A DNA stretch of 64,000 nucleotides from the NCBI GenBank assembly GCA_001803235.1, contig MHBL01000140.1, forward strand, positions 1-64,000, written 5' to 3'. The notes under the pieces were generated by a model, which saw only the letters and a list, made by a program, of their open reading frames with translations, was not told where the DNA came from and ran no database searches. The position numbers and the translations under genes are program-made. Numbering within the stretch: the first letter of the stretch is position 1; the number at the start of each line of letters is the position of its first letter. The stretch is from Lentisphaerae bacterium RIFOXYA12_64_32 (lineage in GTDB: Bacteria; Verrucomicrobiota; Lentisphaeria; Oligosphaerales; YB12-FULL-65-16). Below, in pieces: positions 1-64,000 of the stretch.

Positions 1-160
1 CTCGCGCCGACACCCGCGGGAGCGAGCCGCTCCCGCCACTTTGGGCAGCCACCCCCAATCGTCGCCCCGCGGGCGCAAGACCCGCGACGGCGCGAACCGG
101 CGCGAGTAACATCAACCTATGACCGGTCGGTCCGCCGACCGGGGGGCGCTGACGCATTAC
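1..160 (-). mobile_element. Partial copy of the GTAATGCGTCAG-ended inverted-repeat element
   Basis: Positions 139-160, read on the minus strand, are GTAATGCGTCAGCGCCCCCC followed by GG. The identical 22 bp open the copy at 10696. The following roughly 100 bp on the minus strand resemble the start of the copy at 49361, including a hairpin module ending in a conserved GATTGGG block. Positions 15-46 carry the hairpin module (GCTCGCTCCCGC followed by CCACTTTGGGC) also found at 14076 and inside the complete element at 27009. The distal end lies outside the window, so the target duplication cannot be tested. No protein is encoded. Confidence 0.7.
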
Positions 161-192
161 GGCCGGAGCCGTGCCCTCCGCGAGAGGCGCGA

Positions 193-439
193 GGCTCGTA
201 GTCCAGCGTTTACGCGGTCCGGATTCGGACGCTGGGCTGCAGGAACGCACGTGCGTGGTGAACCGACGCGCTTTCCGGACCGCTGGAAGGGCGTGTCGAG
301 TTAGCCAATACGGTACCAAGGCAGCCCGCGAGGACGCGGGCGCTCCAAGTTTCGTGCTCAATCCGAACTGGAGCGCCCGCGTCCTCGCGGGCTCCTTTTT
401 CCACTAAATCGACACGCCCTGAAGGCGGAGCTACGAGCC
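193..439. repeat. Nested inverted-repeat element, copy 1 (24-bp core palindrome)
   Basis: Three sets of arms nest around one centre. The outer arms are 193-201 (GGCTCGTAG) and 431-439. The middle arms are 288-299 (AGGGCGTGTCGA) and 409-420. The core is a perfect 24-bp arm pair at 324-347 and 369-392 with a 21-nt loop. The core arm recurs exactly at 33197 and 61339. The element sits upstream of the oxidoreductase gene at 601 and encodes nothing convincing. It looks like a REP/MITE-type palindrome. A T-rich tract follows the core on the plus strand, so terminator activity is possible. Confidence 0.8.
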
Positions 440-600
440 AAGACTGCCTCAAGCCCGGACTTCGAACCTGGCGTGTGCGCGGTCTGGGGTGTGCGTGACA
501 TGCGGGGCCGCGCCACCGAGCCAGGCCGCGGTGCACTTGCGTTGTGCGGGCGTGGACACATATTGGGCCGTAAGAACCGTCATACAAGGAGGCCTTTCAC

Positions 601-1671
601 ATGGCGAAGCTACGGGTGGGCATCATCGGGACCGGGAAGAAGAAGGCACGGCCGGACCAGTTCGGGTACGCGATGGCGTACCGGCACGCGGACGCGTTCA
701 AGTTGCTCGACTCGTGCGAAATGGTCGCGTGCGCCGACATCGTCGAGGAGAACGCGGCGGCGTTCGCGGAAAAGTACAACGTCAAGGGCGTCTACACCGA
801 CTACCGCAAGATGCTGGCGGAAGTGAATCTGGACTTCGTCAGTGTCTGCACCTGGATGCACCTGCACGAGCCGATGGTGCTGGACGCGTGCAAGGCGGGC
901 GTGAAGGCGATCCACTGCGAGAAACCCATGGCGGACACGTGGGGCGGCGCGAAACGCATGGCGGCGGCAGCCGACAAGGCGGGGGTGAAGCTGACCTTCA
1001 ACCACCAACGCCGCTATGGCGAGCCGTTCGTGCTGGCGAAGAAACTGCTCGATGAGGGCAAGATCGGGCAGCTGGTGCGGCTCGAGTGCGAGTGCGGCAA
1101 TATCTATGATGGCGGTACGCACTTCATCGATATGTTCAGTCTGTTCAACAATGAGCAGCGCGCGAAGTGGGTGCTGGCACAGATCGATTACCGCACGGAG
1201 AACCTGGTGTTCGGGCAGCCGTGCGAGGGACAGCAGGTGGTGCTGACGGAGTACGAGAACGGCGTGTTCGGTCTGATCATGACCGGCGCGGGCGGGGCGA
1301 AGCCGATAGGGTGCGTTGACCGACTGATCGGCACGGATGGCACGATCGAGGTCGGGTTGGCGGACGGGAAGCCGATCCGCTATCGGCTCGCCGGAGAGAA
1401 GGACTGGACGGTGCCGGACATTGGCAAGGTCAGTATTCACGGGCCGGGCTTCATCGAGCGCGCCATTGCCGACGTGGTGGCGTGCCTGCTCGAAGGGCGC
1501 AAGTGCCAGCTCGATGCGAGCAATGCGCTGATCGCAACCGAGATCATCTTCGGCGCCTACGAGTCGAGCCGCCGCCGCGGCCGCGTCGATTTCCCGCTCG
1601 ATATCGAAGACAATCCCCTCGCCGCCATGGTCAAGAATGGCGACATCAAGCCAGTGAAGGCGACGGTGTAG
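601..1671 (+). CDS. Gfo/Idh/MocA family oxidoreductase
   Basis: The 356-residue protein fits the family of NAD(P)-dependent sugar and inositol dehydrogenases. The N-terminal Rossmann fold opens with a GIIGTG motif at residues 7-12. The conserved EKP motif is at residues 107-109, and a GGTHFID segment near 171-177 carries the histidine expected by the active site. The C-terminal half is the alpha/beta dimerisation and substrate domain. A strong AAGGAGG ribosome site lies about 8 nt before the ATG. It stands alone on the plus strand, convergent with the next operon. The substrate cannot be read from sequence; a carbohydrate is likely from the family and the local gene set. Confidence 0.93.
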   Translation: MAKLRVGIIGTGKKKARPDQFGYAMAYRHADAFKLLDSCEMVACADIVEENAAAFAEKYNVKGVYTDYRKMLAEVNLDFVSVCTWMHLHEPMVLDACKAGVKAIHCEKPMADTWGGAKRMAAAADKAGVKLTFNHQRRYGEPFVLAKKLLDEGKIGQLVRLECECGNIYDGGTHFIDMFSLFNNEQRAKWVLAQIDYRTENLVFGQPCEGQQVVLTEYENGVFGLIMTGAGGAKPIGCVDRLIGTDGTIEVGLADGKPIRYRLAGEKDWTVPDIGKVSIHGPGFIERAIADVVACLLEGRKCQLDASNALIATEIIFGAYESSRRRGRVDFPLDIEDNPLAAMVKNGDIKPVKATV

Positions 1672-1682
1672 CGGGGTGGGAA

Positions 1683-1760
1683 GATGTGGGGGTTCTTTAC
1701 CCCCACACCCCCGGCCAAGGGGCGTCATGGACTCCCCTTGGAACCCCTCGGGGTGTGCGT
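1683..1760. repeat. Tandem hairpin repeat, copy 1 (conserved CGTCATGGACT loop)
   Basis: Two hairpins follow the oxidoreductase gene. The second has arms CCAAGGGG (1715-1722) and CCCCTTGG (1734-1741) around an 11-nt loop CGTCATGGACT. A second copy at 62228-62254 keeps the loop with one change and has different but still complementary arms. The preceding hairpin (about 1685-1705) and the trailing CCCCTCGGG block are also paralleled there. Covarying arms suggest that the fold, not just the sequence, is maintained. Confidence 0.65.
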
Positions 1761-1890
1761 CGGAAACCGGCAGAGCGCTGTGCGATTGGCGCGGGTTTTC
1801 GAGAGGCGATGTATCGTCCGGTGGGCGGCGCTGGGCTCTGCCGGTTTCCGACGCCGTGCCGTCCGCGCCGCCCGGATAGTCCGGGCGGCG
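1758..1890. repeat. 19-bp inverted repeat plus compact hairpin in convergent gap
   Basis: Perfect 19-bp arms lie at 1758-1776 and 1833-1851 with a 56-nt spacer. A second hairpin (CGCCGCCCGGA, TAG loop, 1866-1890) follows. Both lie between two converging genes, so they could end transcription, but neither is followed by a clear T-run on either strand. They could equally be ends of another small palindromic element. Confidence 0.6.
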
Positions 1891-1959
1891 GCGGAAGGAG
1901 GGAGTGCGCTGGTCGAGTACCGGGAAGCGTGGGATGTGTGAACGTCGGGTCGAACGGGC

Positions 1960-2418
1960 TCAGGCGGCAAGCTTCCAGATCAGAACCAGCAGCGCCACCA
2001 GGACCGCCAGGCCGAGAATGGCCAGGATCAACCCCAGAACGCGCAGGCACTGGGCCTTCTCATTCCAGCCGCCGTCCCAGCAACGGTCCGTGACCCCTGC
2101 GTTGGATTCAGCGGTGGCGTTCTTCTCCGCTTCTACCGCCTTGCCGTCCCAAGTGAATCGGACGTTTTGAACGCACTTGTAGCATTGGAGCAGCGGCCCC
2201 GCGTACGGTTGCCCGCATATCTGATCTGTCCACTGGATGTCACCCCGCCAGCCGCGCCACTGGGCCGCGGCTTCCTGCCCGAACGGTTTGCCGCAGTGGG
2301 GGCACAACCACGCGGCCATGCGGTCGCGCCGGCGTCGAACCGCACGGACGAACAGGAAGGGCAGGGCCACGACGAGGCTGGCCAAGACGGACGCCAGGGT
2401 GAGCAGGAGCACGGTCAC
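1960..2418 (-). CDS. Small membrane protein with zinc-ribbon-like cysteines
   Basis: A 152-residue protein of unknown function. Residues 3-24 form a hydrophobic segment. The middle carries a CPHCGK knuckle, a lone CGQ and a CYKC pair, which could bind one zinc. A second strongly hydrophobic helix ends the protein, so a two-helix membrane topology with the cysteine domain between the helices is likely. The GTG start at 2418 is chosen because an AGGTGA ribosome site overlaps the upstream stop codon; the gap between the genes is only 4 nt. It is therefore probably co-translated with the FAD oxidoreductase. No family name was recognised. Confidence 0.7.
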   Translation of the reverse strand: MTVLLLTLASVLASLVVALPFLFVRAVRRRRDRMAAWLCPHCGKPFGQEAAAQWRGWRGDIQWTDQICGQPYAGPLLQCYKCVQNVRFTWDGKAVEAEKNATAESNAGVTDRCWDGGWNEKAQCLRVLGLILAILGLAVLVALLVLIWKLAA

Positions 2419-2422
2419 GCGA

Positions 2423-3706
2423 TCACCTGTCGGCTTTGACCTCCTCCCACGGCACTTCATGCGGTGGGCGGTTGGTCAGGGCGGCGCGGGCGGCGGTGCG
2501 GCCGGCGGCTTCGCCGAGCGCGACCGAGTCGCCGGTGACGCGGTAGCTGGAGTGGGCGAGGAAGTCGCCGCAGATGCAGCGGCCGGCCATGAGCAGGCCG
2601 TCGACGTCGCGGGCGATCAGGGCGCGCAGCGGGATGTCGTACGGCTGCGACTGGAACGGGTGCGCCTCGATGGCCTTGCCCTTGCTCGGGTCGGTAGCGT
2701 GCACATCGATGCCGAACGTGCAGCGGCACACGGCGTCGGCGTGGCGTGCGCCGGTGCGCAGGTCGTCGGCCGTTACACTGTAACGCCCGTGGATGCGGCG
2801 GCCTTCGCGCAGGCCGATCTGGGCCGCGGTGGCCACGAGCCGGACGTTCTGCCACACCCCGTCCAGCGAGCGCAGTCCGTTGATCAGGTTGCGGAGTTCG
2901 CGCCGCGCCCGCAGCGTGGCCGCGGTGATGTCGCGCGCGTCGAGCGCCTTGACCCCGTACTCGTGGTTGGCCATGAGCGCGAACAGGTCCTCGCGAATGC
3001 GGAACAGCGTCGGCCGCGCGTAGGACGGTGAGTGCCCGCCGCGCTCCATTTCCGCCTTGAGCCGCTCCTTGGGCGGCCCCCAGCCTTCCGCGCCCTCGCG
3101 GTAGAACGGCCGGATGTCGGCGGCTTGCACGCCGGTGATCAGCGCCATCAGCGACATGGGTTGCGTTCTGCCGTCCTCAGGGTGGCCAAAATCGAAGCCG
3201 CAGCCCGCGTGCGCGGCGAGGTCGCCGTCGCCCGTGCAGTCGATGAAGACCTTGGCACTGAACACTTCGCGTCCGGACTTGGACTCGGTGATGGCGTGCG
3301 TCAGGCGGTTCGACGCGTCCCGGAGCGCGCCGACGACGCGGGTGTGCAGGTGGATGTCCACGCCCGCGTCGCCGCACAGATCGTCGAGCAGGCATTTCAT
3401 TTCTTCCACGTCGTAGGCGTTCGTCGAGTGACCGTTCGGTTCGAAGGTGCGCGCGCCGCGGTCCTCGAGGCGCTGCAGGATTTCGGCCATGATTCCGGTC
3501 TTGTTGGCATAGTCGATGATCCAACAGAGCATCCCGGCGGTCCAGATGCCGCCCAGGCAGCCGTGCAGTTCGACCAGGGCGGTCTTGGCACCGGCGCGTG
3601 CGGCGGCCAACGCCGCGGCCACACCGGCCGGGCCGCCACCGCAGACCACAACGTCCACCTCGCGGAGCACTGGAATGTCACGCGCAGATTCATGAATGTG
3701 AGCCAT
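2423..3706 (-). CDS. FAD-dependent oxidoreductase (FAD_oxidored type)
   Basis: A 427-residue flavoprotein. A GxGxxG dinucleotide-binding motif (CGGGPAGVAAA) starts near residue 22, and a second FAD contact (GDGDLAAHAG) lies near residue 170. A C-terminal block near residue 375 (LMAGRC, then a GDSVALGEAAG segment) is typical of this family, often found in PVC and Bacteroidetes saccharolytic loci. The substrate is unknown. An AAAGGGA ribosome site precedes the ATG. It is followed within 4 nt by the small zinc-ribbon membrane protein, which makes a two-gene operon. Confidence 0.88.
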   Translation of the reverse strand: MAHIHESARDIPVLREVDVVVCGGGPAGVAAALAAARAGAKTALVELHGCLGGIWTAGMLCWIIDYANKTGIMAEILQRLEDRGARTFEPNGHSTNAYDVEEMKCLLDDLCGDAGVDIHLHTRVVGALRDASNRLTHAITESKSGREVFSAKVFIDCTGDGDLAAHAGCGFDFGHPEDGRTQPMSLMALITGVQAADIRPFYREGAEGWGPPKERLKAEMERGGHSPSYARPTLFRIREDLFALMANHEYGVKALDARDITAATLRARRELRNLINGLRSLDGVWQNVRLVATAAQIGLREGRRIHGRYSVTADDLRTGARHADAVCRCTFGIDVHATDPSKGKAIEAHPFQSQPYDIPLRALIARDVDGLLMAGRCICGDFLAHSSYRVTGDSVALGEAAGRTAARAALTNRPPHEVPWEEVKADR

Positions 3707-3808
3707 TCGAGGTTCCCTTTCGCAGGCGGTGTCGGCATCGCGACACGGCGGCGTTGAGGTTGGGTTGCTGTGCTGCCGGACGTCCGACCACGCGCAACGT
3801 CATCCGCA

Positions 3809-4687
3809 TCACACGACGTTCTGGACCTGCTCCTTGACGCGCAGGACTTCCGCCTTGAGGTCGACGCCGAATCGCGCGATGCGGGTGTCTCTGGTCTTGG
3901 AGCACAGGGTCGTGATTTCACGGCCCATTTCCTGGCAAAGGAAATCGAGCGAGTGTCCCACCGCGTCGCGGCTGTCGAGGAGTTCGGCGAACTGGGCGAG
4001 GTGACTCTCCAGGCGCACGGTTTCTTCGGCAATGTCCGAACGCTCGGCGAGCAACGCCACTTCTTTGGCGAGCCGCTCGTCGTCGACGGACACGTCCAGG
4101 CCGAGTACGCGAACGCGTTCGTTGAAGCGGTCGCGGAGGTCCACCAGTGCGGAGTCCGCATTGTCGCGAACGCCGCGGACCAGGGTGCGCAGGCGCTCCA
4201 GGCGCTCGGCCAGGTCGCGATGCAGGGACTGGCCCTCGGTTTCCTGCCGGACCGTGAGTTCCTGAATGGCGAGGTCCAGCGCTTGCCGCGCGGAATCGGT
4301 CAGGTCGTCGGCGCGGATGGGCACTGCCTCGGCCACCAGCCCCGGTATGAGCAACAGATCGCCGACGCGGAGTTCGGCGCTGATGCCGGTCTCGCGGGCG
4401 AGAGCCTGCAGCGAGTTGACGATGTAACCGGCCGTTTCCCTGTCAATCCGGAAGCGCTCCTTGCGGCGCTCCGCGTTGAGTTCGTAGGACACGGTGACAG
4501 TTAGGCAGCCGCGCACGGCTTTGGCCTGAATCTCGTTGCGGATCATGGGTTCGAGCGCGCCCAGTTCTCGAGGCAGATTCAGCCGCAGGTCGATGTTTCG
4601 GCGGCAGTTGACCGACGACACCTCCACGGTCACCCTGTCCCCGTCGTGTGCTGCTGTGCCACGGCCGAATCCGGTCATACTACGCAT
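3809..4687 (-). CDS. YicC/YloC family endoribonuclease
   Basis: A 292-residue protein beginning MRSMTGFGRG, the signature opening of YicC/YloC proteins; the start was set here on that basis and not at upstream alternatives. The C-terminal DUF1732-like end (EMGREITTLCSK, KAEVLRVKEQVQNV) is intact. The family is a stress-induced endoribonuclease in E. coli and Bacillus. Length matches the family (about 290). It follows a long palindrome and is probably transcribed separately from the glycosyltransferase upstream. Confidence 0.92.
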   Translation of the reverse strand: MRSMTGFGRGTAAHDGDRVTVEVSSVNCRRNIDLRLNLPRELGALEPMIRNEIQAKAVRGCLTVTVSYELNAERRKERFRIDRETAGYIVNSLQALARETGISAELRVGDLLLIPGLVAEAVPIRADDLTDSARQALDLAIQELTVRQETEGQSLHRDLAERLERLRTLVRGVRDNADSALVDLRDRFNERVRVLGLDVSVDDERLAKEVALLAERSDIAEETVRLESHLAQFAELLDSRDAVGHSLDFLCQEMGREITTLCSKTRDTRIARFGVDLKAEVLRVKEQVQNVV

Positions 4688-4794
4688 GGTGCGGTCATCT
4701 CCCATCCAGCGGGACCATCGTTGCATTCCGAAGAGACAAAGATCGCGGTCTGAACCGGACTTGGCAAACCGGTGGCATCCGATTCTGTCGCCTT

Positions 4795-4834
4795 TTTCTC
4801 CGGGCGGACCGCGACCGCGGTCCGCCCGGAGAAA
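4795..4834. repeat. 19-bp-arm near-perfect palindrome
   Basis: Arms 4795-4813 and 4816-4834 are exact complements separated by 2 nt. The palindrome sits in the gap between the glycosyltransferase and the yicC-like gene on the minus strand. No run of T follows the minus-strand copy, so a classical terminator is not supported. It resembles the long palindromes at 41064 and 49590 in architecture but not in sequence. Confidence 0.75.
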
Positions 4835-4951
4835 GGGGCGTGGTAGACGGTTCGGGTAGCCTTTGGACCTGCTTCACCACCGGCGCAAGGCCGGTGGGGT
4901 CGCCAAGCCGTCCCTATCGCACCTGTCAATTGCGTCTTCGGGCCTTGCCGG

Positions 4952-5779
4952 TCACGCGCCCCCGGTCGGTTGTCGGGGTGCGTCTGTGCTCGCATCGGTC
5001 GCGTGCCCCGCCTCCGCCTCGCCGCTCGGCGCTGCGGGCTTCGGTTCGGGGCGCGCGTACCATAGCCGGCAATGCTTGCGGCTGCGCAGCAGCCATGGGC
5101 AGAACAGGAACCGGATGGTCATCCAGAACATCTGGCGCTTGGTGTACCACTCCGCCTTGCGCATGGAGGTGTCGAATGCGACCGGCAGGATGACGAACTC
5201 CTGGGCGCGTTGGCGTCCCCACTTGCGGACGGCGCGCGAGAAGAAGACTTCCTCGGAAGCATACACTTGGAGGCTGAATCCGCCGACTGCCTGCCACGCC
5301 TCGCGTCGACAGAAGACGAAGGCGCCTGCCGCCCAGCGCATGCGCTGCGAGAGTCGGTTCCACAGGTCCACGGTGCGGCGGATGTCGGGGTCCGTCACAT
5401 CGCTGCTCGTCACGCGTGCGCCGCCGCCGCAGGCCCGGCCGCTCTGAAGTTCTTCCAGTGCCGCGCGGAGCAGGTCGGTGGACACCTGTGTGTCGGCGTC
5501 GACGAAGAGCAGGAAGCGGCCGCTTGCGGACTCCGCGCCGCGGTTACGCGCCCGCGAGATCTGGTTGATTCCCTCGAACACAACGCGCGCGCCATGTGCG
5601 GCGGCGACCTCGGCGGTGCGGTCGGTCGAGTTGTTGTTGACGACGATCAGTTCGCCGGTGAACCCGGCTAGGCCTGCCATGGCCGTCCGCAACGTCACCA
5701 GGGTGCGCGGCAGCAGCGCCTCCTCGTTGTATGCCGGCACGATGATCGAGTAGTCAATGAGCGGGGTGTCAGAAGGCAT
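4952..5779 (-). CDS. Glycosyltransferase family 2
   Basis: A 275-residue GT-A fold enzyme. The N-terminal YSIIVPAYNEE motif, the NNNSTDRT segment and the DADTQVS metal-binding DxD region are intact. A TM-like stretch near the C-terminus (KRQMFWMTIRFLFCPWLL) suggests membrane association. The start at 5779 places the family motif at residue 9; a TTG further upstream at 5833 lies in repeat-like DNA. The acceptor is unknown. The C-terminal tail is alanine/proline-rich and probably unstructured. It follows ruvB on the same strand, with an 11-G tract between them. Confidence 0.88.
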   Translation of the reverse strand: MPSDTPLIDYSIIVPAYNEEALLPRTLVTLRTAMAGLAGFTGELIVVNNNSTDRTAEVAAAHGARVVFEGINQISRARNRGAESASGRFLLFVDADTQVSTDLLRAALEELQSGRACGGGARVTSSDVTDPDIRRTVDLWNRLSQRMRWAAGAFVFCRREAWQAVGGFSLQVYASEEVFFSRAVRKWGRQRAQEFVILPVAFDTSMRKAEWYTKRQMFWMTIRFLFCPWLLRSRKHCRLWYARPEPKPAAPSGEAEAGHATDASTDAPRQPTGGA

Positions 5780-5897
5780 GCGTGTAATTTCGGCTGGTGC
5801 CCGGTGTGTGTGTCGCGCGTTCAGATTCGGCAAGGCTGGAGCCTTGCCCTACTTCTCCGGGGGGGGGGGATCGTTCGGCGCCTCACCCGGGGGCGGA

Positions 5898-6926
5898 TCA
5901 GAACAGGGTCTGCTGCTTTCCTGTGGCGGTTGCGCTGCTCTTATGGAAGCGTTTCGCGGCCTTGTCGGTGGCGACGCGGCCCTGCGGGGTCCGCAGCAGG
6001 TATCCTTCCTGAATCAGGAACGGTTCGTACACTTCCTCGATGGTGTCTTCCTCTTCGCCGAGGGCGACGGCCAGGCTCTTGAGTCCGACGGCGCGGCCGT
6101 TGAACTTGAACAGCAGCGCTTCGAGGATGCGGTTGTCCATTTCGTCGAGGCCGAACTCGTCGATATCGAGCATGGTCAGGGCGGCAGAGGCGACTTCGGC
6201 GGCAATGCACTTCTGCCCTTTGACCTGAGCGTAGTCGCGCACCCAGCGCACCAGGTTGTTGGCAATGCGCGGCGTGCCGCGGCTGCGCTTGGCGATCTCG
6301 GCGATGCCGCCCGCGTCCGCCTCGAACTTCAGGATCGACACGGTGCGCTGCAGGATCTTCTCCAGGTCGGATGCCCGGTAGTAGTCCAGCCGGCACGACA
6401 TGCCGAAGCGCGAGCGCAGCGGTGCCGAGATCCGGCCCTGCCGCGTGGTGGCGCCGATCAGGCAGAAGTGCGGGATGTTCAGGCGGATCGAGCGCGCCCC
6501 CGCGCCCTGGTCCAGCATGATGTCGATGACGAAGTCTTCCATGGCGCTGTAGAGGTACTCCTCGATGGCCATGGGCAGACGGTGAATCTCGTCGATGAAC
6601 AGGATATCGCCGGTTTCCAGGCCGGTCAGCAGACCGGCCAAGTCACCGGGTTTCTCGATGACGGGGCCGCTGGTTGACTTGATGTTCGTCCCGCGCGCGT
6701 TGGCGATGATGTAGGCCAAGGTGGTCTTGCCCAGCCCCGGTGGGCCGCTCAACAGCAGATGCCCCAGCGGTTCGTTGCGCTCCTTGGACGCGGACACGAC
6801 GATCTGCAGCCGTTCCTTGACGCGGTCCTGGCCGGGAAAGTCCTCAAAGCACTGCGGGCGCAGGGGGACCTCGATGGTCTCCTCGCGCCGGTTCAGTTCC
6901 GAAGAGATTAAGCGTTCTTTGGGCAT
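5898..6926 (-). CDS. ruvB: Holliday junction branch migration helicase RuvB
   Basis: A 342-residue AAA+ motor of the RuvABC resolvasome. The Walker A motif (GPPGLGKTT), Walker B (LFIDEIHRL), the sensor segment GATTRQG and the C-terminal winged-helix domain ([14 protein letters not shown]) are all present. Length equals the family norm. It lies directly downstream of ruvA, separated by a 7-bp tandem repeat array. The ribosome site is weak. No ruvC is present in the window. Confidence 0.97.
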
Positions 6927-6940
6927 GGTGGTGGGTAGGT

Positions 6941-7030
6941 TTCAGTAATCAGTGATCAGTAATCAGTAATCAGTGATCAGTGATCGGTGATCGGTGATCG
7001 GTGATCGGTGTTTAGTGTTCGGTGTCGGGG
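6941..7030. repeat. Heptanucleotide tandem array between ruvA and ruvB
   Basis: About twelve consecutive units of the form ATCRGTR, drifting from ATCAGTA/ATCAGTG to ATCGGTG and then TTCGGTG. The period is 7 bp. The array lies just upstream of the ruvB start codon on the minus strand, so copy number could alter the spacing to upstream signals. No protein reading is convincing. Confidence 0.85.
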
Positions 7031-7098
7031 TGCGTGTGTGTCGCCTTTCCCTGAAAACCGAAACCTGAAAAATCTGCCAGGTCATATCGGCTGGCACG

Positions 7099-7713
7099 CT
7101 ACGCATTCAGGGTGCTCAAGGCTTTGCGGATCAAGTTTTCTGCGGAGCACTCCTCGGGTTTGAGTTCGCGGCACAGTTTGCGGACGGTGTTGCGTGCCGG
7201 CTCGCCTTTGAATCCGAGTGTTTCCAGTGCCGAAATGGCGTCCTGTGCCTCGCGGCTGACCGTCGCTGACTCGCCTTCCGGCGCGGCGAATGCCGCGGTT
7301 GGATCGATGTCTTCCAGGCGTTCCTTCAGTTCCACGATCAGTCGTTCTGCGGAGCGCTTGCCGATGCCGCTGATGCGCGACAGGGCCTTGATGTCGCCGG
7401 CCGCGATCGCCTGGCAGAACTGCTTCACGGGCATGGCGCTGAGGATGTTCAGCGCCAGGCGTGGTCCGATGCCGGTCACGGTGGTGGCCAGGAGCCGGAA
7501 CAGGCGCCGTTCCTCGACGGTGGCGAACCCGTAAAGCTGCAGCGCGTCCTCGCGCACCACCAGGTGCGTGAACAGGATCACGTCGGAGCCGGCGCGCGGC
7601 AGTTTGTCGTACGTGCTCAGCGGGATGGACACCGCAAAGCCGACGCCCTGAACGTCCACGACGACCTCGGTTGGGTCGCCGCCGAGCAGTTTTCCGGCAA
7701 GACGCGTAATCAC
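7099..7713 (-). CDS. ruvA: Holliday junction branch migration protein RuvA
   Basis: A 204-residue protein that binds Holliday junctions and recruits RuvB. The N-terminal OB fold (ITRLAGKLL, VDVQGVGFAV), the tandem helix-hairpin-helix region (ATTVTGIGPRLALNIL and ISGIGKRSAERLI) and the C-terminal domain III (AISALETLGFK) are in the expected order. The start is GTG at 7713 with AGGAG about 11 nt upstream. It is downstream of a small exported coiled-coil gene and upstream of ruvB. Confidence 0.96.
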   Translation of the reverse strand: MITRLAGKLLGGDPTEVVVDVQGVGFAVSIPLSTYDKLPRAGSDVILFTHLVVREDALQLYGFATVEERRLFRLLATTVTGIGPRLALNILSAMPVKQFCQAIAAGDIKALSRISGIGKRSAERLIVELKERLEDIDPTAAFAAPEGESATVSREAQDAISALETLGFKGEPARNTVRKLCRELKPEECSAENLIRKALSTLNA

Positions 7714-7773
7714 GTTGTTCCAGCTCTCCTATCGGCGCCCGGGCGTGCGAGTCCGCCTCGGGGTCCCGGACCA

Positions 7774-8103
7774 CTACGGTTTCGCGTCCTTCTGTGTCTG
7801 TGCATCGAGTTCCTTCTCGACGGTGGCAAGCTCAGCGTTCAACTTCTGGATGCTCGGTTTGGCCGACATGGCCTTGTCGATCGAGCGCATGAGCTTCTGG
7901 ACCTGCTGGTGCAGGGCCATCAGGTCCGGGTCCTTGGCGATCAGCTCAGCTTGTTCTTTGATCAGTGCCAGACGCAATTCCTGGCGGCGTTTCTCTAGCT
8001 GTGTGACGTGCTGGCTGGCGTCGGAAGCCGCCAGTGCGGCGCCGCCGGCGATGGCCACGGCCACCACAACAACCCAAACCCACTTGGACCCAAGGGCTTT
8101 CAT
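7774..8103 (-). CDS. Small exported coiled-coil protein
   Basis: A 109-residue protein with a hydrophobic N-terminal segment (WVWVVVVAVAIAGGAALA) that reads as a signal peptide or membrane anchor. The rest is charged and heptad-like (KRRQELRLALIKEQAEL and later segments), predicted to be an alpha-helical coiled coil. The ATG at 8103 was chosen over longer readings because GAGG precedes it and the signal segment then starts at residue 8. It is unrecognised. Position directly before ruvA suggests co-transcription but not a shared function. Confidence 0.65.
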   Translation of the reverse strand: MKALGSKWVWVVVVAVAIAGGAALAASDASQHVTQLEKRRQELRLALIKEQAELIAKDPDLMALHQQVQKLMRSIDKAMSAKPSIQKLNAELATVEKELDAQTQKDAKP

Positions 8104-8234
8104 GATACCTCGCTGCGGGTGAGGGGTTCGGCGCGGCCCGGTCGAACCGGATGGGCTCGCCGAACCCCAGACAATCTCGAGAATATAGGGCGGGAAACGC
8201 CGAAGGCCAGTGGGGGGCGCAGCCATCAGCGGCG

Positions 8235-8383
8235 CTAGCCTGGTCTATTCACAAACACCGTTCGTCACCATGAAGATCATGAAGGACATGAAGAAAGGGA
8301 CCGGTGGTGGAAATCGGGGTAACTATTTGCGGTGCATTACCTTCATGCTCTTCATGGACTTCATGGTAAGTAATCCAGGCTAG
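8235..8383. repeat. Inverted-repeat element with CATGAAG-rich arms
   Basis: Outer 9-bp arms CTAGCCTGG (8235-8243) and CCAGGCTAG (8375-8383) enclose longer imperfect arms made of repeated CATGAAG units (8266-8293) and their complement (8341-8366). The unique centre is about 45 nt. It occupies the gap between the small exported protein and the truncated histidine kinase. Architecture fits a small non-autonomous mobile element, but no clear target duplication was seen. Confidence 0.7.
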
Positions 8384-8534
8384 GTCGAGGCGGGGAGGAC
8401 CTCATCGGGTGTGTGCGTGAAGGGGTTCAGCACGATCAACCCGTCGAGATCGGGGAATGGATGGCTCCTGCGTCTGTGGTTCTGACCTGGTCGGTTCACA
8501 TGCGAGTGGCGGTGATCGCGTATCTCGTGGCTAT

Positions 8535-10574
8535 TCAAGGGGATGCGACCTGTGCGAGCAGGCCCATGCCGGTGCCCTTGCCGATCGGCTTGGTGGTGAA
8601 GAACGGTTCGAACAGGTGCTGCTTCACCTCATCGCTCATGCCGTAGCCGGTGTCGGTCACCGCGAGCAAGAAGAAGTGGCCGGGCTGCAGTTCGTGCGGG
8701 TGCCGGTTGCAGAACTCGGCATCCAGGTTTACGATCTGCGTCTCGAACGTGAGTGTGCCGCCGTCCGGCATGGCGTCGCGGGCGTTGAGGCCGAGATTGA
8801 GCAGGGCATTGACGAGCTGTGACGGGTCGCCGGTCACCACGGTCGGCTGGGCGCGCAGGAGTTGCTCGACGCGGATGCGTTTGTCAATGCTGTGCTGCAG
8901 CATTTCGACAGCTTCGGCGATGACGTGGTGCATGTCGACCGGGATGGACTGGTATTGTCCCTTGCGCGCGAACGCGAGCAGTTTCCTGGTGAGGTCTGCG
9001 GAGCGCTGCGCGGCGGTGTAAATGTTGCTGGCGTAGCGTTTCAGGTTGGAATCGTCAAGGCGGTGGACGAGCAGTTCGGCGTAGCCGAGGACCGCCGTCA
9101 GCTGGTTGTTGAAGTCGTGCGCCACGCCGCCGGCGAGCTGGCCGATGGCGTCCATCTTCTGCATCTGGCGCAGGCGCTCCTCGCTCTCGCGCAGCGCCTT
9201 TCTGGCCAGCCTTTCTGCCAGGGCCTGGGCAATGTTGTCGGCGAGCCGTTCGACCAGGCTGATCAGGGCGGGAGTGAACATGCCCTTGCGGTGATCGTTC
9301 AACTGGATGAGCCCGAACACGGTCCCTCCGCTGCGCAGGGCAATGAGCGCCACGGACTCGTACCCCTCGCCGTTGCAGCGGTTGCGCGTCCGGGTCTGGC
9401 GGTCCGCGTCCGTGGTACTGGCCAGCAACTCAGTGGTGCAGTTGGACCAGAAACTGCCGTTGGCCGTGAAGAACGGCTTGCTGGGGTCGAACCGCCCGCA
9501 GAGGATGTTGCCGCACATGCACTCCAGCACCGGGTTGCCGACACTGTCGCGGACCACCTGGCCGTGGAGGTCGCGGGTGCAGAGCTGGTTCTCCAGTTGC
9601 GCGAATTCCTCGGAGAAGCCCTGCACCTCGAAGTACGGGTAATCGTCGCCATCGCGCAACCGGATCCCGACCGCCTCGTAGCCGGACCAGTCCTTCAGGA
9701 AAACAAGCACCGTCTTTATGAGTTCGTGGCTGTTGTTGTCCGTGTTGAGCAGGCGCAGCAGCTTCACGGTCGTCTCGCGTTCCAACTCCGCCTGCTTGCG
9801 GTCCGTGATGTCCTTGACCACGCCGTCGTACGACAGGAGTTTTCCATCGGCGTCCTTGCGCAGGATGGTGGTGTCGTTCACCCACCGCGTCTCTCCGTCT
9901 TTGCGGAGGATGCGATGTTCGATGGGTGGGATTTCCGTGCCTGCCAGAACCTGCTGCACACGCGTTCGGACCGGTTCGCGGTCCTCCGGCACGACCATGC
10001 GAAACCACAGGTAGGGATCGGCGGCAAACTCCTCCGCCGTGTACCCTGTCACCACCGCGCAGGCCGGGCTCTGCACCGTTTCCACCGCGCGGCCGTTTTC
10101 GACGCGTACGGTGTACTGATAGTCCGTGAGGCCTTCGGTGATGCGGCGGTAGCGGGCTTCGCTTTCGCGCAGGGCTGCCTCGGCGCGCTTGCGGTCGGAG
10201 ATGTCTCGCGAGACGCTGAGCAGCGCGTGCCCGGCCCCCCAGGCGATAGGCTGTTCACGCACTTCGGCAGGGATTGCCTTGCCGGACGCCGACAGGTACG
10301 TGGTCTCGAAAACCTGCGGCTGCCCCGCCATGGCCTTGGCGACGTTGGCTGCGATCGCGTCGACGTTGGCCGACGCCACGAACTCCGCCAGGTTCCGGCC
10401 GACCAGGGCCTCGCGCGGTACCTCCAGCCTGCGGGCCATGCTTTCGTTCGCCTCGAGAATGACCCCGTCGGCGTCGTGGATCAGCACCGCGTCGGGCAGT
10501 TCCGCGAACAGGCTGCGATAGTGTTCTTCGCTGCCACGCTTGCCATGCGGGTCCTTCGGTGTCTTTTTGACCAT
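8535..10574 (-). pseudogene. PAS-PAS-GAF sensor histidine kinase truncated in its ATPase domain
   Basis: A 679-residue soluble kinase with no membrane segments. The order is PAS (about 18-125), PAS with PAC (about 140-265), GAF-like (about 280-450), HisKA with the phospho-acceptor in VAHDFNN (His486), then HATPase. The N box (NLGLNARDAM), G1 (TDTGYGM) and F box (LFEPFFTTKP) are present. The reading stops at the G2 box, seven residues after GKGTGMGL, so the last 30 or more residues of the ATPase fold are missing. No continuation was found in either other frame downstream. It may be an inactive remnant. No response regulator lies next to it. Confidence 0.8.
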
Positions 10575-10695
10575 GTCACACACACATGCGTTGCGGTTGA
10601 GTGGTCATCTGTGCCGAACGTCAGGACGTCCCATCCCGACACGCTAACCATAGCATCATTCAGGAAGACACACAACCCTGGCGGGGCCGCGTGCA

Positions 10696-10750
10696 GTAAT
10701 GCGTCAGCGCCCCCCGGCCGGGCGCCCGGCGTCAACCGGTTTTGCGGTCA
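10696..10750 (+). mobile_element. Truncated copy of the GTAATGCGTCAG-ended element
   Basis: The first 22 bp are identical to the inverted end at 139-160. Homology fades after about 45 bp, and the fragment abuts the stop codon of the threonine aldolase gene (10753). No partner inverted end is visible, so this is probably a decayed or one-ended copy. Confidence 0.65.
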
Positions 10751-10752
10751 CA

Positions 10753-11790
10753 TTATTGCAGTGCGGTTCTGGTCGCGGTGAGCACGGTCTCGACGTCGTC
10801 GGCAGTGACGTGGTAGTTCAGCACGGCGCGGATGCGGTCCGGGCCGAAGGCGAACATGCGGACTCCGCTCTCGGCGAGGCGCGTGACGAGCTGTGCGGCG
10901 GTCAGGTTCGGGCGCGTGACGCGAAAGAAGAGGATATCGGTGCGGGCCGGCACGTCTTCGACCTGGAGCCCGGGCAGCGCGGCCAGGCCGGCGGCCAGGG
11001 AGCGGGCGTTGGCGTGGTCCTCGGCGAGGCGTTCGACATTCTGCTCGATGGCCACGATGCCGGCCGCGGCGATTACGCCGGCCTGGCGCATGCCGCCTCC
11101 GACCACCTTGCGGGCGCGTCGCGCTTCGGTGATGAACGCCTTGCTGCCGCACACCACGGCGCCGACCGGTGCGCCCAGCCCTTTGCTCAGGCAGACGCTG
11201 ACGGAGTCGGCGTCGGCGACCAGCTCGCTGGGCCGGACGTCCAGTGCCACGCTGGCGTTGAAGAGGCGGGCGCCGTCGACGTGCAGGAGCAGGCCGTGTT
11301 CGCGCGCCAGCTTGCCGACGCGGTGCATGTAGTCGACGCTCAGGGGCGAGCCGCCACAGCGGTTGTGCGTGTTCTCCACCGCAATGAGGCGCGAGCGCGG
11401 GTAGTGCACGTTGTTCGGGTCGCGGACGGCATCGGCGATCTCGGCCAGGTCGAGCGTACCGTCGGGGCGGTTGCGGACGATGCGCGGGTGCATGCCGCCC
11501 AGCGCCGACATGCCGCCCTGTTCGTAATAGTAAAGGTGCGCCTGGTCGCCGACGATGACCTCGTCGCCGCGGCCGCACTGCGCCAGGAGGCTGACCAGGT
11601 TGCCCATAGTGCCGGTCGGAACGTACAGCCCGGCTTCCTTGCACAGGCGTCCGGCGCACAACTCCTCGAGTCGGCGCACGGTCGGGTCCTCGCCGAACAC
11701 GTCGTCGCCGACCTCGGCCTCGGCCATGGCGCGGCGCATGGCCGGCGTGGGCTGCGTGACCGTATCACTGCGAAGGTCGATGATGTGCAT
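10753..11790 (-). CDS. ltaE: Low-specificity L-threonine aldolase
   Basis: A 345-residue PLP enzyme that cleaves L-threonine or allo-threonine to glycine and acetaldehyde. The N-terminal DLRSDTVTQPT block is a family hallmark. The GDQAHLYYYEQGG region stacks on the cofactor, and the Schiff-base lysine lies in VCLSKGLGAPVG. Length fits the family. A strong GGAGGAG ribosome site precedes the ATG. It is monocistronic, flanked downstream by a transposable-element remnant and upstream by a copy of the dispersed repeat at 11912. Confidence 0.94.
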   Translation of the reverse strand: MHIIDLRSDTVTQPTPAMRRAMAEAEVGDDVFGEDPTVRRLEELCAGRLCKEAGLYVPTGTMGNLVSLLAQCGRGDEVIVGDQAHLYYYEQGGMSALGGMHPRIVRNRPDGTLDLAEIADAVRDPNNVHYPRSRLIAVENTHNRCGGSPLSVDYMHRVGKLAREHGLLLHVDGARLFNASVALDVRPSELVADADSVSVCLSKGLGAPVGAVVCGSKAFITEARRARKVVGGGMRQAGVIAAAGIVAIEQNVERLAEDHANARSLAAGLAALPGLQVEDVPARTDILFFRVTRPNLTAAQLVTRLAESGVRMFAFGPDRIRAVLNYHVTADDVETVLTATRTALQ

Positions 11791-11911
11791 GGTGACTCCT
11801 CCGGGGACCGGGGCTTCCAGCCCTCTGGGCGCGGCATGTGTCTAGAACCCCTACGTATACCGCCAGCGCCGGCAGTGTCAAGCGCAGCGGCCCGGCTCGA
11901 CTGCGGGCACA

Positions 11912-12027
11912 GTGGCTCGGCGCGTCTCGCGCCGGAGCAGAGTACTCGGGGCCGTCTCGGCCCGAGTCCCTCGGCCGGGGACCGGCCCGAGTACCCCACT
12001 GCGGTCCCGGAGGTCCCGCGCCACTGC
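11912..12027 (+). repeat. Dispersed hairpin-rich repeat family, copy A
   Basis: The 116-bp core begins GTGGCTCGGCGCGT and ends CCCGCGCCACTGC. It is made of successive short palindromes and shares its plan and much of its sequence with copies at 20982, 29434 and 40065 (minus strand). This copy lacks the roughly 30-bp insert seen in the latter two. It lies between divergent genes (threonine aldolase and the CcdA-like gene). Confidence 0.8.
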
Positions 12028-12241
12028 GGCGAGCGGCTTGGATTCGCGGCGGGAGTGACTATCGTTCAAGGCATGGATACTCAAGCAACACGTGCCAGGT
12101 TGTCACGTCCTTCGCCCTGCGTTTGCGCGGTGGGCGGGACGAGACAGGTGCCGTGGCGAAGTGCGGCCATGGGCTGCCGGCTTGGTTCATGTTGCGGGGC
12201 GACGGCAGGGCGAGACGAGGACAGACCTCGGGATTTGGTGT

Positions 12242-13894
12242 GTGACCGTGAGTAACGTCAGACTCAAGACTGCAGGGCATGCGGGCTGGGTGGCGCTGGT
12301 GCTGGTGCTCGTGCTCGGATTGTGGTGCGCGTCCGGCGTGGTCGCCGCGGAGGGCGCGGTCGCGCCGGCAGTGACTGCCGAGTCGTGGGTCGTGTTTGCG
12401 TCGGCGGACTGCGAGGAGTGCAAGTGGTTCAAGGCTGAACTCCTGCCGCGGTTGCGCGCGACCGCCGCGAAGCCGTTGCCGTCCATCCTGTTCGTCGATC
12501 TCGATGCCGAGGGGGGATACGATCTTCTGGTGCAGGTCGAGCGGGCACTGAACAGTCCCGGCGGCGACCAGTTCCCGGCTTTCCTCCGCGGCGCGAAGCT
12601 GTCCTACGGCAAGGACCAGATCGCGGCGTTGGAGCCGGAACTGGCCGGCGCCGGACCGACCGTGCCCATACCCGAGCCGGCGCTGACCTTGTTGCGGAGT
12701 TGTCCCTTGGTCATGCCGTTCGGCGGCGAGGGAGGTGAGAATCCCGAGGTGCCGGTGCAACCGCCGGCTCAACCCCTCAAGCAGACTCCGCCGGCGTCGG
12801 TCCCGAACGAGGGCTACCGGGGCGCGCAGATCCTGTACTTCACTACACCGGGCTGCAAAGCCTGCAGTCGCGCCGCGAAGCAGGCGGAGCTCCTGGTGCG
12901 GCGCTTTGCCGCGAAACGGGTGCACACGGTGGATACCCTGACGCCCGAGGGGCGCGTGCTGCAGATGGCTGTTGCGACGTATCTGGAACTTCCGGCGTCG
13001 AACCGGCTGAACGCGCCGATGTTCGTGTCCGGCAGCGCCGCGGTGTTTGGCAAGACGATAACGGACGCCAGCCTGGAGGCGCTGTTTGCCGCCGCGCCGG
13101 ACGCGCCGTTCTGGTACGCCTGGGATGAGGCCGCCGAGTTCACGCGGGCGGTGTCCGCGCTAAAGGCGTTGACGCACGGGTTCACGGTCCCGGCCGTGCT
13201 GGTCGCCGGACTGGTCGACGGCGTCAATCCGTGCGCGTTCGCGGTGATTTTGTTCCTGGTGAGCTACCTGACACTGACCGGCGGCATGGGGCGGCGGCAG
13301 GCGCTGGGGTATGGACTGGCCTTCTGTGCCGGCGTGTTCATCTGCTACCTGCTCATCGGGCTGGGGTTTGTGAAGTTGCTGCATGTCCTGCAGCAGGGGC
13401 GTGCCGCGTTTCGGGTGGTGCTCGTCGTGACGGGTATCCTGTGCCTGGGGTTTGCTGCTGCCGCGGGCGTGGACGTGATCCGGGCGCGCCGCTACGGCCC
13501 GGGCGCCATGCAGTTCGGGATGCCGAAGGCGGTGAAGGCGCTGGTGCACAGCCTGATCCGTGAGAACGTTGGACGCGGGTTCCTGCTGGTCAGCGCCTTT
13601 GTGCTGGGCGTGGCGGTCAGCGGCCTGGAACTGGTGTGCACGGGGCAGATCTACCTGCCGGCGATTATCTTCATGAACAGTACAGCGCCGGGAGCGGGGA
13701 CGCTCGGATTGCTGCTGCTCTACAACGTGATGTTCATCCTGCCGCTGCTGGCCGTGGTGTTTCTGGGCGTCTACGGGCTGGGTTCGAAGCGGCTGGGCGA
13801 GTGGGGGCGCCAGCACGCCGTACTGATGCGACTGCTGGTCGGCATTGTGGTGCTGGTCCTGGGCGTGGCCATGCTGGTGCTGGCGTTTGCGTAG
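12242..13894 (+). CDS. CcdA/DsbD-like membrane protein with two thioredoxin-like domains
   Basis: A protein of about 550 residues. A signal or anchor helix (residues 15-32) is followed by a first thioredoxin-like domain with CEEC (Cys57/Cys60), then a proline-rich linker and a second thioredoxin-like domain with CKAC (Cys205/Cys208). The C-terminal half has 6-8 membrane helices of the CcdA/DsbD transporter type, with conserved cysteines in GVNPCAF (Cys331) and LELVCTG (Cys466). DsbD-family proteins carry electrons from cytoplasmic thioredoxin to extracytoplasmic thiols. The N-terminal domains would receive them here. The start is uncertain: GTG at 12242 or 12248 puts the signal segment in place, but no strong ribosome site is visible. 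A longer upstream reading lacks signal logic. Confidence 0.82.
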   Translation: MTVSNVRLKTAGHAGWVALVLVLVLGLWCASGVVAAEGAVAPAVTAESWVVFASADCEECKWFKAELLPRLRATAAKPLPSILFVDLDAEGGYDLLVQVERALNSPGGDQFPAFLRGAKLSYGKDQIAALEPELAGAGPTVPIPEPALTLLRSCPLVMPFGGEGGENPEVPVQPPAQPLKQTPPASVPNEGYRGAQILYFTTPGCKACSRAAKQAELLVRRFAAKRVHTVDTLTPEGRVLQMAVATYLELPASNRLNAPMFVSGSAAVFGKTITDASLEALFAAAPDAPFWYAWDEAAEFTRAVSALKALTHGFTVPAVLVAGLVDGVNPCAFAVILFLVSYLTLTGGMGRRQALGYGLAFCAGVFICYLLIGLGFVKLLHVLQQGRAAFRVVLVVTGILCLGFAAAAGVDVIRARRYGPGAMQFGMPKAVKALVHSLIRENVGRGFLLVSAFVLGVAVSGLELVCTGQIYLPAIIFMNSTAPGAGTLGLLLLYNVMFILPLLAVVFLGVYGLGSKRLGEWGRQHAVLMRLLVGIVVLVLGVAMLVLAFA

Positions 13895-14075
13895 GAAGGC
13901 GAGGGGGAAGAGGTCTCAGGTGTCAGGTTTCGGGCGTCAGGGGGAGGTTAGAAGGGGGAATTAAGAAAGAAGGTCTCGGCTGGCCCCGGCGAATTTGCGG
14001 TGGGGGCGGAGGTCCCAGGGGCTGAGTCCCGCGTTAAGGGTGTGTTGATTCAGTGCGGCAGCAGGCCTTCCAGAG

Positions 14076-14130
14076 TGGCGGGAGTGGCTCGCTCCCGCAT
14101 GCCGGACCGAGCCGGTCCGGCCACTTTGGG
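14076..14130 (+). repeat. Two-hairpin module shared with the inverted-repeat element
   Basis: Two adjacent hairpins (GCGGGAG...CTCCCGC, then CCGGAC...GTCCGG) end in CCACTTTGGGC. The same module is found inside the complete transposable element at 27058-27115 and in the partial copy at 15-46. Here it occurs without the element ends, so it may be a remnant or an independently spreading hairpin. Confidence 0.7.
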
Positions 14131-14238
14131 CGTGGTTGCGCATCTGAGGTGGTTAGATCGACGCTCCCTTGACGCGGAAGCGGGCGAGGGTCTTCGGCGC
14201 GCGCGCCAGGTGTGGTGTGGCGATGGCATAGGACCGTC

Positions 14239-14325
14239 GTGCGAGGCAGCGCGTTACGCGCCCGGCTGAAGCACGGGCGCAGGCTTCCGGCTGAAGCCGG
14301 GACTCAGACGGGCAGCGGATTCGGG
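14239..14325 (+). repeat. Direct repeat flanking the M28 peptidase gene, left copy
   Basis: The sequence starts GTGCGAGGCAGCGCGTTACG and continues through CCCGGCTGAAGC to a GGGACTCAG block and CGGATTC. The right copy at 15742-15800 matches it closely. The left copy contains a duplicated internal CCGGCTGAAGC unit. The pair encloses the peptidase gene in direct orientation. Confidence 0.75.
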
Positions 14326-14384
14326 GACTGAGTTCTGTGGCGGCCTCCGCCCTGAACCCTGAACACTCAGAAAGGACACATTTT

Positions 14385-15695
14385 ATGAAGGGACTGGACA
14401 AGGCATCGGCGGCGGCGATTGAGCGGCACCTGCGGAAGTTGACGGTGGACATCGGCATTCGGCTGGCCGGGGCGCCGACGGAAGCGCAGGCAGCGGAATA
14501 CCTGGCCGCGGAGTTCGCACGCAGCGGTGCGGCGGTGAGCGTCGAGACGTTCCCGGTGCGGGAACGGGCGGTGACACGCGAGGAGTTGCAGGTGCAGGTT
14601 GGCGGGAAGTGGGTGACGTTCCCGTGTTCGCTGTTCAGCAGCACGCCGGGCACGGAGGGGCGTCGGCTCGAGGCGCCGTTGTGCTTTTTCGAGTCCGAGA
14701 CGGAGTACCGGCGCAAGGACTTGTCGCACCTGCGCGGCAGGGCGGTGGTGCACCTCGGCTGCCACATCGAGTCGCGTGACAACTACCGGCGTCTGATGGC
14801 AGCCAAGCCGGCGTTCATGCTGTTCGTCGACATCCGGTACCCGGGTTCGACGCCGTTGGCCGATGGGATGTTCCCCGCCTACACGCAGGCGTTCGGCGCG
14901 GTGCCGACGGTGAACGTGGCGTTTCTCGACGCCTGGCGCTGGAAGGTCGAGGGTGCGACCGCGGCGCGGCTGGTTGTGGACGGCGGCATGCGGCCGGCAA
15001 CGTCGCAGAACGTCATTGCCGAATTGCCCGGTTCCGACCCTTCGGGCGGCATCATTTTCTTCGGCGGGCACCACGACACGCAGGCGAATTCGGTCGGCGC
15101 AGACGACAACGCAGTCGGGTCGGTGACGCTGCTGGAAATCGCGCGGTTGCTCGCACCGCTGCCGCGCAAGCGCACGGTGCGTCTGATCAGCTTTGGCGCC
15201 GAAGAGCAGCTTTCGGTCGGCAGCGCTGAGTACGTGCGGCGTCACCGTGGCGAGATAGCGAAGCGCGGTCGGTTCATGTTCAACCTGGACAGCATGGGGT
15301 CGCACATGGGCGCGACCAAAGCGTTCTTCTGCGGGCCGAAGCAGATGGTCGACTACGTGGTGCCGTTCTTCGAAAAGGCCGGGCAGTATGTGCGGCCCGA
15401 CACGGAGGTGGTGCCGTACGCCGACCATTTCCCGTTTGCGGCCGCGGGTGTTCCCGGGCTGTTCATGCACCGCTGCAACTGCCTGGCAGGCAGATTTTTC
15501 CACCACCGTCCGGACGACGACATGACGCGCGTGTCGTGCCCGCTGGTCGCCGAACTGGCCACGTGCGCGGCGGCCGTCGGTGCGGACCTCGCACGCGGCG
15601 GCACGCTGCCGTTCCCGAAGCGCATTCCCGCCCCGCAAGCGCGCCGGATCAAGACGTTCTGGGACGACCTCTACGGCGGCTGGGAGGGGAAGTAG
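14385..15695 (+). CDS. M28 family zinc aminopeptidase-like protein
   Basis: A 436-residue metallopeptidase of the aminopeptidase Y/glutaminyl-cyclase fold. Metal ligands are visible in GGHHDT (His230, Asp231 region), the bridging aspartate in VGADDNAVG, the catalytic glutamates in SFGAEEQ (Glu273/Glu274), a further Asp in FNLDSMG and a C-terminal His in FFHHRPDDD. No signal peptide is evident, so a cytoplasmic role is likelier than a secreted one. An AAAGGA site precedes the ATG at 14385. It stands alone between direct repeats (14239 and 15742), so transfer or duplication as a cassette is possible. Confidence 0.88.
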   Translation: MKGLDKASAAAIERHLRKLTVDIGIRLAGAPTEAQAAEYLAAEFARSGAAVSVETFPVRERAVTREELQVQVGGKWVTFPCSLFSSTPGTEGRRLEAPLCFFESETEYRRKDLSHLRGRAVVHLGCHIESRDNYRRLMAAKPAFMLFVDIRYPGSTPLADGMFPAYTQAFGAVPTVNVAFLDAWRWKVEGATAARLVVDGGMRPATSQNVIAELPGSDPSGGIIFFGGHHDTQANSVGADDNAVGSVTLLEIARLLAPLPRKRTVRLISFGAEEQLSVGSAEYVRRHRGEIAKRGRFMFNLDSMGSHMGATKAFFCGPKQMVDYVVPFFEKAGQYVRPDTEVVPYADHFPFAAAGVPGLFMHRCNCLAGRFFHHRPDDDMTRVSCPLVAELATCAAAVGADLARGGTLPFPKRIPAPQARRIKTFWDDLYGGWEGK

Positions 15696-15741
15696 GCGGA
15701 GCATGGTTGGCGCCGCGGTGGGGGCGACGGCATGGGCTATT

Positions 15742-15800
15742 GTGCGAGGCAACGCGTCACGCGCCCGGCTGAAGCCGGGACTCAGGCGGGTATCGGATTC
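15742..15800 (+). repeat. Direct repeat flanking the M28 peptidase gene, right copy
   Basis: This copy starts GTGCGAGGCAACGCGTCACG and ends CGGATTC. It matches the left copy at 14239-14325 apart from a missing internal duplication and a few substitutions. Confidence 0.75.
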
Positions 15801-15943
15801 CGAGGCGAGTACCGCCCTGCCGTAACGTGCCGGGACACTCCCCTCTACGCCCCGACTGACTGTTGCCGCAGACGACGTGGACTCGGCGCTTGAGCCCTGC
15901 ACGGTACGAGGCGATGCTGCCGCCCACCCGCCGTACCCGCACC

Positions 15944-18463
15944 CTACTTCGCCTTGGTGACGCCTAGGACGGTCTGGGGATCGAGCGAGAAGTAGCCGGG
16001 GAGTTGCGGGCCGGGCTTGAGGTAGACGTCGTCCAGCGTCCCCTTGTCCGCTTTCCCCGGCACGAGCTTCCAGGTGCCGGCTTGGCCGGGGGCGACGTTG
16101 ATCAACTGCGTATCGATCGTTTTGTCCACCGTGCTGAAGCTGGCGACCTGCTTGCCGTCCGGCGCGTAGAGTTTCGCCGCGGCGGTTTCGCCCGGGGCGT
16201 CGGAGGACAGCCACAGGTCGAAGCTGGCCACACCCTCCGGCACCTCGAAATAGAGGGGTGTCGTCTGGCCCAGGAAATGCAGGCCGCGGCTGTCGACGGT
16301 GCCGGCCAGGGCCCAGGCGGCGTTCTTCACCGCGATGGCAAAGCTAGCCGAACCTCCCGCGATGACGAACTGGTAATAGTCTGAGCCCGCGGTTGGCAGC
16401 GTGACTGGCATCTCGATGCTCGCAATGCCCTGGTCCACGCTGGTTCCCGCGTCGTCGTAGAGCTGCCACTTCAGCAGTTTGCCGCGGCTGGTGACGTCGC
16501 TGAAGTTGACGGTGGCTGCGTTGGCGCCGGTGGGCTTGATGACCAGGCGCTGGTCGCCGCGCAGCAGGAAAGGTGTCATCGCTTCGGCATTGGGCGCCGG
16601 CAGAGGTCGGACGGACGCCAGTTTCTCGCCCGCGCCGGCTTTGCCGCCGGGTGCGGTCGGGACGATGGCGAGCGAGCCGGTCCACGGCTTCAGGAAGGCG
16701 AAGAACTCCTTGTCGGGCAGGTAGAAGCTGGATGCTTGCGGGTTTTCTACGGCCTTGAACTGACGCAGATTCCAGTGCAGGATGGTCAGGTTCGCGCCCA
16801 GCATGCTCAGCCGTGCCTTGGCGTGCGGGTCGGCTGTCTTTGCCTCCGCGGCACGGTAGAGCTGTTCGAGTCTTGCGAAGTTCGCACCGTAGACCTTTCG
16901 CAACCGGTCCTCTGAGAGTACATAGGTCTCGTTGTGGTTGGCGTTGAAGTATGCGTCCGTCGCGGCGTCCAGGAGCGTGTAGAACTGCTTCATCTCCGGC
17001 GCGCCTTCGGCGTAGCACAGGCGGATGTACTCGTCGAACAGTGCGTCCACGTCCGCGTCGGGGTTCCAGGCCAGCCTGGCGAGGAGGTAGTTCATCGGTC
17101 CGGCATAGCCCCACGCCGGGTTGCCGTAGACGTAGACGCCTTTCATCTGTGCCTGCTTCAGGCGCGGGTAGAGCCACTTCAGGATCTTCAGCCCGGGCGG
17201 GTTGATGCCGCCCATTTCGTTGTGGACGCAGTTGGGCAGGTCGTAGTAGGCGATGTTCGTGGTCACCTTGCCCCACTGCGGCACCAGCTCGTCCCAGCGC
17301 TTCTGCATGTCGGGACGGTAGAGCGTGAACCCGTAGTCGAAACTGGGCGCCCACACGAGGAACATGTTGGGGGCCAGTTGGAACGGCTTGCTCGGCGGGT
17401 AGACGTAATCGGCATAGACGTAGCCGGCCAGGATCTTGTGCGGGTACTTCTGCGCCGCCAACTGCGCGACCTTGTTGTAGAAGGCGATGATGGCCGGTGT
17501 TACCGACAGGCCGCCGTTGGGGTCTTTCTCGTAGAGGGCCTTGCAGTTCGCGCACTCGCACCAGCCGCCGCCGTCCGAGGGCGACAGCGAGAAGCATGTC
17601 GCCTGGGGCCGTTCGTCGAAGTACTTGATGGCGCGGTCGGCAAACTCGCGGATGAGGCCGTCACTGGTCGGGCAGAGCTTGGAGTACTCGCTGGCTGGCG
17701 GGATGCGCGTGCCGCCATGCTCGGCGAACCAGTCCGGGTGCGTGCGGAAGTCATCCTGCGTCGGCCATTGCCAGTTGTGGCTGTGGTAGAGGGAAAGGCT
17801 CAAGCCGAGGCGTTGCCGGGCCCACCAGCGTTTCACCTCAGGCTGGTTTTCCTGGATATACGGGACGCGCCGGTTCAGGAAGAACGGCGCGTCGCTGACG
17901 TCGGCGCCAGGGACGGTGATCGTCGGGCGGGCGGGAACGTACTCGCCGTGCTCGCCCGGCATCAGCCAGCGTACGCCCAGGAACTGCTCGATGAACGCGT
18001 ACACGCCGTTGGCCGTGCCGCTGCTGGTGCCGCCCTGCGGGGTCGTGACCTTGTCCGCGGTATCGGGACCGAGGATGAATACATTCCGTTCCCGCGCTGC
18101 GATGCGGAAACCCTCCAGGGGCATTGCGTCCGAGTTCAGGCCGGCCTGCGCGGCAACCGGTGTGTTCCCCAGCGCGAGCATGGGCTCACGCGGTTCGTTG
18201 ACGAGCGGCAGCCTGGCGCCGCTGACCTTTTCGATGTAGGCCTGCAGGTCTTCGGCGGCGGCCCGCACCGACGCGGTCGCGGTCGCGTCGGTGTAAATGG
18301 CGTAGGCCGACTGGCCGTTTTCGACCAGAGTCGGCGGCGCGGCGACGACGGGTGCCGCAGTCACGGCTTGGGAACGGTGCACCGGCGGTTGCGCCTGCTC
18401 GCACCCGGCCAGGAGCAGAAGAGCGGAAATGGCAACGACGGGGGCGCTGACTGTGGGCTTCAT
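15944..18463 (-). CDS. DUF4838 domain lipoprotein, glycosidase-like
   Basis: An 839-residue protein. A lipoprotein signal (LLLLAGC, Cys21) is followed by an N-terminal alpha/beta domain (about 50-140, AYAIYTDATATASVRAAAED) like the N-domain of GH67/GH84/GH20 enzymes. A TIM-barrel-like DUF4838 region (about 175-560) carries a WCECANC cysteine pair and the SLSPSDGGGW segment. The C-terminal third is beta-rich, probably carbohydrate-binding. DUF4838 proteins are abundant in PVC bacteria and Bacteroidetes and are presumed to act on polysaccharides at the cell surface; no activity can be named. A strong AAGGAGAG site precedes the ATG. It follows the glycosidase at 18711 on the same strand. Confidence 0.87.
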   Translation of the reverse strand: MKPTVSAPVVAISALLLLAGCEQAQPPVHRSQAVTAAPVVAAPPTLVENGQSAYAIYTDATATASVRAAAEDLQAYIEKVSGARLPLVNEPREPMLALGNTPVAAQAGLNSDAMPLEGFRIAARERNVFILGPDTADKVTTPQGGTSSGTANGVYAFIEQFLGVRWLMPGEHGEYVPARPTITVPGADVSDAPFFLNRRVPYIQENQPEVKRWWARQRLGLSLSLYHSHNWQWPTQDDFRTHPDWFAEHGGTRIPPASEYSKLCPTSDGLIREFADRAIKYFDERPQATCFSLSPSDGGGWCECANCKALYEKDPNGGLSVTPAIIAFYNKVAQLAAQKYPHKILAGYVYADYVYPPSKPFQLAPNMFLVWAPSFDYGFTLYRPDMQKRWDELVPQWGKVTTNIAYYDLPNCVHNEMGGINPPGLKILKWLYPRLKQAQMKGVYVYGNPAWGYAGPMNYLLARLAWNPDADVDALFDEYIRLCYAEGAPEMKQFYTLLDAATDAYFNANHNETYVLSEDRLRKVYGANFARLEQLYRAAEAKTADPHAKARLSMLGANLTILHWNLRQFKAVENPQASSFYLPDKEFFAFLKPWTGSLAIVPTAPGGKAGAGEKLASVRPLPAPNAEAMTPFLLRGDQRLVIKPTGANAATVNFSDVTSRGKLLKWQLYDDAGTSVDQGIASIEMPVTLPTAGSDYYQFVIAGGSASFAIAVKNAAWALAGTVDSRGLHFLGQTTPLYFEVPEGVASFDLWLSSDAPGETAAAKLYAPDGKQVASFSTVDKTIDTQLINVAPGQAGTWKLVPGKADKGTLDDVYLKPGPQLPGYFSLDPQTVLGVTKAK

Positions 18464-18489
18464 GTGCCTCTCCTTATCCTCCCCGATTG

Positions 18490-18602
18490 GAGACGAAGAT
18501 CAGAGACAAAGACTAGAGACGAAGATCAGAGACAAAGACTAGAGACGAAGATCAGAGACGAAGACTAGAGACGAAGATCAGAGACGAAGACTAGAGACAA
18601 AG
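18490..18602. repeat. 13-bp tandem array (GAGACRAAGAYYA)
   Basis: Roughly eight and a half units of 13 bp alternate between GAGACGAAGATCA and GAGACAAAGACTA, giving a 26-bp higher-order repeat. It lies in the promoter-side gap of the DUF4838 gene. Two or three related GAGACAAAGACCCA units recur at about 32920-32955, upstream of another glycosidase gene. Confidence 0.88.
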
Positions 18603-18710
18603 GGCCACATTCCGGCCGCTCATCTTTGTCTCAGGTCTTTGTCTCTCGGCTCGGTCTTCGCCCGGGATCTCCACGTTGAAAGTGGCACTCGTCCGGGTGT
18701 GGCCGGAACA

Positions 18711-20843
18711 TCACTCCAGCATTTGGCACTCGCCGTTTGCCCAGTCGGCGTCGTACAGGCGCGGGACGCGGGTGCCGGGGAAGGCGGGCGAGGCGCGGTC
18801 GATGCCTTCCACCGCGTCGATCTGCAGGCCGCCGAGGGCCTCGAAGAAGCCCCAGATGGCGATGCCGCGCGGGTAGAAACACAGGTTGTTGCCCTTGAAT
18901 GTCTCGAAGAACATTTTGGGTTCCTGGGTGTTGGTGACGACCTGCCACTCCCAGTAGCGGTCGGCCAGGGCGCGGAGGTCGACGCCGCGGTAGAAGGCGG
19001 CCATGTCCCGGAGCATGTTCATCGAGATCCAGCCGGGGTTGCGCGCGAACCCTGCGAGGTTCTGCATCGACTCCGGCATGCTGGCGCGCTCGAAATGGAA
19101 ATCGGTGTGCACGCAGCCGTACTCGCGCAGGCAGCGTTGCGTGGCGACCTGGAGATCTTCGCGGAGTTTTTCCTCGTCGAGACCGACGTCGTGGCCAACC
19201 ATGTCAAACGGCACCAGGCCGTTGACGGTGTAGATGTGCGGTGCGTCCCAGCCGGGCACTTCCGGCAGATCGAGTTTCTGGCCCGACCACGGGTCGACAA
19301 CGCCCTGCGCGCTCTTGTCCAGGAGCGTCACGAAGTGATCGTCGGCCCAGCCTTTCTTGTGGACCAGGCTACGGATCTTCTCGGCGGCGGCGTTGCATTC
19401 GAACACCATGGTTGTGCGGTTCAGTTCGGCGAGCATCTCGGCGCCGGCCTCGAAAGCGGCCAGGCATTTGACCGCCAGGTAGGTCTGGCAGCGTCCGAAC
19501 TGGATGGCGGGCGACGCGTCGTCAATGGTGTTGGCCACGCCGACGCTGGGGACCCCGCAACCGGTCGTGTCGCAGGCGGAGAGGAATCGCAGGTACTTCT
19601 CGAGCACCGCCGCGTGCCGGCGCAGCATGGAGTCGTCGCCCGTTCGCCGCCAGTAGGCGTAGGACAGGATGAGGTAATTGGCGGTCTCTTCGACTTCCAT
19701 CTCGTGGTGGTACTCCTGCCCGCCGGCACTGGCGTGGGCGCCGGTGTCGTGCGACAGGAACAGCGTGCCATGGCCGCGCTCGCCCGCCGTTTTGGCGCCG
19801 TCCTTGGAGAATTCCGGCCAGAAGTCGAGTTCGATCTTGAGCAACTCGGGCCAGACCGCGAGATAGAACGGCGCCTGAGTGTACTCCACGTCCACGGTGG
19901 AATGATAGTAGCAGGAGCCTTCCCAGACACTGAACCAGTCTTCGCCCTTGGCGCGCAGGCACCACCACGTGTCCAGGAGCCAGGAGTGCAGGGTGTAAGC
20001 CAGGAGGTTGTTGACGCTTTTCGAGCAGTTGTTCCGGCCGACGATACCGTCGACGTTCTGAGCGTTGTCGAAGAGGGCTGTCGGGTTGCTCCGGGCCCAG
20101 TCGCACACCGCATCGAGCCCCGCAAACGTTTGGGTGTACTTGAACGGGCACATCACGCCCTGCACGCTCAGAGTTGGAGCGCTGAACGTGCACCAGGCCA
20201 GGTCCAGCGTCGTGGTGGGTTCTGTCCCGAACGCTACGGTCTGCACGAATTCTGCGCCGCGCAGCATGCCCCGAAGCGCCAGCACGCGGTCCTGCTGTGG
20301 CACGTCCTGGGTTACCGGGTTGGCCTTGCCGGCGTCAGGAGTGGTGGCGCTGCGGACGCTGTTGAAGCGCAGGGCCAGGGCGTCGTGGCCTTCAGGCTGC
20401 ACCGCGATGCCGGGGCCGCTGAACTGCACGAACAGTTCGACGTCCTGCGGGTCCGATTCTTTCTTCTCCCAGCGGAAGGCGCCGCCGATCTTTTCCGCCT
20501 CGACGCGCAGGCCGAGGACCGGCGTGGTGGAGAACGCCGCATCGCGCGGGCGGAACGGGGTCAGCGCGGTGAGCTTGACCTTGACGCCGCTGGCGGCATC
20601 GATCCCCATCAGTGCCATGGAGCAGGGGGTAAGGCGTTGGTCGTGGAAGCGGAAGGTCTGTCCGTCCGGGGTCAACGGCAGCACCAGTTCGCGTCCGGCA
20701 ATCCGTGCCCCGACCTTCAGATGCAGTTCGGGCAACTTGTCAAAACGGTCGAACCGCACCACCCCGCATTTCCGCGCCAGCGGGTTAATCAGCAGTCCGT
20801 GCCTGGAACCCAACACGCCGACGGCATCACACATCAACTGCAT
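18711..20843 (-). CDS. Six-hairpin glycoside hydrolase-like protein (GH52/GH116-like)
   Basis: A 710-residue protein without a clear signal peptide. The N-terminal 300 residues are beta-rich. The C-terminal two thirds look like an (alpha/alpha)6 barrel. Segments recall GH52 beta-xylosidases and GtaA-type proteins: LSHDTGAHASAG, EETANYLILSYAYWRRTGD, NTIDDASPAIQFGRCQ and a closing CFYPRGIAIWGFFE block. The DDA aspartates near residue 440 are candidates for the general acid. Assignment to an exact family is uncertain. An excellent AGGAGGTG site precedes the ATG. It is co-oriented with the DUF4838 gene, and the pair suggests a small polysaccharide-use operon interrupted by the 13-bp array. Confidence 0.72.
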   Translation of the reverse strand: MQLMCDAVGVLGSRHGLLINPLARKCGVVRFDRFDKLPELHLKVGARIAGRELVLPLTPDGQTFRFHDQRLTPCSMALMGIDAASGVKVKLTALTPFRPRDAAFSTTPVLGLRVEAEKIGGAFRWEKKESDPQDVELFVQFSGPGIAVQPEGHDALALRFNSVRSATTPDAGKANPVTQDVPQQDRVLALRGMLRGAEFVQTVAFGTEPTTTLDLAWCTFSAPTLSVQGVMCPFKYTQTFAGLDAVCDWARSNPTALFDNAQNVDGIVGRNNCSKSVNNLLAYTLHSWLLDTWWCLRAKGEDWFSVWEGSCYYHSTVDVEYTQAPFYLAVWPELLKIELDFWPEFSKDGAKTAGERGHGTLFLSHDTGAHASAGGQEYHHEMEVEETANYLILSYAYWRRTGDDSMLRRHAAVLEKYLRFLSACDTTGCGVPSVGVANTIDDASPAIQFGRCQTYLAVKCLAAFEAGAEMLAELNRTTMVFECNAAAEKIRSLVHKKGWADDHFVTLLDKSAQGVVDPWSGQKLDLPEVPGWDAPHIYTVNGLVPFDMVGHDVGLDEEKLREDLQVATQRCLREYGCVHTDFHFERASMPESMQNLAGFARNPGWISMNMLRDMAAFYRGVDLRALADRYWEWQVVTNTQEPKMFFETFKGNNLCFYPRGIAIWGFFEALGGLQIDAVEGIDRASPAFPGTRVPRLYDADWANGECQMLE

Positions 20844-20981
20844 GGGCTACACCTCCTGAAAACAAAAAGATACGGATGCAGCGTTCCCCGGCCCCATCTG
20901 ACACAAGCCGCGTCAGAAACTATAGCCTCCCCGGTGATGGTTGCCACCGTGGTCCGGGATGCCGACGCCCTGGCTGTCCTT

Positions 20982-21177
20982 GACCTGTGCGGGGAAACCC
21001 GGCATCGCGGAAGTCCGGCCGCGGTGGCTCGGCGCGTCCCGCGCCGAAGCGAGGTGCACTGGCCGGTCTCCGGCCGAGGGTCTCGGTCCGGGACGGACCC
21101 GAGGCACCCCACTGCGGTCCCGGAGGTCCCGCGCCACTGCCTGCTCCTGCGGACGACCGGGAACGGGCGCATCGTGG
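20982..21177 (+). repeat. Dispersed hairpin-rich repeat family, copy B
   Basis: The copy starts GACCTGTGCGGGGAAACCCG, passes through the same palindromic core as copy A (GTGGCTCGGCGCGT to CCCGCGCCACTGC, 21024-21140), and ends in a segment with CGGGAACGGGCGCATCGT that is paralleled in copy C. It lies between the glycosidase and the export operon, which diverge from it. Confidence 0.82.
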
Positions 21178-21283
21178 CGCCTTTTGCACAGCCTTCTCCC
21201 TTTGTCGATCTAACAGCACAGGTCGGTTTTTTTTCCTGTTTCGGATAGGCAAACGCGGGAATTGCGTCTAATATAGCTTTATA

Positions 21284-21381
21284 GGAGAGGTGGCTTGAAC
21301 GGAAAACCGCCCGGTTGGTTTCCTGGGGCTTCGACCGGGCGGGGCCGGGTTGGGTCGCCGCGTCATGAATCGACAAATTAA
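21284..21381 (+). promoter_or_regulatory. Possible leader peptide and hairpin before tolC-like gene
   Basis: A near-ideal GGAGAGG ribosome site (21284-21290) sits 4 nt before a TTG (21295) that opens a 28-codon reading ending at 21381, overlapping the ATG of the TolC-like gene (21365). The TolC-like gene itself has no visible ribosome site. Inside the leader is a stem with 11-bp arms, 21307-21317 and 21332-21342 (one G-T pair). Coupled translation or attenuation of the operon is a reasonable inference. It could also be chance. Confidence 0.4.
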
Positions 21382-22867
21382 CTTTTACCGGGCAGTTCGA
21401 CTGCTGTGCTGCGGTGGGATTGCCCTGATCCTGGGTGCCGTTGATTGTGCGTCTGCCGCGGAACCGGCTGAACTGGCTGAGCTGGTGGCGGCGGCGTTGT
21501 CGGGGAATCCGCGTGTTCAGGCGGCCCGACACCGGGTGGACCAGATGCTGGCGAAGCACGAGGCCACCTTCGGTTTCCTGGATCCTTCCATGTTCGCCGC
21601 GACCGGGTATGCCCAGAGAAGCCGCGGCACTCCCGGTGCGTCGGGCTTTACGGCACTGACGGACAACGCCTTGGACAATCAGGCCGGTGTCCAGACGCCG
21701 CTTCGGCCCGGCGCCTACCTCGCCGTGGGCGGCGCGGAACGTCTGCTCACCGAACCGGGGGACGGCAGCAATCAGCAGTACCAGAGCCTGGCATCGGCGC
21801 GCCTCCGGATCCCCCTGCTGCGCGATCGTGGGTTTCGCCTGTGGGATTCCGAGCAGGCCATGGCGGTTGCAGAGTACAACCAGGAAGTCAGTCAGTTCAC
21901 CGCCGCGATCCAACAACTGCGCTGGGAGATCGAACTGGCCTACATTGCGGTTCTGGAAGCGGCGGAGATCCGCAGTTCCGCCCACGACGCCACGGTGCGG
22001 TTGAGTGCTTTGCTGAATGAAACCAAGGAGTTGGTTCGCCTCAAAGTCGTGCCGGAGTACCAGCTTCATCCCACCGTCATGGAGAAGTCGCTTCGCGAGG
22101 AGGAGGAGATCAGCGCCAAGGACGGGTACGAGCAGGCCTTAATCCGTCTGCGTCAGGTGGTCGGCGGCGGCGGTGCTGTGGCGGTGAGCAGCGGCGTGGG
22201 TGCGTTGGTCGAGTGGGCTGCCGGTGTGACGCTGTCGGAGTCCGACGATGTCGCCGTCGCCATGGCCACCCGGGGCGACAGTCAGGCGATTCTCAATCAG
22301 GTCGAGTTTTCGCATGCCGAACTCGGCCGAGCGGAGGAGAATCTGCGCAGTGACCTTGACCTCAATCTGGGTACGAGTTGGCAGGGCGAGTCACCCAACA
22401 ACCCCTTTGGGGGAGGGCGCGCCCTGTCTGGGCATCATATGGGGGGTGACATGACCCTCGTGTGGAGCAAGACGCTGGGGCTCAGGCGTGAACGGGCTGA
22501 GGTGCACCGTTTGGAGAGTCGCATCGCCGAACTGATGGCCTCGTTGGCGCAGATGAGGGACTTGGCCGTGGCTGAGATCGCGGCCGCCCGCCTGGCGTAT
22601 CAGTCGGCCCAGGATCGGCTTCGGGCGGTCGAGGGCGCCACCGAGGCGGCCCGGAAAGAGATGGAGGCCGAGGAGGAGCGGTTTCGCCTGGGCGAAGGCC
22701 GCAGCCGTCAGGTTCTGGACGCGCAGCAGGACCTGAATGGTGTCAGCCAGCGGCGTACGCACATTGCCGCCGCCCTATTGCGGGCGCATTCGTCGTACCG
22801 TCGCGCTACAGGATACGTCGGTCAGGAGTTGGCGCTGCAGCCGTCCCTCCCACCGACGAAACCGTGA
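21365..22867 (+). CDS. TolC-family outer membrane channel protein
   Basis: A 500-residue protein. A signal peptide (RLLCCGGIALILGAVDCASAA) ends near residue 32. The mature chain is mostly long amphipathic helices in two similar halves, as in TolC. Typical features are AELVAAALSGNPRVQAARHRV near the start and a late EERFRLGEGRSRQVLDAQ segment. It should form the outer-membrane duct of a tripartite exporter. It is the first gene of a five-gene operon (zinc-ribbon protein, HlyD, two half-ABC proteins). No ribosome site is visible at its ATG. Confidence 0.9.
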   Translation: MNRQINFYRAVRLLCCGGIALILGAVDCASAAEPAELAELVAAALSGNPRVQAARHRVDQMLAKHEATFGFLDPSMFAATGYAQRSRGTPGASGFTALTDNALDNQAGVQTPLRPGAYLAVGGAERLLTEPGDGSNQQYQSLASARLRIPLLRDRGFRLWDSEQAMAVAEYNQEVSQFTAAIQQLRWEIELAYIAVLEAAEIRSSAHDATVRLSALLNETKELVRLKVVPEYQLHPTVMEKSLREEEEISAKDGYEQALIRLRQVVGGGGAVAVSSGVGALVEWAAGVTLSESDDVAVAMATRGDSQAILNQVEFSHAELGRAEENLRSDLDLNLGTSWQGESPNNPFGGGRALSGHHMGGDMTLVWSKTLGLRRERAEVHRLESRIAELMASLAQMRDLAVAEIAAARLAYQSAQDRLRAVEGATEAARKEMEAEEERFRLGEGRSRQVLDAQQDLNGVSQRRTHIAAALLRAHSSYRRATGYVGQELALQPSLPPTKP

Positions 22868-22877
22868 GGATTCAACC

Positions 22878-23708
22878 ATGGCCAAGTTGCTCAATTTCCT
22901 GGGTAAAAAAGACAAAGATGACGCCGACAGCGACGAGCAGCAGAAGGACACCGAGGCAGTCCAGAAGGCGCTCCTGCACGAAACCCAGCAGGAGAACCTG
23001 CAGCAGGACATCTCCATCCTGGACGACACAGACGGTGAGACGGAGCAGCGTCTCCGCAAAACCGCCGAGAAGGAGGTGCAGAGCGCGGCGGAGGACTCGC
23101 TGAAGCGGCTCCTCGTCGTGCAACTGGGGCGGTGCCCCAGTTGCGGGGAGCACCTCCACCAGCAGTTGGGTGCGTCCATCTGCGACGCGTGTGGCTGGCA
23201 CACGTTTGACGGGCCATCGCGCGGCCCGGTGCGCGTTCATCTGCGCAGCGGACGGCCTCCCATTGAGGGCGAACGGTGCTATGTTGTCAAGGACGGCTAC
23301 GTCTTGGTGTTGAAGCAGGATCTGGTGGTGGCCAAGGTCCCGCGTGACGCGTACGATTACGTTGAGTACATCTGGGCGGAAAGCGAAGTCCAGCAACGGC
23401 AGAAGCAGCTCAACGAGCGGTTGCAGATTGCCTGTGGCTGGTGCAACAAGCCCACCAATCCGGAGCAGGATGGGTTCCATCTGGTCCACGTGGCCTTGGG
23501 GTCATCTCAGGAGCGGTACTGCTTCTGTTCGGACGAGTGTTACGAGGCGTTTAGGAAGATGTATCCGGCGCGCGTGCACCGGGACTGTTACGAGCGGGAC
23601 TGCGAGGAGTGTAACCTGTGCCTGAAACGGTACGGTAATGTCGCCGAGGGGTTACGCATGCTCGCGAAGGATTACATTGCGGTGAAGAAGAAGGAAAAGC
23701 AGGAGTAG
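22878..23708 (+). CDS. Cysteine-rich zinc-ribbon protein in the export operon
   Basis: A 276-residue protein, unrecognised. The first 80 residues are charged and heptad-like. A four-cysteine zinc ribbon follows (CPSCGEHL, then ICDACGW). A central domain of about 80 residues has no cysteine motif beyond one Cys. The C-terminal 110 residues hold a dense cluster: CGWCNKP, YCFCSDEC, then DCYERDCEECNLC. The middle piece recalls the FCSxxC form of MYM/TRASH zinc fingers. There is no signal peptide or membrane helix, so it is cytoplasmic. A GAGGA site precedes the ATG, 10 nt after tolC. Its place between TolC and HlyD suggests a regulator, adaptor or cargo-handling factor of the exporter. Confidence 0.78.
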   Translation: MAKLLNFLGKKDKDDADSDEQQKDTEAVQKALLHETQQENLQQDISILDDTDGETEQRLRKTAEKEVQSAAEDSLKRLLVVQLGRCPSCGEHLHQQLGASICDACGWHTFDGPSRGPVRVHLRSGRPPIEGERCYVVKDGYVLVLKQDLVVAKVPRDAYDYVEYIWAESEVQQRQKQLNERLQIACGWCNKPTNPEQDGFHLVHVALGSSQERYCFCSDECYEAFRKMYPARVHRDCYERDCEECNLCLKRYGNVAEGLRMLAKDYIAVKKKEKQE

Positions 23709-23814
23709 CCAGGGAATGGTTCGATGATTCACCGTTCAAGGGTTCACGGTTGGTCGAATCTACGCTCACAACCGATACCCTGAACCCCGAACCCTGAGCC
23801 TTGAAATTTGAAAT

Positions 23815-24858
23815 ATGGGCGACTATCGCACAACCACAGGTGAGGCGCCGCCGGCGACCGGCAAGGAACGGCGGCGGACGGTGTCCATTGTTCTGCTGAT
23901 TTTGGTTCTCCTCTTTGGCGGCATCGCGCTGTCCGGCACGCTCATCCAGGTTCCACGCTACGTGCGTGCTGCCGGGTATGTTACGACCGAGGACTACGCT
24001 GAGGTGCGGCCGTCACAGGAGGGCACGGTGGCCGAGATCCTGACCGCGTCCGGGACGCGGGTCGAGAAGGGCGATATCCTGGTCAAGCTCGACGCCTCCG
24101 TGGAGATTGCCACGGCGGACGAAGCGAAGAGTCGCGTGCACCAGACCGAGGCCGACATCGCCCGTCGCCAGGCCGAGATTGCCGAGAAGAAGCGAACGCT
24201 TCAGGAACAGATAGCCATGGCCAAGCTGCGGCTCCAGAATGCCACCACCAAGCTGTTGCGGACGCAGGAGTTGCTGGCAAAGGGGCTGGTGGCTGCCAGT
24301 GCGCTGGAGGACGACCGGCTCAAGGAGGAAATCACTCGCGCTGAGCTGACCTCATTGCTCAGTCGTGACGAGACGATCTACGAGAAGGAACTCGCGGTGC
24401 TGGCCCAGGAACTCCAGGCCCGCAACGAGGCGGTGGTGCGGGCCGAGACCCGTGTCCGGGCCCGGGAGATCCGCGCTCCGATCACCGGCCAGGTGTTGCG
24501 GTATGAGTTCGTTATCGGTCAACTGGTCCGGACAGACCATGTGCTGTACGAGATCTTCGGCGGCGACAAGAAGGTGCTAAAGCTGCGCGTCGGAGAACGC
24601 TACGCCACGCGCATAGCGACCGGGCAGCGATACGAGGCCAAGTTGGCTTCGTACAGGGGGGTCATCAAGGACGTCGAGTTCTACGGTGAGGTCCAGTACT
24701 TGCGCAACGTGATCCAGACCGAAGGGCAGCAGACGTATCGGGTGGCCTACTGCAGCTTTGACGACCAGGGACTCACGGTCCCGCCGGGAACCACGGCCGA
24801 AGCCAAGATATTCTACGGCAGATCGTGCCTGTTCCTGTATCTGATTGGCGTGGACTGA
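23815..24858 (+). CDS. HlyD-family periplasmic adaptor subunit
   Basis: A 347-residue membrane fusion protein. A short cytoplasmic tail and one membrane helix (about 23-44) lead to a first half lipoyl motif (EVRPSQEGTVAEILTASG, 63-80, then KGDILVKLD), a coiled-coil hairpin (about 100-200), a second lipoyl half (IRAPITGQVLRYE) and a beta-barrel region. It would bridge the ABC exporter and the TolC channel. It lies 106 nt after the zinc-ribbon gene, in a gap of CCTGAAC-like heptamers, with no obvious ribosome site. The start is the first ATG and fits the topology. Confidence 0.9.
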   Translation: MGDYRTTTGEAPPATGKERRRTVSIVLLILVLLFGGIALSGTLIQVPRYVRAAGYVTTEDYAEVRPSQEGTVAEILTASGTRVEKGDILVKLDASVEIATADEAKSRVHQTEADIARRQAEIAEKKRTLQEQIAMAKLRLQNATTKLLRTQELLAKGLVAASALEDDRLKEEITRAELTSLLSRDETIYEKELAVLAQELQARNEAVVRAETRVRAREIRAPITGQVLRYEFVIGQLVRTDHVLYEIFGGDKKVLKLRVGERYATRIATGQRYEAKLASYRGVIKDVEFYGEVQYLRNVIQTEGQQTYRVAYCSFDDQGLTVPPGTTAEAKIFYGRSCLFLYLIGVD

Positions 24859-25105
24859 AGCCGCGGGCATGCGGTGGGGGCGAGCCGATCGGGCTGTCCC
24901 AGCTTTCATTTTCGGTGTTGAGTGTTGGACGTTCGATGTTGGGTGTTCGGTATTCTGACGGCTGTGGGGCTCGCCTCGAGAGACGCTCCGGAACAGGCGC
25001 AATCGTCGAGCAGGGGTGCACGGTTCGGGTGTCCGACCGGGCGTCGCGTGCACGGCGCGGCAGGACGGTCGTGCGGCGTCCGGGCTTAACGGCATTCGAT
25101 CCGGT

Positions 25106-26857
25106 ATGCGAAGACGTTCATCTAAGCCAACCGGCATTGCGGAATTTGTCCGGCCTTACGCGGGGGGGCTGGCGCTGCTGCTGTTTCTGACCGTTGTGCT
25201 GTCGGTCATCTCGATGTGCCCGCCGCTGATCACGCGCGCCATCATTGACCGGGTTCTGACTCGCGGCGACCACGCCCTGTTCGTGCCCTTGGCCTGCTGC
25301 ATGTTCGCCATCCCCTTGATCGGTGCGCTCTGTGGCTACATTCATACCATCGGCATCGCCTACATTGGGCAGCGCTTCGTCTTTGACGTCCGGATCACTC
25401 TGTTCGAACACCTGGTCGGGTTGTCGCTGCGGTATTTCGGCAAGAACAGCGTCGGCAAACTCAGCAACCGCTTGATGGGTGACACCGGTGTGGTGCAACG
25501 GGCACTGACCGCGCAGAGCATTTCCGTCGTATCCGACCTGATCTGCGCCGCATTTGCGATCACCGCCACCTTTGCCATCAACTGGCGCCTGGCCATACTG
25601 CTGACCTGCATTCTGGTCACGTTTGTGGTCAACTACCGTTTCACGATTCGCCGCATCCGCAAGGCGACCCGCGGTTACTGGGGCGCCATGGACCGGCTCT
25701 CGGGCAACATTCAGAACCGGCTGCACGGTACCCTGGCGGTGAAGACGTTCGGGACGGAAGGCCGCGAGCACTCATCGTTCCGCGAGGAATCCCAGGCCAG
25801 TCTCGGTTTGGCCCAGGAGTCCATGGTCGCCTCCAACACGTTTTCGATGAACACGGCACTGTTGGAGAGCATGGGTCGGACCGTGATGTACTTCTCCGCC
25901 TGCGCCCTGGTGCTGCGCGGCGAGCTGTCCTACGGCGATGTCATCGCGTTCCTCAGCTACGCCATGCAACTGCTGTGGCCGGCCATCCGCTTTTCGCAAC
26001 TCGCCAAGGAGTTCCAGGAGGTCGGCATCGCCACCGGCCGCGTGTTCGAGATTTTCAAGGAGGACCCGGAGATCCAGGACCGGCCCGGCTGCATTCCGGT
26101 CTCCCGCCTCCGCGGCCAGGTGGACTTTGACCAGGTCCGTTTTCACTACGAAGAAGGGAAACCTGTCCTGCGCGGCTTTGACCTCCACATCCGGGCGGGC
26201 GAGACGGTGGCTCTGATCGGTCCGACCGGCTGCGGCAAGACCACGGTCCTGTCGCTGCTCATGCGCTTCTTTGACGTCCGCGAAGGCCGGGTCCTGCTCG
26301 ATGGCATCGATATTCGCGATATCCGGATGCGGTCGCTGCGGCACCAGTTCGGCATCGTGCTGCAGGAACCGCTTCTCTTCTCCGTCAGCATTGCCGAGAA
26401 CATCCGCTATTCCCGTTCCAGCGCCACCCAGCAGGAAGTCGAGGACGCCGCCAAGGTGGCCGAGATTCATGACTTCATTGCCTCGCTGCCGGACGGCTAT
26501 CGCACCATCATCGGTTCCGAGGGTCTGGAGATTTCGGTCGGCCAGAAGCAGCGCATCACCATTGCCCGGGCGGTCGTGGCCAATCCTGCCATCCTGATCA
26601 TGGACGAAGCCACCAGTGCTCTGGACAGTGACTCGGAGCAGGCGATTCAGCGCGCCATGGCCCGTGTTCTGGTGAACCGTACGTCGTTTATCGTCGCCCA
26701 CCGGCTGAGCACGATCCGCAACGCCGACCGGATCGTTCTCATCAAGGAAGGACAGATTTTCGAGATGGGCACGCACCTGGAACTGATGGAACGACCGGAC
26801 GGCCAGTACCGCGGACTCTACCTCAAGCACATGGGGTCGGGCGTACTGGAGGAGTGA
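25106..26857 (+). CDS. ABC exporter half-transporter, signature-degenerate subunit
   Basis: A 583-residue fused permease-ATPase. Six membrane helices (about 15-330) precede the nucleotide-binding domain. Walker A GPTGCGKT is at 372-379, Walker B ILIMDE has the catalytic Glu501, and the switch His532 is in VAHRLS. The ABC signature is abnormal: ISVGQ (about 476-480) replaces LSGGQ. The next gene has the opposite pattern. In heterodimeric exporters such as TM287/288 this combination makes one dead and one active ATP site, so the two are partners. The ATG at 25106 gives a usual length; a start at 25016 is possible. The cargo is unknown. Confidence 0.92.
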   Translation: MRRRSSKPTGIAEFVRPYAGGLALLLFLTVVLSVISMCPPLITRAIIDRVLTRGDHALFVPLACCMFAIPLIGALCGYIHTIGIAYIGQRFVFDVRITLFEHLVGLSLRYFGKNSVGKLSNRLMGDTGVVQRALTAQSISVVSDLICAAFAITATFAINWRLAILLTCILVTFVVNYRFTIRRIRKATRGYWGAMDRLSGNIQNRLHGTLAVKTFGTEGREHSSFREESQASLGLAQESMVASNTFSMNTALLESMGRTVMYFSACALVLRGELSYGDVIAFLSYAMQLLWPAIRFSQLAKEFQEVGIATGRVFEIFKEDPEIQDRPGCIPVSRLRGQVDFDQVRFHYEEGKPVLRGFDLHIRAGETVALIGPTGCGKTTVLSLLMRFFDVREGRVLLDGIDIRDIRMRSLRHQFGIVLQEPLLFSVSIAENIRYSRSSATQQEVEDAAKVAEIHDFIASLPDGYRTIIGSEGLEISVGQKQRITIARAVVANPAILIMDEATSALDSDSEQAIQRAMARVLVNRTSFIVAHRLSTIRNADRIVLIKEGQIFEMGTHLELMERPDGQYRGLYLKHMGSGVLEE

Positions 26858-26930
26858 GCGCGGAGCGCGGAGCACGGAGCGCGGAGCACGGAGCACGGAG
26901 CACGGAGCTAGGGAGCTAGGGAGCAGGGAG
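26858..26930. repeat. Heptanucleotide tandem array (AGCACGG)
   Basis: About ten units of AGCGCGG, AGCACGG and AGCTAGGG follow the stop codon of the first ABC gene directly. The period is 7 bp with an occasional 8. It lies between two genes whose products should work as a dimer. Confidence 0.85.
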
Positions 26931-27000
26931 TTCGGAAATTTGGTGGATATGGCCGGGCGTTGAGTTGAGGTGAGCGGGGGCCGCGGGGCGGCCCCGGGCA

Positions 27001-27177
27001 TGAGCCCCGTAATGCGTCAGTCGCGGGTGGACGGTTGGGCGGTAGGTAGATGGCCAACGTGGCGGGAGCGGTTCGCTCCCGCGGGTGTCGGAGCGAGCCG
27101 CTCCGACCACTTTAGGCGTCAGCCCAGGTCAAACTTCGACCTTATCTCCACCCGCAACTGACGCATTACTGAGCCCC
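27001..27177. mobile_element. Complete 161-bp non-autonomous element with 8-bp target duplication
   Basis: Terminal inverted repeats of 23 bp (27009-27031 and 27147-27169, one mismatch) begin GTAATGCGTCAGT. They enclose the two-hairpin module also seen at 14076. Both sides carry the same 8 bp, TGAGCCCC, at 27001-27008 and 27170-27177. This is direct evidence of transposition. The length excludes a transposase, so an unlinked one must have moved it. It sits between the two ABC half-transporter genes. Confidence 0.92.
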
Positions 27178-27215
27178 GGCCGCGTGTGGTTGACAGGGCA
27201 TCGGTGACGGCAGGT

Positions 27216-29192
27216 ATGAAGGCACACCATCGCAAAATACCGTTTCGCCCCCCGGCCAAGCGTTACGACGTGAAGGTCAGCCGGGCCGGTTTGTTGCTCC
27301 GGTTCCTGCGCTGCTACGTGAAGCCGCACCGCTGGTCGATCCTGTTCTGCATTCTGCTGAGCGCGCCGCAGGTTTGCTCGGTCTACCTGATGTCCTACTA
27401 CGGCCGGATCGTCGTGGATCGCATCCTTGTGATCACCCCGTCGGCGCCGGCGCGGCCGCCCCAGGTCGGGGCGGAAAATTACCGTGTCTGGACCGATGAG
27501 AGCAAACGCGTGGGTGGGGCCAGCCTGCCGGGAGAGAGTCAGGGGCGTCGCATCGACATGGGGGTTGCCGCCTCGGCCCGCCCGCCCGGGGCGGGAATCA
27601 TGCTGCTCACGGTCTTCATCCTCTACGCCACCACCCTGATCGGGCTGAATTTCCTGGGGCGCGCGGTGCAGCAGCGCCGGATCCGTGTCGGGCGCCAGAT
27701 AGCCGGGCATCTTCGCGAGGACATGCACGAGAAGATCCTCAGCCTGTCGATGTCGTTCCACAGAGCTCACAGCCCTGGCCGGCTCCTGTCCCGGATCCTC
27801 TCCGATGTCGAGGTGCTGCAGCAGCAGTTGGTGGATACCATCATGATGGTCAGCAACACGGTGATCATGATCTGTACCGGCACGGTCATCCTGCTGACCA
27901 TTGACTGGAAGATTTTCCTGTTTGTGGTCGCCACCGCGCCGGTGTACGCCGTCATGTATCGCTACGCTTCGGAGGTCATCCGGGAGATCAGTTTGGAACT
28001 CCGCCACACCAATACCTGCCTGTGGGGCTTCGTGTCGCAGAAGTTCGACGCCCTCAAGGCCGTGCAGGCCTACGGCCGTGAACGGCTCGAACGGCTCAAC
28101 TTTCACCGGTTGACCTCCTGCTTCCTCCGTGACGCACTGCTGCAGCAGCGCGCTTCGGCCGGCCTGGGCCGATCGGCTGGGATTGTCGGTTCCGCGGCCA
28201 CGACGACGATTTTCCTTTTCGGCGCCACCCGTGTCATGGCGGGGCGGATGACGTTGGGTGAGATGCTTTTCAGCTACTCCACCGCCGCCAGCCTGTTCGG
28301 GCCCGTGCTCGAGTTGGCCCAACTCAACCTGATTTTTGCCAACCTCGGCGTCACCATGCAGCGTGTCGCCGACATTCTCGACACCCCGTTGGAGATCACC
28401 GATGCCCCTGATGCCGTCGAGTTCCCCAGCCCCGTGAAGCGTGGCTTCAGTCTGCAGCATGTCGCCTTCTCCTACGACCCGGAGAATGAGGAGGTGGAAT
28501 CGGTCCTTACCGACGTGAACCTGCACATACCCGCCGGGACGTGGCTGTGCGTCATGGGACCCAGCGGTTCGGGGAAGACCACCTTGCTGTACCTGCTCTC
28601 CCGTCTCTACGAGCCGACCCATGGCAGCATTCTGGTCGATGGTATACCAATGAAGAAGATCAAGACGGATTCGCTCCGCATGCGCATGGGGTTCGTGCCT
28701 CAGGAGGCGAAGATTTTCAGCGGTACGGTGCGCGACAACATCTGCTATGCCTACCCCGACGCGCGCCCCAAGCAGATCATGGCTGCAGCCAAGGCGGCCG
28801 AACTCCACGATTTCATTATGGACATGCCGGTGCAGTACGAGACGATCATTGGCGAGAAGGGCACGACGCTGTCCGGCGGCCAGCGCCAGCGCCTGTCCCT
28901 GGCCCGGGCCCTGCTGACCAGCCCCGAAGTGCTGATCCTCGACGACTGCACGTCGGCCCTGGACGCTGACACGGAAGGCAAGATCCAGACGACCCTGGCC
29001 ACCATCCTGGAGGGCAAGACGGCTGTCATTGTCTCGCAGCGCGTTTCCATGGCTAGGCGCTGCCACAAGATCTGCGTGGTCGACAACGGAGTCATCACCG
29101 AGTACGGTACGCACGATGAACTGATCGCCCGCGGCGGCTTCTACTCTGTCCTGCATGCCCAGCAGACCGAACTGCCGCCGGTCATTTCGTGA
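27216..29192 (+). CDS. ABC exporter half-transporter, Walker B/switch-degenerate subunit
   Basis: A 658-residue fused permease-ATPase. An insert of about 70 residues (about 80-130, ASLPGESQGRR region) separates the first two membrane helices and should lie outside the membrane. The ATPase domain has Walker A GPSGSGKT (448-455) and a canonical LSGGQ signature (about 552). Walker B ends in Asp577 where Glu is needed (LILDDC), and the switch His is Gln608 (VSQRVS). These defects complement the ISVGQ signature of the preceding subunit. The ATG at 27216 is preferred over one 10 codons upstream because the upstream codons abut the transposable element. The gene ends the operon. Confidence 0.93.
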   Translation: MKAHHRKIPFRPPAKRYDVKVSRAGLLLRFLRCYVKPHRWSILFCILLSAPQVCSVYLMSYYGRIVVDRILVITPSAPARPPQVGAENYRVWTDESKRVGGASLPGESQGRRIDMGVAASARPPGAGIMLLTVFILYATTLIGLNFLGRAVQQRRIRVGRQIAGHLREDMHEKILSLSMSFHRAHSPGRLLSRILSDVEVLQQQLVDTIMMVSNTVIMICTGTVILLTIDWKIFLFVVATAPVYAVMYRYASEVIREISLELRHTNTCLWGFVSQKFDALKAVQAYGRERLERLNFHRLTSCFLRDALLQQRASAGLGRSAGIVGSAATTTIFLFGATRVMAGRMTLGEMLFSYSTAASLFGPVLELAQLNLIFANLGVTMQRVADILDTPLEITDAPDAVEFPSPVKRGFSLQHVAFSYDPENEEVESVLTDVNLHIPAGTWLCVMGPSGSGKTTLLYLLSRLYEPTHGSILVDGIPMKKIKTDSLRMRMGFVPQEAKIFSGTVRDNICYAYPDARPKQIMAAAKAAELHDFIMDMPVQYETIIGEKGTTLSGGQRQRLSLARALLTSPEVLILDDCTSALDADTEGKIQTTLATILEGKTAVIVSQRVSMARRCHKICVVDNGVITEYGTHDELIARGGFYSVLHAQQTELPPVIS

Positions 29193-29259
29193 CCGGGGCG
29201 TCTGCGGAGGGGCGAGGGAACCGCCTGAGCCCTGAACCCCGAACACTGTCCCCCGCATC

Positions 29260-29287
29260 TTGCACACGCCGCGACAGATGGTATATT
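29260..29287 (+). promoter_or_regulatory. Sigma-70-like promoter of the tRNA gene
   Basis: TTGCAC (29260-29265) and TATATT (29282-29287) are separated by 16 bp, about 33 nt before the mature tRNA start. Confidence 0.65.
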
Positions 29288-29319
29288 TACGCCTGTTCGA
29301 CGCACCTGTTTCCCAAGGT

Positions 29320-29394
29320 TCCGGCGTAGCTCAGTGGTAGAGTAGGCGGCTGTTAACCGCTTGGTCCCTGGTTCAAATCCAGGCGCCGGAGCCA
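29320..29394 (+). tRNA. tRNA-Asn (GTT anticodon)
   Basis: A full cloverleaf is visible. The acceptor TCCGGCG pairs with CGCCGGA. The D stem is GCTC/GAGT, the anticodon stem GGCGG/CCGCT encloses CTGTTAA with anticodon GTT, and the T arm is CCTGG-TTCAAAT-CCAGG. Discriminator G and an encoded CCA (29392-29394) follow. A promoter and a strong terminator bracket it, so it is a single-gene unit. Confidence 0.97.
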
Positions 29395-29404
29395 TTTTTT
29401 TCAA

Positions 29405-29432
29405 GCCTCGCGAGAGCGGGGCTTTTTTTTTT
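29405..29432 (+). terminator. Rho-independent terminator of tRNA-Asn
   Basis: Stem GCCTCGC (29405-29411), GAGA loop, GCGGGGC (29416-29422) and a run of ten T. It is the clearest intrinsic terminator in the window. Confidence 0.93.
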
Positions 29433-29433
29433 C

Positions 29434-29690
29434 GACCTGTGCGGGTAAATCCGCTCTCACGGCGAAGTGGTGTGCCCGGTTGGGGTGTGACCGGACGCGC
29501 GCCGGTTCGGCGCGTCCCGCGCCGAAGCGGGGTGCACCGGGCCGGCTCTGTCCGGCGAAGTTGCCTGGGCGAAGACGGAACCCCGGCCGCGGGCCTCGGG
29601 CCGGGACGGCCCCGAGCACCCTGCCGCGGTCCCAGAGGTCCCGCGCCACTGCCCGCCGCCGCGGACCACCACGAACGGGCACATCGTCGC
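29434..29690 (+). repeat. Dispersed hairpin-rich repeat family, copy C
   Basis: The copy starts GACCTGTGCGGGTAAATCCG right after the tRNA terminator, carries the palindromic core plus a roughly 35-bp insert (CTCTGTCCGGCGAAGTTGC), and ends in a CGAACGGGCACATCGTCGC tail. The insert is shared with copy D at 40065. Insertion next to a tRNA is notable, but no integrase is present. Confidence 0.82.
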
Positions 29691-29737
29691 ACCCATTGCC
29701 CACCCAAAGAGCCTGCGATTCGGTTCGGTGCGGTCGC

Positions 29738-32700
29738 CTACGGCGCGGTGCCGTCGGCGGCTTCCAGCCGCATGCCTTCGATCCAGAGTGTGCCGGGTTC
29801 GGTGAAGAAGAATTCGAACCGCGCGTTGGTGCTGTCGCGTGTGGCGGTGAAGTCCGTGCTGAACGTCTGCCATTCCTCGCCGACCCGGAACTGCCGCTCC
29901 AGCCCGCAACCCTGCCATGGCTTGATGTTGTAGACGGCCACGCCGATTGTACCGGTCAGGCCTTGCTGCCGGGCGCGAAAGGCCACCCGGTATCGTCGAT
30001 CTTTCAGGATCCGATCCTGGCCGTCACGGGACAGAATGATCCAGCCATTGACGAAACGCGTGCAGTTGATCTTCTGACAGTGGAATTCGGCGAATCCGGC
30101 CTCAATTGCTGCCTCCGCGGCGTTGGCTTGGCCGGTCGACGTTCCGGTGCTTTCCGGGTTGAGCCGCCAGCCGTCCGCCAGCCCGTCGTTGTCCGCGTCC
30201 GCGATGGTTGGGACTAAGGTGCGGGAGGACTCGACCCGCGCGCCGCGGTCGGTGGTCAGGCGGAAGGACACTTGGTCCTGGGGCTGCGGCGTCCGGGTGC
30301 CGCGCAGTTGCAGGTGCGGTGTCAACTCGGCGCGTGGCGCCAGCGCCGAGACCTGCATCGAACTGGGGATGGCTTCGAACCCATCCGGAACCTGGAACGT
30401 CAACTCACCGCTGACCGGGCGCTCGTCGCGATTTCGCAGCACCAGGTCGATGTCAACCGGCTTGCCGTCCGGTTTCGGGATGGCAAATGGCTGCACCTGC
30501 ATGGCTACGGGCGAGAGCGCCCGTACCCAGGCGGTGAACGTCGCGGTTTGCCGGTCCGGCAGCGTCACGGTGATAGGCAGGCGCTGCATGCCGCTGGCTT
30601 CGGGGGCGACGGTGAAGGCGAGTCGCGTCTCCCCCACCGCTTGCCACCTCAGGCGTTGCGCGGTCTGCGCCTGAGCCGCGGCAATGCCTGGCGGCGGATC
30701 GGGACGAAGAGTCAGTTCCGCGGGGTCCGCAAACCCGTTTTGGATCCGGCACTGCACGGTGAAGGAACGCCCGGCCATGACTTCGGTGGGGTATTGGATC
30801 TCGATCGGCTGTACGCGACAGCACCACCTCGGAGAGTATGGGGCCTTCAAGGTAGACGACGCGGCCGGACAGCGAGAGGTAGCGGCCCTGCTCCCTCAGG
30901 GTCCAAGAGCCCGAGTTGCCGAACATGTCGAAGAGTGTCAGTTGCCGTTCCGTCGGGGCGCGCAATTCGACGAACTCGCCCGGGCGTTCGCTCCATAGGG
31001 CCAGCACATCGACGTCCCCGCGATGGAACAGCATGCCATGCACCGGCGCCTCCACCTCGCAGCGGCGGACCGGCGCGGCGCCGGTCAGGCGCGATGTCAA
31101 CGCGGCATAGCTGAGCATGGCCGGTCGCGGAAAACCCTTTCCGTCGCAGAGACCGAACATCCCCAGCGAGAAATCATGCCAGCAGAGGTTGGCCACACAT
31201 CCGGCGCCGTGCGTCAGCAGGTAGGTCCGGGCCAGGTATTGGCCGTGTTCCTCCTCGGACACGGTCGGCCAGTCGTTTCCGGTCAGTGCCCAACCGATCT
31301 CGGTCGCCCAGATCTCGGCGTCCGGGCGTGGGCGTGAACTCAGCCACGCGCGGCAGTCCTGGAACATGACTTGGATGTCCGCCGGCTTGCCGGCCAGGGC
31401 GTTGCCGCAGTGGGCTTCGGGGTTGTTCCCGGGCCGGTAAGGGTGGACCACGACCCCGTCGTAGTCCTTGTCCAGCCCCGCCTTCAGGCAGCGGTCGACG
31501 AACGCCAGGCTGTCGGCGGAAACGAGTACCTTGTTCGTTGGGTCAATGTCCTTCAGGATGCGGTAGGTGCGGCGGTGCAGATCGACGTACTTCTCGACGC
31601 TCCAGCCGTCCAGGCCCGGATCAGCCTTGTAGGAAATCTCGTTCCAGCTCTCCCATGCCTGAATTTTACCCCGATAGCGCGTCGCGACTTGGCGTACGTA
31701 TTCCTCCCAGTCGGCCATATCCTTGGGGCACCCGGGGGTGGTCGCGGACTTCTCCGGCACGTGGTCCGGTGACGACCACGCGGGCTGGCCGATGCCGCCC
31801 AGCACCCCGATGGTCTTGAGCCCGGATTCTTTGGCGGCCGCCATGCGCTCGTCGTGCCAGTTCCAGCGCCACTCACCTTTTTTTGGCTCGATCCATTGCC
31901 AGCAGAACCAGTGCCGGCTCCACTCGATCCCGGCCGCCGCCATGGGTTCGAAACTGGAAACGAATTCGTGGTGATTCACGCCGAAGATCGTGCCCTCTTG
32001 GACGCGTTTGGGCGATGGCTCCATGATCCCGAAGCGGATTTCGCGCTGCGCGACGGTCCGGTCACCGGTGTCGACGCGGAACTTGGCGCGATAGAACCCA
32101 TTCCGTGCCTTGGCGAGAGGCACCACGTACGATCCGGTGGCGGCCTCGCCGACGACGGCCAGGTGCACGGTACACTCACCCTTGCTTGGCGGCGTACCCG
32201 TGTCGCCCGACACATCGTAAGTCACGCGGCAGTCACCCGCCAGGGCGGTCGCCACGCTCAGCGTCAGGTCCTCACCGCGGTAGAGGAGGTGAAAAGGGTG
32301 GAGTTCGGCGCGGACGTGCCACTTTCCGGGTTCGGGCGCGTAGCTCCACTCGGGCTTGGCCGGTGCGGTGTCGTCGATCCACCGCACGTCGCACCAGTCG
32401 GCCAAGTCTCCGTTCGAGTAGGCCTGCGCGTCCGTGATCAGCTTAACCTGGCGTGAACCGTTCAGTGGCACGGTGAAGCGTACTGGGGCGTCGTCACGGC
32501 TCAGTGCCGGGCTTTGCCAGAGCCGCTTGCCGTCCGCCCATATGGAGAAGTACGTGTCGCCGCCGGCCACGACCGTCTCGTCGTCGATCCCGGCCAGGCC
32601 GGTGACACCCGTGACTCCGGCGGGCACGTCGAACTCGAGGATGGAGAAGCCGCGGCACCCAAACCCGTGCTGCCAGGTGCGCAGGGCTATCATCAAAGGC

Positions 32701-32900
32701 CGGCTGTTGGCGTTCCGGTCCCGTTGGACTTCCGGGCTGGCGCGGCCGTACGCCGGGTCGTAGACGCTGTAGATCAACCCCGAGAGCCACGGCGTGTCCG
32801 ACACCCAACGCACCGCGCCGGCAGTGTCCGGTGCGGCCGTGGCAGGGGTTGCGAATGCGGCCGCGGCGAACAGAACGCACAGGACCCGTCGAGGCATCAT
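29738..32900 (-). pseudogene. Frameshifted clan GH-A glycoside hydrolase with NPCBM-like domain
   Basis: The product would have about 1050 residues. A signal peptide (RRVLCVLFAAAAFATPATAA) is followed by an NPCBM-like carbohydrate-binding domain (about 25-150), then a (beta/alpha)8 barrel of GH39/GH5 type with the acid/base in WNEIS and the nucleophile in ATEIGWA, then beta-sandwich domains. At about 30812 the frame changes: LSEVVLS must be joined to VQPIEIQYP, which needs removal of one base. The downstream frame (to 29738) continues with Ig-like and CBM-like domains, both well conserved in composition. The start at 32900 has GGGAG upstream; a longer reading is repeat DNA. A recent mutation or an assembly error could explain the shift. 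Confidence 0.83.
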
Positions 32901-33124
32901 GCAGTTTCTCCCGCACATGAAGAGACAAAGACCCAGAGACAAAGACCCAGAGACCGGTCTCCCGTCTTCGGCTCTCCGTCCCGTCCGTTCTTCTTTTCCC
33001 ATGCCAAACTTGGCACTACCCGTTCCTCTCGTGAGTCCCTCGCAGGGGGTGACCGATCGTTCTGCCGCAAAGCGCAAGGTAGCACCGGGCGCGCGAGGCG
33101 TCAACCTTCTGGTTCCGACGTGCG

Positions 33125-33170
33125 GTGAAGCGTCAGCGCCCCCCGGGCGGTGTACCACCCGGTCATACCA
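33125..33170 (+). mobile_element. 5'-end fragment of the GTAATGCGTCAG-type element
   Basis: About 45 bp match the end of the copies at 160 (minus) and 49361, with two changes in the terminal octamer (GTGAAGCG). It stops where the nested palindrome at 33173 begins, as if the palindrome inserted into it or replaced its interior. Confidence 0.6.
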
Positions 33171-33172
33171 AG

Positions 33173-33290
33173 GTGAAACTGGCAACGACGGTTCCAGAGC
33201 CCGCGAGGACGCGGGCGCTCCAAAGTCAGACCCCGTGCCAGCCCCTGGAGCGCCCGCGTCCTCGCGGGCTCTGGGCTCCTTCAGTTTCAC
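33173..33290. repeat. Nested inverted-repeat element, copy 2 (29-bp core palindrome)
   Basis: Core arms of 29 bp lie at 33194-33222 and 33246-33274 and are perfect complements. Their inner 24 bp are identical to copy 1 at 324. The outer arms GTGAAACTG (33173-33181) and CAGTTTCAC (33282-33290) differ from the outer arms of copy 1. Same core, different but still paired flanks suggest target-linked or gene-converted arms. Confidence 0.85.
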
Positions 33291-33469
33291 GGTACCCTAC
33301 GACGGCAAACTCGCGTTTCCTGGCAGACTTTGTGACGATCGCAACGACGCTTTTCGAGTGTCGGGGGGCGGACTTCAGCAATCAGCAATCAACGATCCGC
33401 AATCGGCGTCGGTCTTGGTTCCGGCTACGCCGGGGTAGGAGTCGCGGGTGGAAACGGATCCGCCAGGCG

Positions 33470-33942
33470 GTTTGCAGAGCCGTTCCCCTCCACGAGGTCA
33501 CGCCCTGTCTGTTTGGTCGGGACACTCCGATCACACCGGCGCTCCAGGTGGATCCCGCGTTCCACCTCGCCGCGCTGCGGGAACTGCCAAGGCCGGTCGG
33601 GGTGTTCGCCTGCAATGACCGGATTGGCTTCGGGGTGCTGGAAGCCTGCCGGCAATTGGGGTTGGCATGTCCCGAGCAGGTGGCCGTGGTCGGCGTGGAC
33701 AACGACGACGTGTTGTGCGCCTTGGCCGCGATCCCGATGACGAGATCCAGCGGGTCCGAGTGGCCCGAGCGCAAGAGTTGTTGGCACAGACCGACTTGAG
33801 CGTCACCGCGGTGGCGCGCCAGTCGGGCTTTGGCGGATTGCAGCGTTTCGGGACACTTTTCCGACGCCACACGGGGATGTCGGCCCGGGCCTACCGGAAC
33901 CAGGCTGCCGGCGATGTGGTGGTTCGGGAATTTCCAGCCTGA
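33470..33942 (+). pseudogene. Remnant of a XylR-like LacI/AraC regulator
   Basis: Two pieces of one regulator family are joined out of frame. The first (to about 33715) is the end of a LacI-type sugar-binding domain: LPRPVGVFACNDRIGFGVLE, then VAVVGVDNDDVLC. The second (about 33718-33942, another frame) is the end of an AraC DNA-binding domain: LGRDPDDEIQRVRVARAQ, LSVTAVARQSGFGGLQ and RRHTGMSARAYR. About 90 codons that normally lie between them are missing, as is the N-terminal half. The gene cannot be functional. It probably once controlled the neighbouring glycosidase or sugar isomerase genes. Confidence 0.85.
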
Positions 33943-33979
33943 GCTGGTTCTTCGGTCCTCGGTTCCCGATTGGCGAGCG

Positions 33980-34816
33980 CTACTGCCGGCGTCCGGTGAA
34001 TCTGCTCAGGTTCTCGAAGGCTTTGCGGGTGTCGGCTACGGCGTCCGGTTCGCGGCCGCCGGGGCAATCGGAGATTTCGACCATCAGCGTGCCTTGGTAG
34101 TTCACCTCGCGGAGTGCCCCGATCGTGGCCGGCCAGTCGATGGTCCCGCAGCCGGGCGGGAGGTGATCGTCGTTCTTTCCGAAGTTGTCCTGCAGGTGCG
34201 TGGTCAGCAGGCGTTTGCCCATCAACCGGATGGCTTCGGCCGGTTGCATGCCGCGGATCTGGGCGTGGCCGGTATCGATGTTGAAACCGATGCCGGGGAG
34301 ATTCAGCCGGGCGAGCAGGTCTGCCACGGCCTCCAGTTCCGCGCGAGGGCCGCAGTTCTCGATGGCCATGCTGATCTTGACTGCGGCCAGGGCAGGGGCC
34401 AGACCCCGGAGCGCGCTCTCGATGGCCTGGTTCCAGGCGGTCCGCTGCGCGACCGCCGTGACGTCCTTAGGGTATGACGGCGGATGCACGACCATGACGC
34501 TGGCGCCCAGGGCGGACGCACCTTCGAGGTTTTGGGCCAGTTGCGCCGAGCGTTCGGCCACGGTTGCCGGGTTATCCGGGAGTGCAACCCACGAGTGCGC
34601 CGACCATGGGGTCAGGCCGAGTCGCCCGCATTCGGCGCGCAATGCCTCGCACTGCTTCAGATCGAGCCATTCGTAGTGGGAAAACTCGCAACCGTCAAAG
34701 CCCGCGTCGCGGATGATCTTCAGCGCCAGTTTCTGCGCCTCCAGCGTGAACTGCGCCTTGCTGTCCGTGAGTCGGCCATGGGGATAGAGTGTGTTGCAGC
34801 CGAGCTTGTTCTTCAT
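33980..34816 (-). CDS. Sugar phosphate isomerase/epimerase (AP endonuclease 2 fold)
   Basis: A 278-residue xylose-isomerase-like TIM barrel. Metal-binding features include HSWVALP, VVHPPSYP, an ENCG strand end, the DTGHAQ motif and the THLQDN segment; the last strand ends in MVEI. The substrate is unknown; inosose or ketose epimerisation is common in the family. A GGAGGG site precedes the ATG. It lies beside the disrupted regulator and a glycosidase, consistent with sugar use. Confidence 0.9.
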   Translation of the reverse strand: MKNKLGCNTLYPHGRLTDSKAQFTLEAQKLALKIIRDAGFDGCEFSHYEWLDLKQCEALRAECGRLGLTPWSAHSWVALPDNPATVAERSAQLAQNLEGASALGASVMVVHPPSYPKDVTAVAQRTAWNQAIESALRGLAPALAAVKISMAIENCGPRAELEAVADLLARLNLPGIGFNIDTGHAQIRGMQPAEAIRLMGKRLLTTHLQDNFGKNDDHLPPGCGTIDWPATIGALREVNYQGTLMVEISDCPGGREPDAVADTRKAFENLSRFTGRRQ

Positions 34817-35033
34817 GATGCTTGCCCTCCGGGAGAATGGCGGCGGTGGAGTGTGGACCGCCGCTCGTTTGGCTCACACGATACGCCGTGGGGTGTTTCG
34901 CGTCAAGGCGAAACAAGCGGAGGGGGCGCGCCAGTGCTACTAACTCACATTTTGCATTTCGGAATTCGGGCAGGGGCAGGGGGTCTCCGTCCGTGCCTTC
35001 GGCAACGGGTTTCCCCGCTGGTGTTGTCCGCGG

Positions 35034-37100
35034 TCAGAAGCGGACCGCGTAACCGGTGTAGAGCGTCAGCCCCGGGTCTTTGTAGCCGGGGACGGTCTCG
35101 TAACGCTCGTCGAGCAGGTTGCGGACTCCGCCGTAGAATTCGTGTTCGAGACCGGCGGCCCTGAAGGTTCGGCCCAGATTGATGTCGACCAGTGTGAAGT
35201 CGCCGACGTCGACATACTGTTGCGGGGTGGTGAGGAAGTCGTCCTGGTACCGGGTTGTGTGCTGCACGGCTGCGGCGGCTTTCCACGGGCCGGTCTGATA
35301 GCGGAGCCCGCCGGCGAGCAGGTAGCGTGGGATGCGGTCATCCGGGTCGCGGGTATCCTGATTGATGCTCTTCACGTAGGTGCAGGAACCGAAGTAAGTG
35401 AGACCCTCTGTGAGCTCGCCCCGCAACTGGGCTTCGTAGCCGTACCGCTGAAAGTCGGCCGCCTTCCAAGCGGTCACCCAGTCGGTGCCGACCTGCGCCT
35501 GGCCGTCGTAGACCAGTCCGTTTTCGATTTCCTTCCAGAACCCGGTCAGGGTGAGCACGAGCGCTTTGTGGACACGGCACTCGTAACCCAGTTCGTAGCG
35601 GTTCTCGGTGCAGTCGTCCAACTGGGCGCCGGTCTTGGTCGCATAGGCGCCCGAGACGGCTTCCTTCGAGTAGGCATAGCGTGCGGTGAGCGTTTGCCTC
35701 TGCGTCAGTTCGTATTTGGCGCCGAGGCTGTAGCTGATGGCCGGGTCCTGCCAGTAGCTGCCCTGGGAGGCTGTGGCGCCGTCGCGCTCCGAGAAACCCT
35801 CGGAGACGTAGGTCCGGTCCCAGCGCACGCCGCCGTCCAGGGTCAGCTTGTCAGGCAGCACGACCAGTTCGTCCTGGACATAGCCGCCCCAGTCGGTCTG
35901 GTCCTGGGGAATACTCTTGAGGAAGTAGGTTTTGTTCGGCCGTTGAAACCAGCCGCCGTAGTCGAGTTTCCCGCTCGGGTTGACCCACGTACCCACCTGA
36001 CCGCCGAACCGCAGGGTGTTGATATCCCAGAGGCGTATGGTCTGGCGGACATCCGCGCCGCGTTTGGATTCATTCACGTCGAATTCCTTGCCGATTTGGT
36101 GGTAGTGGTAGGTGGTCTCCATGTCGCGGTAATAGGCGTTGATCATGGTGCTGATATCGGGGTCCCACACGTGGTTGATGGAGAGCATGGTCGTGGTGCT
36201 CTCCCACGGGTCATACTCCTCGACCCAGCCGTAAGCGCTGCTGTACGGCTCGGCAAGCTGCATTTCGCGCCAGCCTTCCTCGCGGTGGATCGTCAGTGTC
36301 AGCGTCGAGTTGCCCTCGTAGCGCCACACCGTGCGAGCCAGCACGTCGTTGAACTCGTAGCCCATGTTCTGGCCGCCAGGCCCGTCGAAGTAGCTCCGGT
36401 TGACGCTGAGCACATAACCGAGCTGCCCCTTGCTGCCCAGCGGTCCGGAAAGATGCAGGTGTTCGACGTTCTCGCGAAAACTGCCAATCTCGGCGCGAAA
36501 CTCGCCCTCAGTCTTGTCGCCGGGTTCGCGAAGCCGTACATCGAGCACGCCCCCGAATCCGACCGTGCCGTTGCCCGACTGCGCCGCGAATTGGGGCGGC
36601 CCGTAGTTCAGGCTGGTCGAGTCGCGGATAATCACCACTTCCTGGACCATCGACGGCGGCAGCGACTGGAGAAAACGATAGTCGCGCCACGTCCCGACAT
36701 ACATGCCGTCCATGAGGGCGAGCACGGTTCCCTCGCCGCGCAGGCTGAGCAGCACGCTGTTCTTCCGGCCCTGTCGCTTGACCTGCACGCCCGGCTCGAA
36801 CTCCAACGCTTCCATCACGGTTGACGGACGCAGGGTCTCGAGTTCATCGCGGGTGATCATGGACAGGGACAGGCGCTGGCTCGGCGACGGCAGCCACGGC
36901 TCCTGCACCGGGTCGCGCCCCGGGCTCTCAATGACCACGAAATCCGCCAGCCGCTGCGCTTCCGCCTCCGCGGTCGCCGGCGAGCCGGTTGGCGACGTGG
37001 CAGCACCCGGTTCGTCGTCGGCGGTCGCGCGGACGCCCACCAGGAGCAATCCGACAACCACCGTGCCTGCAAGGCGTCGCACCAGCGAATTCTTTCTCAC
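35034..37100 (-). CDS. TonB-dependent outer membrane receptor
   Basis: A 688-residue receptor. The signal peptide (residues 1-27) is followed by a plug domain (about 70-200: ITRDELETLRPSTVMEAL, LRGEGTVLALMDG, VVIIRDSTSLNYG) and a 22-strand-type barrel to a C-terminal aromatic residue (TGYAVRF). The ligand is unknown; vitamin B12, siderophores and glycans are all possible. The start is GTG with GGGAG 8 nt before it. No cobalamin riboswitch was found upstream, but two perfect hairpins lie there. No TonB/ExbBD genes are nearby. Confidence 0.92.
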   Translation of the reverse strand: MRKNSLVRRLAGTVVVGLLLVGVRATADDEPGAATSPTGSPATAEAEAQRLADFVVIESPGRDPVQEPWLPSPSQRLSLSMITRDELETLRPSTVMEALEFEPGVQVKRQGRKNSVLLSLRGEGTVLALMDGMYVGTWRDYRFLQSLPPSMVQEVVIIRDSTSLNYGPPQFAAQSGNGTVGFGGVLDVRLREPGDKTEGEFRAEIGSFRENVEHLHLSGPLGSKGQLGYVLSVNRSYFDGPGGQNMGYEFNDVLARTVWRYEGNSTLTLTIHREEGWREMQLAEPYSSAYGWVEEYDPWESTTTMLSINHVWDPDISTMINAYYRDMETTYHYHQIGKEFDVNESKRGADVRQTIRLWDINTLRFGGQVGTWVNPSGKLDYGGWFQRPNKTYFLKSIPQDQTDWGGYVQDELVVLPDKLTLDGGVRWDRTYVSEGFSERDGATASQGSYWQDPAISYSLGAKYELTQRQTLTARYAYSKEAVSGAYATKTGAQLDDCTENRYELGYECRVHKALVLTLTGFWKEIENGLVYDGQAQVGTDWVTAWKAADFQRYGYEAQLRGELTEGLTYFGSCTYVKSINQDTRDPDDRIPRYLLAGGLRYQTGPWKAAAAVQHTTRYQDDFLTTPQQYVDVGDFTLVDINLGRTFRAAGLEHEFYGGVRNLLDERYETVPGYKDPGLTLYTGYAVRF

Positions 37101-37214
37101 CCGATTTTCTCCCTACCGTTCATCGCCTTGGATCAACGCCACAGATAACCAGGCCTCACCGTCCTGAGCACGCGGCACGCGCAACCTGAACGCCCACACT
37201 TTTCCACAGACGGG

Positions 37215-37295
37215 GGACGGGTGGGGGCACCCGTCCTTACTGCGGGCGGCGCCAGTACGACAGGTGCCTTCACCTGTCGTCGATGCGCTTACTGC
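37215..37295. repeat. Two perfect tetraloop hairpins with a direct CTTACTGCGGGCG repeat
   Basis: Hairpin one has 9-bp arms (37215-37223 and 37228-37236, loop GGGG). Hairpin two has 10-bp arms (37257-37266 and 37271-37280, loop CCTT). Each is followed by CTTACTGCGGGCG. They lie between the histidine kinase 3' end and the TonB receptor start on the minus strand. Confidence 0.75.
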
Positions 37296-37406
37296 GGGCG
37301 TTCAGTCTTGCCCGAAAAGATGCGGTCTGGATCACGGCACGCTGGCGCACAAGGTAACCTCACCTCGCGCTGGGAAGGGCGCACAGGTTGTGAAGAAAGT
37401 GTGAAA

Positions 37407-39194
37407 TCAGGCAGCGTCAGGTCCGGACGTGGGCAGGTGGAGCGTGAAGCGGCTGCCCTTGCCCGGGGCGCTGTCGAGGTCCACGCGGCCGTGGTGCAAC
37501 TCGGCCACTCGTCGCACCAGCGCCAGGCCCAGGCCGGTTCCTTCGGCGGCGGCGGCACCCGTCCGCGGACCGCGCACGAACCGCTCGAAGATGCGGACCT
37601 GCAGGTCCGCGGGAATGCCTGGGCCCGTGTCGGCAACCGTCAGCGCCACGGCGCCGTCGGCGACCGTTGCGGCGATCGTCACGTTGCCACCCTCCGGGGT
37701 GTAGCGGATGGCATTGTCCACCAGGTTGCCGAGTGCCTGGTGCAGCAGGGATTCGACGCCCCTGACCCGTGCCGCCGGTTCGGATGGAGTGCACAGCGTC
37801 AGCCGAATGCCCCTCGCCGCCGCGCTGGCGGCGTAGAGGTCCACGCACTCGGCAATGAGTTCACCCATGTGCAGGTCCTCCCAAGGGCCTTGCGGCACCC
37901 CAGCCTCGAGCTGCGACAACTGCAGGGTCTCGGTGACCAGCCGTTCCAGCCGCGCGGTGTGTCGGATGATCATCTCGAGGAATTCGCCATGTCGCGGATC
38001 GGTGACGGTGTTGATGCCCCGGAGGGTCTCGGCGGTTGAAGCGATGATGGCCAATGGCGTTCGCAGTTCGTGCGACGCATTGGCGACCAGTTCCCGTCCC
38101 ATGGTTTCGGCACGCCGTGCCTCGGTCATGTCGCGCAACACCAGGACAACACCGTTCGTCTGGCCAGGCCCCGCGATACCAGCTACTGGACTGGCGTGCG
38201 CCTGGACGACCCGTTCCCCGGCGGTCACGTTGCCGAGTTCCACCTGGCCGGCGCGCGCGCTGCCGTTCACCTGCCCGGCCAACTGTTTCAGGGAGGCCGG
38301 TACCGCGGCGCTTCCGAACACGGTCCCTTCGTGCAGCGCCGGTTCGGTCAGTCCGAGCAACCGGTGGGCTGCGGCGTTGGCGAGAATCACGTGGCCTTCC
38401 GGGGACAGTGCCACCACACCGTCGCCGAGGTCCTGCACGATGGCGAGAGCCTGATTCCTCTCGTTGCGGAGTTGGGAAAGGGTGGTTCGCAGGTTCTGCT
38501 GCATGGCACCGAACGACTGCGCCAGACGTCCGATCTCGTCATCGGGGGGAACCGTTGGGATGGAGCACTCAAAATCTCCGGCGGAGATCCGTTCCGCGGA
38601 TGCCGTCATACTTTCGAGTGGTCGCGCAATGCGCCGGGCGATCAGCACACCGATGGCCACGGCGGTCACCGCAGCCGTCAGGCCGCTCAGGAAAAGCAGC
38701 CAGTACATGCGCGCCAACTGGTCCCGGACGGGCGCCAGCGGCAGCGCAAGCCGCACCGTGGCCGGGCCCTGCTGCCCCAGACTGACCGGTACGCGGACCG
38801 CGACGGTGTCCTGCAATGGGATGTCCTGCTCCCGCAACGGCTCCTGTGCCGTCCGAATCTGGGCGACGCATTCGGGCCGTGCGAGCGCCGCGCAACGCTC
38901 GCTCAGTGAATCGCCAAGGATTCGTCCATCGGGCGCCACGACCGACACCCGCCCGTCAAACTCCTTGTTGAGGTCTGAACAGATGTGATCCAGTGCCGGT
39001 CGGTCACGCTGTTCGGCCGCCGTCGCCAGTGACGGCGCGACCTGCGTCACTTCTTCCTGGAAACGGCCGGCGGCGCGGGAGACATAGTTGGTGCGGAGCA
39101 GCAGATGCAGGGACGGCGCCAGCAACCCGATACAGACCGCCACCACGGCCACGAAGGCCAGAAGGAGTCGTGTGGAGAGTTTATGCAGACGCAT
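37407..39194 (-). CDS. PhoR-like membrane sensor histidine kinase
   Basis: A 595-residue kinase. A membrane helix at 8-30 and another near 165-185 bracket a periplasmic domain. HAMP (about 185-240), PAS (about 255-350), HisKA with NASHELRTP (His375), and a complete HATPase (DNAIRYTP, ADTGPGIP, GTGLGLALV) follow. It should phosphorylate the regulator encoded 83 nt upstream. The ATG at 39194 places the first helix at the N-terminus. Phosphate control is a guess based on the domain order. Confidence 0.93.
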   Translation of the reverse strand: MRLHKLSTRLLLAFVAVVAVCIGLLAPSLHLLLRTNYVSRAAGRFQEEVTQVAPSLATAAEQRDRPALDHICSDLNKEFDGRVSVVAPDGRILGDSLSERCAALARPECVAQIRTAQEPLREQDIPLQDTVAVRVPVSLGQQGPATVRLALPLAPVRDQLARMYWLLFLSGLTAAVTAVAIGVLIARRIARPLESMTASAERISAGDFECSIPTVPPDDEIGRLAQSFGAMQQNLRTTLSQLRNERNQALAIVQDLGDGVVALSPEGHVILANAAAHRLLGLTEPALHEGTVFGSAAVPASLKQLAGQVNGSARAGQVELGNVTAGERVVQAHASPVAGIAGPGQTNGVVLVLRDMTEARRAETMGRELVANASHELRTPLAIIASTAETLRGINTVTDPRHGEFLEMIIRHTARLERLVTETLQLSQLEAGVPQGPWEDLHMGELIAECVDLYAASAAARGIRLTLCTPSEPAARVRGVESLLHQALGNLVDNAIRYTPEGGNVTIAATVADGAVALTVADTGPGIPADLQVRIFERFVRGPRTGAAAAEGTGLGLALVRRVAELHHGRVDLDSAPGKGSRFTLHLPTSGPDAA

Positions 39195-39277
39195 CCGCGG
39201 TTCCCTTGGGTGTCGAGGAGCGAGGGTCGAGGGAGGGGAATTCCCCGAACACCGAACACCCCCATCACCCCAGCAAC

Positions 39278-39985
39278 TCAACAACCTTTTCCCAACTCCC
39301 CGTCTTCCGCCAGCCTGTACCCGACTCCCCAAACGGTCATGAGCACCTTACCGGTCGGGCCCAGTTTGCGCCGTAATGTGCGGACGTGTGCGTCGATGGT
39401 TCGCTCCTGCACCGAGCCTCCCGCGCCGAGACTCTCGCAGAACTGCTGGCGCGTGAAAACTCGTCCCGGGTGACGCAGGAATTGAGCCAGTAGGTCGAAC
39501 TCGGTCCGCGTCAGTTCAATCGGGGTCCCATCCACGGTAGCGCGCCGTGCCTGCAGATCCAGGGAAAGCGCACCCACGCTCAGCATGGCCGCGGCCGGAA
39601 CGGGTGTGCGAGGTCGGCGCAGGATCGCGGCGACGCGGGCCAGCAATTCCTGAATGCGGACCGGCTTGGCCACGTAATCTTCAGCGCCCAGGTTGAGAGC
39701 TTCGACGACCGTCCCTTCATCGCCTATGGCGCTGACGACAACCACCGGGACCGGCGCGGTACGGCTGTCGGCCTTGAGTTGCCGCAGTACATCGAGCCCC
39801 GAACCGTCCGGCAAGCGCACATCAAGGAGAATCAGGGCCGGCGGCGCCGTGCGGGCCTGGGCCAGTGCGTCGCGGCAGTTCGTGGTCACGAAGGTCGAGT
39901 ACCCCTGTTGCGACAGGTTGTACTCGAGGACCCGCGCCATGTCGGGTTCGTCCTCGACGATCAGGGTGTGGGCAGCGTCAGCCAT
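39278..39985 (-). CDS. OmpR/PhoB-family response regulator
   Basis: A 235-residue DNA-binding regulator. The receiver domain begins LIVEDEPDMARV, with the phosphorylated Asp55 in LILLDVRLP and the Lys in VAKPVRI. The C-terminal winged helix is complete (TRTEFDLLAQFL, GSVQERTIDAHVRTLRRKLG, WGVGYRLAE). The start at 39985 is set by domain length; longer readings pass through repeat DNA. It forms an operon with the kinase downstream. Confidence 0.95.
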   Translation of the reverse strand: MADAAHTLIVEDEPDMARVLEYNLSQQGYSTFVTTNCRDALAQARTAPPALILLDVRLPDGSGLDVLRQLKADSRTAPVPVVVVSAIGDEGTVVEALNLGAEDYVAKPVRIQELLARVAAILRRPRTPVPAAAMLSVGALSLDLQARRATVDGTPIELTRTEFDLLAQFLRHPGRVFTRQQFCESLGAGGSVQERTIDAHVRTLRRKLGPTGKVLMTVWGVGYRLAEDGELGKGC

Positions 39986-40064
39986 TGGGGCATAGAACCT
40001 TCGCCTTACGTTGGCGCTTACCGTAGCGCCAGGCGGAGCACAAGGCCAGCCGGCAAATCCACAG

Positions 40065-40305
40065 GGGCAGAAGACATCGTCGTGTGCTCGCAGCCGCGGA
40101 CAGCGCGCGGAGCGGCAGCGGCGCGGGACCTCCGGGACCGCAGTAGAGTACCTTCGGGCCGTCCCGGCCCGAGGCCCTCGGCTGGGGATCCGTCTTCGCG
40201 CGAGCAACTTCGCCGGACAGAGCCGGCCGGCGCACTCTGCTTCGGCGCGGGACGCGCCGAGACACGGGGCGAACTTCCGCGAGGTCGGATTTGCCCGCGC
40301 AGTCC
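40065..40305 (-). repeat. Dispersed hairpin-rich repeat family, copy D (minus strand)
   Basis: Read on the minus strand from 40305, this copy has the same opening (ACTGCGCGGGCAAATCCG), palindromic core, the insert shared with copy C (CTCTGTCCGGCGAAGTTGC) and the closing ACGACGATG-like tail. It lies directly upstream of the response regulator gene, so it may carry or displace its promoter. Confidence 0.82.
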
Positions 40306-40343
40306 GAAAAGGAAACGTCCGCGGATAGGTCCCGCGGACGTTT
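40302..40343 (-). terminator. Probable intrinsic terminator of the exported helical protein gene
   Basis: On the minus strand a 12-bp stem (40332-40343 and 40313-40324) with a 7-nt loop is followed by TTTCCTTTTC. A second 11-bp hairpin (40377-40387 and 40397-40407) begins right after the stop codon of the gene at 40408. Confidence 0.7.
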
Positions 40344-40407
40344 CTCAAAACAGGCCCGCAGAGGGCGTCGGGCTTAGGCGGCGTACAGGTTATTCTTGTA
40401 CGCCGCC

Positions 40408-40989
40408 TTACTGCGCGGCCGCCTTGGCGCGCGCGGCTGAGGCCTGCGGCGGGTTCTTGAGGTCGGTCACAAACTCCCGCAGAGCTTCGTCGTGCTGGAT
40501 TTCGGCTTGTTTCAGGGCCTCGGGCCGTTGTGCAGCGGGGATCTCCGTGTTCTGGACCTTGATGTCGTCAATGATGTGCTTTTGCTCGGCCATTTCTTCG
40601 ATGAGCTTGCCGAGTTTCTCGAAGTAGGCAGCCTGAACGCCAACGCGGTCCGCCTGTTCCTTGCTCTTGGTCTGCGCGTCGAGGCTTCTCTCCTTGAGCG
40701 CGAAGTACACGTCTGCGTAGCGCCTGTAGAACTGCCAGGGCATCTGGCCTTTGCCCTGGCGGTTCAAGAACTCTTTGCCCACATCCAGCGCGGACTTAGG
40801 CGTGAGCAGCATGACCTCTTTCTGGGATAGAGTCTCGTTGCCCTGTGGTGCGCCCTTTACTTCCGCTGATTTGCCTGTCGCTCTTGCTTCCGCGGGCTTG
40901 TCCGCCGCCCAAGCCGTCGCCACGATTGTCAATGCCGCCGCAGCGAGGCAACTCAGGCCACGGCCATAGCGTCCGAACGCTCGCGTCAT
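40408..40989 (-). CDS. Exported helical protein of unknown function
   Basis: A 193-residue protein. A signal peptide (LSCLAAAALTIVATAWA) ends near residue 29. The mature chain is charged and mainly alpha-helical, with coiled-coil-like KSKEQADRVGVQAAYFEKL and HIIDDIKVQNTEIP segments, and ends in an alanine-rich tail. There are no cysteines after the signal. A strong GGGAGGAG site precedes the ATG. No family was recognised. Confidence 0.7.
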   Translation of the reverse strand: MTRAFGRYGRGLSCLAAAALTIVATAWAADKPAEARATGKSAEVKGAPQGNETLSQKEVMLLTPKSALDVGKEFLNRQGKGQMPWQFYRRYADVYFALKERSLDAQTKSKEQADRVGVQAAYFEKLGKLIEEMAEQKHIIDDIKVQNTEIPAAQRPEALKQAEIQHDEALREFVTDLKNPPQASAARAKAAAQ

Positions 40990-41063
40990 GTTATGCTCCT
41001 CCCTCTCCCCGTTTTATGGATGTTACTCGCGTGCCGCTCCGCGCCGCCACGGTCCTTGCGGCC

Positions 41064-41131
41064 GTGGGGCGACGATTGGGAAAAAGGGAGGGGCGAGGGC
41101 GCCCCTCCCTCTTTCCCAATCGTCGCCCCAC
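41064..41131. repeat. 68-bp near-perfect palindrome
   Basis: Arms of 32 bp (41064-41095 and 41100-41131) have one mismatch and a 4-nt loop. The outer part (GTGGGGCGACGATTGGG) is the same module found in the element copies at 1-160 and 49361. The palindrome lies between the exported protein and the pseudopilin cassette. Confidence 0.88.
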
Positions 41132-41217
41132 CGAGACGAGCTCGGTGGCGACGCGGAAATGCTGTATCGGTTGGCATTCCTGAACCCTGACACCTGAAAC
41201 CAAGCTCTCGCAGGACG

Positions 41218-44118
41218 CTATTCGTTCAGGTACTCCAACTGCTCGACGCGCAACTGGTTTGTGAATCCGTCGCGGTACACCACGGCCAGGACTTTCTGCT
41301 CGGCCAGGATTTTGTCGATGTAGCGGTCGATGGTCCCGTCCGCATTGTGCTTGATGTCCAGCCCGTGCACGCCGCCGGCTCTGCTGGGGTCGGCTTCATA
41401 GTAGCGCTTGGCCTGCGTGGGCGTGCCTGCGTCGGCGTACGGGATGCCGACCACGTCCTTGATCGCCTGTGCCGTCACCAGAACGGTGAAGTAGTTCTGG
41501 CGCACCGTGACCAGGCCGGTCATCTTGCCGATGGCGGTTTCCTCGGTCAAGTCGTTGGCCGGGTTGTTGCCGCCAATGCCGGCGGTAGCGAACACCTGCC
41601 CGATGTTAGTGAACACTGTGCCTGCTTGGCGTTTGGCAAGGACCGCCGCGGCGGCATCGGCACCGCTGACCGTGGTCGCTCCGTCGAACAGGGCCATCAG
41701 CACGGGAAGCTGGAGGGTGTTGATGTTGACCTTGCCGCGCGTCTGCGTGGCGGCGCCGAGTCGGAACAGGTCGATGATGGCCGAGTCCGCCGTGGCTTCG
41801 AGGGCGGCATTGGGCGACCAGAGCCGAATCGACTGCATCGACTGGTAGGAGTGGAGTCGGCCGAGTTCGCCGAGTGTCGTCATGGGGGCGTTTTTCACCG
41901 CCGTGTCGCCGAATTGTGCCGATTCGTAGCCGCCGGCCGGCAGTGCGCCGATGCCGGACCCGTCGGCGGTCGCCAGGGTGGTCTTGTTTGGCGTTGTGGT
42001 CCAGAACATGTCGAAGACCGTGTCGTTCTCGGCCGCATCGTTCATCAGCGGGTCATTGCAGCTGACACTGGCGTAGAAGGACGCGTCGGCGTCCGACGTG
42101 CCGTTCTGGGTCCAGTTGCACAGGAACCGCCCCTGCTCGCCGCCTGCGGCGAGCGGCGCGCAGTCCACCACTTGGTCGCTGGCGTTGCGCAACTGTGCGG
42201 CTGTGATCTGGGCCAGGGTGAGGGTGTACGAAGTCAGCGGCGGAATACTCGTGGCGTCGAACGCATCGGCGATCGTCACCGTTGGGCCGGCCGTGTAGGC
42301 GGTCGAGTAGACCAGAGTGCCGTTGTCCGCGTTGGTGGCGCCCGCCAGGACCAGGTTTACGGTGGCATCGGCGACACCGGTTGCACCGGTCGCCGTCGTC
42401 ACATTGACTCTGTACATCACCGACAACGTGCCGGGCGGCACGCTGGCCTGCGCATCGGGCTCGAAGGGGTAGTACAACTCGCCCTTGAAGCTGGGCGTGA
42501 ACTCCAACGCCGTGGGGGTCGGTACCGGCGGTGGAATGCCCGGGTCCGGATCGATGAACACCGGGTCGGCCCAGATGCTGATCCACCAGTGCCCCATGGC
42601 CTGGGCCCAGTTCCTGGCCGCGGGGTTCAGGTTGCGCAGGTTGACCGTCATGTTCGGCCCCGAAATCGTGTAATGGACGTTGGGGGCCAGTTGCACAGGC
42701 TGTCCGTTGATTGTCAGGGTGCGGCCCTGTGCTTTGACCTTCAAGTATACCGAGGCTGCGGGGCCGACGTAGGTCAGCCCCGGACTGTCGGCCATCAGAG
42801 TGTCGCGGGTGATATTGCCGCTGGCTTTTGTCAGCGTGAACTCATCCGCACTGTTCTGTGGGTTGATGTTCAGGTCGCCGCCCGAGCACACGTTGTGATC
42901 GCCCGCAGTCATAATAACTGTGGTCGAGACCTTCATGGCGACCTCGGTGATACCCCAGTTCTTCTCGACGCCCACCACGTTGCGGACTCCGCTGGCATCC
43001 GTGTTGCCGTTGAGGATTGCACCGCCGGCGTCGATGTAGGCCGGGGTCGGGAGCGAATCGGCGTCGATGTAGTCCAGGATGTTGGTGGCAATCTGCGCCG
43101 CGATCAGGCGTCGAGCCTGCAGCAATGAGATGCCCATGGCCGTGCGCCAGGTCTGCACCCACGGCACATTGTCGACATTCTTCAGCCAGGCGCTGTCGTC
43201 GTCGCCAGAGGCCAGATCGGTGCCCACGAACAGGTAGTACAACTGCTCCAGCGTGAGCGTGGCGTTCAGATCCACCCGCTCCTCGTCCTCTCCCGCATCC
43301 CACTTGCCGTTGTTGTTCTTGTCGCGCCAGAAACTCTCGGTGTCGTAGCTGAACGGGAACAGGTTCTGGGCCATGACGCTGAACTGTTCCTGGCTCGGGT
43401 TCAGTGCCCGCGCCATGTGCGACATGGAGAACCAGCGGCCGTTGGCCGGCATCAGCCCGTCTGGGGTCGGTCGGTAGGCGTTGGCGTTGGTGATGCCGGC
43501 GGAAGTCAGGCACACCTCGCTGACGGACGTGCCGGTGCGCGATGGTACGACCGTTTCGTCCACTCCCGCAGTGGTCAAGGCCCCCGGATCGAGCTTGCCC
43601 GATTCGTCAATGATTGTGTAGCAGTACCGGCCGATGATCACATCCTTGCCTTCAGCCGCGTCCTGCTGACGGGACTTGACCGCGACCCAGCCGGCGGTCG
43701 GATCCAGCGTCGTCGCGGGTGTGAAGTTCAGCCCGTTCATTTTGACATTCATCCCGTCGGCGATCCCGGCGGTGGCGTTGTACGCCCCGTTGATGCTCGC
43801 CAGGTAGCTTCGCCCCACCCAGTCGCCCGACTCAGGACGGAAAAAATCGCTGGCTGGAAATACGTTCGACTGAAACTCCGTCTGCAGAAAGGCCATCACC
43901 CGGTCCAGTGCGGACTCCGCCAAGAGCCGCGTGCGGATGGCGTCCGCATTGACGGCGGCTGCCTTGCGCTCGGTGCGCGTCGTGATGACCAGGCTCATGG
44001 CCAGCATCATCAGCACCGCCAGAAACCCCAACGTGATGATCAGCGTCATCCCGCGTTCCGACCGTCGCGTGTGATCCCGCCCCGACCTTCCCGTGCATCC
44101 CGTCCAGTTCGCTTTCAC
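41218..44118 (-). CDS. Large pseudopilin-cassette protein (Verru_Chthon A/GspK-like)
   Basis: A 966-residue protein. Its N-terminus is pilin-like: a short basic leader, GMTLIITLGFLAVLMMLAMS, and a long first helix (ESALDRVMAFLQTEF). The remainder is large and beta-rich, with a late GKVNINTLQLPVLMALF segment that recalls the helix-hairpin domain of GspK minor pseudopilins. Size and gene order match protein A of the Verru_Chthon cassette known from Verrucomicrobia. The start is GTG with AAGGAGG 8 nt before. It is the last gene of the cassette. Confidence 0.83.
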   Translation of the reverse strand: MKANWTGCTGRSGRDHTRRSERGMTLIITLGFLAVLMMLAMSLVITTRTERKAAAVNADAIRTRLLAESALDRVMAFLQTEFQSNVFPASDFFRPESGDWVGRSYLASINGAYNATAGIADGMNVKMNGLNFTPATTLDPTAGWVAVKSRQQDAAEGKDVIIGRYCYTIIDESGKLDPGALTTAGVDETVVPSRTGTSVSEVCLTSAGITNANAYRPTPDGLMPANGRWFSMSHMARALNPSQEQFSVMAQNLFPFSYDTESFWRDKNNNGKWDAGEDEERVDLNATLTLEQLYYLFVGTDLASGDDDSAWLKNVDNVPWVQTWRTAMGISLLQARRLIAAQIATNILDYIDADSLPTPAYIDAGGAILNGNTDASGVRNVVGVEKNWGITEVAMKVSTTVIMTAGDHNVCSGGDLNINPQNSADEFTLTKASGNITRDTLMADSPGLTYVGPAASVYLKVKAQGRTLTINGQPVQLAPNVHYTISGPNMTVNLRNLNPAARNWAQAMGHWWISIWADPVFIDPDPGIPPPVPTPTALEFTPSFKGELYYPFEPDAQASVPPGTLSVMYRVNVTTATGATGVADATVNLVLAGATNADNGTLVYSTAYTAGPTVTIADAFDATSIPPLTSYTLTLAQITAAQLRNASDQVVDCAPLAAGGEQGRFLCNWTQNGTSDADASFYASVSCNDPLMNDAAENDTVFDMFWTTTPNKTTLATADGSGIGALPAGGYESAQFGDTAVKNAPMTTLGELGRLHSYQSMQSIRLWSPNAALEATADSAIIDLFRLGAATQTRGKVNINTLQLPVLMALFDGATTVSGADAAAAVLAKRQAGTVFTNIGQVFATAGIGGNNPANDLTEETAIGKMTGLVTVRQNYFTVLVTAQAIKDVVGIPYADAGTPTQAKRYYEADPSRAGGVHGLDIKHNADGTIDRYIDKILAEQKVLAVVYRDGFTNQLRVEQLEYLNE

Positions 44119-44267
44119 TTGTCCGTCCTCCTTTTTCTGGTCAATATTCTCCAGTATTGGTTAACAGTCCTTCACCGTACAGGCTTACGTGCCTTGAGGC
44201 TGTCGAGGCACGAGCCACTTATTAACTCAAAACGGTAGCACAAATTGTGCCAGGTTTCTGGGGTTGT

Positions 44268-44999
44268 CTACTGGTTGCCCAGGTAAATCGTCTTGCGGAA
44301 GGTGCGGGAGACCTTGTTTTCCAACTCCGGACGTTGCGCCAGGGGCAGGCGTTTCCACAGCTCGTACGACTTGCTGTCGATGAGCTTGAGCGTGACGCTG
44401 ACCATGCTCGGCAGCATGGTTTCGTTTCCGGCGTTGTTGGGCGTGTATGGGGTGAGGGAAGAGTCGTAGCAGACGAAGGACTCGGAAAGTACGCCGCCGA
44501 CGACCCTCAGGTAGCCGTCCTGGTCGTGGGCGTCATCCCGTTCGCCGTAGATATTCCAGTTCGCATTGGTATCGTCCACGAACGCGCGCTCGAACTGGTT
44601 GTCGCTCATTCGGTATCCCACTTCGATGAGGGAGGCCTTGGCGGCGTCGCTGGGGTCCCCGGAGGTGACGAACCACAATTTGTCGTCACTGTCCTGGTGG
44701 AACCGGATGTGCTGGCCAGGAATGTCGTTGGCCTTGGCCACGGTTGCCTGGAGGTCGCGGGTGACGATGTCCAGTGCGACCCGGGCGTTTTCGTACAGTT
44801 CGGTGGTGTTCATGGACACGGACCAGGCGTCCTGGACATTGGCGAAGAAGCGGAAGAGGATGAGCATGACGACCGCCAGCACCGCCATGGCGACCAGCAT
44901 CTCCAGGAGGGTGAAGGCGTACCGTCGCGGCGCACGGCGTTTCGTGGCATGCGAAAGAGACTGGGTCGCTACGCTCATAGAATCTGCCTCGTCAGCCAT
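44268..44999 (-). CDS. Prepilin-type protein, GspJ-like (cassette C)
   Basis: A 243-residue protein with a type IV prepilin N-terminus: basic leader, then AFTLLEMLVAMAVLAVVMLI with the invariant Glu at position +5. The leader is unusually long (about 30 residues) if translation begins at 44999; a second ATG at 44978 has a better-spaced GAGG. The body resembles GspJ-type minor pseudopilins (NARVALDIVTRDLQATV). It is the middle gene of a three-gene cassette. Confidence 0.87.
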   Translation of the reverse strand: MADEADSMSVATQSLSHATKRRAPRRYAFTLLEMLVAMAVLAVVMLILFRFFANVQDAWSVSMNTTELYENARVALDIVTRDLQATVAKANDIPGQHIRFHQDSDDKLWFVTSGDPSDAAKASLIEVGYRMSDNQFERAFVDDTNANWNIYGERDDAHDQDGYLRVVGGVLSESFVCYDSSLTPYTPNNAGNETMLPSMVSVTLKLIDSKSYELWKRLPLAQRPELENKVSRTFRKTIYLGNQ

Positions 45000-45023
45000 A
45001 CTCAGTCGTTCTGGCGGCTATCC

Positions 45024-45638
45024 CTACTGCGGCTTGTATACTTCGATGTGATACAATGATTTCTGGCGGCTGGCGTAGGGGATGTTTGACGGCCAACTGA
45101 CCTCGATGTTGATCCCCAGCGCCGCATCGTCAGACGCGGTGATTTCCTGCCAGACGCCGCCGATGTACGCCGAATATGTCACCGACTCACGCCAGACTCG
45201 GTAGATGGCGCTGAAGTCTGCGTGGGTCGCGCCTGCCGCCCGTTGCTCGACTTTGTAGAATTCTTTGGATGCCCCTGCGTACAGGAACGTCGTCGTGGCA
45301 TCGGAGAACCAGTTCGACCAAGTCGTCGGGTCGGTGGCCGAGGGCTTGGTGGTCGGCAGCGTCTTCCCGTAGGTGTCCCAGTTGGGAAAGTCGTTTCCGG
45401 CACCCGGATCCTTGAGGCGCGTGGCCAGGAAATGGAGGAATTGGTCGGCGCTGTCGGCGGCGTAGCTCTCGGCGATCGAATCGCGGCTGGCGTTGAGTCC
45501 GACGGGGAAGAGTCCCAGGGTGCTGACCAGGCCGAAGGCAATCAGCCCCAGGCCGAGCACGACCTCAATCATATTGAACGGGTGCCGGCGCGTTCGTCGC
45601 CCTGTCCAGGGGCCCATGCTCTGTTGTCCACAACGCAT
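45024..45638 (-). CDS. Prepilin-type protein, GspI/PilV-like (cassette B)
   Basis: A 204-residue prepilin-like protein. The hydrophobic helix FNMIEVVLGLGLIAFGLVS carries the conserved Glu5 after a basic leader. The body includes GLNASRDSIAESYAADSADQ, a feature of Verru_Chthon cassette B proteins. A GGGGAG site precedes the ATG. It is the first gene of the cassette; a fourth member (D) is not seen here. Confidence 0.85.
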   Translation of the reverse strand: MRCGQQSMGPWTGRRTRRHPFNMIEVVLGLGLIAFGLVSTLGLFPVGLNASRDSIAESYAADSADQFLHFLATRLKDPGAGNDFPNWDTYGKTLPTTKPSATDPTTWSNWFSDATTTFLYAGASKEFYKVEQRAAGATHADFSAIYRVWRESVTYSAYIGGVWQEITASDDAALGINIEVSWPSNIPYASRQKSLYHIEVYKPQ

Positions 45639-45824
45639 TCGATCATTCTCCCCAGAACGCTCCCCGAATCACACCGTTTCTCATTCCTGCGAAAGGTCGA
45701 CTGTGTCGCTGAGGAAGATACCCGGACCTAGCTGTCATAATCAGTCGGCTGAGTCGCGCCGTCGGGCCGGCGGTTCTCAATTTTGCGAGACCTTGGGCCG
45801 AGGCGATTTTTCCCGGTGCAGGCC

Positions 45825-45853
45825 TTGAACTAGGGTAGGCGGTCTCCTATACT
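45825..45853 (+). promoter_or_regulatory. Sigma-70-like promoter upstream of the GspF/PilC gene
   Basis: TTGAAC (45825-45830), a 17-bp spacer and TATACT (45848-45853) match the consensus well. It would give a leader of about 175 nt before the ATG at 46036. The 397-bp gap is shared with the divergent pseudopilin cassette; nothing else was seen in it. Confidence 0.62.
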
Positions 45854-46035
45854 TCTTGACGCCTGTCAGGGACTCTTCCGTGACTTCTCGGTTTAGAATA
45901 TAGACCGGGAAGCGTGGATACCAAAGGCTTGTGGTAGCGGGAGCGTTTTTTTTTCGGTTTTCGCAGAGCCGGCAAGAGGTGAGCGGAACGGGCTGCGCCG
46001 GGTACTGAACCGTGATGGTGTGAGGGAGACTCGAC

Positions 46036-47391
46036 ATGGCAGACAAGGCAGCCAAGAAGGCGGACCGCAGTACAGGTCGCGTCGAGTTTGAGTACTTGGC
46101 GATGGACGCCGCCGGCCGTGAGTTGAAGGGCACGCTGGAGGCTGGCGACGAGATGGAAGTGGTCGCCAAGCTGAAGCAGCAGGACTTGTTTCCCATTAAG
46201 ATCTGGCAGGCCAAGCAGGCGAAGAAGGCCGGCAAGGAGAAAGAGAAGGACAAGCCGAAGGCGCCCAAAAGGTCGGGTTCGGCCGGCGAGGGTACGATGC
46301 AGAAACTCGGGCGCATCCTCGGACTCGGGGCGGTGCTCAAGACCAAGATCCTCTGCATCTTCACCCGTCAGTTGTCGACCATGCTGGATGCCGGTTTGCC
46401 GCTTCTGCTCTCCTTGCGGACCCTGCAGGAACAGTGCGGGCGCTCACTCCGGTACAAGCCTCTGAAGATCATTCTGACGGACATCGTCGGGCGGGTGGAA
46501 GGGGGCATGTCGCTGTCGGAGGCGCTGTCCGCACACCCGAGGTCATTCAACCGTCTGTACGTGGGGTTGGTGCGCGCCGGCGAGGCTTCCGGCGCGATGG
46601 AGACGGTTTTGTCCCGGCTCGCGGAGTACATCGAGAAGTCCGAGCGGATGAAGAAGAAGGTCAAGGCCGGCATGACCTACCCGGTGGTGGTCTTGACCAT
46701 TGCGTTGTCGATCACCTTGGGGTTGATGATTTTCATCGTGCCCAAGTTCGCGACGATGTTCGACGAGCTGCTGGAGGGCGTGCCGCTGCCTGGCCTGACG
46801 ATGTTCGTGATGGGCATCAGCAATATCCTGGTCAACAACGTGAAGGAACTCATGGGGAGCATTTTCCTGTTGGTGGTCTTTGCCAACATCACGTTCAAGA
46901 CGAAAGCCGGCAAGTACATGTTCGACTGGTTCTCCGTGACCATGCCGCCGCTGAACATGCTTGTTGTCAAGACATGTGTCGGCCGGTTCTGCCAAACGCT
47001 GGGCACGCTGCTGCAGGCGGGCGTGCCGATTTTGGATGCGCTTCAGATCACCAATGAGACGGCCACCAACGAACTGATGCGCAAGGCCATCGAGCGGGTC
47101 TACAACTCGGTCAGTGTCGGCGAGAAGGTGGCGGCGCCGCTGGAGAAGGTGCGGATCTTCCCCGGCATGGTTGTCCGCATGATTGACATCGGCGAGCAGA
47201 CCGGCGCGTTGCCGGACATGCTGATGCGGATCGGCAAGAACTACGACGAGGAAGTCGAACAGGCCTTGGAATCCTTGATCTCACTTATCGAGCCGCTGAT
47301 GATCGTGTTTCTGGCCGTTGTCATCGGCGGTATCGTGCTGGCGCTGTTCCTGCCGTTGATCAAGATTATTGAGACCCTCGGCGGTGGTTGA
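46036..47391 (+). CDS. Type II secretion/type IV pilus inner membrane protein (GspF/PilC)
   Basis: A 451-residue platform protein. An N-terminal cytoplasmic domain (VEFEYLAMDAAGRELKG) and a basic KEKEKDKPKAPKR linker are followed by two T2SSF domains, each with FTRQLSTMLDAGLPLLLSL- or FCQTLGTLLQAGVPILDAL-type openings, and three membrane helices. It anchors the pilus or secretion assembly ATPase. It diverges from the pseudopilin cassette at 41218-45638, which probably feeds the same machine. The ATPase (GspE/PilB) is not in the window. Confidence 0.93.
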   Translation: MADKAAKKADRSTGRVEFEYLAMDAAGRELKGTLEAGDEMEVVAKLKQQDLFPIKIWQAKQAKKAGKEKEKDKPKAPKRSGSAGEGTMQKLGRILGLGAVLKTKILCIFTRQLSTMLDAGLPLLLSLRTLQEQCGRSLRYKPLKIILTDIVGRVEGGMSLSEALSAHPRSFNRLYVGLVRAGEASGAMETVLSRLAEYIEKSERMKKKVKAGMTYPVVVLTIALSITLGLMIFIVPKFATMFDELLEGVPLPGLTMFVMGISNILVNNVKELMGSIFLLVVFANITFKTKAGKYMFDWFSVTMPPLNMLVVKTCVGRFCQTLGTLLQAGVPILDALQITNETATNELMRKAIERVYNSVSVGEKVAAPLEKVRIFPGMVVRMIDIGEQTGALPDMLMRIGKNYDEEVEQALESLISLIEPLMIVFLAVVIGGIVLALFLPLIKIIETLGGG

Positions 47392-47398
47392 GCGCGGC

Positions 47399-49333
47399 AT
47401 GACCACCATCACCGGCTTCATCCTGGCAGCGGGCGAGGGTCGCAGGCTGCGGCCCTTGACCCTGAGCCGTCCCAAGGCCCTTGTGCCTCTTCTGGGAGTC
47501 CCCCTCCTGGATTTGGCTGTCGACCAGGTGCGGAGCCTGCCACTCAACGCGCTGGTGGTGAACGCGTGGCACCGCGCCGACGAGGTCGCCGCCGCCGTGC
47601 AGCGACGGATGTGCGACGTTTCTGTTCCTGTCTACGTTTCGCGGGAGAAACGGCTTCTGGACACGGGCGGCGGGTTGCGTGAAGGGGTGCGTCTGGCGCC
47701 GGCCTCGGACCACATCTTGGTCCACAATGTAGACGTGATTCTGGACGCTGATCTGCGGGAGCTTCTCCAGTCACACTTGGCCACGGGGGCGGCGGCCACG
47801 GTCGTCCTCGTGCCGACCCGGGGGCCCCTGACCGTGGACATGGCGCCGGACGGTTGCATCCGCGAGTTCCGGCGGCGACCGGGGCAGGGCGGATACACGT
47901 TCGCGGGAGTTCACCTTCTGCAGCGGCGCGTGCTCGAGCTTCTGCCGGAACGCGAAGTGTGCTCCATTATCGAGGCCTACGAAGCGGCTCTGGCGGCAGG
48001 AATGGACATCCGGGGGGTTCCTCTTGCGGCGGCCTCTGCTTGGGCGGACTTGGGGACCTGCCGGTCCTACCTTCAGGCACACGCCGAGTTCGCCGTCCGC
48101 GAGATTCTTCACCACCGACGCCTGGGCGAAGCCCAGGCCGAACAGCGCCGCCGCCGGGCCGCGCTTCGGGACACAGGGGTGACTTGCTCTGGTGTGGTGG
48201 GACTCGGCGCCGACATCTTCGTGTCGGCTGGAGCGCACCTCCATAACGTGGTGGTGTGGGACGGCGCCTGCGTTCGTCAACCGGCGTGTTTCTCGGAAGG
48301 CGTGCTGCCCGGCGGCGAGATCCGGTTGAGTCCCGTCACAGAAACGCGGCAACCCGACCCTCGAGTCTTTGCCAGTCTGGGGATGGACCCCGCGCGGTGC
48401 GAACGGGTCGATCTGGCAAAGCGGGGCAGTGGTCGGGCCTACGCGCGGCTGATTTCGGGGGACCGGTCGTGGATCTGGTGTGTCTACAGCCCGGAACGGC
48501 GCGAGAACGGCGCTTACGCGGCGCATGCCGAGTTCCTGCGCGGCCTGGGCGTACGGGTGCCGGAGATATTCCTGCACCTTCCCGATTGCGGCGAGACCGT
48601 CTTCGCGGACCTGGGTGAGGTCGACCTGCTGCAACTCCAGGGCGGCGCGCAGGTTGACTCGTTGCTGCAAGCCGCGGAGCAGGCGGCGCGCCTGCACGTG
48701 CTGGGGGGGCGCGTGCAGCAGGTCGACGAGTTGCCTCTGCAACAGCCGTTCGATGAAGCCCTCTACCGCTGGGAGTGTGATTACTTCCGCGAGCACATGC
48801 TGGGCGCGGTACTGCAGGCCCCACCGCAGCACTGGGCTGCGGTGGAACGTGAGGTCCATGCGCTCCGGGACCTGTTGCTGGCTCAACCCATGGTGCCCGT
48901 CCACCGCGACCTGCAGAGCACCAATGTCATGGTCCACAACGGGATGACGTACCTGATCGATTTCCAGGGGTTGCGACTGGGGTGTGCCGCCTACGACGTG
49001 GCGTCGCTCATCTACGACCCCTACACCTGCTACCCACGCCCGGTTCGCGACCGGGCGTGGCGCCATTACACCCAGTGCGTCCGTGCGCTCGACGGCCAGG
49101 CCATGCCCGAGGGCGTTCTGCAGGCGGCGGCCATCCAACGGTTGCTTCAGGCCTTGGGCGCCTACGGCAAGCTTTGGCTCACGGACGGTCTCGAACGTTA
49201 CCGGCAGCACATCCTGCCCGGGTTCACCATGCTCGAGGCCGCCGCGGCAGAGAGCCGCCGTTTTCCCGCGTTCCTCAGCCTGGCCCGCGAGTGCCGCCAC
49301 CTTGCCGGATTGCGCCTCGGCGCGCGGGACTGA
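47399..49333 (+). CDS. Fused sugar nucleotidyltransferase and phosphotransferase (MurU-AmgK-like)
   Basis: A 644-residue fusion. Residues 1-230 form a nucleotidyltransferase (ILAAGEGRRLRPLTLSRPKA). A short left-handed-helix-like stretch (about 255-310) links it to a phosphotransferase of the aminoglycoside kinase fold, with HRDLQSTN (His502, Asp504, Asn509) and metal-binding IDFQG (Asp521). In Pseudomonas, AmgK and MurU are separate neighbours that convert N-acetylmuramate to UDP-MurNAc during cell-wall recycling. One protein doing both is plausible; other sugars are possible. Translation starts 8 nt after the GspF stop. The ATG at 47399 fits the domain edge. Confidence 0.88.
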   Translation: MTTITGFILAAGEGRRLRPLTLSRPKALVPLLGVPLLDLAVDQVRSLPLNALVVNAWHRADEVAAAVQRRMCDVSVPVYVSREKRLLDTGGGLREGVRLAPASDHILVHNVDVILDADLRELLQSHLATGAAATVVLVPTRGPLTVDMAPDGCIREFRRRPGQGGYTFAGVHLLQRRVLELLPEREVCSIIEAYEAALAAGMDIRGVPLAAASAWADLGTCRSYLQAHAEFAVREILHHRRLGEAQAEQRRRRAALRDTGVTCSGVVGLGADIFVSAGAHLHNVVVWDGACVRQPACFSEGVLPGGEIRLSPVTETRQPDPRVFASLGMDPARCERVDLAKRGSGRAYARLISGDRSWIWCVYSPERRENGAYAAHAEFLRGLGVRVPEIFLHLPDCGETVFADLGEVDLLQLQGGAQVDSLLQAAEQAARLHVLGGRVQQVDELPLQQPFDEALYRWECDYFREHMLGAVLQAPPQHWAAVEREVHALRDLLLAQPMVPVHRDLQSTNVMVHNGMTYLIDFQGLRLGCAAYDVASLIYDPYTCYPRPVRDRAWRHYTQCVRALDGQAMPEGVLQAAAIQRLLQALGAYGKLWLTDGLERYRQHILPGFTMLEAAAAESRRFPAFLSLARECRHLAGLRLGARD

Positions 49334-49352
49334 CGCGCTAAGCTTCATCGTC

Positions 49353-49746
49353 TGCTTGGGGTAATGTGTCAGCACCCCCCGGGCGGGGACCGCCCGATCA
49401 TACCCTGCGGGTTACTGACCGGTTCGCGCCGCCACGGGCCTTGTGCCCGTGGGGCGTCGATTGGGAGCGGGGAATGGCCCGTCAGTAACATGGAAGTCGC
49501 GGGTGGAATGACTGCGTGCTGGCCCATGCGTGAGACCCCCGTGGCCTTGTGCCACGGGTGAATCGGATTCGCCCGCCAAACGTGCGTGTCCCCCCTCTCT
49601 TCCCTTTCCCCCGTCCGCCGCCGGCGGACGGGGGAAAGGGGAGAGAGGGAACGAGGTGCGGCGAAGTAGCCAATGAACCCGTTCACCTGCCACACGAGGT
49701 GGCAGGTGTCTGTGCTCCACCCTTAGCTGACGCATCACTGGTTGGG
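49353..49746. mobile_element. 378-bp element with GTAATG ends and near-duplicate flanks
   Basis: The ends are GTAATGTGTCAGC (49361-49373) and its near complement (49726-49738, two mismatches). The flanking octamers are TGCTTGGG (49353) and TGGTTGGG (49739), a 7/8 match that fits an ageing 8-bp target duplication. Inside are a 63-bp palindrome (about 49590-49652), a CACCTGCCAC hairpin (49684-49708) and the GATTGGG module. No protein is encoded. It fills the gap before the M48 protease gene. Confidence 0.85.
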
Positions 49747-49875
49747 GGCATGTCGCCTTGCATCCTTCCCGTTGGCAACGCCATATTATGGGGTGAAATG
49801 TTTCCGCCGCCTTTCCGGAGGTGGTGGTGAATGGGCGGGCCGGGATGTCCGTCTGCAGGCTAGAGGAGAATTGTC

Positions 49876-50712
49876 ATGAGAACGCAGAACTTCCTTCCTT
49901 CGCGGCCTGGGATTCTGGCGGGTGTGTGCGGTCTGGGGTTGCTGATGACGTTGAGCGGTTGCGTTACCGAGCCGTACACGGGCCGCAGCCAGTTCATCTT
50001 CACGAGTTCGAACATGGAAGCGAGCATGAGCTTGGACTCGTGGAAGCAGATTCTGGAGAAGGAGAAACCGAGTGCGAACGCGGCGATGTGCGCGGCGGTG
50101 GAGCGGGTGGGGAGCGCCATTCAGGCGGTGGCGGGAAAGCCCGATTACGAGTGGGAGTTCCGTGTGTTGCAGTCCGATCAGGCGAACGCATTCTGTCTGC
50201 CCGGCGGCAAGGTGGCGGTTTACGAGGGGTTGTTTCAATACATGGAGAACGACGCGGAACTGGCCTGCGTGGTCGCGCACGAGGTCGGGCACGCGCTGGC
50301 GCGACATGGCGGCGAACGCATGAGCCAGGCGATGGCAGTCCAGGCCGGCGCCTTGGGGTTGTCGCTGGCGCTAGGCAGCCAGACGGACGTCAACCGCGAG
50401 CGCTGGTTGATGGCCTACACCGGGATTGCCACGGTTGGGTACATCCTGCCGTACAGCCGGACGCAGGAGTACGCGGCGGATCAGATCGGTCTCATGCTGA
50501 TGGCCAAGGCGGGCTATGATCCGGATGCGGCCCTGGCGTTCTGGGAGCGGTTCTCGCAGAAGTCGGGCGGCCGTTCGACGCCGGAGTTCCTCTCGACGCA
50601 CCCGGTCGGGGCGAACCGGATCGCCAAGCTCCAGGAACTGGTCCCCAAGGCGGTCCTCGAGTACGAGATTGCCGACCAGAAACGCGGGCTGGGTGCGAAG
50701 TATGCCAAGTGA
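49876..50712 (+). CDS. M48 family metalloprotease lipoprotein
   Basis: A 278-residue protease. A lipoprotein signal (LLMTLSGC, Cys29) anchors it to a membrane. The zinc motif HEVGH is at 135-139, and the third ligand is probably Glu198 in EYAADQIG. The family (BepA/LoiP-like) handles outer-membrane protein quality control. An AGAGGAGA site precedes the ATG. No TPR domain follows, unlike BepA. Confidence 0.93.
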   Translation: MRTQNFLPSRPGILAGVCGLGLLMTLSGCVTEPYTGRSQFIFTSSNMEASMSLDSWKQILEKEKPSANAAMCAAVERVGSAIQAVAGKPDYEWEFRVLQSDQANAFCLPGGKVAVYEGLFQYMENDAELACVVAHEVGHALARHGGERMSQAMAVQAGALGLSLALGSQTDVNRERWLMAYTGIATVGYILPYSRTQEYAADQIGLMLMAKAGYDPDAALAFWERFSQKSGGRSTPEFLSTHPVGANRIAKLQELVPKAVLEYEIADQKRGLGAKYAK

Positions 50713-50826
50713 GCCGGCTGAACCAGTCCCGCCCCTCCCCGGCGCTGGTTCGCGGCAAGCGTCGGTGTCGGGGGGGGGGGCATACGCCATGAGTCGAACA
50801 GGAAACCCTCCAGCATCGAGCCAACC

Positions 50827-52980
50827 TTGACGTCACCGATCAGAGACCAAATCCTCAAATTGCTGTCTGAGCGCGCCTCGGACGGCATGCGGCGTTGCGA
50901 TGTGCGCCGGCGCCTGGAGTTGACCAGTCGCGACGGAATGGCGGCGTTCCGCGATGCGTTCCGCGATCTGGAAGAGGAGGGGCTGATCGTCCGCCGTCGC
51001 CGTGGGCACTATGTCCGTGCCGAGTCCGCTGACGTGGTCTCTGGGCGTGTGACGGTGCATCCAAACGGTTTCGGGTTTGTGGATCAGGGCAACGGTCAGC
51101 CGGACATCTTCATCCCGCCGGGCCGCCTGGACACGGCCATCTCCGGGGACCGCGTTCAGGTGGCGTTGTCTCCCGACCGTGACGACAAGCGCGGGCCGAC
51201 AGGCACCGTCAGCAGAATATTGGAGCGTGGTCACCCGTTCGTGACCGGCCGGTTGGTGCTGCTGGACGAGGGATTGGGGGTGCGCCCGCTGCGGCGAGAC
51301 CTGCCCGAGACAATTCCCCTGGTCACGCCGGAGGCGGAACTCGCGGCTGCGGCAGAGCCTGGCGACTGGATTGTGGCCCGCTTGCTGCCGCCCGAGGGAC
51401 CGCGGGGTGAACTGGCTGCGGAGTTCGTACGGCGGGTTGCGGGTGGCGGCGCCCTGACGGGTGATCTGGATGCGATCGTCAGCGAGTACGATCTGAAGCC
51501 GCCCTACACGGCCGCGGAGGCCGCGGCCGCGGCTGAGGTCAGGCCGTGCGACGCGGAACGGCAGGAGATGCAGGCCCTGACGGTGGTGACCATCGACCCG
51601 GAGGACGCGAAGGACTTCGATGACGGACTCTCGGTGGAACCGGGGCCGACCCCCGGCACCTGGACGGTCGGGGTCCACATTGCCGACGTCGCGGCGTACG
51701 TCCCCCGCGGTTCGACGCTGGACGAAGCGGCGCGGTTGCGGTCGTTCACCGCTTACCTTCCCGGGCGGACGTTGCCCATGCTGCCCAGCCCGCTCTCGTC
51801 CGACCAGTGCAGCCTCATTGCCGGCGAACCGCGCCTGGCCCACTCGGTCTTTTTTGAGGTCTCCGACTCGGAGTTCGGGATCGTGCGGACCCGCCGGGTC
51901 CGCACGCGGATCCGGGTCACACGGCGGCTGAGTTTCGAACAGGTCCAGCGCTTCATCGAGAACGGGACGGATGACGGCTGGCCCGACACGGTGCGGCAGG
52001 CCGTGAAGAACCTGGCGCGCCTCGCCGATGGCCTGCGCGAGCGGCGCGCCCGGGAGGAGGAGTTCCTGGATTTGGCTTTGCCCGACGTGCGGGTTCGTTG
52101 CGAAGGCGATCCGCCGCGAGTGGTCGGGATCGAGCGTGTCGAGCCCAATCAGGCCCATGCCCTGGTCGAGGAGTTCATGCTGGCGGCGAATGTGGCGGTG
52201 GCGCAGGAACTGATCGCCCGGCGCATCCCGGGGATGTATCGAATCCACGGTGCCCCCAAGGCACACGATATCGCGGAGTTTCGGGACTGGGCGCGGCGCA
52301 CTCTGGGGGACAAACCGGGGGACCTTAGCCAGCGCGGCACGGCAAACCGGTTCCTGCACCGGTTTGCCGGGACGCCGCTGCGCGACGTGGTGCTGGGCTT
52401 GTTCCTGTGTTCGCAGCAGCGCGCCGCGTATTCGGCGCAGGCGGGGCTGCACTACGGTCTGGGCAAGGACGGGTATTGCCATTTCACCAGCCCGATTCGG
52501 CGCTACCCTGACCTGCTCGTCCATCAGCAACTCCTGGCTTACGACCTCGGGCTGTCACGACGCGGCGAGGACGAATGTCGCGACCTGGCGACGCACTGTT
52601 CGAAGGCCGAGGAGAACACGGACGCCGCCTGCCACGCGGCCTCGGACCGCCTGAAACTGCGGCACGTCCGCGAACTGGTCGAGTCCTGTGCCGACCCGCG
52701 CTATGAAACCATCATATCGCGGGTCGTCAGCGATGGCCTGGTGGTGTATGTCCCGGAACTGGGGCTTTACGGGCGCATCCCACGCGGCAGTCTTGACGGT
52801 GAACCGGTTCGACTCAAGAAGGATACCGGCGCTTTGCGTAGCCCGCGGTCTGGAAAAACGTACAAGTGCGGCGATGTTATCTACGCACAAGTGCGCAGAG
52901 CGGACGTCGTCAAGGGAACGTTGCAGCTTCAGCCAGTGTCGCTCCGGACCGAATCGCGGCGTCAGAACCGCAAGGACTGA
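50827..52980 (+). CDS. rnr: Ribonuclease R
   Basis: A 717-residue 3'-5' exoribonuclease. A winged-helix N-terminal domain (LKLLSERASDGMRRCDVRRRL), cold-shock domains (GRVTVHPNGFGFVD), the RNB catalytic domain with DPEDAKDFDDGLSV (about 256-270), and a C-terminal S1 domain (ISRVVSDGLVVYVPELGLYGRI) are all present. The start is TTG with no strong ribosome site; an upstream ATG near 50789 is out of frame. A 12-G tract lies just upstream. Confidence 0.95.
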   Translation: MTSPIRDQILKLLSERASDGMRRCDVRRRLELTSRDGMAAFRDAFRDLEEEGLIVRRRRGHYVRAESADVVSGRVTVHPNGFGFVDQGNGQPDIFIPPGRLDTAISGDRVQVALSPDRDDKRGPTGTVSRILERGHPFVTGRLVLLDEGLGVRPLRRDLPETIPLVTPEAELAAAAEPGDWIVARLLPPEGPRGELAAEFVRRVAGGGALTGDLDAIVSEYDLKPPYTAAEAAAAAEVRPCDAERQEMQALTVVTIDPEDAKDFDDGLSVEPGPTPGTWTVGVHIADVAAYVPRGSTLDEAARLRSFTAYLPGRTLPMLPSPLSSDQCSLIAGEPRLAHSVFFEVSDSEFGIVRTRRVRTRIRVTRRLSFEQVQRFIENGTDDGWPDTVRQAVKNLARLADGLRERRAREEEFLDLALPDVRVRCEGDPPRVVGIERVEPNQAHALVEEFMLAANVAVAQELIARRIPGMYRIHGAPKAHDIAEFRDWARRTLGDKPGDLSQRGTANRFLHRFAGTPLRDVVLGLFLCSQQRAAYSAQAGLHYGLGKDGYCHFTSPIRRYPDLLVHQQLLAYDLGLSRRGEDECRDLATHCSKAEENTDAACHAASDRLKLRHVRELVESCADPRYETIISRVVSDGLVVYVPELGLYGRIPRGSLDGEPVRLKKDTGALRSPRSGKTYKCGDVIYAQVRRADVVKGTLQLQPVSLRTESRRQNRKD

Positions 52981-53193
52981 CGGCCCAACCGGGCGTCACG
53001 CGGGTCCCCGACTCTCCTCTTTCGGCATGGTGTGGTGTATCCATTCCGGTCGGTGTTTCAGGTGTCAGGTTTCAGGTCAAGGGGGGAGATTCAAAGGGGA
53101 GGTGATTCGTGGGTCACCGGCCCACCGGATCTCTCTTCCTGACACCTGAACACTCGTTTGGCGGGTCGTGACGCAGAAAGGAAGACGGTAGCT

Positions 53194-54006
53194 GTGCTAA
53201 CTTTGGGTTTAGGCGGTTTGGTTGGGCTCTTGGTCGGGCTGGTGGCTCATTTTTCGCTGGACAGCGTTGGCTGGGCCGTGTTCGGGTTCGTCCTGGGGTT
53301 CTTCAGTACGACGATCTCGATTAACCTGTGGATGCGGAAGAAGCTGGAGGCCATTTTTCTCGATGTCCAGAAACAGGTTGAAGAGGGGCAGGGGCAGCTT
53401 CGTCGGAAGATCAACATGCTCCAGGCGAAGAATGCCGGGGGCGGCAAGGGGTTCCTGCGCCGTATGGAGAAGGAGCAGGCGGTCGGCATCCGTGAGGCGA
53501 TTGCGGGCCTGGATCGTGTCAAGCCTATGCAGAAGTGGAACTTCCTTGCCGAGAAACAGGCCAATACGTTGCGGGCCCAGTTGTATTTCCAGATCCGGGA
53601 ATATGAGAAGGCCGATGAGTGCTTCGATCGCTGCCTGATCATGGACCCGCTGACGCTGGCCATGAAGATGACGCGGTTGCACGCCAAGGGCAACCAGGCC
53701 GAAATCGAGAAGCTGTTTAAGAAGGGAGTGAAGCAGTACAAGGACGAAAAGGGCGTGATCCTGTACGCTCTCTACTCGTGGATTCTGGTGCAGACGAACC
53801 GCATTGACGACGCGCTGGCGTTGTTGAGCCAGGCCAAGGACAAAACAGAGGATGCGACCTTGCGCACCAACTGGGAACATCTGGCCAACGGTCGTGCCCG
53901 GCATTTCTCAAACGCCGGCCTGGGCGATCAGTGGTACGCGCTGCACCTTGAAGAACCGAAGGCGGTGAAGACGCGCGGCCACATTGCCGGGCGCTGGATG
54001 CGGTAG
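53194..54006 (+). CDS. Membrane-anchored TPR protein of unknown function
   Basis: A protein of about 270 residues. Two hydrophobic helices (about 3-20 and 28-48) are followed by a coiled coil (KKLEAIFLDVQKQVEEGQGQ) and helical repeats resembling TPRs (LYFQIREYEKADECFDRCL, ILVQTNRIDDALALLSQAK). It ends near GRARHFSNAGLGDQWYALH. The GTG at 53194 has GGAAG upstream and was preferred to a TTG at 53158. Its role is unknown; position between rnr and the AsmA-like gene suggests envelope work. Confidence 0.75.
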   Translation: MLTLGLGGLVGLLVGLVAHFSLDSVGWAVFGFVLGFFSTTISINLWMRKKLEAIFLDVQKQVEEGQGQLRRKINMLQAKNAGGGKGFLRRMEKEQAVGIREAIAGLDRVKPMQKWNFLAEKQANTLRAQLYFQIREYEKADECFDRCLIMDPLTLAMKMTRLHAKGNQAEIEKLFKKGVKQYKDEKGVILYALYSWILVQTNRIDDALALLSQAKDKTEDATLRTNWEHLANGRARHFSNAGLGDQWYALHLEEPKAVKTRGHIAGRWMR

Positions 54007-54103
54007 GCGGTCTGGCCGTCCTGAACTGCCGGGCAAGCCACAGGTTTTCACAGGTGATGGTCGACGACGCAGCCTTCTGCAGGCTGCGTCGTGACGAGGG
54101 GCT

Positions 54104-57100
54104 ATGAAGCGTGGATTCAGAGCACTTTGGGCGTTGGTGCGGGTCGCGTTCGTGTTTGCCCTTGCGTTGACGATCGTCGCAGACCTGTACTGCGAACTGG
54201 TCGGCGTGCCACCGGTGGCGCGCGATACCGTCGAGGGCTTGGTGGCGAACCACGGCTGGCGGGCGCGACTGCAGCGGGTGAAGTTCGGGCTGGTGCGGGG
54301 ATTGGTGGCCGAGGGGGTGATCCTCAGCACGGACGACCGCCCGGGCAGCCGGTTGCTGGAGGCCGAGGAGGTCCGTGTCTCGCTGAGCCTCCAGTCTCTG
54401 CTGCACGGCAATCTGTTGCCGTGCCGAGTGGCCGTCTCCAACGGTTCCATCCGTGTCCCGTGCTTTGCGGGCACCGAATTGGGCGGGACGCTGCTGGGGG
54501 TGCAGGACGTGAGCGGCCGGTTCTACTGTGGGGACCGCACCTTCAGCGTGACGCGCCTCAGTGGGACCGTGGAGGGGCTCCGCCTCGACTTGTCGGGGGA
54601 ACTGGCGCTTTCCGAGTCAGCGGCTGCGGATGGGACGGGGAAGGGGGCGAATCTGGCCGAGGCGTTGCGGCGCTTTGTGCAGGAACACCGCTCGGAGGTG
54701 GAGACCGTCCTGGCGCGGGTCAGAAGTCTGCATCTTAGCGAAGGGAATGCGTTCCTCGATCTGAGGTTGGACGGAACGCTGAGCGATTTGACGCAGGCCC
54801 GGATTGCCGGGCGTGTCCGGGTCAACGACGCCGTGGTTCGGGGTTCGGTGGTGAGCCGGTTGTTGGCGACGTTCCGGTACGCCGACGGGGAGTGGCGTTT
54901 CCAGAACGTCACGGTTCTGACCGACAGAGATGGACTGGTGGAGGCTGAGGTGGCGTTTTGGCCGCGGGATCGGCAGGTTGAGGGGCGTGTACGTGGCACC
55001 CTGCCGTTGAGCGTGGCCCGCACTTGGGCCGGAAGCGGACAGATCTGGTTTCCCTCTGAACTGGACTCGGAGCAACCGGTGCAGTTCACCGCGGTCCTGC
55101 AGCGTTCCCCGTGGCGGCTGCGGGACTGGAAGGCGGACATCACCTGCCGGGCCACGGCCTGTCGTTTCCGCGAACTTTGGATAAGGTCTGCCGCCGCGAA
55201 GTTTACCTACGGGGGCGGGCGGCTCGATGCCGACGCCGTTGAACTCAACGCGGGCCGTTCGGGAGCGGAGCGGCTGGCTGGGCGCGCGACCTGGTGGTTG
55301 GACGAGAAGCGTGTGGCGGGCCAGTTCCGCGGCACTTGCTCGCTGTTGAAGCTTGGCGCTCAGGTGGGCCTCATTCCACCAAGCCTGGCTGGGGACATGA
55401 AGCTGAATTTCGCGCCTGCCGAGGTTGAGTTCACCCTCGAACCGTCGCCTTACGACTGGCTGGAATGGCGCGGTTGCGGGAACGTGCGGGTGCCGGGCGG
55501 CTCGATCGGGGCGTACCGCGCCGGGAACCTTGCCGGCGCAGTCAATCTGGAGAATGGCCTGCTCAAGGTCGACAATTTGGCGCTGGACTGGGGGGACGCG
55601 CCGGGGGCGGGCGGGATTGTGGGCGCTGTGGCCGTGGATCTCAGAGAGTTCTCCGCCCGAGACACCGTTGCGGTGACCTTTCAGGCGGGGATCCGGGAGG
55701 CCGCTCCCGGTCCGGTGGCCCCGGTCGTCGGAGTGCCGGATGAAGGGGTCCTGAGCTGTAGTGGCAGCTTGGTGATCCGGCCCGGCGCGCGGCGCCTGCA
55801 GGGCAAGGTCGCCGGACGGCTGCAGCCACTGCGGGCCTATGAGGCGTTGCGTCGGCCACTGAGCCTGCCGGTGGTGGCCCAATTTTCAGACATCCAGCAG
55901 TCAGGGCCCCCGCCGGTGTTCTCCCTTGACCTGCCGGACACACCGTGGACGCTGGAAGGTTGGGAGTTGCGCGGCCAAGTCTCGGGGCAGGACCTGGCGT
56001 ACCGCGCCCTCCGTTTCACGCGTTGCTTCGGTTCCATCGAGGTGAACTCCGAGCGGGTGCTCTTCCGCGGTCTGACCGGAGAGGCGGAAGATGGCACGCG
56101 GGTGATGCTGGACCTGGGGGTCGATTTCAATCCGGTTTGCTTGTCGATATCCGGGACCTACGTCGGCGACCCGCGCCACATCGTGGAGTTCATCTACGAC
56201 GACGAGGGGCAACGAGTCTACCTCGCCATATGGGACGACTTCCACTGGCAGCAGGCCTCGCCTCCCGAGTTGACGGTGGACGAATTCCGAATCGGCGTGT
56301 GGCCGGGCAAGGGCAACTGGGCCCTGAAGATGCGAGGGCGGTTTGACGTGGTCAACGCCGTCTACCGCGGCGTGAGCGCCGACCGCATCGAGATGGCCGT
56401 CAGCCTCGATCTGCCGCAGCGGGTCACCCTGAACGACATCCGCATGACGCGGGGCAAGGACGAGATGCGCGGGCAACTTCGCATCCAGATCGAGGGGCTG
56501 ACAACATACGAGTTTGACATCGATGGCGTTCTGGACCCCAAGGAACTGCTGCGGGCCGTTGAGCCAGGCATGGAGAAGAGGCTGGCGGACTTCGACTTCG
56601 CGCCCGGGACGCGCATCTCCTGCAAGGGGTCGCTCTTCCACTCTCGCGAACCCATGCTGCGCTTGAGCGGGACCTTGACCGCGCCGACGATGACATACCG
56701 CAAGCTGCGGATTGACGACCTGCAGGGCGACTGGCAAGTGGCCGAATCCACGGTGCGCTGGAACGTGAACAAGGGCACGTTGCATGGCGGCAGGTTTGCC
56801 ACGCGTGGCTACTTTGATACGGCATCCGGCGCCGGCGTGCTGGCGGTGGACGCGGCTGGAGTCGACCTGCGGCGGCTTGCGGAGGATTTCCAGATCGAAG
56901 CGACGGACACGGATCGAGTTACCGAGGGCAAGCTGACGGGGCACTGCCAGGTGCAGATCCTGGATGGCTGGGCAGGACAGCCGCTGCAATTGACCGGGAA
57001 CGGGCATGCGTTGATCAGCGAAGGCAACTTGTGGAATATCCCGTTCCTGTTCCAACTGGGGCAGGTGCTGGACCTGACAATGTTGAGCCGGCTCTCGCGG

Positions 57101-57478
57101 GGCAAGGTGGGTGGCATCGGGAAAATCTCGATTCTGGATGCGGACTTGGAGTTCAAAGGTCGCAAGCTGTTGGTCCCGCAGATGCGGACAGACGGGACCC
57201 TGCTCTCCCTCTCAGGCAACGGCGAGTACAACTGGCAGACCGGGGCCATCAATATGAACGTTAAGGGTGAGACCCTGCGGCAGTTGGGCGTTCTGAGCCT
57301 GGCCCTGCTTCCCTTGTCGTGGGTTTTCGATGCGGAGTTGACCGGCACTCTGGAGAGCCATCAGTGGCATATGAAGACGGCGCTGCAGCGCGCGTTCACC
57401 GGCAAAGACGCGCCCGAGGCGCCGGCGGGGGAGGTGGCGCCCCCGACACAGAACGACGTGCCGCCGCCCCAGCCGTGA
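54104..57478 (+). CDS. Giant AsmA-like envelope protein
   Basis: A 1124-residue protein. An N-terminal membrane helix (about 13-30) is followed by very long stretches of amphipathic beta strands. The C-terminal 250 residues resemble the AsmA-like C-terminal region (GKLTGHCQVQILDG, LSRGKVGGIGKISILDADLEFK, TDGTLLSLSGNGEYNWQTG). AsmA/YhdP/TamB proteins are thought to be bridges carrying phospholipids between membranes. A GAGGGG site precedes the ATG. A 17-bp-arm hairpin separates it from mreB. Confidence 0.83.
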   Translation: MKRGFRALWALVRVAFVFALALTIVADLYCELVGVPPVARDTVEGLVANHGWRARLQRVKFGLVRGLVAEGVILSTDDRPGSRLLEAEEVRVSLSLQSLLHGNLLPCRVAVSNGSIRVPCFAGTELGGTLLGVQDVSGRFYCGDRTFSVTRLSGTVEGLRLDLSGELALSESAAADGTGKGANLAEALRRFVQEHRSEVETVLARVRSLHLSEGNAFLDLRLDGTLSDLTQARIAGRVRVNDAVVRGSVVSRLLATFRYADGEWRFQNVTVLTDRDGLVEAEVAFWPRDRQVEGRVRGTLPLSVARTWAGSGQIWFPSELDSEQPVQFTAVLQRSPWRLRDWKADITCRATACRFRELWIRSAAAKFTYGGGRLDADAVELNAGRSGAERLAGRATWWLDEKRVAGQFRGTCSLLKLGAQVGLIPPSLAGDMKLNFAPAEVEFTLEPSPYDWLEWRGCGNVRVPGGSIGAYRAGNLAGAVNLENGLLKVDNLALDWGDAPGAGGIVGAVAVDLREFSARDTVAVTFQAGIREAAPGPVAPVVGVPDEGVLSCSGSLVIRPGARRLQGKVAGRLQPLRAYEALRRPLSLPVVAQFSDIQQSGPPPVFSLDLPDTPWTLEGWELRGQVSGQDLAYRALRFTRCFGSIEVNSERVLFRGLTGEAEDGTRVMLDLGVDFNPVCLSISGTYVGDPRHIVEFIYDDEGQRVYLAIWDDFHWQQASPPELTVDEFRIGVWPGKGNWALKMRGRFDVVNAVYRGVSADRIEMAVSLDLPQRVTLNDIRMTRGKDEMRGQLRIQIEGLTTYEFDIDGVLDPKELLRAVEPGMEKRLADFDFAPGTRISCKGSLFHSREPMLRLSGTLTAPTMTYRKLRIDDLQGDWQVAESTVRWNVNKGTLHGGRFATRGYFDTASGAGVLAVDAAGVDLRRLAEDFQIEATDTDRVTEGKLTGHCQVQILDGWAGQPLQLTGNGHALISEGNLWNIPFLFQLGQVLDLTMLSRLSRGKVGGIGKISILDADLEFKGRKLLVPQMRTDGTLLSLSGNGEYNWQTGAINMNVKGETLRQLGVLSLALLPLSWVFDAELTGTLESHQWHMKTALQRAFTGKDAPEAPAGEVAPPTQNDVPPPQP

Positions 57479-57496
57479 GATTTGGAAAGGCTCGTC

Positions 57497-57544
57497 CCGT
57501 CGGGCGGGAATCCCGGTCATGAGGTCAGGATTTCCGCCCGACGG
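57497..57544. terminator. Long hairpin between AsmA-like gene and mreB
   Basis: Arms of 17 bp (57497-57513 and 57528-57544, one G-T pair) enclose a 14-nt loop 20 nt after the stop codon. No T-run follows, so termination would not be a simple intrinsic type; it may be another palindromic repeat. Confidence 0.5.
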
Positions 57545-57601
57545 TCCCAGGACGGGGAACATTTTTCGCCGAACCGGTTTCCCTGACACGGGATTTGGTG
57601 A

Positions 57602-58723
<1,122 letters not shown>

Positions 58724-58838
58724 GTCGTGGACCGCTGGCGCCCGCAGTTTTGATTCGGTCGATTCCGACCGCCAACGATCTTCCCTTATCCAGTCCGACA
58801 ACCGACTGCAACTTGAGAGACCGCCCGGATAGGACATC

Positions 58839-59531
58839 ATGCCGCACTCTGATAAAATATGGCACGCGGCGCAGGTGACTCGCATCGTGTCGTCGCCGCG
58901 GAAGCTGCTCGAGACGTTCGGCGAAACTTCGGTGCACTACTACGTGCTGAGCGACCTGCTCGACACCGTGAATCAGGTCCGCATTCGGCAGGGCCTGATC
59001 CTGGCCGAGAGACCCCGTATTCTGGCGCCGGGGTACCTGGTCCACCAACTGGTCGAAAATTTTGGCGAAGAGGCGCGGCAGTATGCCGAATGGCTGGCCG
59101 AGAACGTGGACGGTCTGCGCGTCCTTCAGTACGGACTGCGGTTTCGCAAAGAGGAGTATGGCGAAGAGGTGGTCGGTGGCGCTCTGGAGGAGGTGGCCAA
59201 GCAAGTGGCCACCGACGCCGAGAGCAAGCAGGATGCCGTCTGCGGGGTGGTTATTGGCGTCGACGACCTGTGGGAGGTGTCGCTGCTGAGGTTCGCCTCC
59301 CACGTGGTGCGCGAATCCCTGCCCGGCAACGTGCGCGACCTGTCGAACCGCGGGTTGCTTACAGCCTCCAGCGGCAACGTCCCCAACGCGGTGCGCATCG
59401 AGATCGAGTCGGACTTCCGCGCCGCGGTCGGCAGCCGTGACCGCGTCGAGGCGCTCGGCCGCAAGCTTCGCGAGTACGGTTTGTTCAACCAGTACGAAGA
59501 CCGCTTGTATGGTCTGCTCAAGACGGTCTGA
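58839..59531 (+). CDS. Conserved-looking hypothetical protein between mreB and clpX-like gene
   Basis: A 230-residue soluble protein. There is no signal peptide or membrane helix. It starts with KIWHAAQVTRIVSSPRKLL, has an acidic helical middle (NFGEEARQYAEWL and EEVAKQVATDAESKQD), and ends in a helix-rich KLREYGLFNQYEDRLY segment. An AGGA site precedes the ATG. Codon use and composition match its neighbours. No family was recognised. Confidence 0.7.
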   Translation: MPHSDKIWHAAQVTRIVSSPRKLLETFGETSVHYYVLSDLLDTVNQVRIRQGLILAERPRILAPGYLVHQLVENFGEEARQYAEWLAENVDGLRVLQYGLRFRKEEYGEEVVGGALEEVAKQVATDAESKQDAVCGVVIGVDDLWEVSLLRFASHVVRESLPGNVRDLSNRGLLTASSGNVPNAVRIEIESDFRAAVGSRDRVEALGRKLREYGLFNQYEDRLYGLLKTV

Positions 59532-59706
59532 ACCGGCCTTGAGCCGCGCCGTACCGCCAGGATGAGTGTTCAGGTGTCGGGTTTCGGTTTGCAGATCTTA
59601 ACTCCCTGATGCTGAATAGGTTGAGAGTTAATTTCCCCTGACCTTTGAACCCTGAACCCCGCGCTTCCCGCCGCCGTTCCGCAAGAGCCTCTGGAGACAT
59701 AACGCC

Positions 59707-61314
59707 ATGGACCCAAAAGAGAAAGGCACCCCCGGAGAAGACCTGCCGCGTCGGTTGCAGGACATGCTGCGGCGCGCCAACGTCAACGTTGTGTTCGGCT
59801 CGCCTCTGGGTGCGGCCGGCGCACCAACCCAGGCCGCGGCCGGCGACACGGAGGACGACGAGGGCAGACGTCGTGTCCTCGAGACGGTGGGGCGCTTCAG
59901 TCTGAAGCCGCGCGAAGTCCGTGACTACCTCGATCGGTTCGTCATCAGCCAGGACGAAGCCAAGAAGGTCTTGTCCGTAGCCATCTGCGACCACTACCAC
60001 CGCGTGCGGCAGTGCCTGGAGAACCCGGAACTGCGCGAGCGCGAGTATGCGAAGCACAACGTCATCCTGCTTGGCCCCACCGGGGTCGGCAAGACATATA
60101 TGATCCGTTGCCTGGCGCGGTTGATCGGGGTCCCGTTCGTCAAGGCCGACGCGACGAAGTTTTCCGAAACGGGCTACGTCGGTTACGACGTGGAGGACAT
60201 TGTCCGGGACTTGGTCAAGCTGGCGGATGACGACACCGAGATGGCGCAGTACGGGATCATCTACATCGACGAGATCGACAAGATTGCCAACAAGGCCAAA
60301 GACACGGTGCGCGACGTGTCCGGCCGAGGTGTACAGGTCAATCTGCTGAAGCTGATGGAAGATACGGAGGTCAAGCTGCTGAGCCAGACCGACATGCTCG
60401 GGCAGATGCAGGCGATTCTCACCATGCAAACGGCTGGAAAGACGCCCAAGCGCACCATCAATACGCGGCACATGCTGTTCATCGTCAGTGGCGCCTTTGA
60501 CCAACTGGCGGACCAGATCCGGCGGCGTCTGGGCCGTCGGCAGATCGGGTTTGACCGTGGCGGCAAGGCGGAGTCTGAAGATCCGGCCGAGTACCTGGTC
60601 CAGGTTCAGACCTCCGATCTGGTCGAGTACGGGTTCGAGCCGGAGTTTGCCGGCCGCCTGCCCGTGCGCGTGGCTCTCCAGAACCTCTCCGCGCAGGACC
60701 TGGAGAACATCCTCCTGCACGCCGACAACAATATCCTCGAGCAGTACGAGTCGGACTTTCGCGGCTACGGCATTCGGTTTGCCATGGCGGCGGAGGCGGC
60801 AACCGAGGTGGCGCGACAGGCTCACGAGGAGAAGACAGGCGCGCGCGGGCTCATGACCGTCCTGGAGCGCACGCTGCGGGAGTTCAAATTCGAACTGCCG
60901 TCAACGGCGATCAAAGAGTTCGATGTGACGCGCGAGACGGTCGCTGACCCGAAGGCGGCCCTGGCGACACTGCTGACCACGAACCGGGCGCTGCAGACTG
61001 ATGTGCTGCGCACCGAAGTTGGCGAGTTCGCGACGCGCTTCAACCGCGAACACGGGCTGACGCTGCAGTTCGAGCCCGCCGCCGTCGAGGCCATCGTGGC
61101 GCTGAGCGAGAGCAGCGGCAAGACGGTGCGCGCCCTGTGTGAAGAACGGTTCCGCGATTTCGAGTACGCGCTCAAGCTGATCTCACGGAATACCGGCAAA
61201 CTGGAGTTCCCCGTCTCCAAAGCCGCCGTGGACAGCCCGGACCAGACGCTGTCCCAGTGGATCATGGACAGCTACGGCCGCGGGGACGGTGGCGGGGGGA
61301 AGGCTGAAAGCTGA
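59707..61314 (+). CDS. ClpX-type AAA+ unfoldase lacking the zinc-binding domain
   Basis: A 535-residue protein. Walker A is GPTGVGKT (123-130), the GYVG pore loop is near 157, and Walker B is [19 protein letters not shown] segment keeps the IGF tripeptide used to dock ClpP, and EFAGRLPV and EKTGARGL are typical ClpX blocks. The usual N-terminal Cys4 zinc domain is replaced by about 65 residues without cysteines. The C-terminus extends about 110 residues past ClpX, with a [20 protein letters not shown] segment. It is a ClpX relative, perhaps with different adaptors or substrates. No clpP is adjacent. Confidence 0.88.
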
Positions 61315-61338
61315 GGGTGGAGGGTGGGGCGTGTATTC

Positions 61339-61363
61339 TGGAGCGCCCGCGTCCTCGCGGGCT
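61339..61363 (+). repeat. Half copy of the 24-bp palindromic repeat
   Basis: One arm only of the palindrome at 324-392 and 33194-33274 (TGGAGCGCCCGCGTCCTCGC, then GGGCT). Its partner arm is absent within 200 bp. Confidence 0.8.
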
Positions 61364-61510
61364 TAACGGTTGCCAAGTGTGCAGGTGCGTAAGGCAGAGA
61401 CGCGTCCTGCCGGGTGTTCAGGGACTGCCCCTCCCTCGACACCCGACATCCGCCCCTCGCGACCGCGGCGTCTCGAGTGGGGCAGGGCAACAGCGAGAGG
61501 TCGACGACGC

Positions 61511-62068
61511 GTGTCTTCAACGCTCCATCAAAGCGCATGGCGGTGGCCGGTGGTCGCGTGGGTGACGCTGGCCGTGGCCGGCGCGTTGTGTCACGGCGCG
61601 GACGCGCCGAACGGCGAAGATAGCGCACCGGCAACCACGGCCGCGGAGTCCGCAACGGCGCCGTCCTCTGAGCCGGCACCGTCGCGGCTCTTGTCGTTGA
61701 TGCCGGACGCGTGGCTGCCGCCCAAACCGGTCCAGGCCAAGCCGGGTGAGAAGGCCGCGCCTGCCGTGCCGCCAGCCGTGGCTGCCGAGCCGGAATTGAC
61801 GATCGACTCGGACGCATTGCGGACGTCGCCGTCAGGAGTTGAACTGGGGGAGGACGTCCGCGATGCGACGATCCAGCCGGAACCCAAACCGAACCCTTGG
61901 CACGGCGAGTTCGGGGTCGGGATGGGCACCGGCGACTACCGGGAAACCTGGCTCACGGTCGAGCGTCAGTTCCTTTCGGACCGTATCACGCTCGGTTTCG
62001 GTGCGGCAACCGGCAGCTATCCGGGTTGGTGGGACTCGCCCAGGGCGTGGCGCGACGAGTGTCGCTGA
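61511..62068 (+). CDS. Small exported protein, proline/alanine-rich with terminal beta domain
   Basis: A protein of about 185 residues. A signal-like helix (VVAWVTLAVAGALCHGADA) follows a GTG at 61511, chosen because GAGAGG lies 10 nt upstream. A long Ala/Pro/Glu-rich low-complexity stretch leads to a short beta-rich end (GEFGVGMGTGDYRETWLTVERQ, then LGFGAATGSYPGWW). The latter looks like the start of an outer-membrane beta-barrel cut short. Truncation of a longer barrel is possible. Confidence 0.55.
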   Translation: MSSTLHQSAWRWPVVAWVTLAVAGALCHGADAPNGEDSAPATTAAESATAPSSEPAPSRLLSLMPDAWLPPKPVQAKPGEKAAPAVPPAVAAEPELTIDSDALRTSPSGVELGEDVRDATIQPEPKPNPWHGEFGVGMGTGDYRETWLTVERQFLSDRITLGFGAATGSYPGWWDSPRAWRDECR

Positions 62069-62199
62069 GTCGGCGCCCTGGCCGGGCGCTCACGCCAAGG
62101 GCGAACGCATCGACAACGGCGGGCTTTGAACCTACCACCGACGTGCTCCAGACCTCCCCTTATGTTGCGCGCGCAACCTAAGGTGCGGGATGGGCGCGG

Positions 62200-62275
62200 A
62201 GGCGGGGACGCTGTCCCCGGACCCCTGCCGGGGGGCGTCATTGACTCCCCCCGGGCCCCCCCTCGGGCTTCCGGG
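62200..62275. repeat. Tandem hairpin repeat, copy 2 (conserved CGTCATTGACT loop)
   Basis: Arms CCGGGGGG (62228-62235) and CCCCCCGG (62247-62254) enclose CGTCATTGACT. Copy 1 at 1715-1741 has the same loop length, one loop change, and AA/TT where this copy has GG/CC. A GGGGAC hairpin precedes it and a CCCCTCGGG block follows, as in copy 1. A further hairpin (ATCGGCGC/GCGCCGAT) and a GCAAGGCT palindrome lie downstream to 62405. Confidence 0.65.
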
Positions 62276-62455
62276 CAGGCGGCCGATCGGCGCTGCCCGC
62301 GCCGATGCAAACACAGTGGCGCGGCCCGTCCCGGGCCGCAGAAGGGTGCCGCCAGGCCGTCCCGGCCCGGCGTTTCCGGCGAAGTAGTGCAAGGCTCCAG
62401 CCTTGCAGCGTGCCATTCGGGTCACGGGTGCGTGTGCGTGCGCCGGCGCCGGCGC

Positions 62456-63682
62456 TCACAGCGGTTCGGTGTAGTCCAGGTCTTTGCCGTAGGTTTCCTC
62501 GAGTTGGAACAGGGCGAGGAGTGCGACCAGGATAGTGACCGCGCCGATCAGGATGGCGCAGGGGACGGTACCCAGCCCCGGCTTCAGGCTCTTGAACGCC
62601 AGGGTGATGACGACGGTGAGACCGCGCACGAAGTTCGGCGCGGTCACGGCGACGGTGGCGCGCAGGTTGGTGCCAAACTGCTCGGCGGACACGGTGATGA
62701 ATACGGCCCAGTAGCCGGAGGACCAGCCGATCAGGAAACAGATGACGTAGAACGTTGTCAGCGAGAAGCCGCCCAGCGTGAAATAGGCGGCACAGAACAC
62801 GGCGGTAAGCAGCATGAACACAGCGATGATTTTCTTGCGGGTTTTGAACTTCTGGCTCAGGAACCCATTGGTGAGATCGCCGAACGTCAGGGCGAGGTAG
62901 TACAGCATGATGGCGGTGCCGGCCTTGGGCGCAACGTCGAGGCCGAGCGTGACGCCGAGCTCGGGCGAAAACGTGATCAGGATTGCGATCGCGTACCAGA
63001 TCGGCATGGCGACCAGGATCAGGCAGGCGTACTTCCGGAACCGCGCGGCGTTCGTGAAGAGCGCGAGGAAATTGCCGCGCGACACGGCGGTGGTCTTGAC
63101 TCGGTTGAACATCAGCGACTCGCTCACTCCCATCCGCAGGAGCAAGAGCAGGAATCCGAGTCCGCCCCCGATGAAGTACGCCGTGCGCCAGGGGAAGGCG
63201 TCGCCGACCAGCGACGCGGTGACGACGCCCAGCACGCCGACCGCCGCGACAATCATGGTCCCGTAGCCGCGGTTCTCCTTGGACATCAGTTCCGAGACCA
63301 GAGTGACTCCAGCCCCGAGTTCCCCGGCCAGTCCCACGCCGGCGATGAAGCGGCACGCGCCGTAGACCGGCACGCTTGCCGCGAACCCGTTGGCCAGTGT
63401 TGCGGCCGAGTACAGGATGATGGAGCCGAACAGCACAGACCGTCGTCCGTAGATGTCGCCGAGCACGCCCCACAGGATACCGCCGAGCAGCATGCCCACC
63501 AACTGTGCATTCAATAGGTCGATCCCGACGGTCAGAATCTGGTCACTGGCAACCCCGATCCCCAGCAGGCTCTGGTTGCGCACAATGCCGTAGAGCAGCA
63601 GGTCGTAGGCGTCGACGAAAAAACCCAACGCCGCCGCGATGACGGCAAGGGCAATGACGGACCTGGACGGTTTCGATTCCAT
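62456..63682 (-). CDS. Major facilitator superfamily transporter
   Basis: A 408-residue permease with 12 predicted membrane helices. The loop 2-3 motif is GDIYGRRSV, and RFIAGVGLAGELGAG resembles the metabolite/H+ symporter branch (sugar or organic acid). A GGAGAG site precedes the ATG. It is not linked to an operon within the window. The substrate is unknown. Confidence 0.9.
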   Translation of the reverse strand: MESKPSRSVIALAVIAAALGFFVDAYDLLLYGIVRNQSLLGIGVASDQILTVGIDLLNAQLVGMLLGGILWGVLGDIYGRRSVLFGSIILYSAATLANGFAASVPVYGACRFIAGVGLAGELGAGVTLVSELMSKENRGYGTMIVAAVGVLGVVTASLVGDAFPWRTAYFIGGGLGFLLLLLRMGVSESLMFNRVKTTAVSRGNFLALFTNAARFRKYACLILVAMPIWYAIAILITFSPELGVTLGLDVAPKAGTAIMLYYLALTFGDLTNGFLSQKFKTRKKIIAVFMLLTAVFCAAYFTLGGFSLTTFYVICFLIGWSSGYWAVFITVSAEQFGTNLRATVAVTAPNFVRGLTVVITLAFKSLKPGLGTVPCAILIGAVTILVALLALFQLEETYGKDLDYTEPL

Positions 63683-64000
63683 TGCACTCTCCGTGGCTGT
63701 TGCCGCTCTCCGCCGCGCCTGGACGCACCGCCGCGCATCCGTGTCAAGTCATGGTCCGAGTTGCTCGCGCTCTTCGCCGGCTGCGCGAAGAAGTGTTGAT
63801 CGGGCATACAGTGGCCGGATGTTGGCGTTCCGCTCGGTGGCCGTGAACGGAACGCTCGACGGGTCAATCTGCATGGACACACTCCGGCGCAAGTCAGGGC
63901 GGCATACGATCCATCGACCGTGTACCATAGCTCGCCTGACCGGTGTTTCCGCTCGCGCGATGAATCATCGGCGGCGGGCAGGCAAAGAGAAATACCAAGC
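63683..64000. other. Gene-free end of window
   Basis: The 318 bp upstream of the MFS gene hold no supported reading on either strand, and no repeat copy from the other families was found. The MFS promoter should lie here but no clear pair of boxes was seen. Confidence 0.5.

Follow-up and report, generated by a model that had tools for sequence, protein, structure and literature searches.

What kind of element is the folded repeat that recurs between the genes of this stretch of DNA, and is it one element at all? A preliminary description of the window (the whole stretch analysed here, 64,000 nt) had reported a dispersed, folded repeat with kept pairing, present in four copies, placed in promoter-side or post-terminator gaps and belonging to no described family. 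On inspection of the sequence all four copies are present (A to D, Table 1), and so is the internal insert common to two of them, C and D (34 bp). The extent of D had to be corrected, as its element reaches about 40305, the site of its degenerate TIR. At copy C, a right MITE TIR was looked for and not found. The repeat is real, but its unity did not survive, as a REP core and a MITE surrounding it had been merged into one. Two other repeats of the window are recorded as observations in their own right: a 27-bp palindromic repeat, CTGGAGCGCCCGCGTCCTCGCGGGCTC, in three near-identical copies (368-394, 33245-33271 and 61338-61364), and a tandem array with a 13-bp period between two genes (18472-18614; GATCAGAGACRAA / GACTAGAGACGAA).

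Table 1. Repeat features located in the window, with strand and supporting evidence (CM, covariance model)
Feature	Position	Strand	Evidence or remark
Copy A, free four-hairpin core without MITE ends, 116 bp	11911..12026	+	CM match 114 bits; no TIR nearby
Copy A hairpin 1, preceded by GTGG foot, TCT loop	11917..11935	+	alignment A1 columns 8-26
Copy A hairpin 4, minus-strand GTGG foot, TCC loop, tandem G.A/A.G mismatch	12001..12019	-	alignment A1 columns 95-113
Copy B, core-carrying MITE, 243 bp; TIRs 20982-21001 and 21205-21224	20982..21224	+	
Copy B core, 117 bp	21023..21139	+	CM match 122.4 bits
Copy B hairpin 1, GTGG foot, TCC loop	21029..21047	+	alignment
Copy B hairpin 2, inner	21060..21076	+	alignment
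Copy B hairpin 3, inner, minus-strand reading	21082..21103	-	alignment
Copy B hairpin 4, minus-strand GTGG foot, tandem G.A mismatch	21114..21132	-	alignment
Copy C left MITE TIR, identical to the consensus	29434..29453	+	directly 3′ of a T-run; tRNA and terminator-like hairpin lie upstream
Copy C core, 34-bp insert in hairpin 2	29501..29651	+	CM match 78.6 bits
Copy D core, 34-bp insert in hairpin 2	40116..40266	-	CM match 90 bits
Copy D degenerate MITE TIR, 4 mismatches	40286..40305	-	after a TTTTC run
Fifth copy, degenerate half-element, single arm with GTGG- and GTGC-footed hairpins	62315..62418	+	CM 38.7 bits, E 3.7e-4

The core has a constant length of 116-117 nt with sharp ends, CAGTGG...CCACTG, and inserts in hairpin 2 give rise to two longer classes, one of about 150 nt and one of about 180 nt. 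In all aligned copies it consists of two arms in inverted orientation, each with one GTGG-footed and one GTGC-footed hairpin. In top-strand orientation, the 5′ arm runs CAGTGG, hairpin 1, AGCGGGGTGC, hairpin 2; read on the bottom strand, the 3′ arm runs CAGTGG, hairpin 4, AGTAGGGTGC, hairpin 3. Each hairpin is formed by a short imperfect palindrome, as in REPs, and on its own strand closes on a three-base loop, which is TCC or TCT in nearly all copies; hairpin 4 carries a tandem G.A/A.G mismatch on the strand of its GTGG foot. On both arms the outer hairpin bears a GT[AG]G foot in its GTGG form, and the inner hairpins, footed GTGC, fall outside that definition. Across copies the ends read C|[A/G/C]GTGG...CCACTG, with the preceding C present in 38 of 40 copies lacking MITE ends, and the sequence beyond this C is largely unrelated among copies, with weak remnants of shared flank in several. 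We counted 38 GTGG-footed hairpins in a 463-kb sample of the genome (20 regions of six large contigs plus the window), versus 1-5 for each of six other feet. The same sample contains 24 hairpins with a GCT loop, which represent a second GTGG REP family, AAAGTGG-CGGGAGCG-GCT-CGCTCCCG, seen in the window at 16-46, 14101-14131 and 27059-27117 and often arranged in inverted pairs about 51 bp apart, the classical REPIN layout.

How widespread is the core? Across the genome to which the window belongs (10.64 Mb in 503 contigs), a 20-mer of its tail, GGTCCCGGAGGTCCCGCGCC, has 385 matches with at most 2 mismatches; its reversed sequence, used as a control, has 1. With a covariance model derived from 53 copies, 23 loci were recovered in the 463-kb sample, window included, and whole-genome scoring returned at least 150 candidates, all with E < 1e-9. 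Scaled from the sample, on which copy density rests, the genome total is probably around 500 core copies. The search for further copies that had been proposed as a check thus succeeded, with at least 385 tail motifs genome-wide. One exact copy of the tail motif also lies in a viral contig, IMGVR_UViG_3300045996_001357 (L267:3589-3608), which may represent a phage or provirus that infects a related host; a plasmid collection searched for the repeat gave no match.

This high copy number is accompanied by an extragenic location, as in other REPs: 22 of the 23 sampled loci are intergenic, though 84% of the sequence is coding (codon-model gene prediction; binomial 5e-17). Of the earlier placement in promoter-side or post-terminator gaps, only the intergenic part holds, as the orientation of neighbouring genes matches that of all intergenic DNA, and tandem, divergent and convergent gaps are occupied by the core roughly in proportion to each one's share of intergenic DNA. 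We rejected a promoter or terminator role read from gene orientation, the bias being no greater than the make-up of intergenic DNA would give. Copies C and D look post-terminator because their MITE ends adjoin T-runs.

RAYT genes are bounded by inverted REPs (PMC2817692), and GT[AG]G feet are found across RAYT subclasses (PMC6006769). The genome contains eleven matches to PF01797 (Y1 transposase), and one of these, the RAYT P0001 (L078:1135-1779), is bracketed by cores at distances of 33 and 40 bp. Four tails lie within 3.2 kb at this gene, versus 0.16 expected from genome density (P 2.4e-5 before correction for the 11 loci). Tandem copies of hairpin 1 also occur near it. In the RAYT-adjacent copies hairpin 1, GGACCG/CGGGCC, is slightly unlike that of the genome majority, GGCGCG/CGCGCC. 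P0001 scores 84.3 against the NCBIfam model REP_Tyr_transpos (cut-off 80), and its best match among solved structures is the E. coli TnpA-REP (PDB 4er8). A second RAYT-like gene, L076, has one core copy nearby, a linkage that may be due to chance; none of the remaining PF01797 genes of the genome has a core nearby. One PF01797 gene, L072:1410-2015, is flanked by inverted copies of CCAGGGC-loop-GCCCTGG, and gene and repeats together are perhaps a separate REPtron or IS.

Is this association of gene and hairpin found elsewhere? RAYT relatives were drawn from 48 genomes of the order and from named genomes, giving 55 loci, one pair of which is the same locus (the G019 locus L239 is contained in L165), and were scanned for perfect hairpins of 7-10 bp preceded by a GT[AG]G foot, at most 400 bp from the gene. 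Such hairpins were present at 31 of the 55 loci, at 22 on both sides, versus 38 of 330 for six control feet (Fisher 1e-12); the other 24 relatives had none at this stringency. The stems vary between genomes, and the loops are mostly TCC or TCT. In the Lentisphaeria MAG JAGLDW (G019; G004 is also a Lentisphaerae MAG), the RAYT L219 (53% identity) has on its flanks 0-mismatch copies of the repeat family native to G019, GTGGTGCGGGACGTCCCGGACCGCGAG and GTGGCTCGGGACCTCCGGGACCGAGG, the second of which closely resembles the window family's hairpin 4. A RAYT gene flanked by cognate repeats is thus found at L078 and, in a second genome, at L219, and the linkage of repeat and transposase therefore extends to two genera that belong to different taxonomic families.

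We conclude, with a probability of roughly 0.87, that the core is a composite REP of the BIME/REPIN type, non-autonomous and mobilised, now or formerly, by a RAYT. Points that weigh against it are the slightly deviant hairpin 1 of the RAYT-adjacent copies, the GTGC feet of the inner hairpins, the 24 relatives at which no GT[AG]G hairpin was found, and the possible chance linkage at L076. The repeats match the recognition signal of a RAYT in the same genome, and so add a new case to a kind of miniature mobile DNA already described. By their structure, their setting in the genome and their linkage to a transposase they belong with the GT[AG]G type of REP/BIME, in place of the earlier verdict of no described family; they form a new GTGG family, probably spread by its RAYT and carried in part within a MITE. 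Characterised TnpA-REP binds single-stranded hairpins, depends on the GTAG foot, makes use of stem irregularities or loops, and cuts beside the hairpin (PMC8266576), and the window family fits every structural point of such systems. From this likeness we infer that P0001 binds, cleaves and transposes the core. The RAYT, a Y1 HUH transposase related to IS200/IS605, would have the core as its non-autonomous substrate: in single-stranded DNA, the folded GTGG hairpin would be bound by the RAYT, which would cut next to the hairpin foot; the excised unit would then be rejoined elsewhere between genes, and repeated rounds would give rise to a family of several hundred copies. We found no target-site duplication at the core alone, the 36 TIR-free copies being no better than re-paired flanks, as is expected for the HUH single-strand mechanism.

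The arms of the core differ between copies yet stay paired, as the preliminary description had claimed, and the compensatory changes that it proposed to count are in excess. Of 40 pairs, 11 changed on both sides (shuffled mean 4.0), and the cells changed on both sides number 43 (shuffled mean 15.7), with none of 500 shuffles as high in either case; slid controls gave far lower covariation than the true pairing. Much of this signal is one subfamily difference in hairpin 3, and the remaining changes are spread among hairpins 1 to 3 and the middle stem. Palindromes are prone to template-switch correction, in which a change is copied from arm to arm and mimics compensation. It is conceivable, if unlikely, that the covariation arose in this way, at replication of the hairpins, and not from selection on the fold. 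The general proneness of palindromes speaks for such an origin, and template-switch repair could be the source of part of the covariation, but it leaves the conserved feet, the TCC/TCT loops, the constant length and the RAYT linkage unexplained. It is also compatible with mobilisation of the core by a RAYT.

What, then, is the sequence around the core? The opening GACCTGTGCGGG, previously counted as part of the repeat, is instead the terminal repeat of a separate TIR element, a MITE of 222-306 bp that is accompanied by 9-10-bp duplications and that contains copies B, C and D. Genome-wide, GACCTGTGCGGGTAAATCCG has 222 matches with at most 3 mismatches, which form pairs of terminal inverted repeats, most often 222-223 bp and up to 306 bp apart. 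Exact 9-10-bp flank repeats occur at 4 of 48 rows (GAATTCCCGC, GAAATGCGGG, GAAATGTGC and ACCAAGGAG), and a flank-duplication score of at least 9 is reached by 8% of MITE pairs versus 0.04% of re-paired flanks, a pattern of target-site duplication. MITEs with the TIR GACCTGTGCGGGTAAATCC (L103, L112, L122, L247 and others) often lie beside T- or A-runs. Could the whole repeat, core included, be a TIR MITE that owes its movement to a DDE transposase? The GACCTGTGCGGG TIR near copies B, C and D and near about 30 of 70 examined copies, together with the duplications at some MITEs, would agree with this, but we consider it very improbable: 40 of the 70 copies have no TIR, many MITEs are without the core and have another AGTGG-containing hairpin pair inside, the core alone lacks a target-site duplication, and the linkage to the RAYT would be left unexplained. 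Some cores seem to have been multiplied along with the unrelated TIR MITE that holds them.

Departures from pairing are equally frequent as G.T (35 cells) and as A.C (39 cells), and therefore do not point to selection on a single RNA strand. That the core is a structured RNA, such as a regulatory or mRNA-end element under selection for its RNA fold, is scarcely credible: strong folds, compensatory changes and intergenic copies would suit such an RNA, but one acting from a single strand would be expected to show more G.U, the element comes close to self-symmetry and is matched by the covariance model on both strands, no orientation or gene context is favoured, the Rfam scan of the window placed only a tRNA above the gathering score with the repeat sequence absent from Rfam, and the hairpins change by genome along with their RAYT.

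With the window family, the RAYT-REP partnership, known in most detail from Proteobacteria, reaches a Lentisphaerae-related order, in a genome that is large and rich in repeats; we found no report of REPs in Lentisphaerae in the open-licence literature. It also provides a series of RAYTs and REPs with near-constant foot and loop and varying stems, and what RAYTs read therefore becomes directly testable. Tentatively, and with less than even confidence, we suggest that a RAYT clade spanning Verrucomicrobia, Lentisphaerae, Planctomycetes and Bacteroidota may read the GT[AG]G foot plus the TCC/TCT triloop while the stem drifts freely, and that here a four-hairpin double REPIN may both transpose and be carried along by a DDE-type MITE, so that its mobility would have two layers.

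Among known systems, the window family is most readily compared with the GT[AG]G REP/BIME/REPIN elements and their RAYTs (REPtrons; E. coli REP/TnpA-REP, Pseudomonas REPINs and Opitutus terrae), with which it shares the foot, the short hairpin and the inverted pairing (PMC2817692, PMC3733652, PMC6006769, PMC8266576), as well as hundreds of extragenic copies and a RAYT gene flanked by cognate repeats. For example, the GTAG-20 REPs of Opitutus terrae are mostly GTGG variants (PMC3733652), and an imperfect stem with a mismatch is found in the E. coli REP and in P. aeruginosa GTAG-24 (GA mismatch). Unlike these REPs, the window family is new in sequence and belongs to a Lentisphaerae-related order, each arm of its unit has two hairpins, four in all, the inner ones with GTGC feet, and many of its copies are enclosed by a TIR MITE. 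More than two hairpins per REP unit have a precedent in REP dimers whose spacers are structured, such as A. tumefaciens CGTC-3, which, like the double inverted repeats at P. putida/P. fluorescens REPtrons, combine an outer REP pair with further stem-loops (PMC3733652), although foot, sequence and host differ from those of the window family. The outer element, in turn, resembles bacterial MITEs such as Correia/NEMIS, RUP and Nezha (PMC3733652) in its TIRs, its length of 222-306 bp, its flank duplications and the lack of any noted coding capacity; unlike those MITEs, it has a REP core or a different hairpin pair between its TIRs.

Follow-up and report, generated by a model that had tools for sequence, protein, structure and literature searches.

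A conserved five-gene ABC exporter cassette with a probably metal-binding cysteine-rich protein in Lentisphaeria-type bacteria

Type I secretion is independent of Sec and its cargo is either an unfolded protein with RTX repeats or a C-terminal signal, or a peptide whose leader is cleaved by a C39 peptidase. Among type IV ABC exporters, heterodimers in which one ATP site is degenerate are also known, such as TM287/288, TmrAB and BmrCD. To our knowledge, a cytoplasmic subunit with metal sites is not generally described for tripartite ABC exporters, and our search of the literature found no tripartite ABC exporter with one. The ABC-type tripartite exporters include HlyBD-TolC, MacAB-TolC and DevBCA-HgdD (PMC8277102). 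In addition, PVC and other bacteria have a secondary locus coding for SecA_DEAD, Peptidase_M50 and GAF-HlyD proteins (PMC4452313). Here we have analyzed a gene cassette found in the genome of Lentisphaerae bacterium RIFOXYA12_64_32, within a stretch of 64,000 nucleotides that we call the window. Five genes, all on the + strand and flanked by polysaccharide-degradation genes, were found at 21365-29192 in the order tolC - ZnR - hlyD - ABC1 - ABC2 (Table 1), the same genes and order given in a preliminary description of this DNA. That description had set the limits of the locus at 21284 and 29192. The end is right, while the likely start of tolC is about 80 bases downstream, at an ATG (21365) inside the ORF 21350-22867.

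Table 1. Features of the exporter cassette, with positions in the window
Feature	Position	Strand	Basis
tolC-type outer-membrane channel, ~500 aa, N-terminal signal sequence	21365..22867	+	Pfam OEP PF02321, E 7e-19
ZnR, 276 aa, predicted cytoplasmic, cysteine-rich	22878..23708	+	conservation; AF2 models; Foldseek
Zinc ribbon of ZnR, C86-x2-C89 ... C102-x2-C105-G-W	23133..23198	+	conservation among homologues
C-terminal module of ZnR, C186-x2-C189...F-C217-x3-C221 (TRASH/FCS-like) and C237-x4-C242-x2-C245-x2-C248	23424..23636	+	conservation
hlyD-type periplasmic adaptor, 347 aa; one N-terminal membrane helix, hairpin, barrel-sandwich	23815..24858	+	Pfam HlyD_D23/HlyD_3
ABC1 half-exporter	~ATG 25106 to 26857	+	Pfam ABC_membrane and ABC_tran; motif counts
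ABC2 half-exporter	~ATG 27216 (ORF 27186) to 29192	+	Pfam ABC_membrane and ABC_tran; motif counts

As in type I secretion and other ABC tripartite exporters, an ABC exporter, a membrane-fusion adaptor of the HlyD/MacA type and a TolC-type channel of the OEP family are present, here encoded together and all with Pfam matches above cut-off. The differences are a predicted heterodimeric ABC pair, a fourth, putatively cytoplasmic protein with candidate metal sites (ZnR), and a locus devoid of cargo, RTX or peptidase domains. Actually, Pfam did not detect domains of C39 peptidases, RTX proteins or bacteriocins in the five proteins, in agreement with what had been read from the ORFs alone. The earlier label of undescribed system is fair for the cassette as a whole and for the ZnR family, which appears to be undescribed, whereas channel, adaptor and ABC by themselves make up an ordinary tripartite exporter. 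We have compared the cassette with two other kinds of loci. The NHLP (NHLM) bacteriocin export loci also have two ABC proteins and a HlyD-type adaptor, but the NHLM_micro_ABC1/ABC2/HlyD models were missed widely (TIGR03794/03796/03797 gave 24, 318 and 326 bits against cut-offs of 156, 853 and 709) and neither the C39 peptidase domain nor a bacteriocin gene is found in the cassette. The SecA_DEAD/HlyD/M50 locus shares with it a type I secretion-like adaptor, OEP genes and its presence in PVC bacteria, but the SecA_DEAD, Peptidase_M50 and GAF-HlyD proteins are all absent from the cassette, and its assignment to that locus was rejected (PMC4452313). When the neighbours of the loci were clustered, none turned out to be a conserved cargo gene. 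Upstream of tolC, an MFS transporter recurred in 11 loci, and downstream of ABC2 a secreted protein recurred in 8; being neither general nor present in the window, they fall outside the cassette core.

ZnR was found in 43 of the 48 genomes of the order to which the window belongs and in 18 sampled genomes from other classes of the phylum, always as a single copy. Genomes lacking the cassette include G015, G016, G058 and G059. The five genes appeared in order at 40 of the 58 loci fetched and most of the others stop at a contig end. The homologues of ZnR do not lie mostly outside such loci and the arrangement is not that of a single genome; either of these would have spoken against the preliminary description. 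Wherever the contig permits the gene order is the same, save for a few split or rearranged loci, and it is far beyond chance. In most loci the tolC orthologue lies upstream of ZnR, although a recognizable TolC gene was missing beside it in a few (L077, L080 and L107). In a sample of 388 genomes, the cassette-type HlyD was present if and only if ZnR was (41/41 genomes), with one ZnR without HlyD and the exceptions located at contig ends. Complete HlyD orthologues scored at least 340 bits and the paralogues at most 87. ABC2 orthologues, with bimodal scores, were also concordant with ZnR. Besides, the trees of the cassette genes were congruent (r between 0.72 and 0.97; permutations reached at most 0.39). 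The five-gene set is inherited as one unit across the whole order of these Lentisphaeria-type bacteria. ZnR had no homologues in plasmid and phage collections, PHROGs gave only weak zinc-ribbon matches, and a known defence gene was discarded since the PADLOC matches were at chance level.

We have examined the nucleotide-binding motifs in 51 ABC1 and 44 ABC2 sequences. ABC1 has intact catalytic Walker-B Glu and H-loop His and a deviant signature (ISVGQ/LSVGQ). ABC2 has the LSGGQ signature, Asp in place of Glu in the Walker-B (LDD), mostly Gln in place of the H-loop His, and a periplasmic loop of ~50-65 residues between TM1 and TM2. This asymmetry was seen in all the 44-51 sequences. The complementary degeneration supports the prediction that both proteins form an asymmetric heterodimer, which had earlier been guessed from their adjacency. 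The same complementary loss (Walker-B Asp and changed H-loop in one half, deviant signature in the other) characterizes TM287/288, TmrAB and BmrCD, but the pair described here is encoded together with a HlyD adaptor, a TolC channel and ZnR. It belongs to no named family, the bit scores being far below the NCBIfam cut-offs.

ZnR matched no Pfam or NCBIfam family above cut-off. Its parts are a coiled helix (35-82), the zinc ribbon (84-107), an Sm/SH3-like small beta barrel (~118-165) and a C-terminal cysteine module with two sites (183-253). In a first alignment of 14 sequences 13 cysteines were conserved. In the set of 59 sequences C215 was not, and the four of the ribbon and the eight C-terminal ones were essentially invariant. 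These 12 cysteines form three metal-site motifs, a CxxC/CxxC ribbon, a TRASH/FCS-like CxxC...CxxxC and a C-x4-C-x2-C-x2-C. Counting only homologues that have the segment, C86 and C89 were kept in 56/57 and C102 and C105 in 53/53; the eight C-terminal cysteines were unchanged in 59/59 sequences, shortened homologues included. The best conserved part of ZnR, and of the cassette as measured, is the C-terminal module: its median pairwise identity is 70 percent, while the other cassette proteins have 33 to 55 percent. Two AF2 models of modest confidence (pLDDT 66 and 65) predict for it a beta hairpin followed by a helix, and its top Foldseek matches were all to eL24/Rlp24 (best E 0.02; all the ZnR fold matches were above E 0.01). 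By sequence it stays below every Pfam gathering score. YHS gave a weak match in 17 of 18 members, YHS and DUF7576 were below gathering in the member shown in full, and the best E values over all members were about 0.001 and 0.0005, respectively. We describe the module as a candidate TRASH/YHS/eL24-like treble clef that is sub-threshold by both sequence and fold. The first reading of zinc ribbon plus FCS was right in kind, both for the ribbon (CPxCG...CxxCGW) and for the FCS. With the TRASH/YHS/FCS superfamily, which includes ribosomal eL24 and plant FLZ, ZnR shares the CxxC...FCxxxC pattern, the modelled hairpin-helix and the eL24/Rlp24 matches, but it also has the zinc ribbon, the small barrel and the further, invariant C-x4-C-x2-C-x2-C site (PMC4047054). 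Fingers of the FCS type are known to mediate protein interactions (PMC4047054). ZnR is, judging by these motifs, probably metal-binding.

Strict co-inheritance, congruent trees, the asymmetry of the ABCs and the conserved C-terminal module all count in favour of ZnR being a partner subunit, and we hold with moderate confidence that the tripartite exporter is powered by its ABC pair and needs ZnR as a cytoplasmic, metal-binding subunit for the loading or gating of transport. Also in favour are the weak TRASH/eL24 likeness of the module, the part that FCS-type fingers play in protein interactions (PMC4047054), and the example of LmABCB3, an ABC half-exporter that carries a TRASH motif (PMC4700571). 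ABC1 and ABC2 would form in the inner membrane an asymmetric type IV exporter, in which one ATP site hydrolyses and the other is degenerate, joined by the HlyD-type adaptor to the TolC-type channel, so that cargo taken from the cytoplasm or the inner membrane would leave the cell in a single step. The C-terminal module of ZnR, built around the putative TRASH/treble-clef metal site and the second four-cysteine site, would be a conserved docking surface, extended by the ribbon and the small barrel, through which ZnR may bind the cytoplasmic face of the exporter, the cargo or both. The metals would most likely be structural Zn, although a redox-active or Fe-S centre is conceivable at the second site. 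The origin of the cargo, whether gene-encoded or synthesized, would lie elsewhere in the genome. This cargo is probably shared by the order, as an envelope component or a secreted product, and not a strain-specific toxin. In one genome (G236, locus L112) neither HlyD nor TolC genes are near ZnR, which instead follows a related ABC pair, an arrangement that points to the pair as its partner. However, three split loci do not single out the ABC pair, as in G033 and G034 ZnR is with tolC and hlyD-ABC1-ABC2 is on a different contig, and in G014 tolC-ZnR-hlyD is apart from the ABC pair. Related ABC pairs are present in the phylum without ZnR, which shows that such heterodimers can in general do without it.

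ZnR might instead sense metals or redox state, or act as a metallochaperone, for a pump that exports a metal complex, a metallophore or a thiol compound. The analogies for this are TRASH/YHS domains in copper handling and the CydDC and Atm1-type exporters. In its favour are the weak YHS/TRASH resemblance of nearly all members, the three cysteine motifs (the C-x4-C-x2-C-x2-C lacks a clear zinc-finger precedent, and Fer4 was weakly matched by 12 of 18 members) and the family-specific conserved cysteines of ABC2 (455, 588 and 626), near the nucleotide site. LmABCB3, a mitochondrial ABC half-exporter of Leishmania that acts in heme and iron-sulfur biogenesis, similarly ties a TRASH motif to a type IV ABC exporter, although there the motif is within the ABC protein itself and there is no HlyD/TolC (PMC4700571). 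On the other hand, neighbour clustering found no recurrent metal-homeostasis gene adjoining the cassette, its near-universal presence in the order would be more expected of a constitutive role than of stress efflux, the conservation of the four ligands of every site fits structural sites, and generic RND/EmrA/HlyD models give the adaptor its best scores. We consider this alternative unlikely.

Quite improbable, in our opinion, is that ZnR regulates expression of the operon or binds RNA and is merely co-transcribed with the exporter. The Sm-like barrel, the ribbon and the eL24-like finger suggest it, as the folds that Foldseek indicated (Sm/Hfq and eL24) are frequent among proteins that bind nucleic acids, but these matches are weak and neither a helix-turn-helix nor a known DNA-binding family was found in ZnR with Pfam and NCBIfam. 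ZnR also tracks the exporter strictly across large evolutionary distances, and it is the C-terminal module that stays when the ribbon and barrel (L113) or the barrel (L114-L116) are lost. An ordinary multidrug or MsbA-like lipid A exporter beside which ZnR is incidental seems to us very unlikely. The best-scoring models for both ABCs are MsbA/MsbA_rel and P-glycoprotein-like ones, but the two proteins reach only 415 and 350 bits with the MsbA equivalog TIGR02203 (cut-off 602) and carry heterodimer motifs, while MsbA is a homodimer. A replacement of MsbA was rejected as well, since the same genome has another, single MsbA-like exporter (L132) with 450 bits, and the one-to-one link of ZnR and cassette over ~60 genomes excludes an incidental neighbourhood. 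Finally, that ZnR is itself the leaderless cysteine-rich cargo of a type I system is highly unlikely, for although it lacks a signal peptide, lies inside the cassette and no other candidate cargo was found there, it has no RTX repeats or double-glycine leader, ranges in length between 131 and 291 aa while its core is preserved, and keeps 12 invariant cysteines (likely metal sites) and 70 percent C-terminal identity across families, unlike a fast-evolving secreted product.

The preferred reading, ZnR as a partner subunit of the exporter, can be taken further, although only tentatively. The cassette may be a four-component system in which a cytoplasmic metalloprotein with a new two-metal module, possibly redox-active or Fe-S, is the obligatory gate or cargo loader of the heterodimeric ABC exporter, itself coupled to HlyD and TolC, serving an order-wide and possibly essential pathway of envelope biogenesis or secretion, with a conserved cargo, in Lentisphaeria-type bacteria. 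That almost every member of the order has the cassette, in one copy, suggests a core envelope function. As ZnR would be obligatory and its C-terminal module is so conserved, it should reveal how the cargo reaches the pump. These bacteria have few experimental systems, and ZnR provides a named target for the discovery of the cargo.

The five co-oriented genes of the cassette code for a TolC/OEP channel, a cysteine-rich protein of 276 residues (ZnR), an HlyD-type adaptor and two half-size ABC exporters (ABC1 and ABC2). The five-gene export locus of the preliminary description proved to be real and conserved, all five genes being found in the same order in 40 of the 58 fetched loci, with most of the remainder cut by a contig end. 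The core works like a tripartite ABC exporter and has the components that define one, and we regard the cassette as a variant with a previously undescribed, obligatory subunit, ZnR, that carries putative metal sites. No description of it was found in the literature searched, although such absence is weak evidence. Identity with MsbA, with the NHLP bacteriocin exporter or with the SecA_DEAD/HlyD locus of PVC bacteria (PMC4452313) was rejected, a tested defining feature failing in each case. The nearest precedent for coupling a TRASH-type metal motif to such a transporter is LmABCB3 (PMC4700571), an ABC half-exporter with a role in heme and iron-sulfur biogenesis.

Across 84,980 species genomes, a scan that detects close relatives only gave 17 full-length ZnR homologues, all from assemblies of the Lentisphaerae, Lentisphaeria, Victivallales or Oligosphaeraceae type or from one bearing the label Verrucomicrobia or uncultured bacterium, besides one archaeal TRASH-like fragment. 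The window's class was sampled with 198 genomes, and ZnR was present in 43 of the 48 belonging to the window's order against 1 of the 150 others. The 388 genomes spread over the phylum added 18 outside the class; two extra matches there (E 0.006-0.008) were discounted as chance level. There is one copy per genome, save for genes split over contigs.

Complete genes for the cassette-type HlyD score at least 340 bits and paralogues at most 87. In the 388-genome sample HlyD and ZnR occurred together in the identical 41 genomes, ZnR being alone only in genome G236. In the class sample the two genes disagreed in three genomes (G035, G041, G042), with the locus at a contig end or the genome 64 percent complete; four genomes (G015, G016, G058, G059) had neither gene, and G002, outside the window's order, had ZnR and a divergent, low-scoring HlyD. 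ABC2 scores were bimodal (at least 543 versus at most 440 bits) and its presence was concordant with the rest of the cassette; in G429 it is located at the contig start. The tree distances of the five proteins were correlated (0.72 to 0.97), far more strongly than under permutation of the labels, with a contribution from shared species history. It is established that adaptor, channel, asymmetric ABC pair and ZnR are inherited as one unit.

The remaining loci depart from the common order. Two genomes (G033, G034) have tolC-ZnR separate from hlyD-ABC1-ABC2, a third (G014) has the ABC pair apart from the other genes, and at L077, L080 and L107 no adjoining TolC gene was recognised. The G236 locus (L112, 3522-9937) reads ABC1-ABC2-ZnR, with a divergent ABC pair and neither hlyD nor tolC nearby; a divergently transcribed multiheme cytochrome-c-like gene adjoins it. 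Just 5' of tolC, on the same strand, an MFS-type transporter gene is found at 11 loci (L061, L063, L064, L068, L070, L074, L076, L081, L083, L094, L095) and is absent from the window. Eight loci (L074, 15355-16191; L076, L081, L083, L094, L095, L123, L124; two copies in L094 and L095) have, 3' of ABC2, a secreted protein of ~280 residues with a signal peptide, an N-terminal NLxxNGxxExG motif and no Pfam match.

The genes flanking the cassette include DUF4838, GtaA-like and GH52-like, CBM/NPCBM and GH42-like, and TonB-dependent receptor plug domains. Comparison of neighbours indicated that these polysaccharide-degradation flanks are not kept beside the cassette in other genomes. The two repeat-bearing gaps are mostly of a few dozen bases or fewer in relatives.

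Features of the cassette and its surroundings in the window
Feature	Position	Location or strand	Remark
Polysaccharide-degradation genes	15944-20843 and 29738-37100	strand opposite to cassette	flanking
Terminator-like hairpin	21204-21227	5' of tolC	hairpins in window no more numerous than in shuffled sequence
Cassette	21365-29192	+	five genes
ZnR	22878-23708	+	
Decaying short tandem repeat	24914-24949	HlyD-ABC1 gap	GGTGTTCGAGTGTTG x2.5
Decaying short tandem repeat	26856-26930	ABC1-ABC2 gap	GAGCACG x10
ABC2	27186-29192	+	
tRNA-Asn (GTT)	29320-29394	directly 3' of ABC2	
Strong terminator-like hairpin	29403-29424	3' of tRNA-Asn	same limit as for the other hairpin

ZnR gave no match over a cut-off in Pfam or NCBIfam. 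Its 12 cysteines form three groups (C86/C89/C102/C105, C186/C189/C217/C221 and C237/C242/C245/C248), of which the second and third are kept in 59 of 59 homologues. These eight cysteines persist even in four shortened homologues (L113-L116), from which the barrel and either the whole ribbon or half of it are missing. The AF2 model (mean pLDDT 66) predicts a long helix (35-82), a zinc ribbon, a small beta barrel and a C-terminal hairpin-helix. The compact barrel (~118-165) is the best predicted part and resembles Sm/SH3-like folds, with every Foldseek match at E 0.1 or worse. Modelled on its own, the C-terminal module is a beta hairpin plus helix, and its top-ranking Foldseek matches are without exception eL24/Rlp24 (lowest E 0.02); eL24 is a member of the TRASH superfamily of treble-clef fingers. 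A weak YHS sequence match appeared in 17 of 18 members. Median pairwise identity is 70 percent for this module, against 33 (TolC), 49 (ZnR), 45 (HlyD), 55 (ABC1) and 48 percent (ABC2) for whole proteins.

ABC1 has an intact Walker-B Glu and H-loop His, and its signature is of the LSVGQ type in almost every sequence. ABC2 has an LSGGQ signature, a Walker-B LDD (44/44) and an H-loop in which His is replaced by Gln or, rarely, by Met. Judged from these motifs, the catalytic residues of ABC1 and the signature of ABC2 make one predicted competent ATP site, the converse site being degenerate, as in TmrAB and TM287/288 (PMC8277102). The periplasmic TM1-TM2 loop of ABC2 (~50-65 residues, with conserved ends) is a plausible candidate dock for the adaptor. 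Three conserved, family-specific cysteines of ABC2 flank the degenerate site (C455, 42/44; C588, 41/44; C626, 44/44); they may serve in packing or form a redox-sensitive spot. The phylum also has related ABC pairs with no ZnR, HlyD or TolC, so ZnR either joined the cassette's lineage of pairs or was retained with it. In the window genome (10.6 Mb) the ABC_membrane half-exporters number only seven. Two of them form another adjacent pair (G000:C180:2826-5479; L126, L127), the first member of which likewise has a Walker-B Asp and an H-loop Gln.

ZnR would act on the cytoplasmic side, since it lacks a signal peptide and has cysteines that fit metal sites in the reduced state. The conserved contact would be its C-terminal module, through which it may gate the ABC pair or load cargo. 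The L112 arrangement suggests the ABC pair as its partner, to which the split loci lend no further support. No cargo gene was found at the cassette locus and the cassette is constant across the order, which together argue for a cargo made elsewhere and common to the order.

Follow-up and report, generated by a model that had tools for sequence, protein, structure and literature searches.

The window, i.e., the whole stretch of 64,000 nucleotides analyzed here (contig MHBL01000140.1 of Lentisphaerae bacterium RIFOXYA12_64_32), contains two co-directional ABC exporter genes, upstream of which an outer-membrane efflux protein and an HlyD-type protein are encoded. The first exporter gene (25016–26857) has its stop at 26857, and the second starts at 27186 (GTG) or 27217 (ATG) and ends at 29192. 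Between them lies a 161-bp element with inverted ends (Table 1). A tandem array of a 7-base unit (GAGCACG, repeated about 10 times, 26856–26930) directly follows the stop of the first exporter gene, and TRF reported further tandem arrays in the window at 18490–18602 and 6942–7028 with periods of 26/13 and 7/21. The Pfam domains of both flanking genes are near-complete, so that it was fair of a preliminary description of this DNA to place the element in an export operon without breaking its genes. At this site, the element is probably carried along neutrally and leaves the exporter operon readable.

The inverted ends have a length of 23 bp and match at 22 of 23 positions, and the same arms were returned by an inverted-repeat finder. 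For two given 23-mers, the chance of at least 22 matching positions is about 1e-12, the flanking octamer being left out of this count. The octamer TGAGCCCC is present on both sides as a perfect 8-bp duplication, and the ends and the duplication had thus been described exactly before. The element contains no ORF of at least 100 amino acids, and its length is too small for a transposase. Most other complete copies are 157 bp long; the window element exceeds them by 4 bases, which lie in its left half.

Table 1. Coordinates of the element and of related members in the window.
Feature	Position	Strand	Sequence	Remark
Left target-site duplication	27001–27008	.	TGAGCCCC	
Left terminal inverted repeat	27009–27031	+	GTAATGCGTCAGTCGCGGGTGGA	First 12 bases 404 times in genome
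Whole non-autonomous element	27009–27169	+		161 bp
Internal palindrome 1	27062–27082	+	GCGGGAGCGGTTCGCTCCCGC	
Internal palindrome 2	27087–27107	+	GTCGGAGCGAGCCGCTCCGAC	Core of 31-mer with 97 genome matches
Right terminal inverted repeat	27147–27169	-	GTAATGCGTCAGTTGCGGGTGGA	As read on the - strand
Right target-site duplication	27170–27177	.	TGAGCCCC	
Second family member	49361–49738	.		378 bp, mixed ends, each one mismatch from GTAATGCGTCAG
Family member cut by contig start	1–160	-		Exact end at 149–160, mixed-type interior

The second member in the window is flanked by TGCTTGGG and TGGTTGGG, which match at 7 of 8 positions. At 10696–10707, an exact end stands alone, with no second end to pair with.

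The own assembly is a draft of 10.64 Mb in 503 contigs. Of 416 candidates, 40 were scored, and all 40 are copies with 85–100% identity, including the one in the window itself and at least two partial ones. Many copies are 93–96% identical to the window element, and they are spread over many contigs with different flanks. The 31-base core occurs at 97 places (at most 2 mismatches; reversed control 0), whereas the 12-bp end GTAATGCGTCAG is present in 404 exact copies (reversed control 1) and the end extended by one base, GTAATGCGTCAGT, in 157 (control 1). The excess of the 12-mer end over the core indicates that the element is part of a much larger set sharing this 12-bp end. Several contigs of the draft stop inside family members, and 13 of 100 listed class-1 ends are at most 80 bases away from the start of a contig.

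Target duplications were analyzed in 54 own-genome pairs of neighboring convergent ends lying 40–600 bp apart with at most 2 mismatches per end. This sample is non-random, as it combines the 30 closest copies of the window element with places from contig lists, which mostly cover C1–C130 and, for class-1 ends, include some contigs as far as C260. In 28 of these pairs, the flanks match as an 8-bp duplication at 7 or all 8 positions, and the duplication is perfect in 23, compared with 567 of 54000 (1%) when the flanks were re-dealt. Four further pairs match on a one-base shift, three of them reading as 9-bp repeats, and the remaining 22 show no duplication. All 28 octamers of the duplication-bearing pairs are different from each other, and the octamer is therefore not part of the element. 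The objection that identical flanks might accompany the copies, raised together with the preliminary reading as a MITE, is removed by this, and the MITE reading itself holds for a multi-copy, non-coding element with inverted ends whose target duplication varies by locus.

The position between two co-directional genes and a very stable predicted foldback (−101.5 kcal/mol, z −10.1) would also fit a conserved structured RNA or a transcript-processing hairpin in the operon, which would tune the downstream exporter gene. However, inverted ends of 23 bp by themselves make any foldback stable, and copies of the element occur on many contigs with different flanks. In an alignment of 22 copies, a two-sided change was detected in only 3 of 51 pairs (covariation term 0.13), one of which is a G-C to C-G swap common to 4 copies. 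Rfam gave sub-threshold matches only, the best reaching 30.1 bits where the gathering score is 168; a match to MIR1437 was rejected as far under the threshold. A selected RNA thus finds no support and is regarded as highly improbable, while an effect of the element on the downstream gene is possible.

The MITE family is modular. The lengths of the 28 duplication-bearing elements range from 51 to 447 bp, with one unreliable value, as the assembled sequence of the 222-bp member L043 2540–2761 contains a stretch of N; for the same reason it was rejected as a nested insertion. Two subterminal end types were distinguished. Type 1 has the continuation seen in the window element (TCGCGGGTG...), and type 2 runs into a GC-rich hairpin (CGCCCCCGGGCGG...). 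Sorting by these motifs assigned 15 of the 28 elements to type 1 at both ends, five to type 2 at both ends and five to a mixed class, with one end unassigned in the other three. Several interiors are combined with the two end types. The 51-bp element L217 looks as if both ends of L211, a member of 206 bp, had been joined at a CCGG which they share, and this likeness of the end sequences suggests that an interior may have been lost by slippage between hairpins. At L178, L181, L192, and L217 (C37, C38, C70, and C122), hairpins of 51–55 bp were observed in which two ends are joined; their duplications are 8 or 9 bp long. Furthermore, a CCTTCGACAAGCTCAGG-like stretch or its reverse complement is found inside L052 2394–2578 and inside L040 near 2430–2480, which gives the impression of a small palindrome inserted into the interior of a family member. 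A 1.37-kb end pair (C180:1194–2559) was discarded as an autonomous copy; by eye, it consists of a deacetylase-like gene between two family members.

From the window alone, the preliminary description had rightly refrained from naming a transposase family; comparison with relatives now points to IS66. This family was a lead suggested by its GTAA ends and 8-bp repeats, and it was tested afterwards. The element shows IS66 traits in its GTAA-starting ends, in an end length of 23 bp, which falls in the range of 20–30 bp, and in its 8-bp duplication. Ends of the GTAA type together with 8-bp repeats are described for IS66 in two papers (PMC11946415, PMC12898284), and 8-bp repeats are also listed for the family in a table of a third (PMC3281130).

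The 12-mer GTAATGCGTCAG is present in 90 of 387 genomes of the phylum, mostly once or twice. Outside the own genome, a clear excess was detected in G033 (20), G361 (18), G022 (17), G002 (14), and G391 (9). In G022, which matches Lentisphaerae bacterium ADurb.Bin082, a 2474-bp element (L168) is bounded on each side by GTAATGCGTCAGTGAAGCTG; its genes code for a DUF6788 protein and a DDE_Tnp_IS66 protein. A 2096-bp element in G361 (L248) has the same pair of DUF6788 and IS66 transposase genes and the ends (C/G)TAATGCGTCAGTCAGGTTTATTG, which begin with (C/G)TAATGCGTCAGTCAGG. Like the window element, this type has GTAA-type ends, and the first 12–13 bases are identical, but not the full 23; the subterminal bases differ after position 13, and the window element is without genes. 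Neither L168 nor L248 shows a target duplication. In 49 IS66 loci, the exact 12-mer gave 6 matches in 5 loci, with one end counted twice via the neighboring loci L168 and L170, whereas 200 shuffled 12-mers gave a mean of 0.005 matches and a maximum of 1; this enrichment test covered IS66 loci only. Inverted GTAA ends (16–20 of 20 positions) with a perfect 8-bp duplication were found in 9 of 48 IS66 loci of relatives by a search which imposed the GTAA start and whose ranking favored duplications without imposing perfect ones. In their 8-bp duplications, the window element and its IS66 relatives are thus alike. The PF03050 profile gave no match in G033, G002, and G391 despite their many ends. 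This result speaks against the IS66 link, as do the missing target duplications of L168 and L248 and the 22 of 54 own-genome pairs lacking one. Also in G022, two exact ends 3.6 kb apart (L130, G022:C38:12451–16035) enclose, as judged by eye, acyltransferase-like and amidohydrolase-like genes and have no flank repeat; they are perhaps two elements acting as borders.

In the own genome, the search with PF03050 identified a single IS66 transposase, located on C127. It was not retained as a partner, as only one poor end match within 3 mismatches was found there, which is no better than chance. The IS66 transposase of G022 as query had no match in the own assembly. Four DUF6788 genes are present, and they were rejected as partner markers because the exact end is absent from all four fetched loci. 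At the one locus whose neighbor was examined (L258, C192:9228–9518), DUF6788 adjoins a transposase-like ORF with DUF4277 and without an IS66 domain, and DUF6788 is therefore not confined to IS66 elements. Looking for the ends around a transposase gene, as had been proposed, was consequently negative in the own draft assembly, where no matching autonomous IS66 with these ends was found, and positive in two related genomes, which contain IS66 elements with the same 12–13-bp end. The window element differs in this respect from the L168/L248 type, as its autonomous partner was not found in the same genome. Multi-copy insertion sequences tend to be lost from draft genomes, and for this reason the missing transposase is weak evidence. 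Nevertheless, it speaks against a system that is active at present, as mobility today would require a partner in the own genome, whereas descent from IS66 does not.

The ISL3, IS256, ISAs1, and IS1595 families also make 8-bp duplications, and a MITE served by one of these or by another such transposase family has to be considered. The failure to find a fitting IS66 transposase in the own assembly speaks for this, as does an ORF on C127 near the lone IS66 gene, which we take to be ISL3-like. On the other side, two related genomes contain complete IS66 elements bordered by the exact 12-mer end, and IS66 loci show an enrichment of this 12-mer, which makes service by another family improbable.

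Taken together, the 161-bp element is very likely a MITE of the IS66 kind. In this case, the gene-less element would be recognized at its ends (GTAATGCGTCAG and about 11 further bases) by a DDE transposase of the IS66 family. Supplied in trans, the transposase would pair both ends and join them to staggered cuts 8 bp apart, and gap filling by host repair would leave TGAGCCCC on each side. We infer that an IS66 transposase moved the copy in the window.

A separate question concerns activity. The copies may no longer move at present and may all be relics of an old burst, in part mosaics from recombination or slippage between hairpins, which would be compatible with an IS66 MITE. The 22 of 54 pairs without duplication, the mixed end types, and the transposase not found in the own genome are in line with this. 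Against it, many copies are 93–96% identical to the window element and the duplication is perfect in 23 of 54 pairs, so that movement was not very ancient. Present immobility is considered a serious possibility, somewhat short of an even chance.

The 161-bp element was absent from 58 other, related genomes searched. A scan for the end pattern gave no match in a set of genome contigs, which may leave out the window's own genome, and none in viral contigs, and a search of plasmids for the element was also without a match. The present family resembles bacterial MITEs like Chunjie, Correia, and ERIC in being short and gene-less, in its inverted ends and target duplications, in a copy number between tens and hundreds, and in size variation, whereas its ends and its host group are different. 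For the Chunjie MITE of Geobacter, copies of 178–235 bp are described alongside numerous partial copies (PMC10969869), and the range of 51–447 bp together with the combining of end types is wider than the accessible part of that paper describes for bacterial MITEs. As far as the accessible parts of the sources go, ISDge4 of the ISBst12 group and the Frankia IS66 share the 8-bp duplications with the present family (PMC12898284, PMC11946415), and both, as well as ISPsko1, have GTAA-type ends (PMC12898284, PMC11946415, PMC12888890). Unlike the present elements, these three are autonomous, and their printed ends continue otherwise (GTAACTGCTCAGCA, GTAAGCG...); GTAATGCGTCAG differs from the printed IS66 start GTAAGCG from the fifth base onward. 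An IS66-derived MITE is not described in the portions available of the open-access literature searched, including PMC3189936, PMC12888890, PMC10969869, PMC9208149, PMC11946415, PMC12898284, and PMC3281130, and neither the present family nor its link to IS66 was found in these portions. The kind of object is already known, and the attribution to a family is what is added to the preliminary description.

For the modular forms, it may be supposed that two short GTAATGCGTCAG ends suffice for an IS66-type transposase to mobilize any DNA enclosed by them, irrespective of the subterminal bases, and that this extends to elements of 51–55 bp, which are hardly more than two ends joined together. This proposal is tentative and rather unlikely. 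If true, ends could pair anew without restriction, and a modular family of very small elements would result, explaining the mosaic forms.

With the attribution to IS66, the numerous miniature elements of an uncultured lineage related to Lentisphaerota receive a family name and are linked to IS66 of the DUF6788 type. The fragmentation of the assembly, too, is explained in part by this miniature family. A modest surprise lies in its size and modularity, members of 51–55 bp included, and these shortest forms may offer a means to probe the lower size limit of IS66 transposition.
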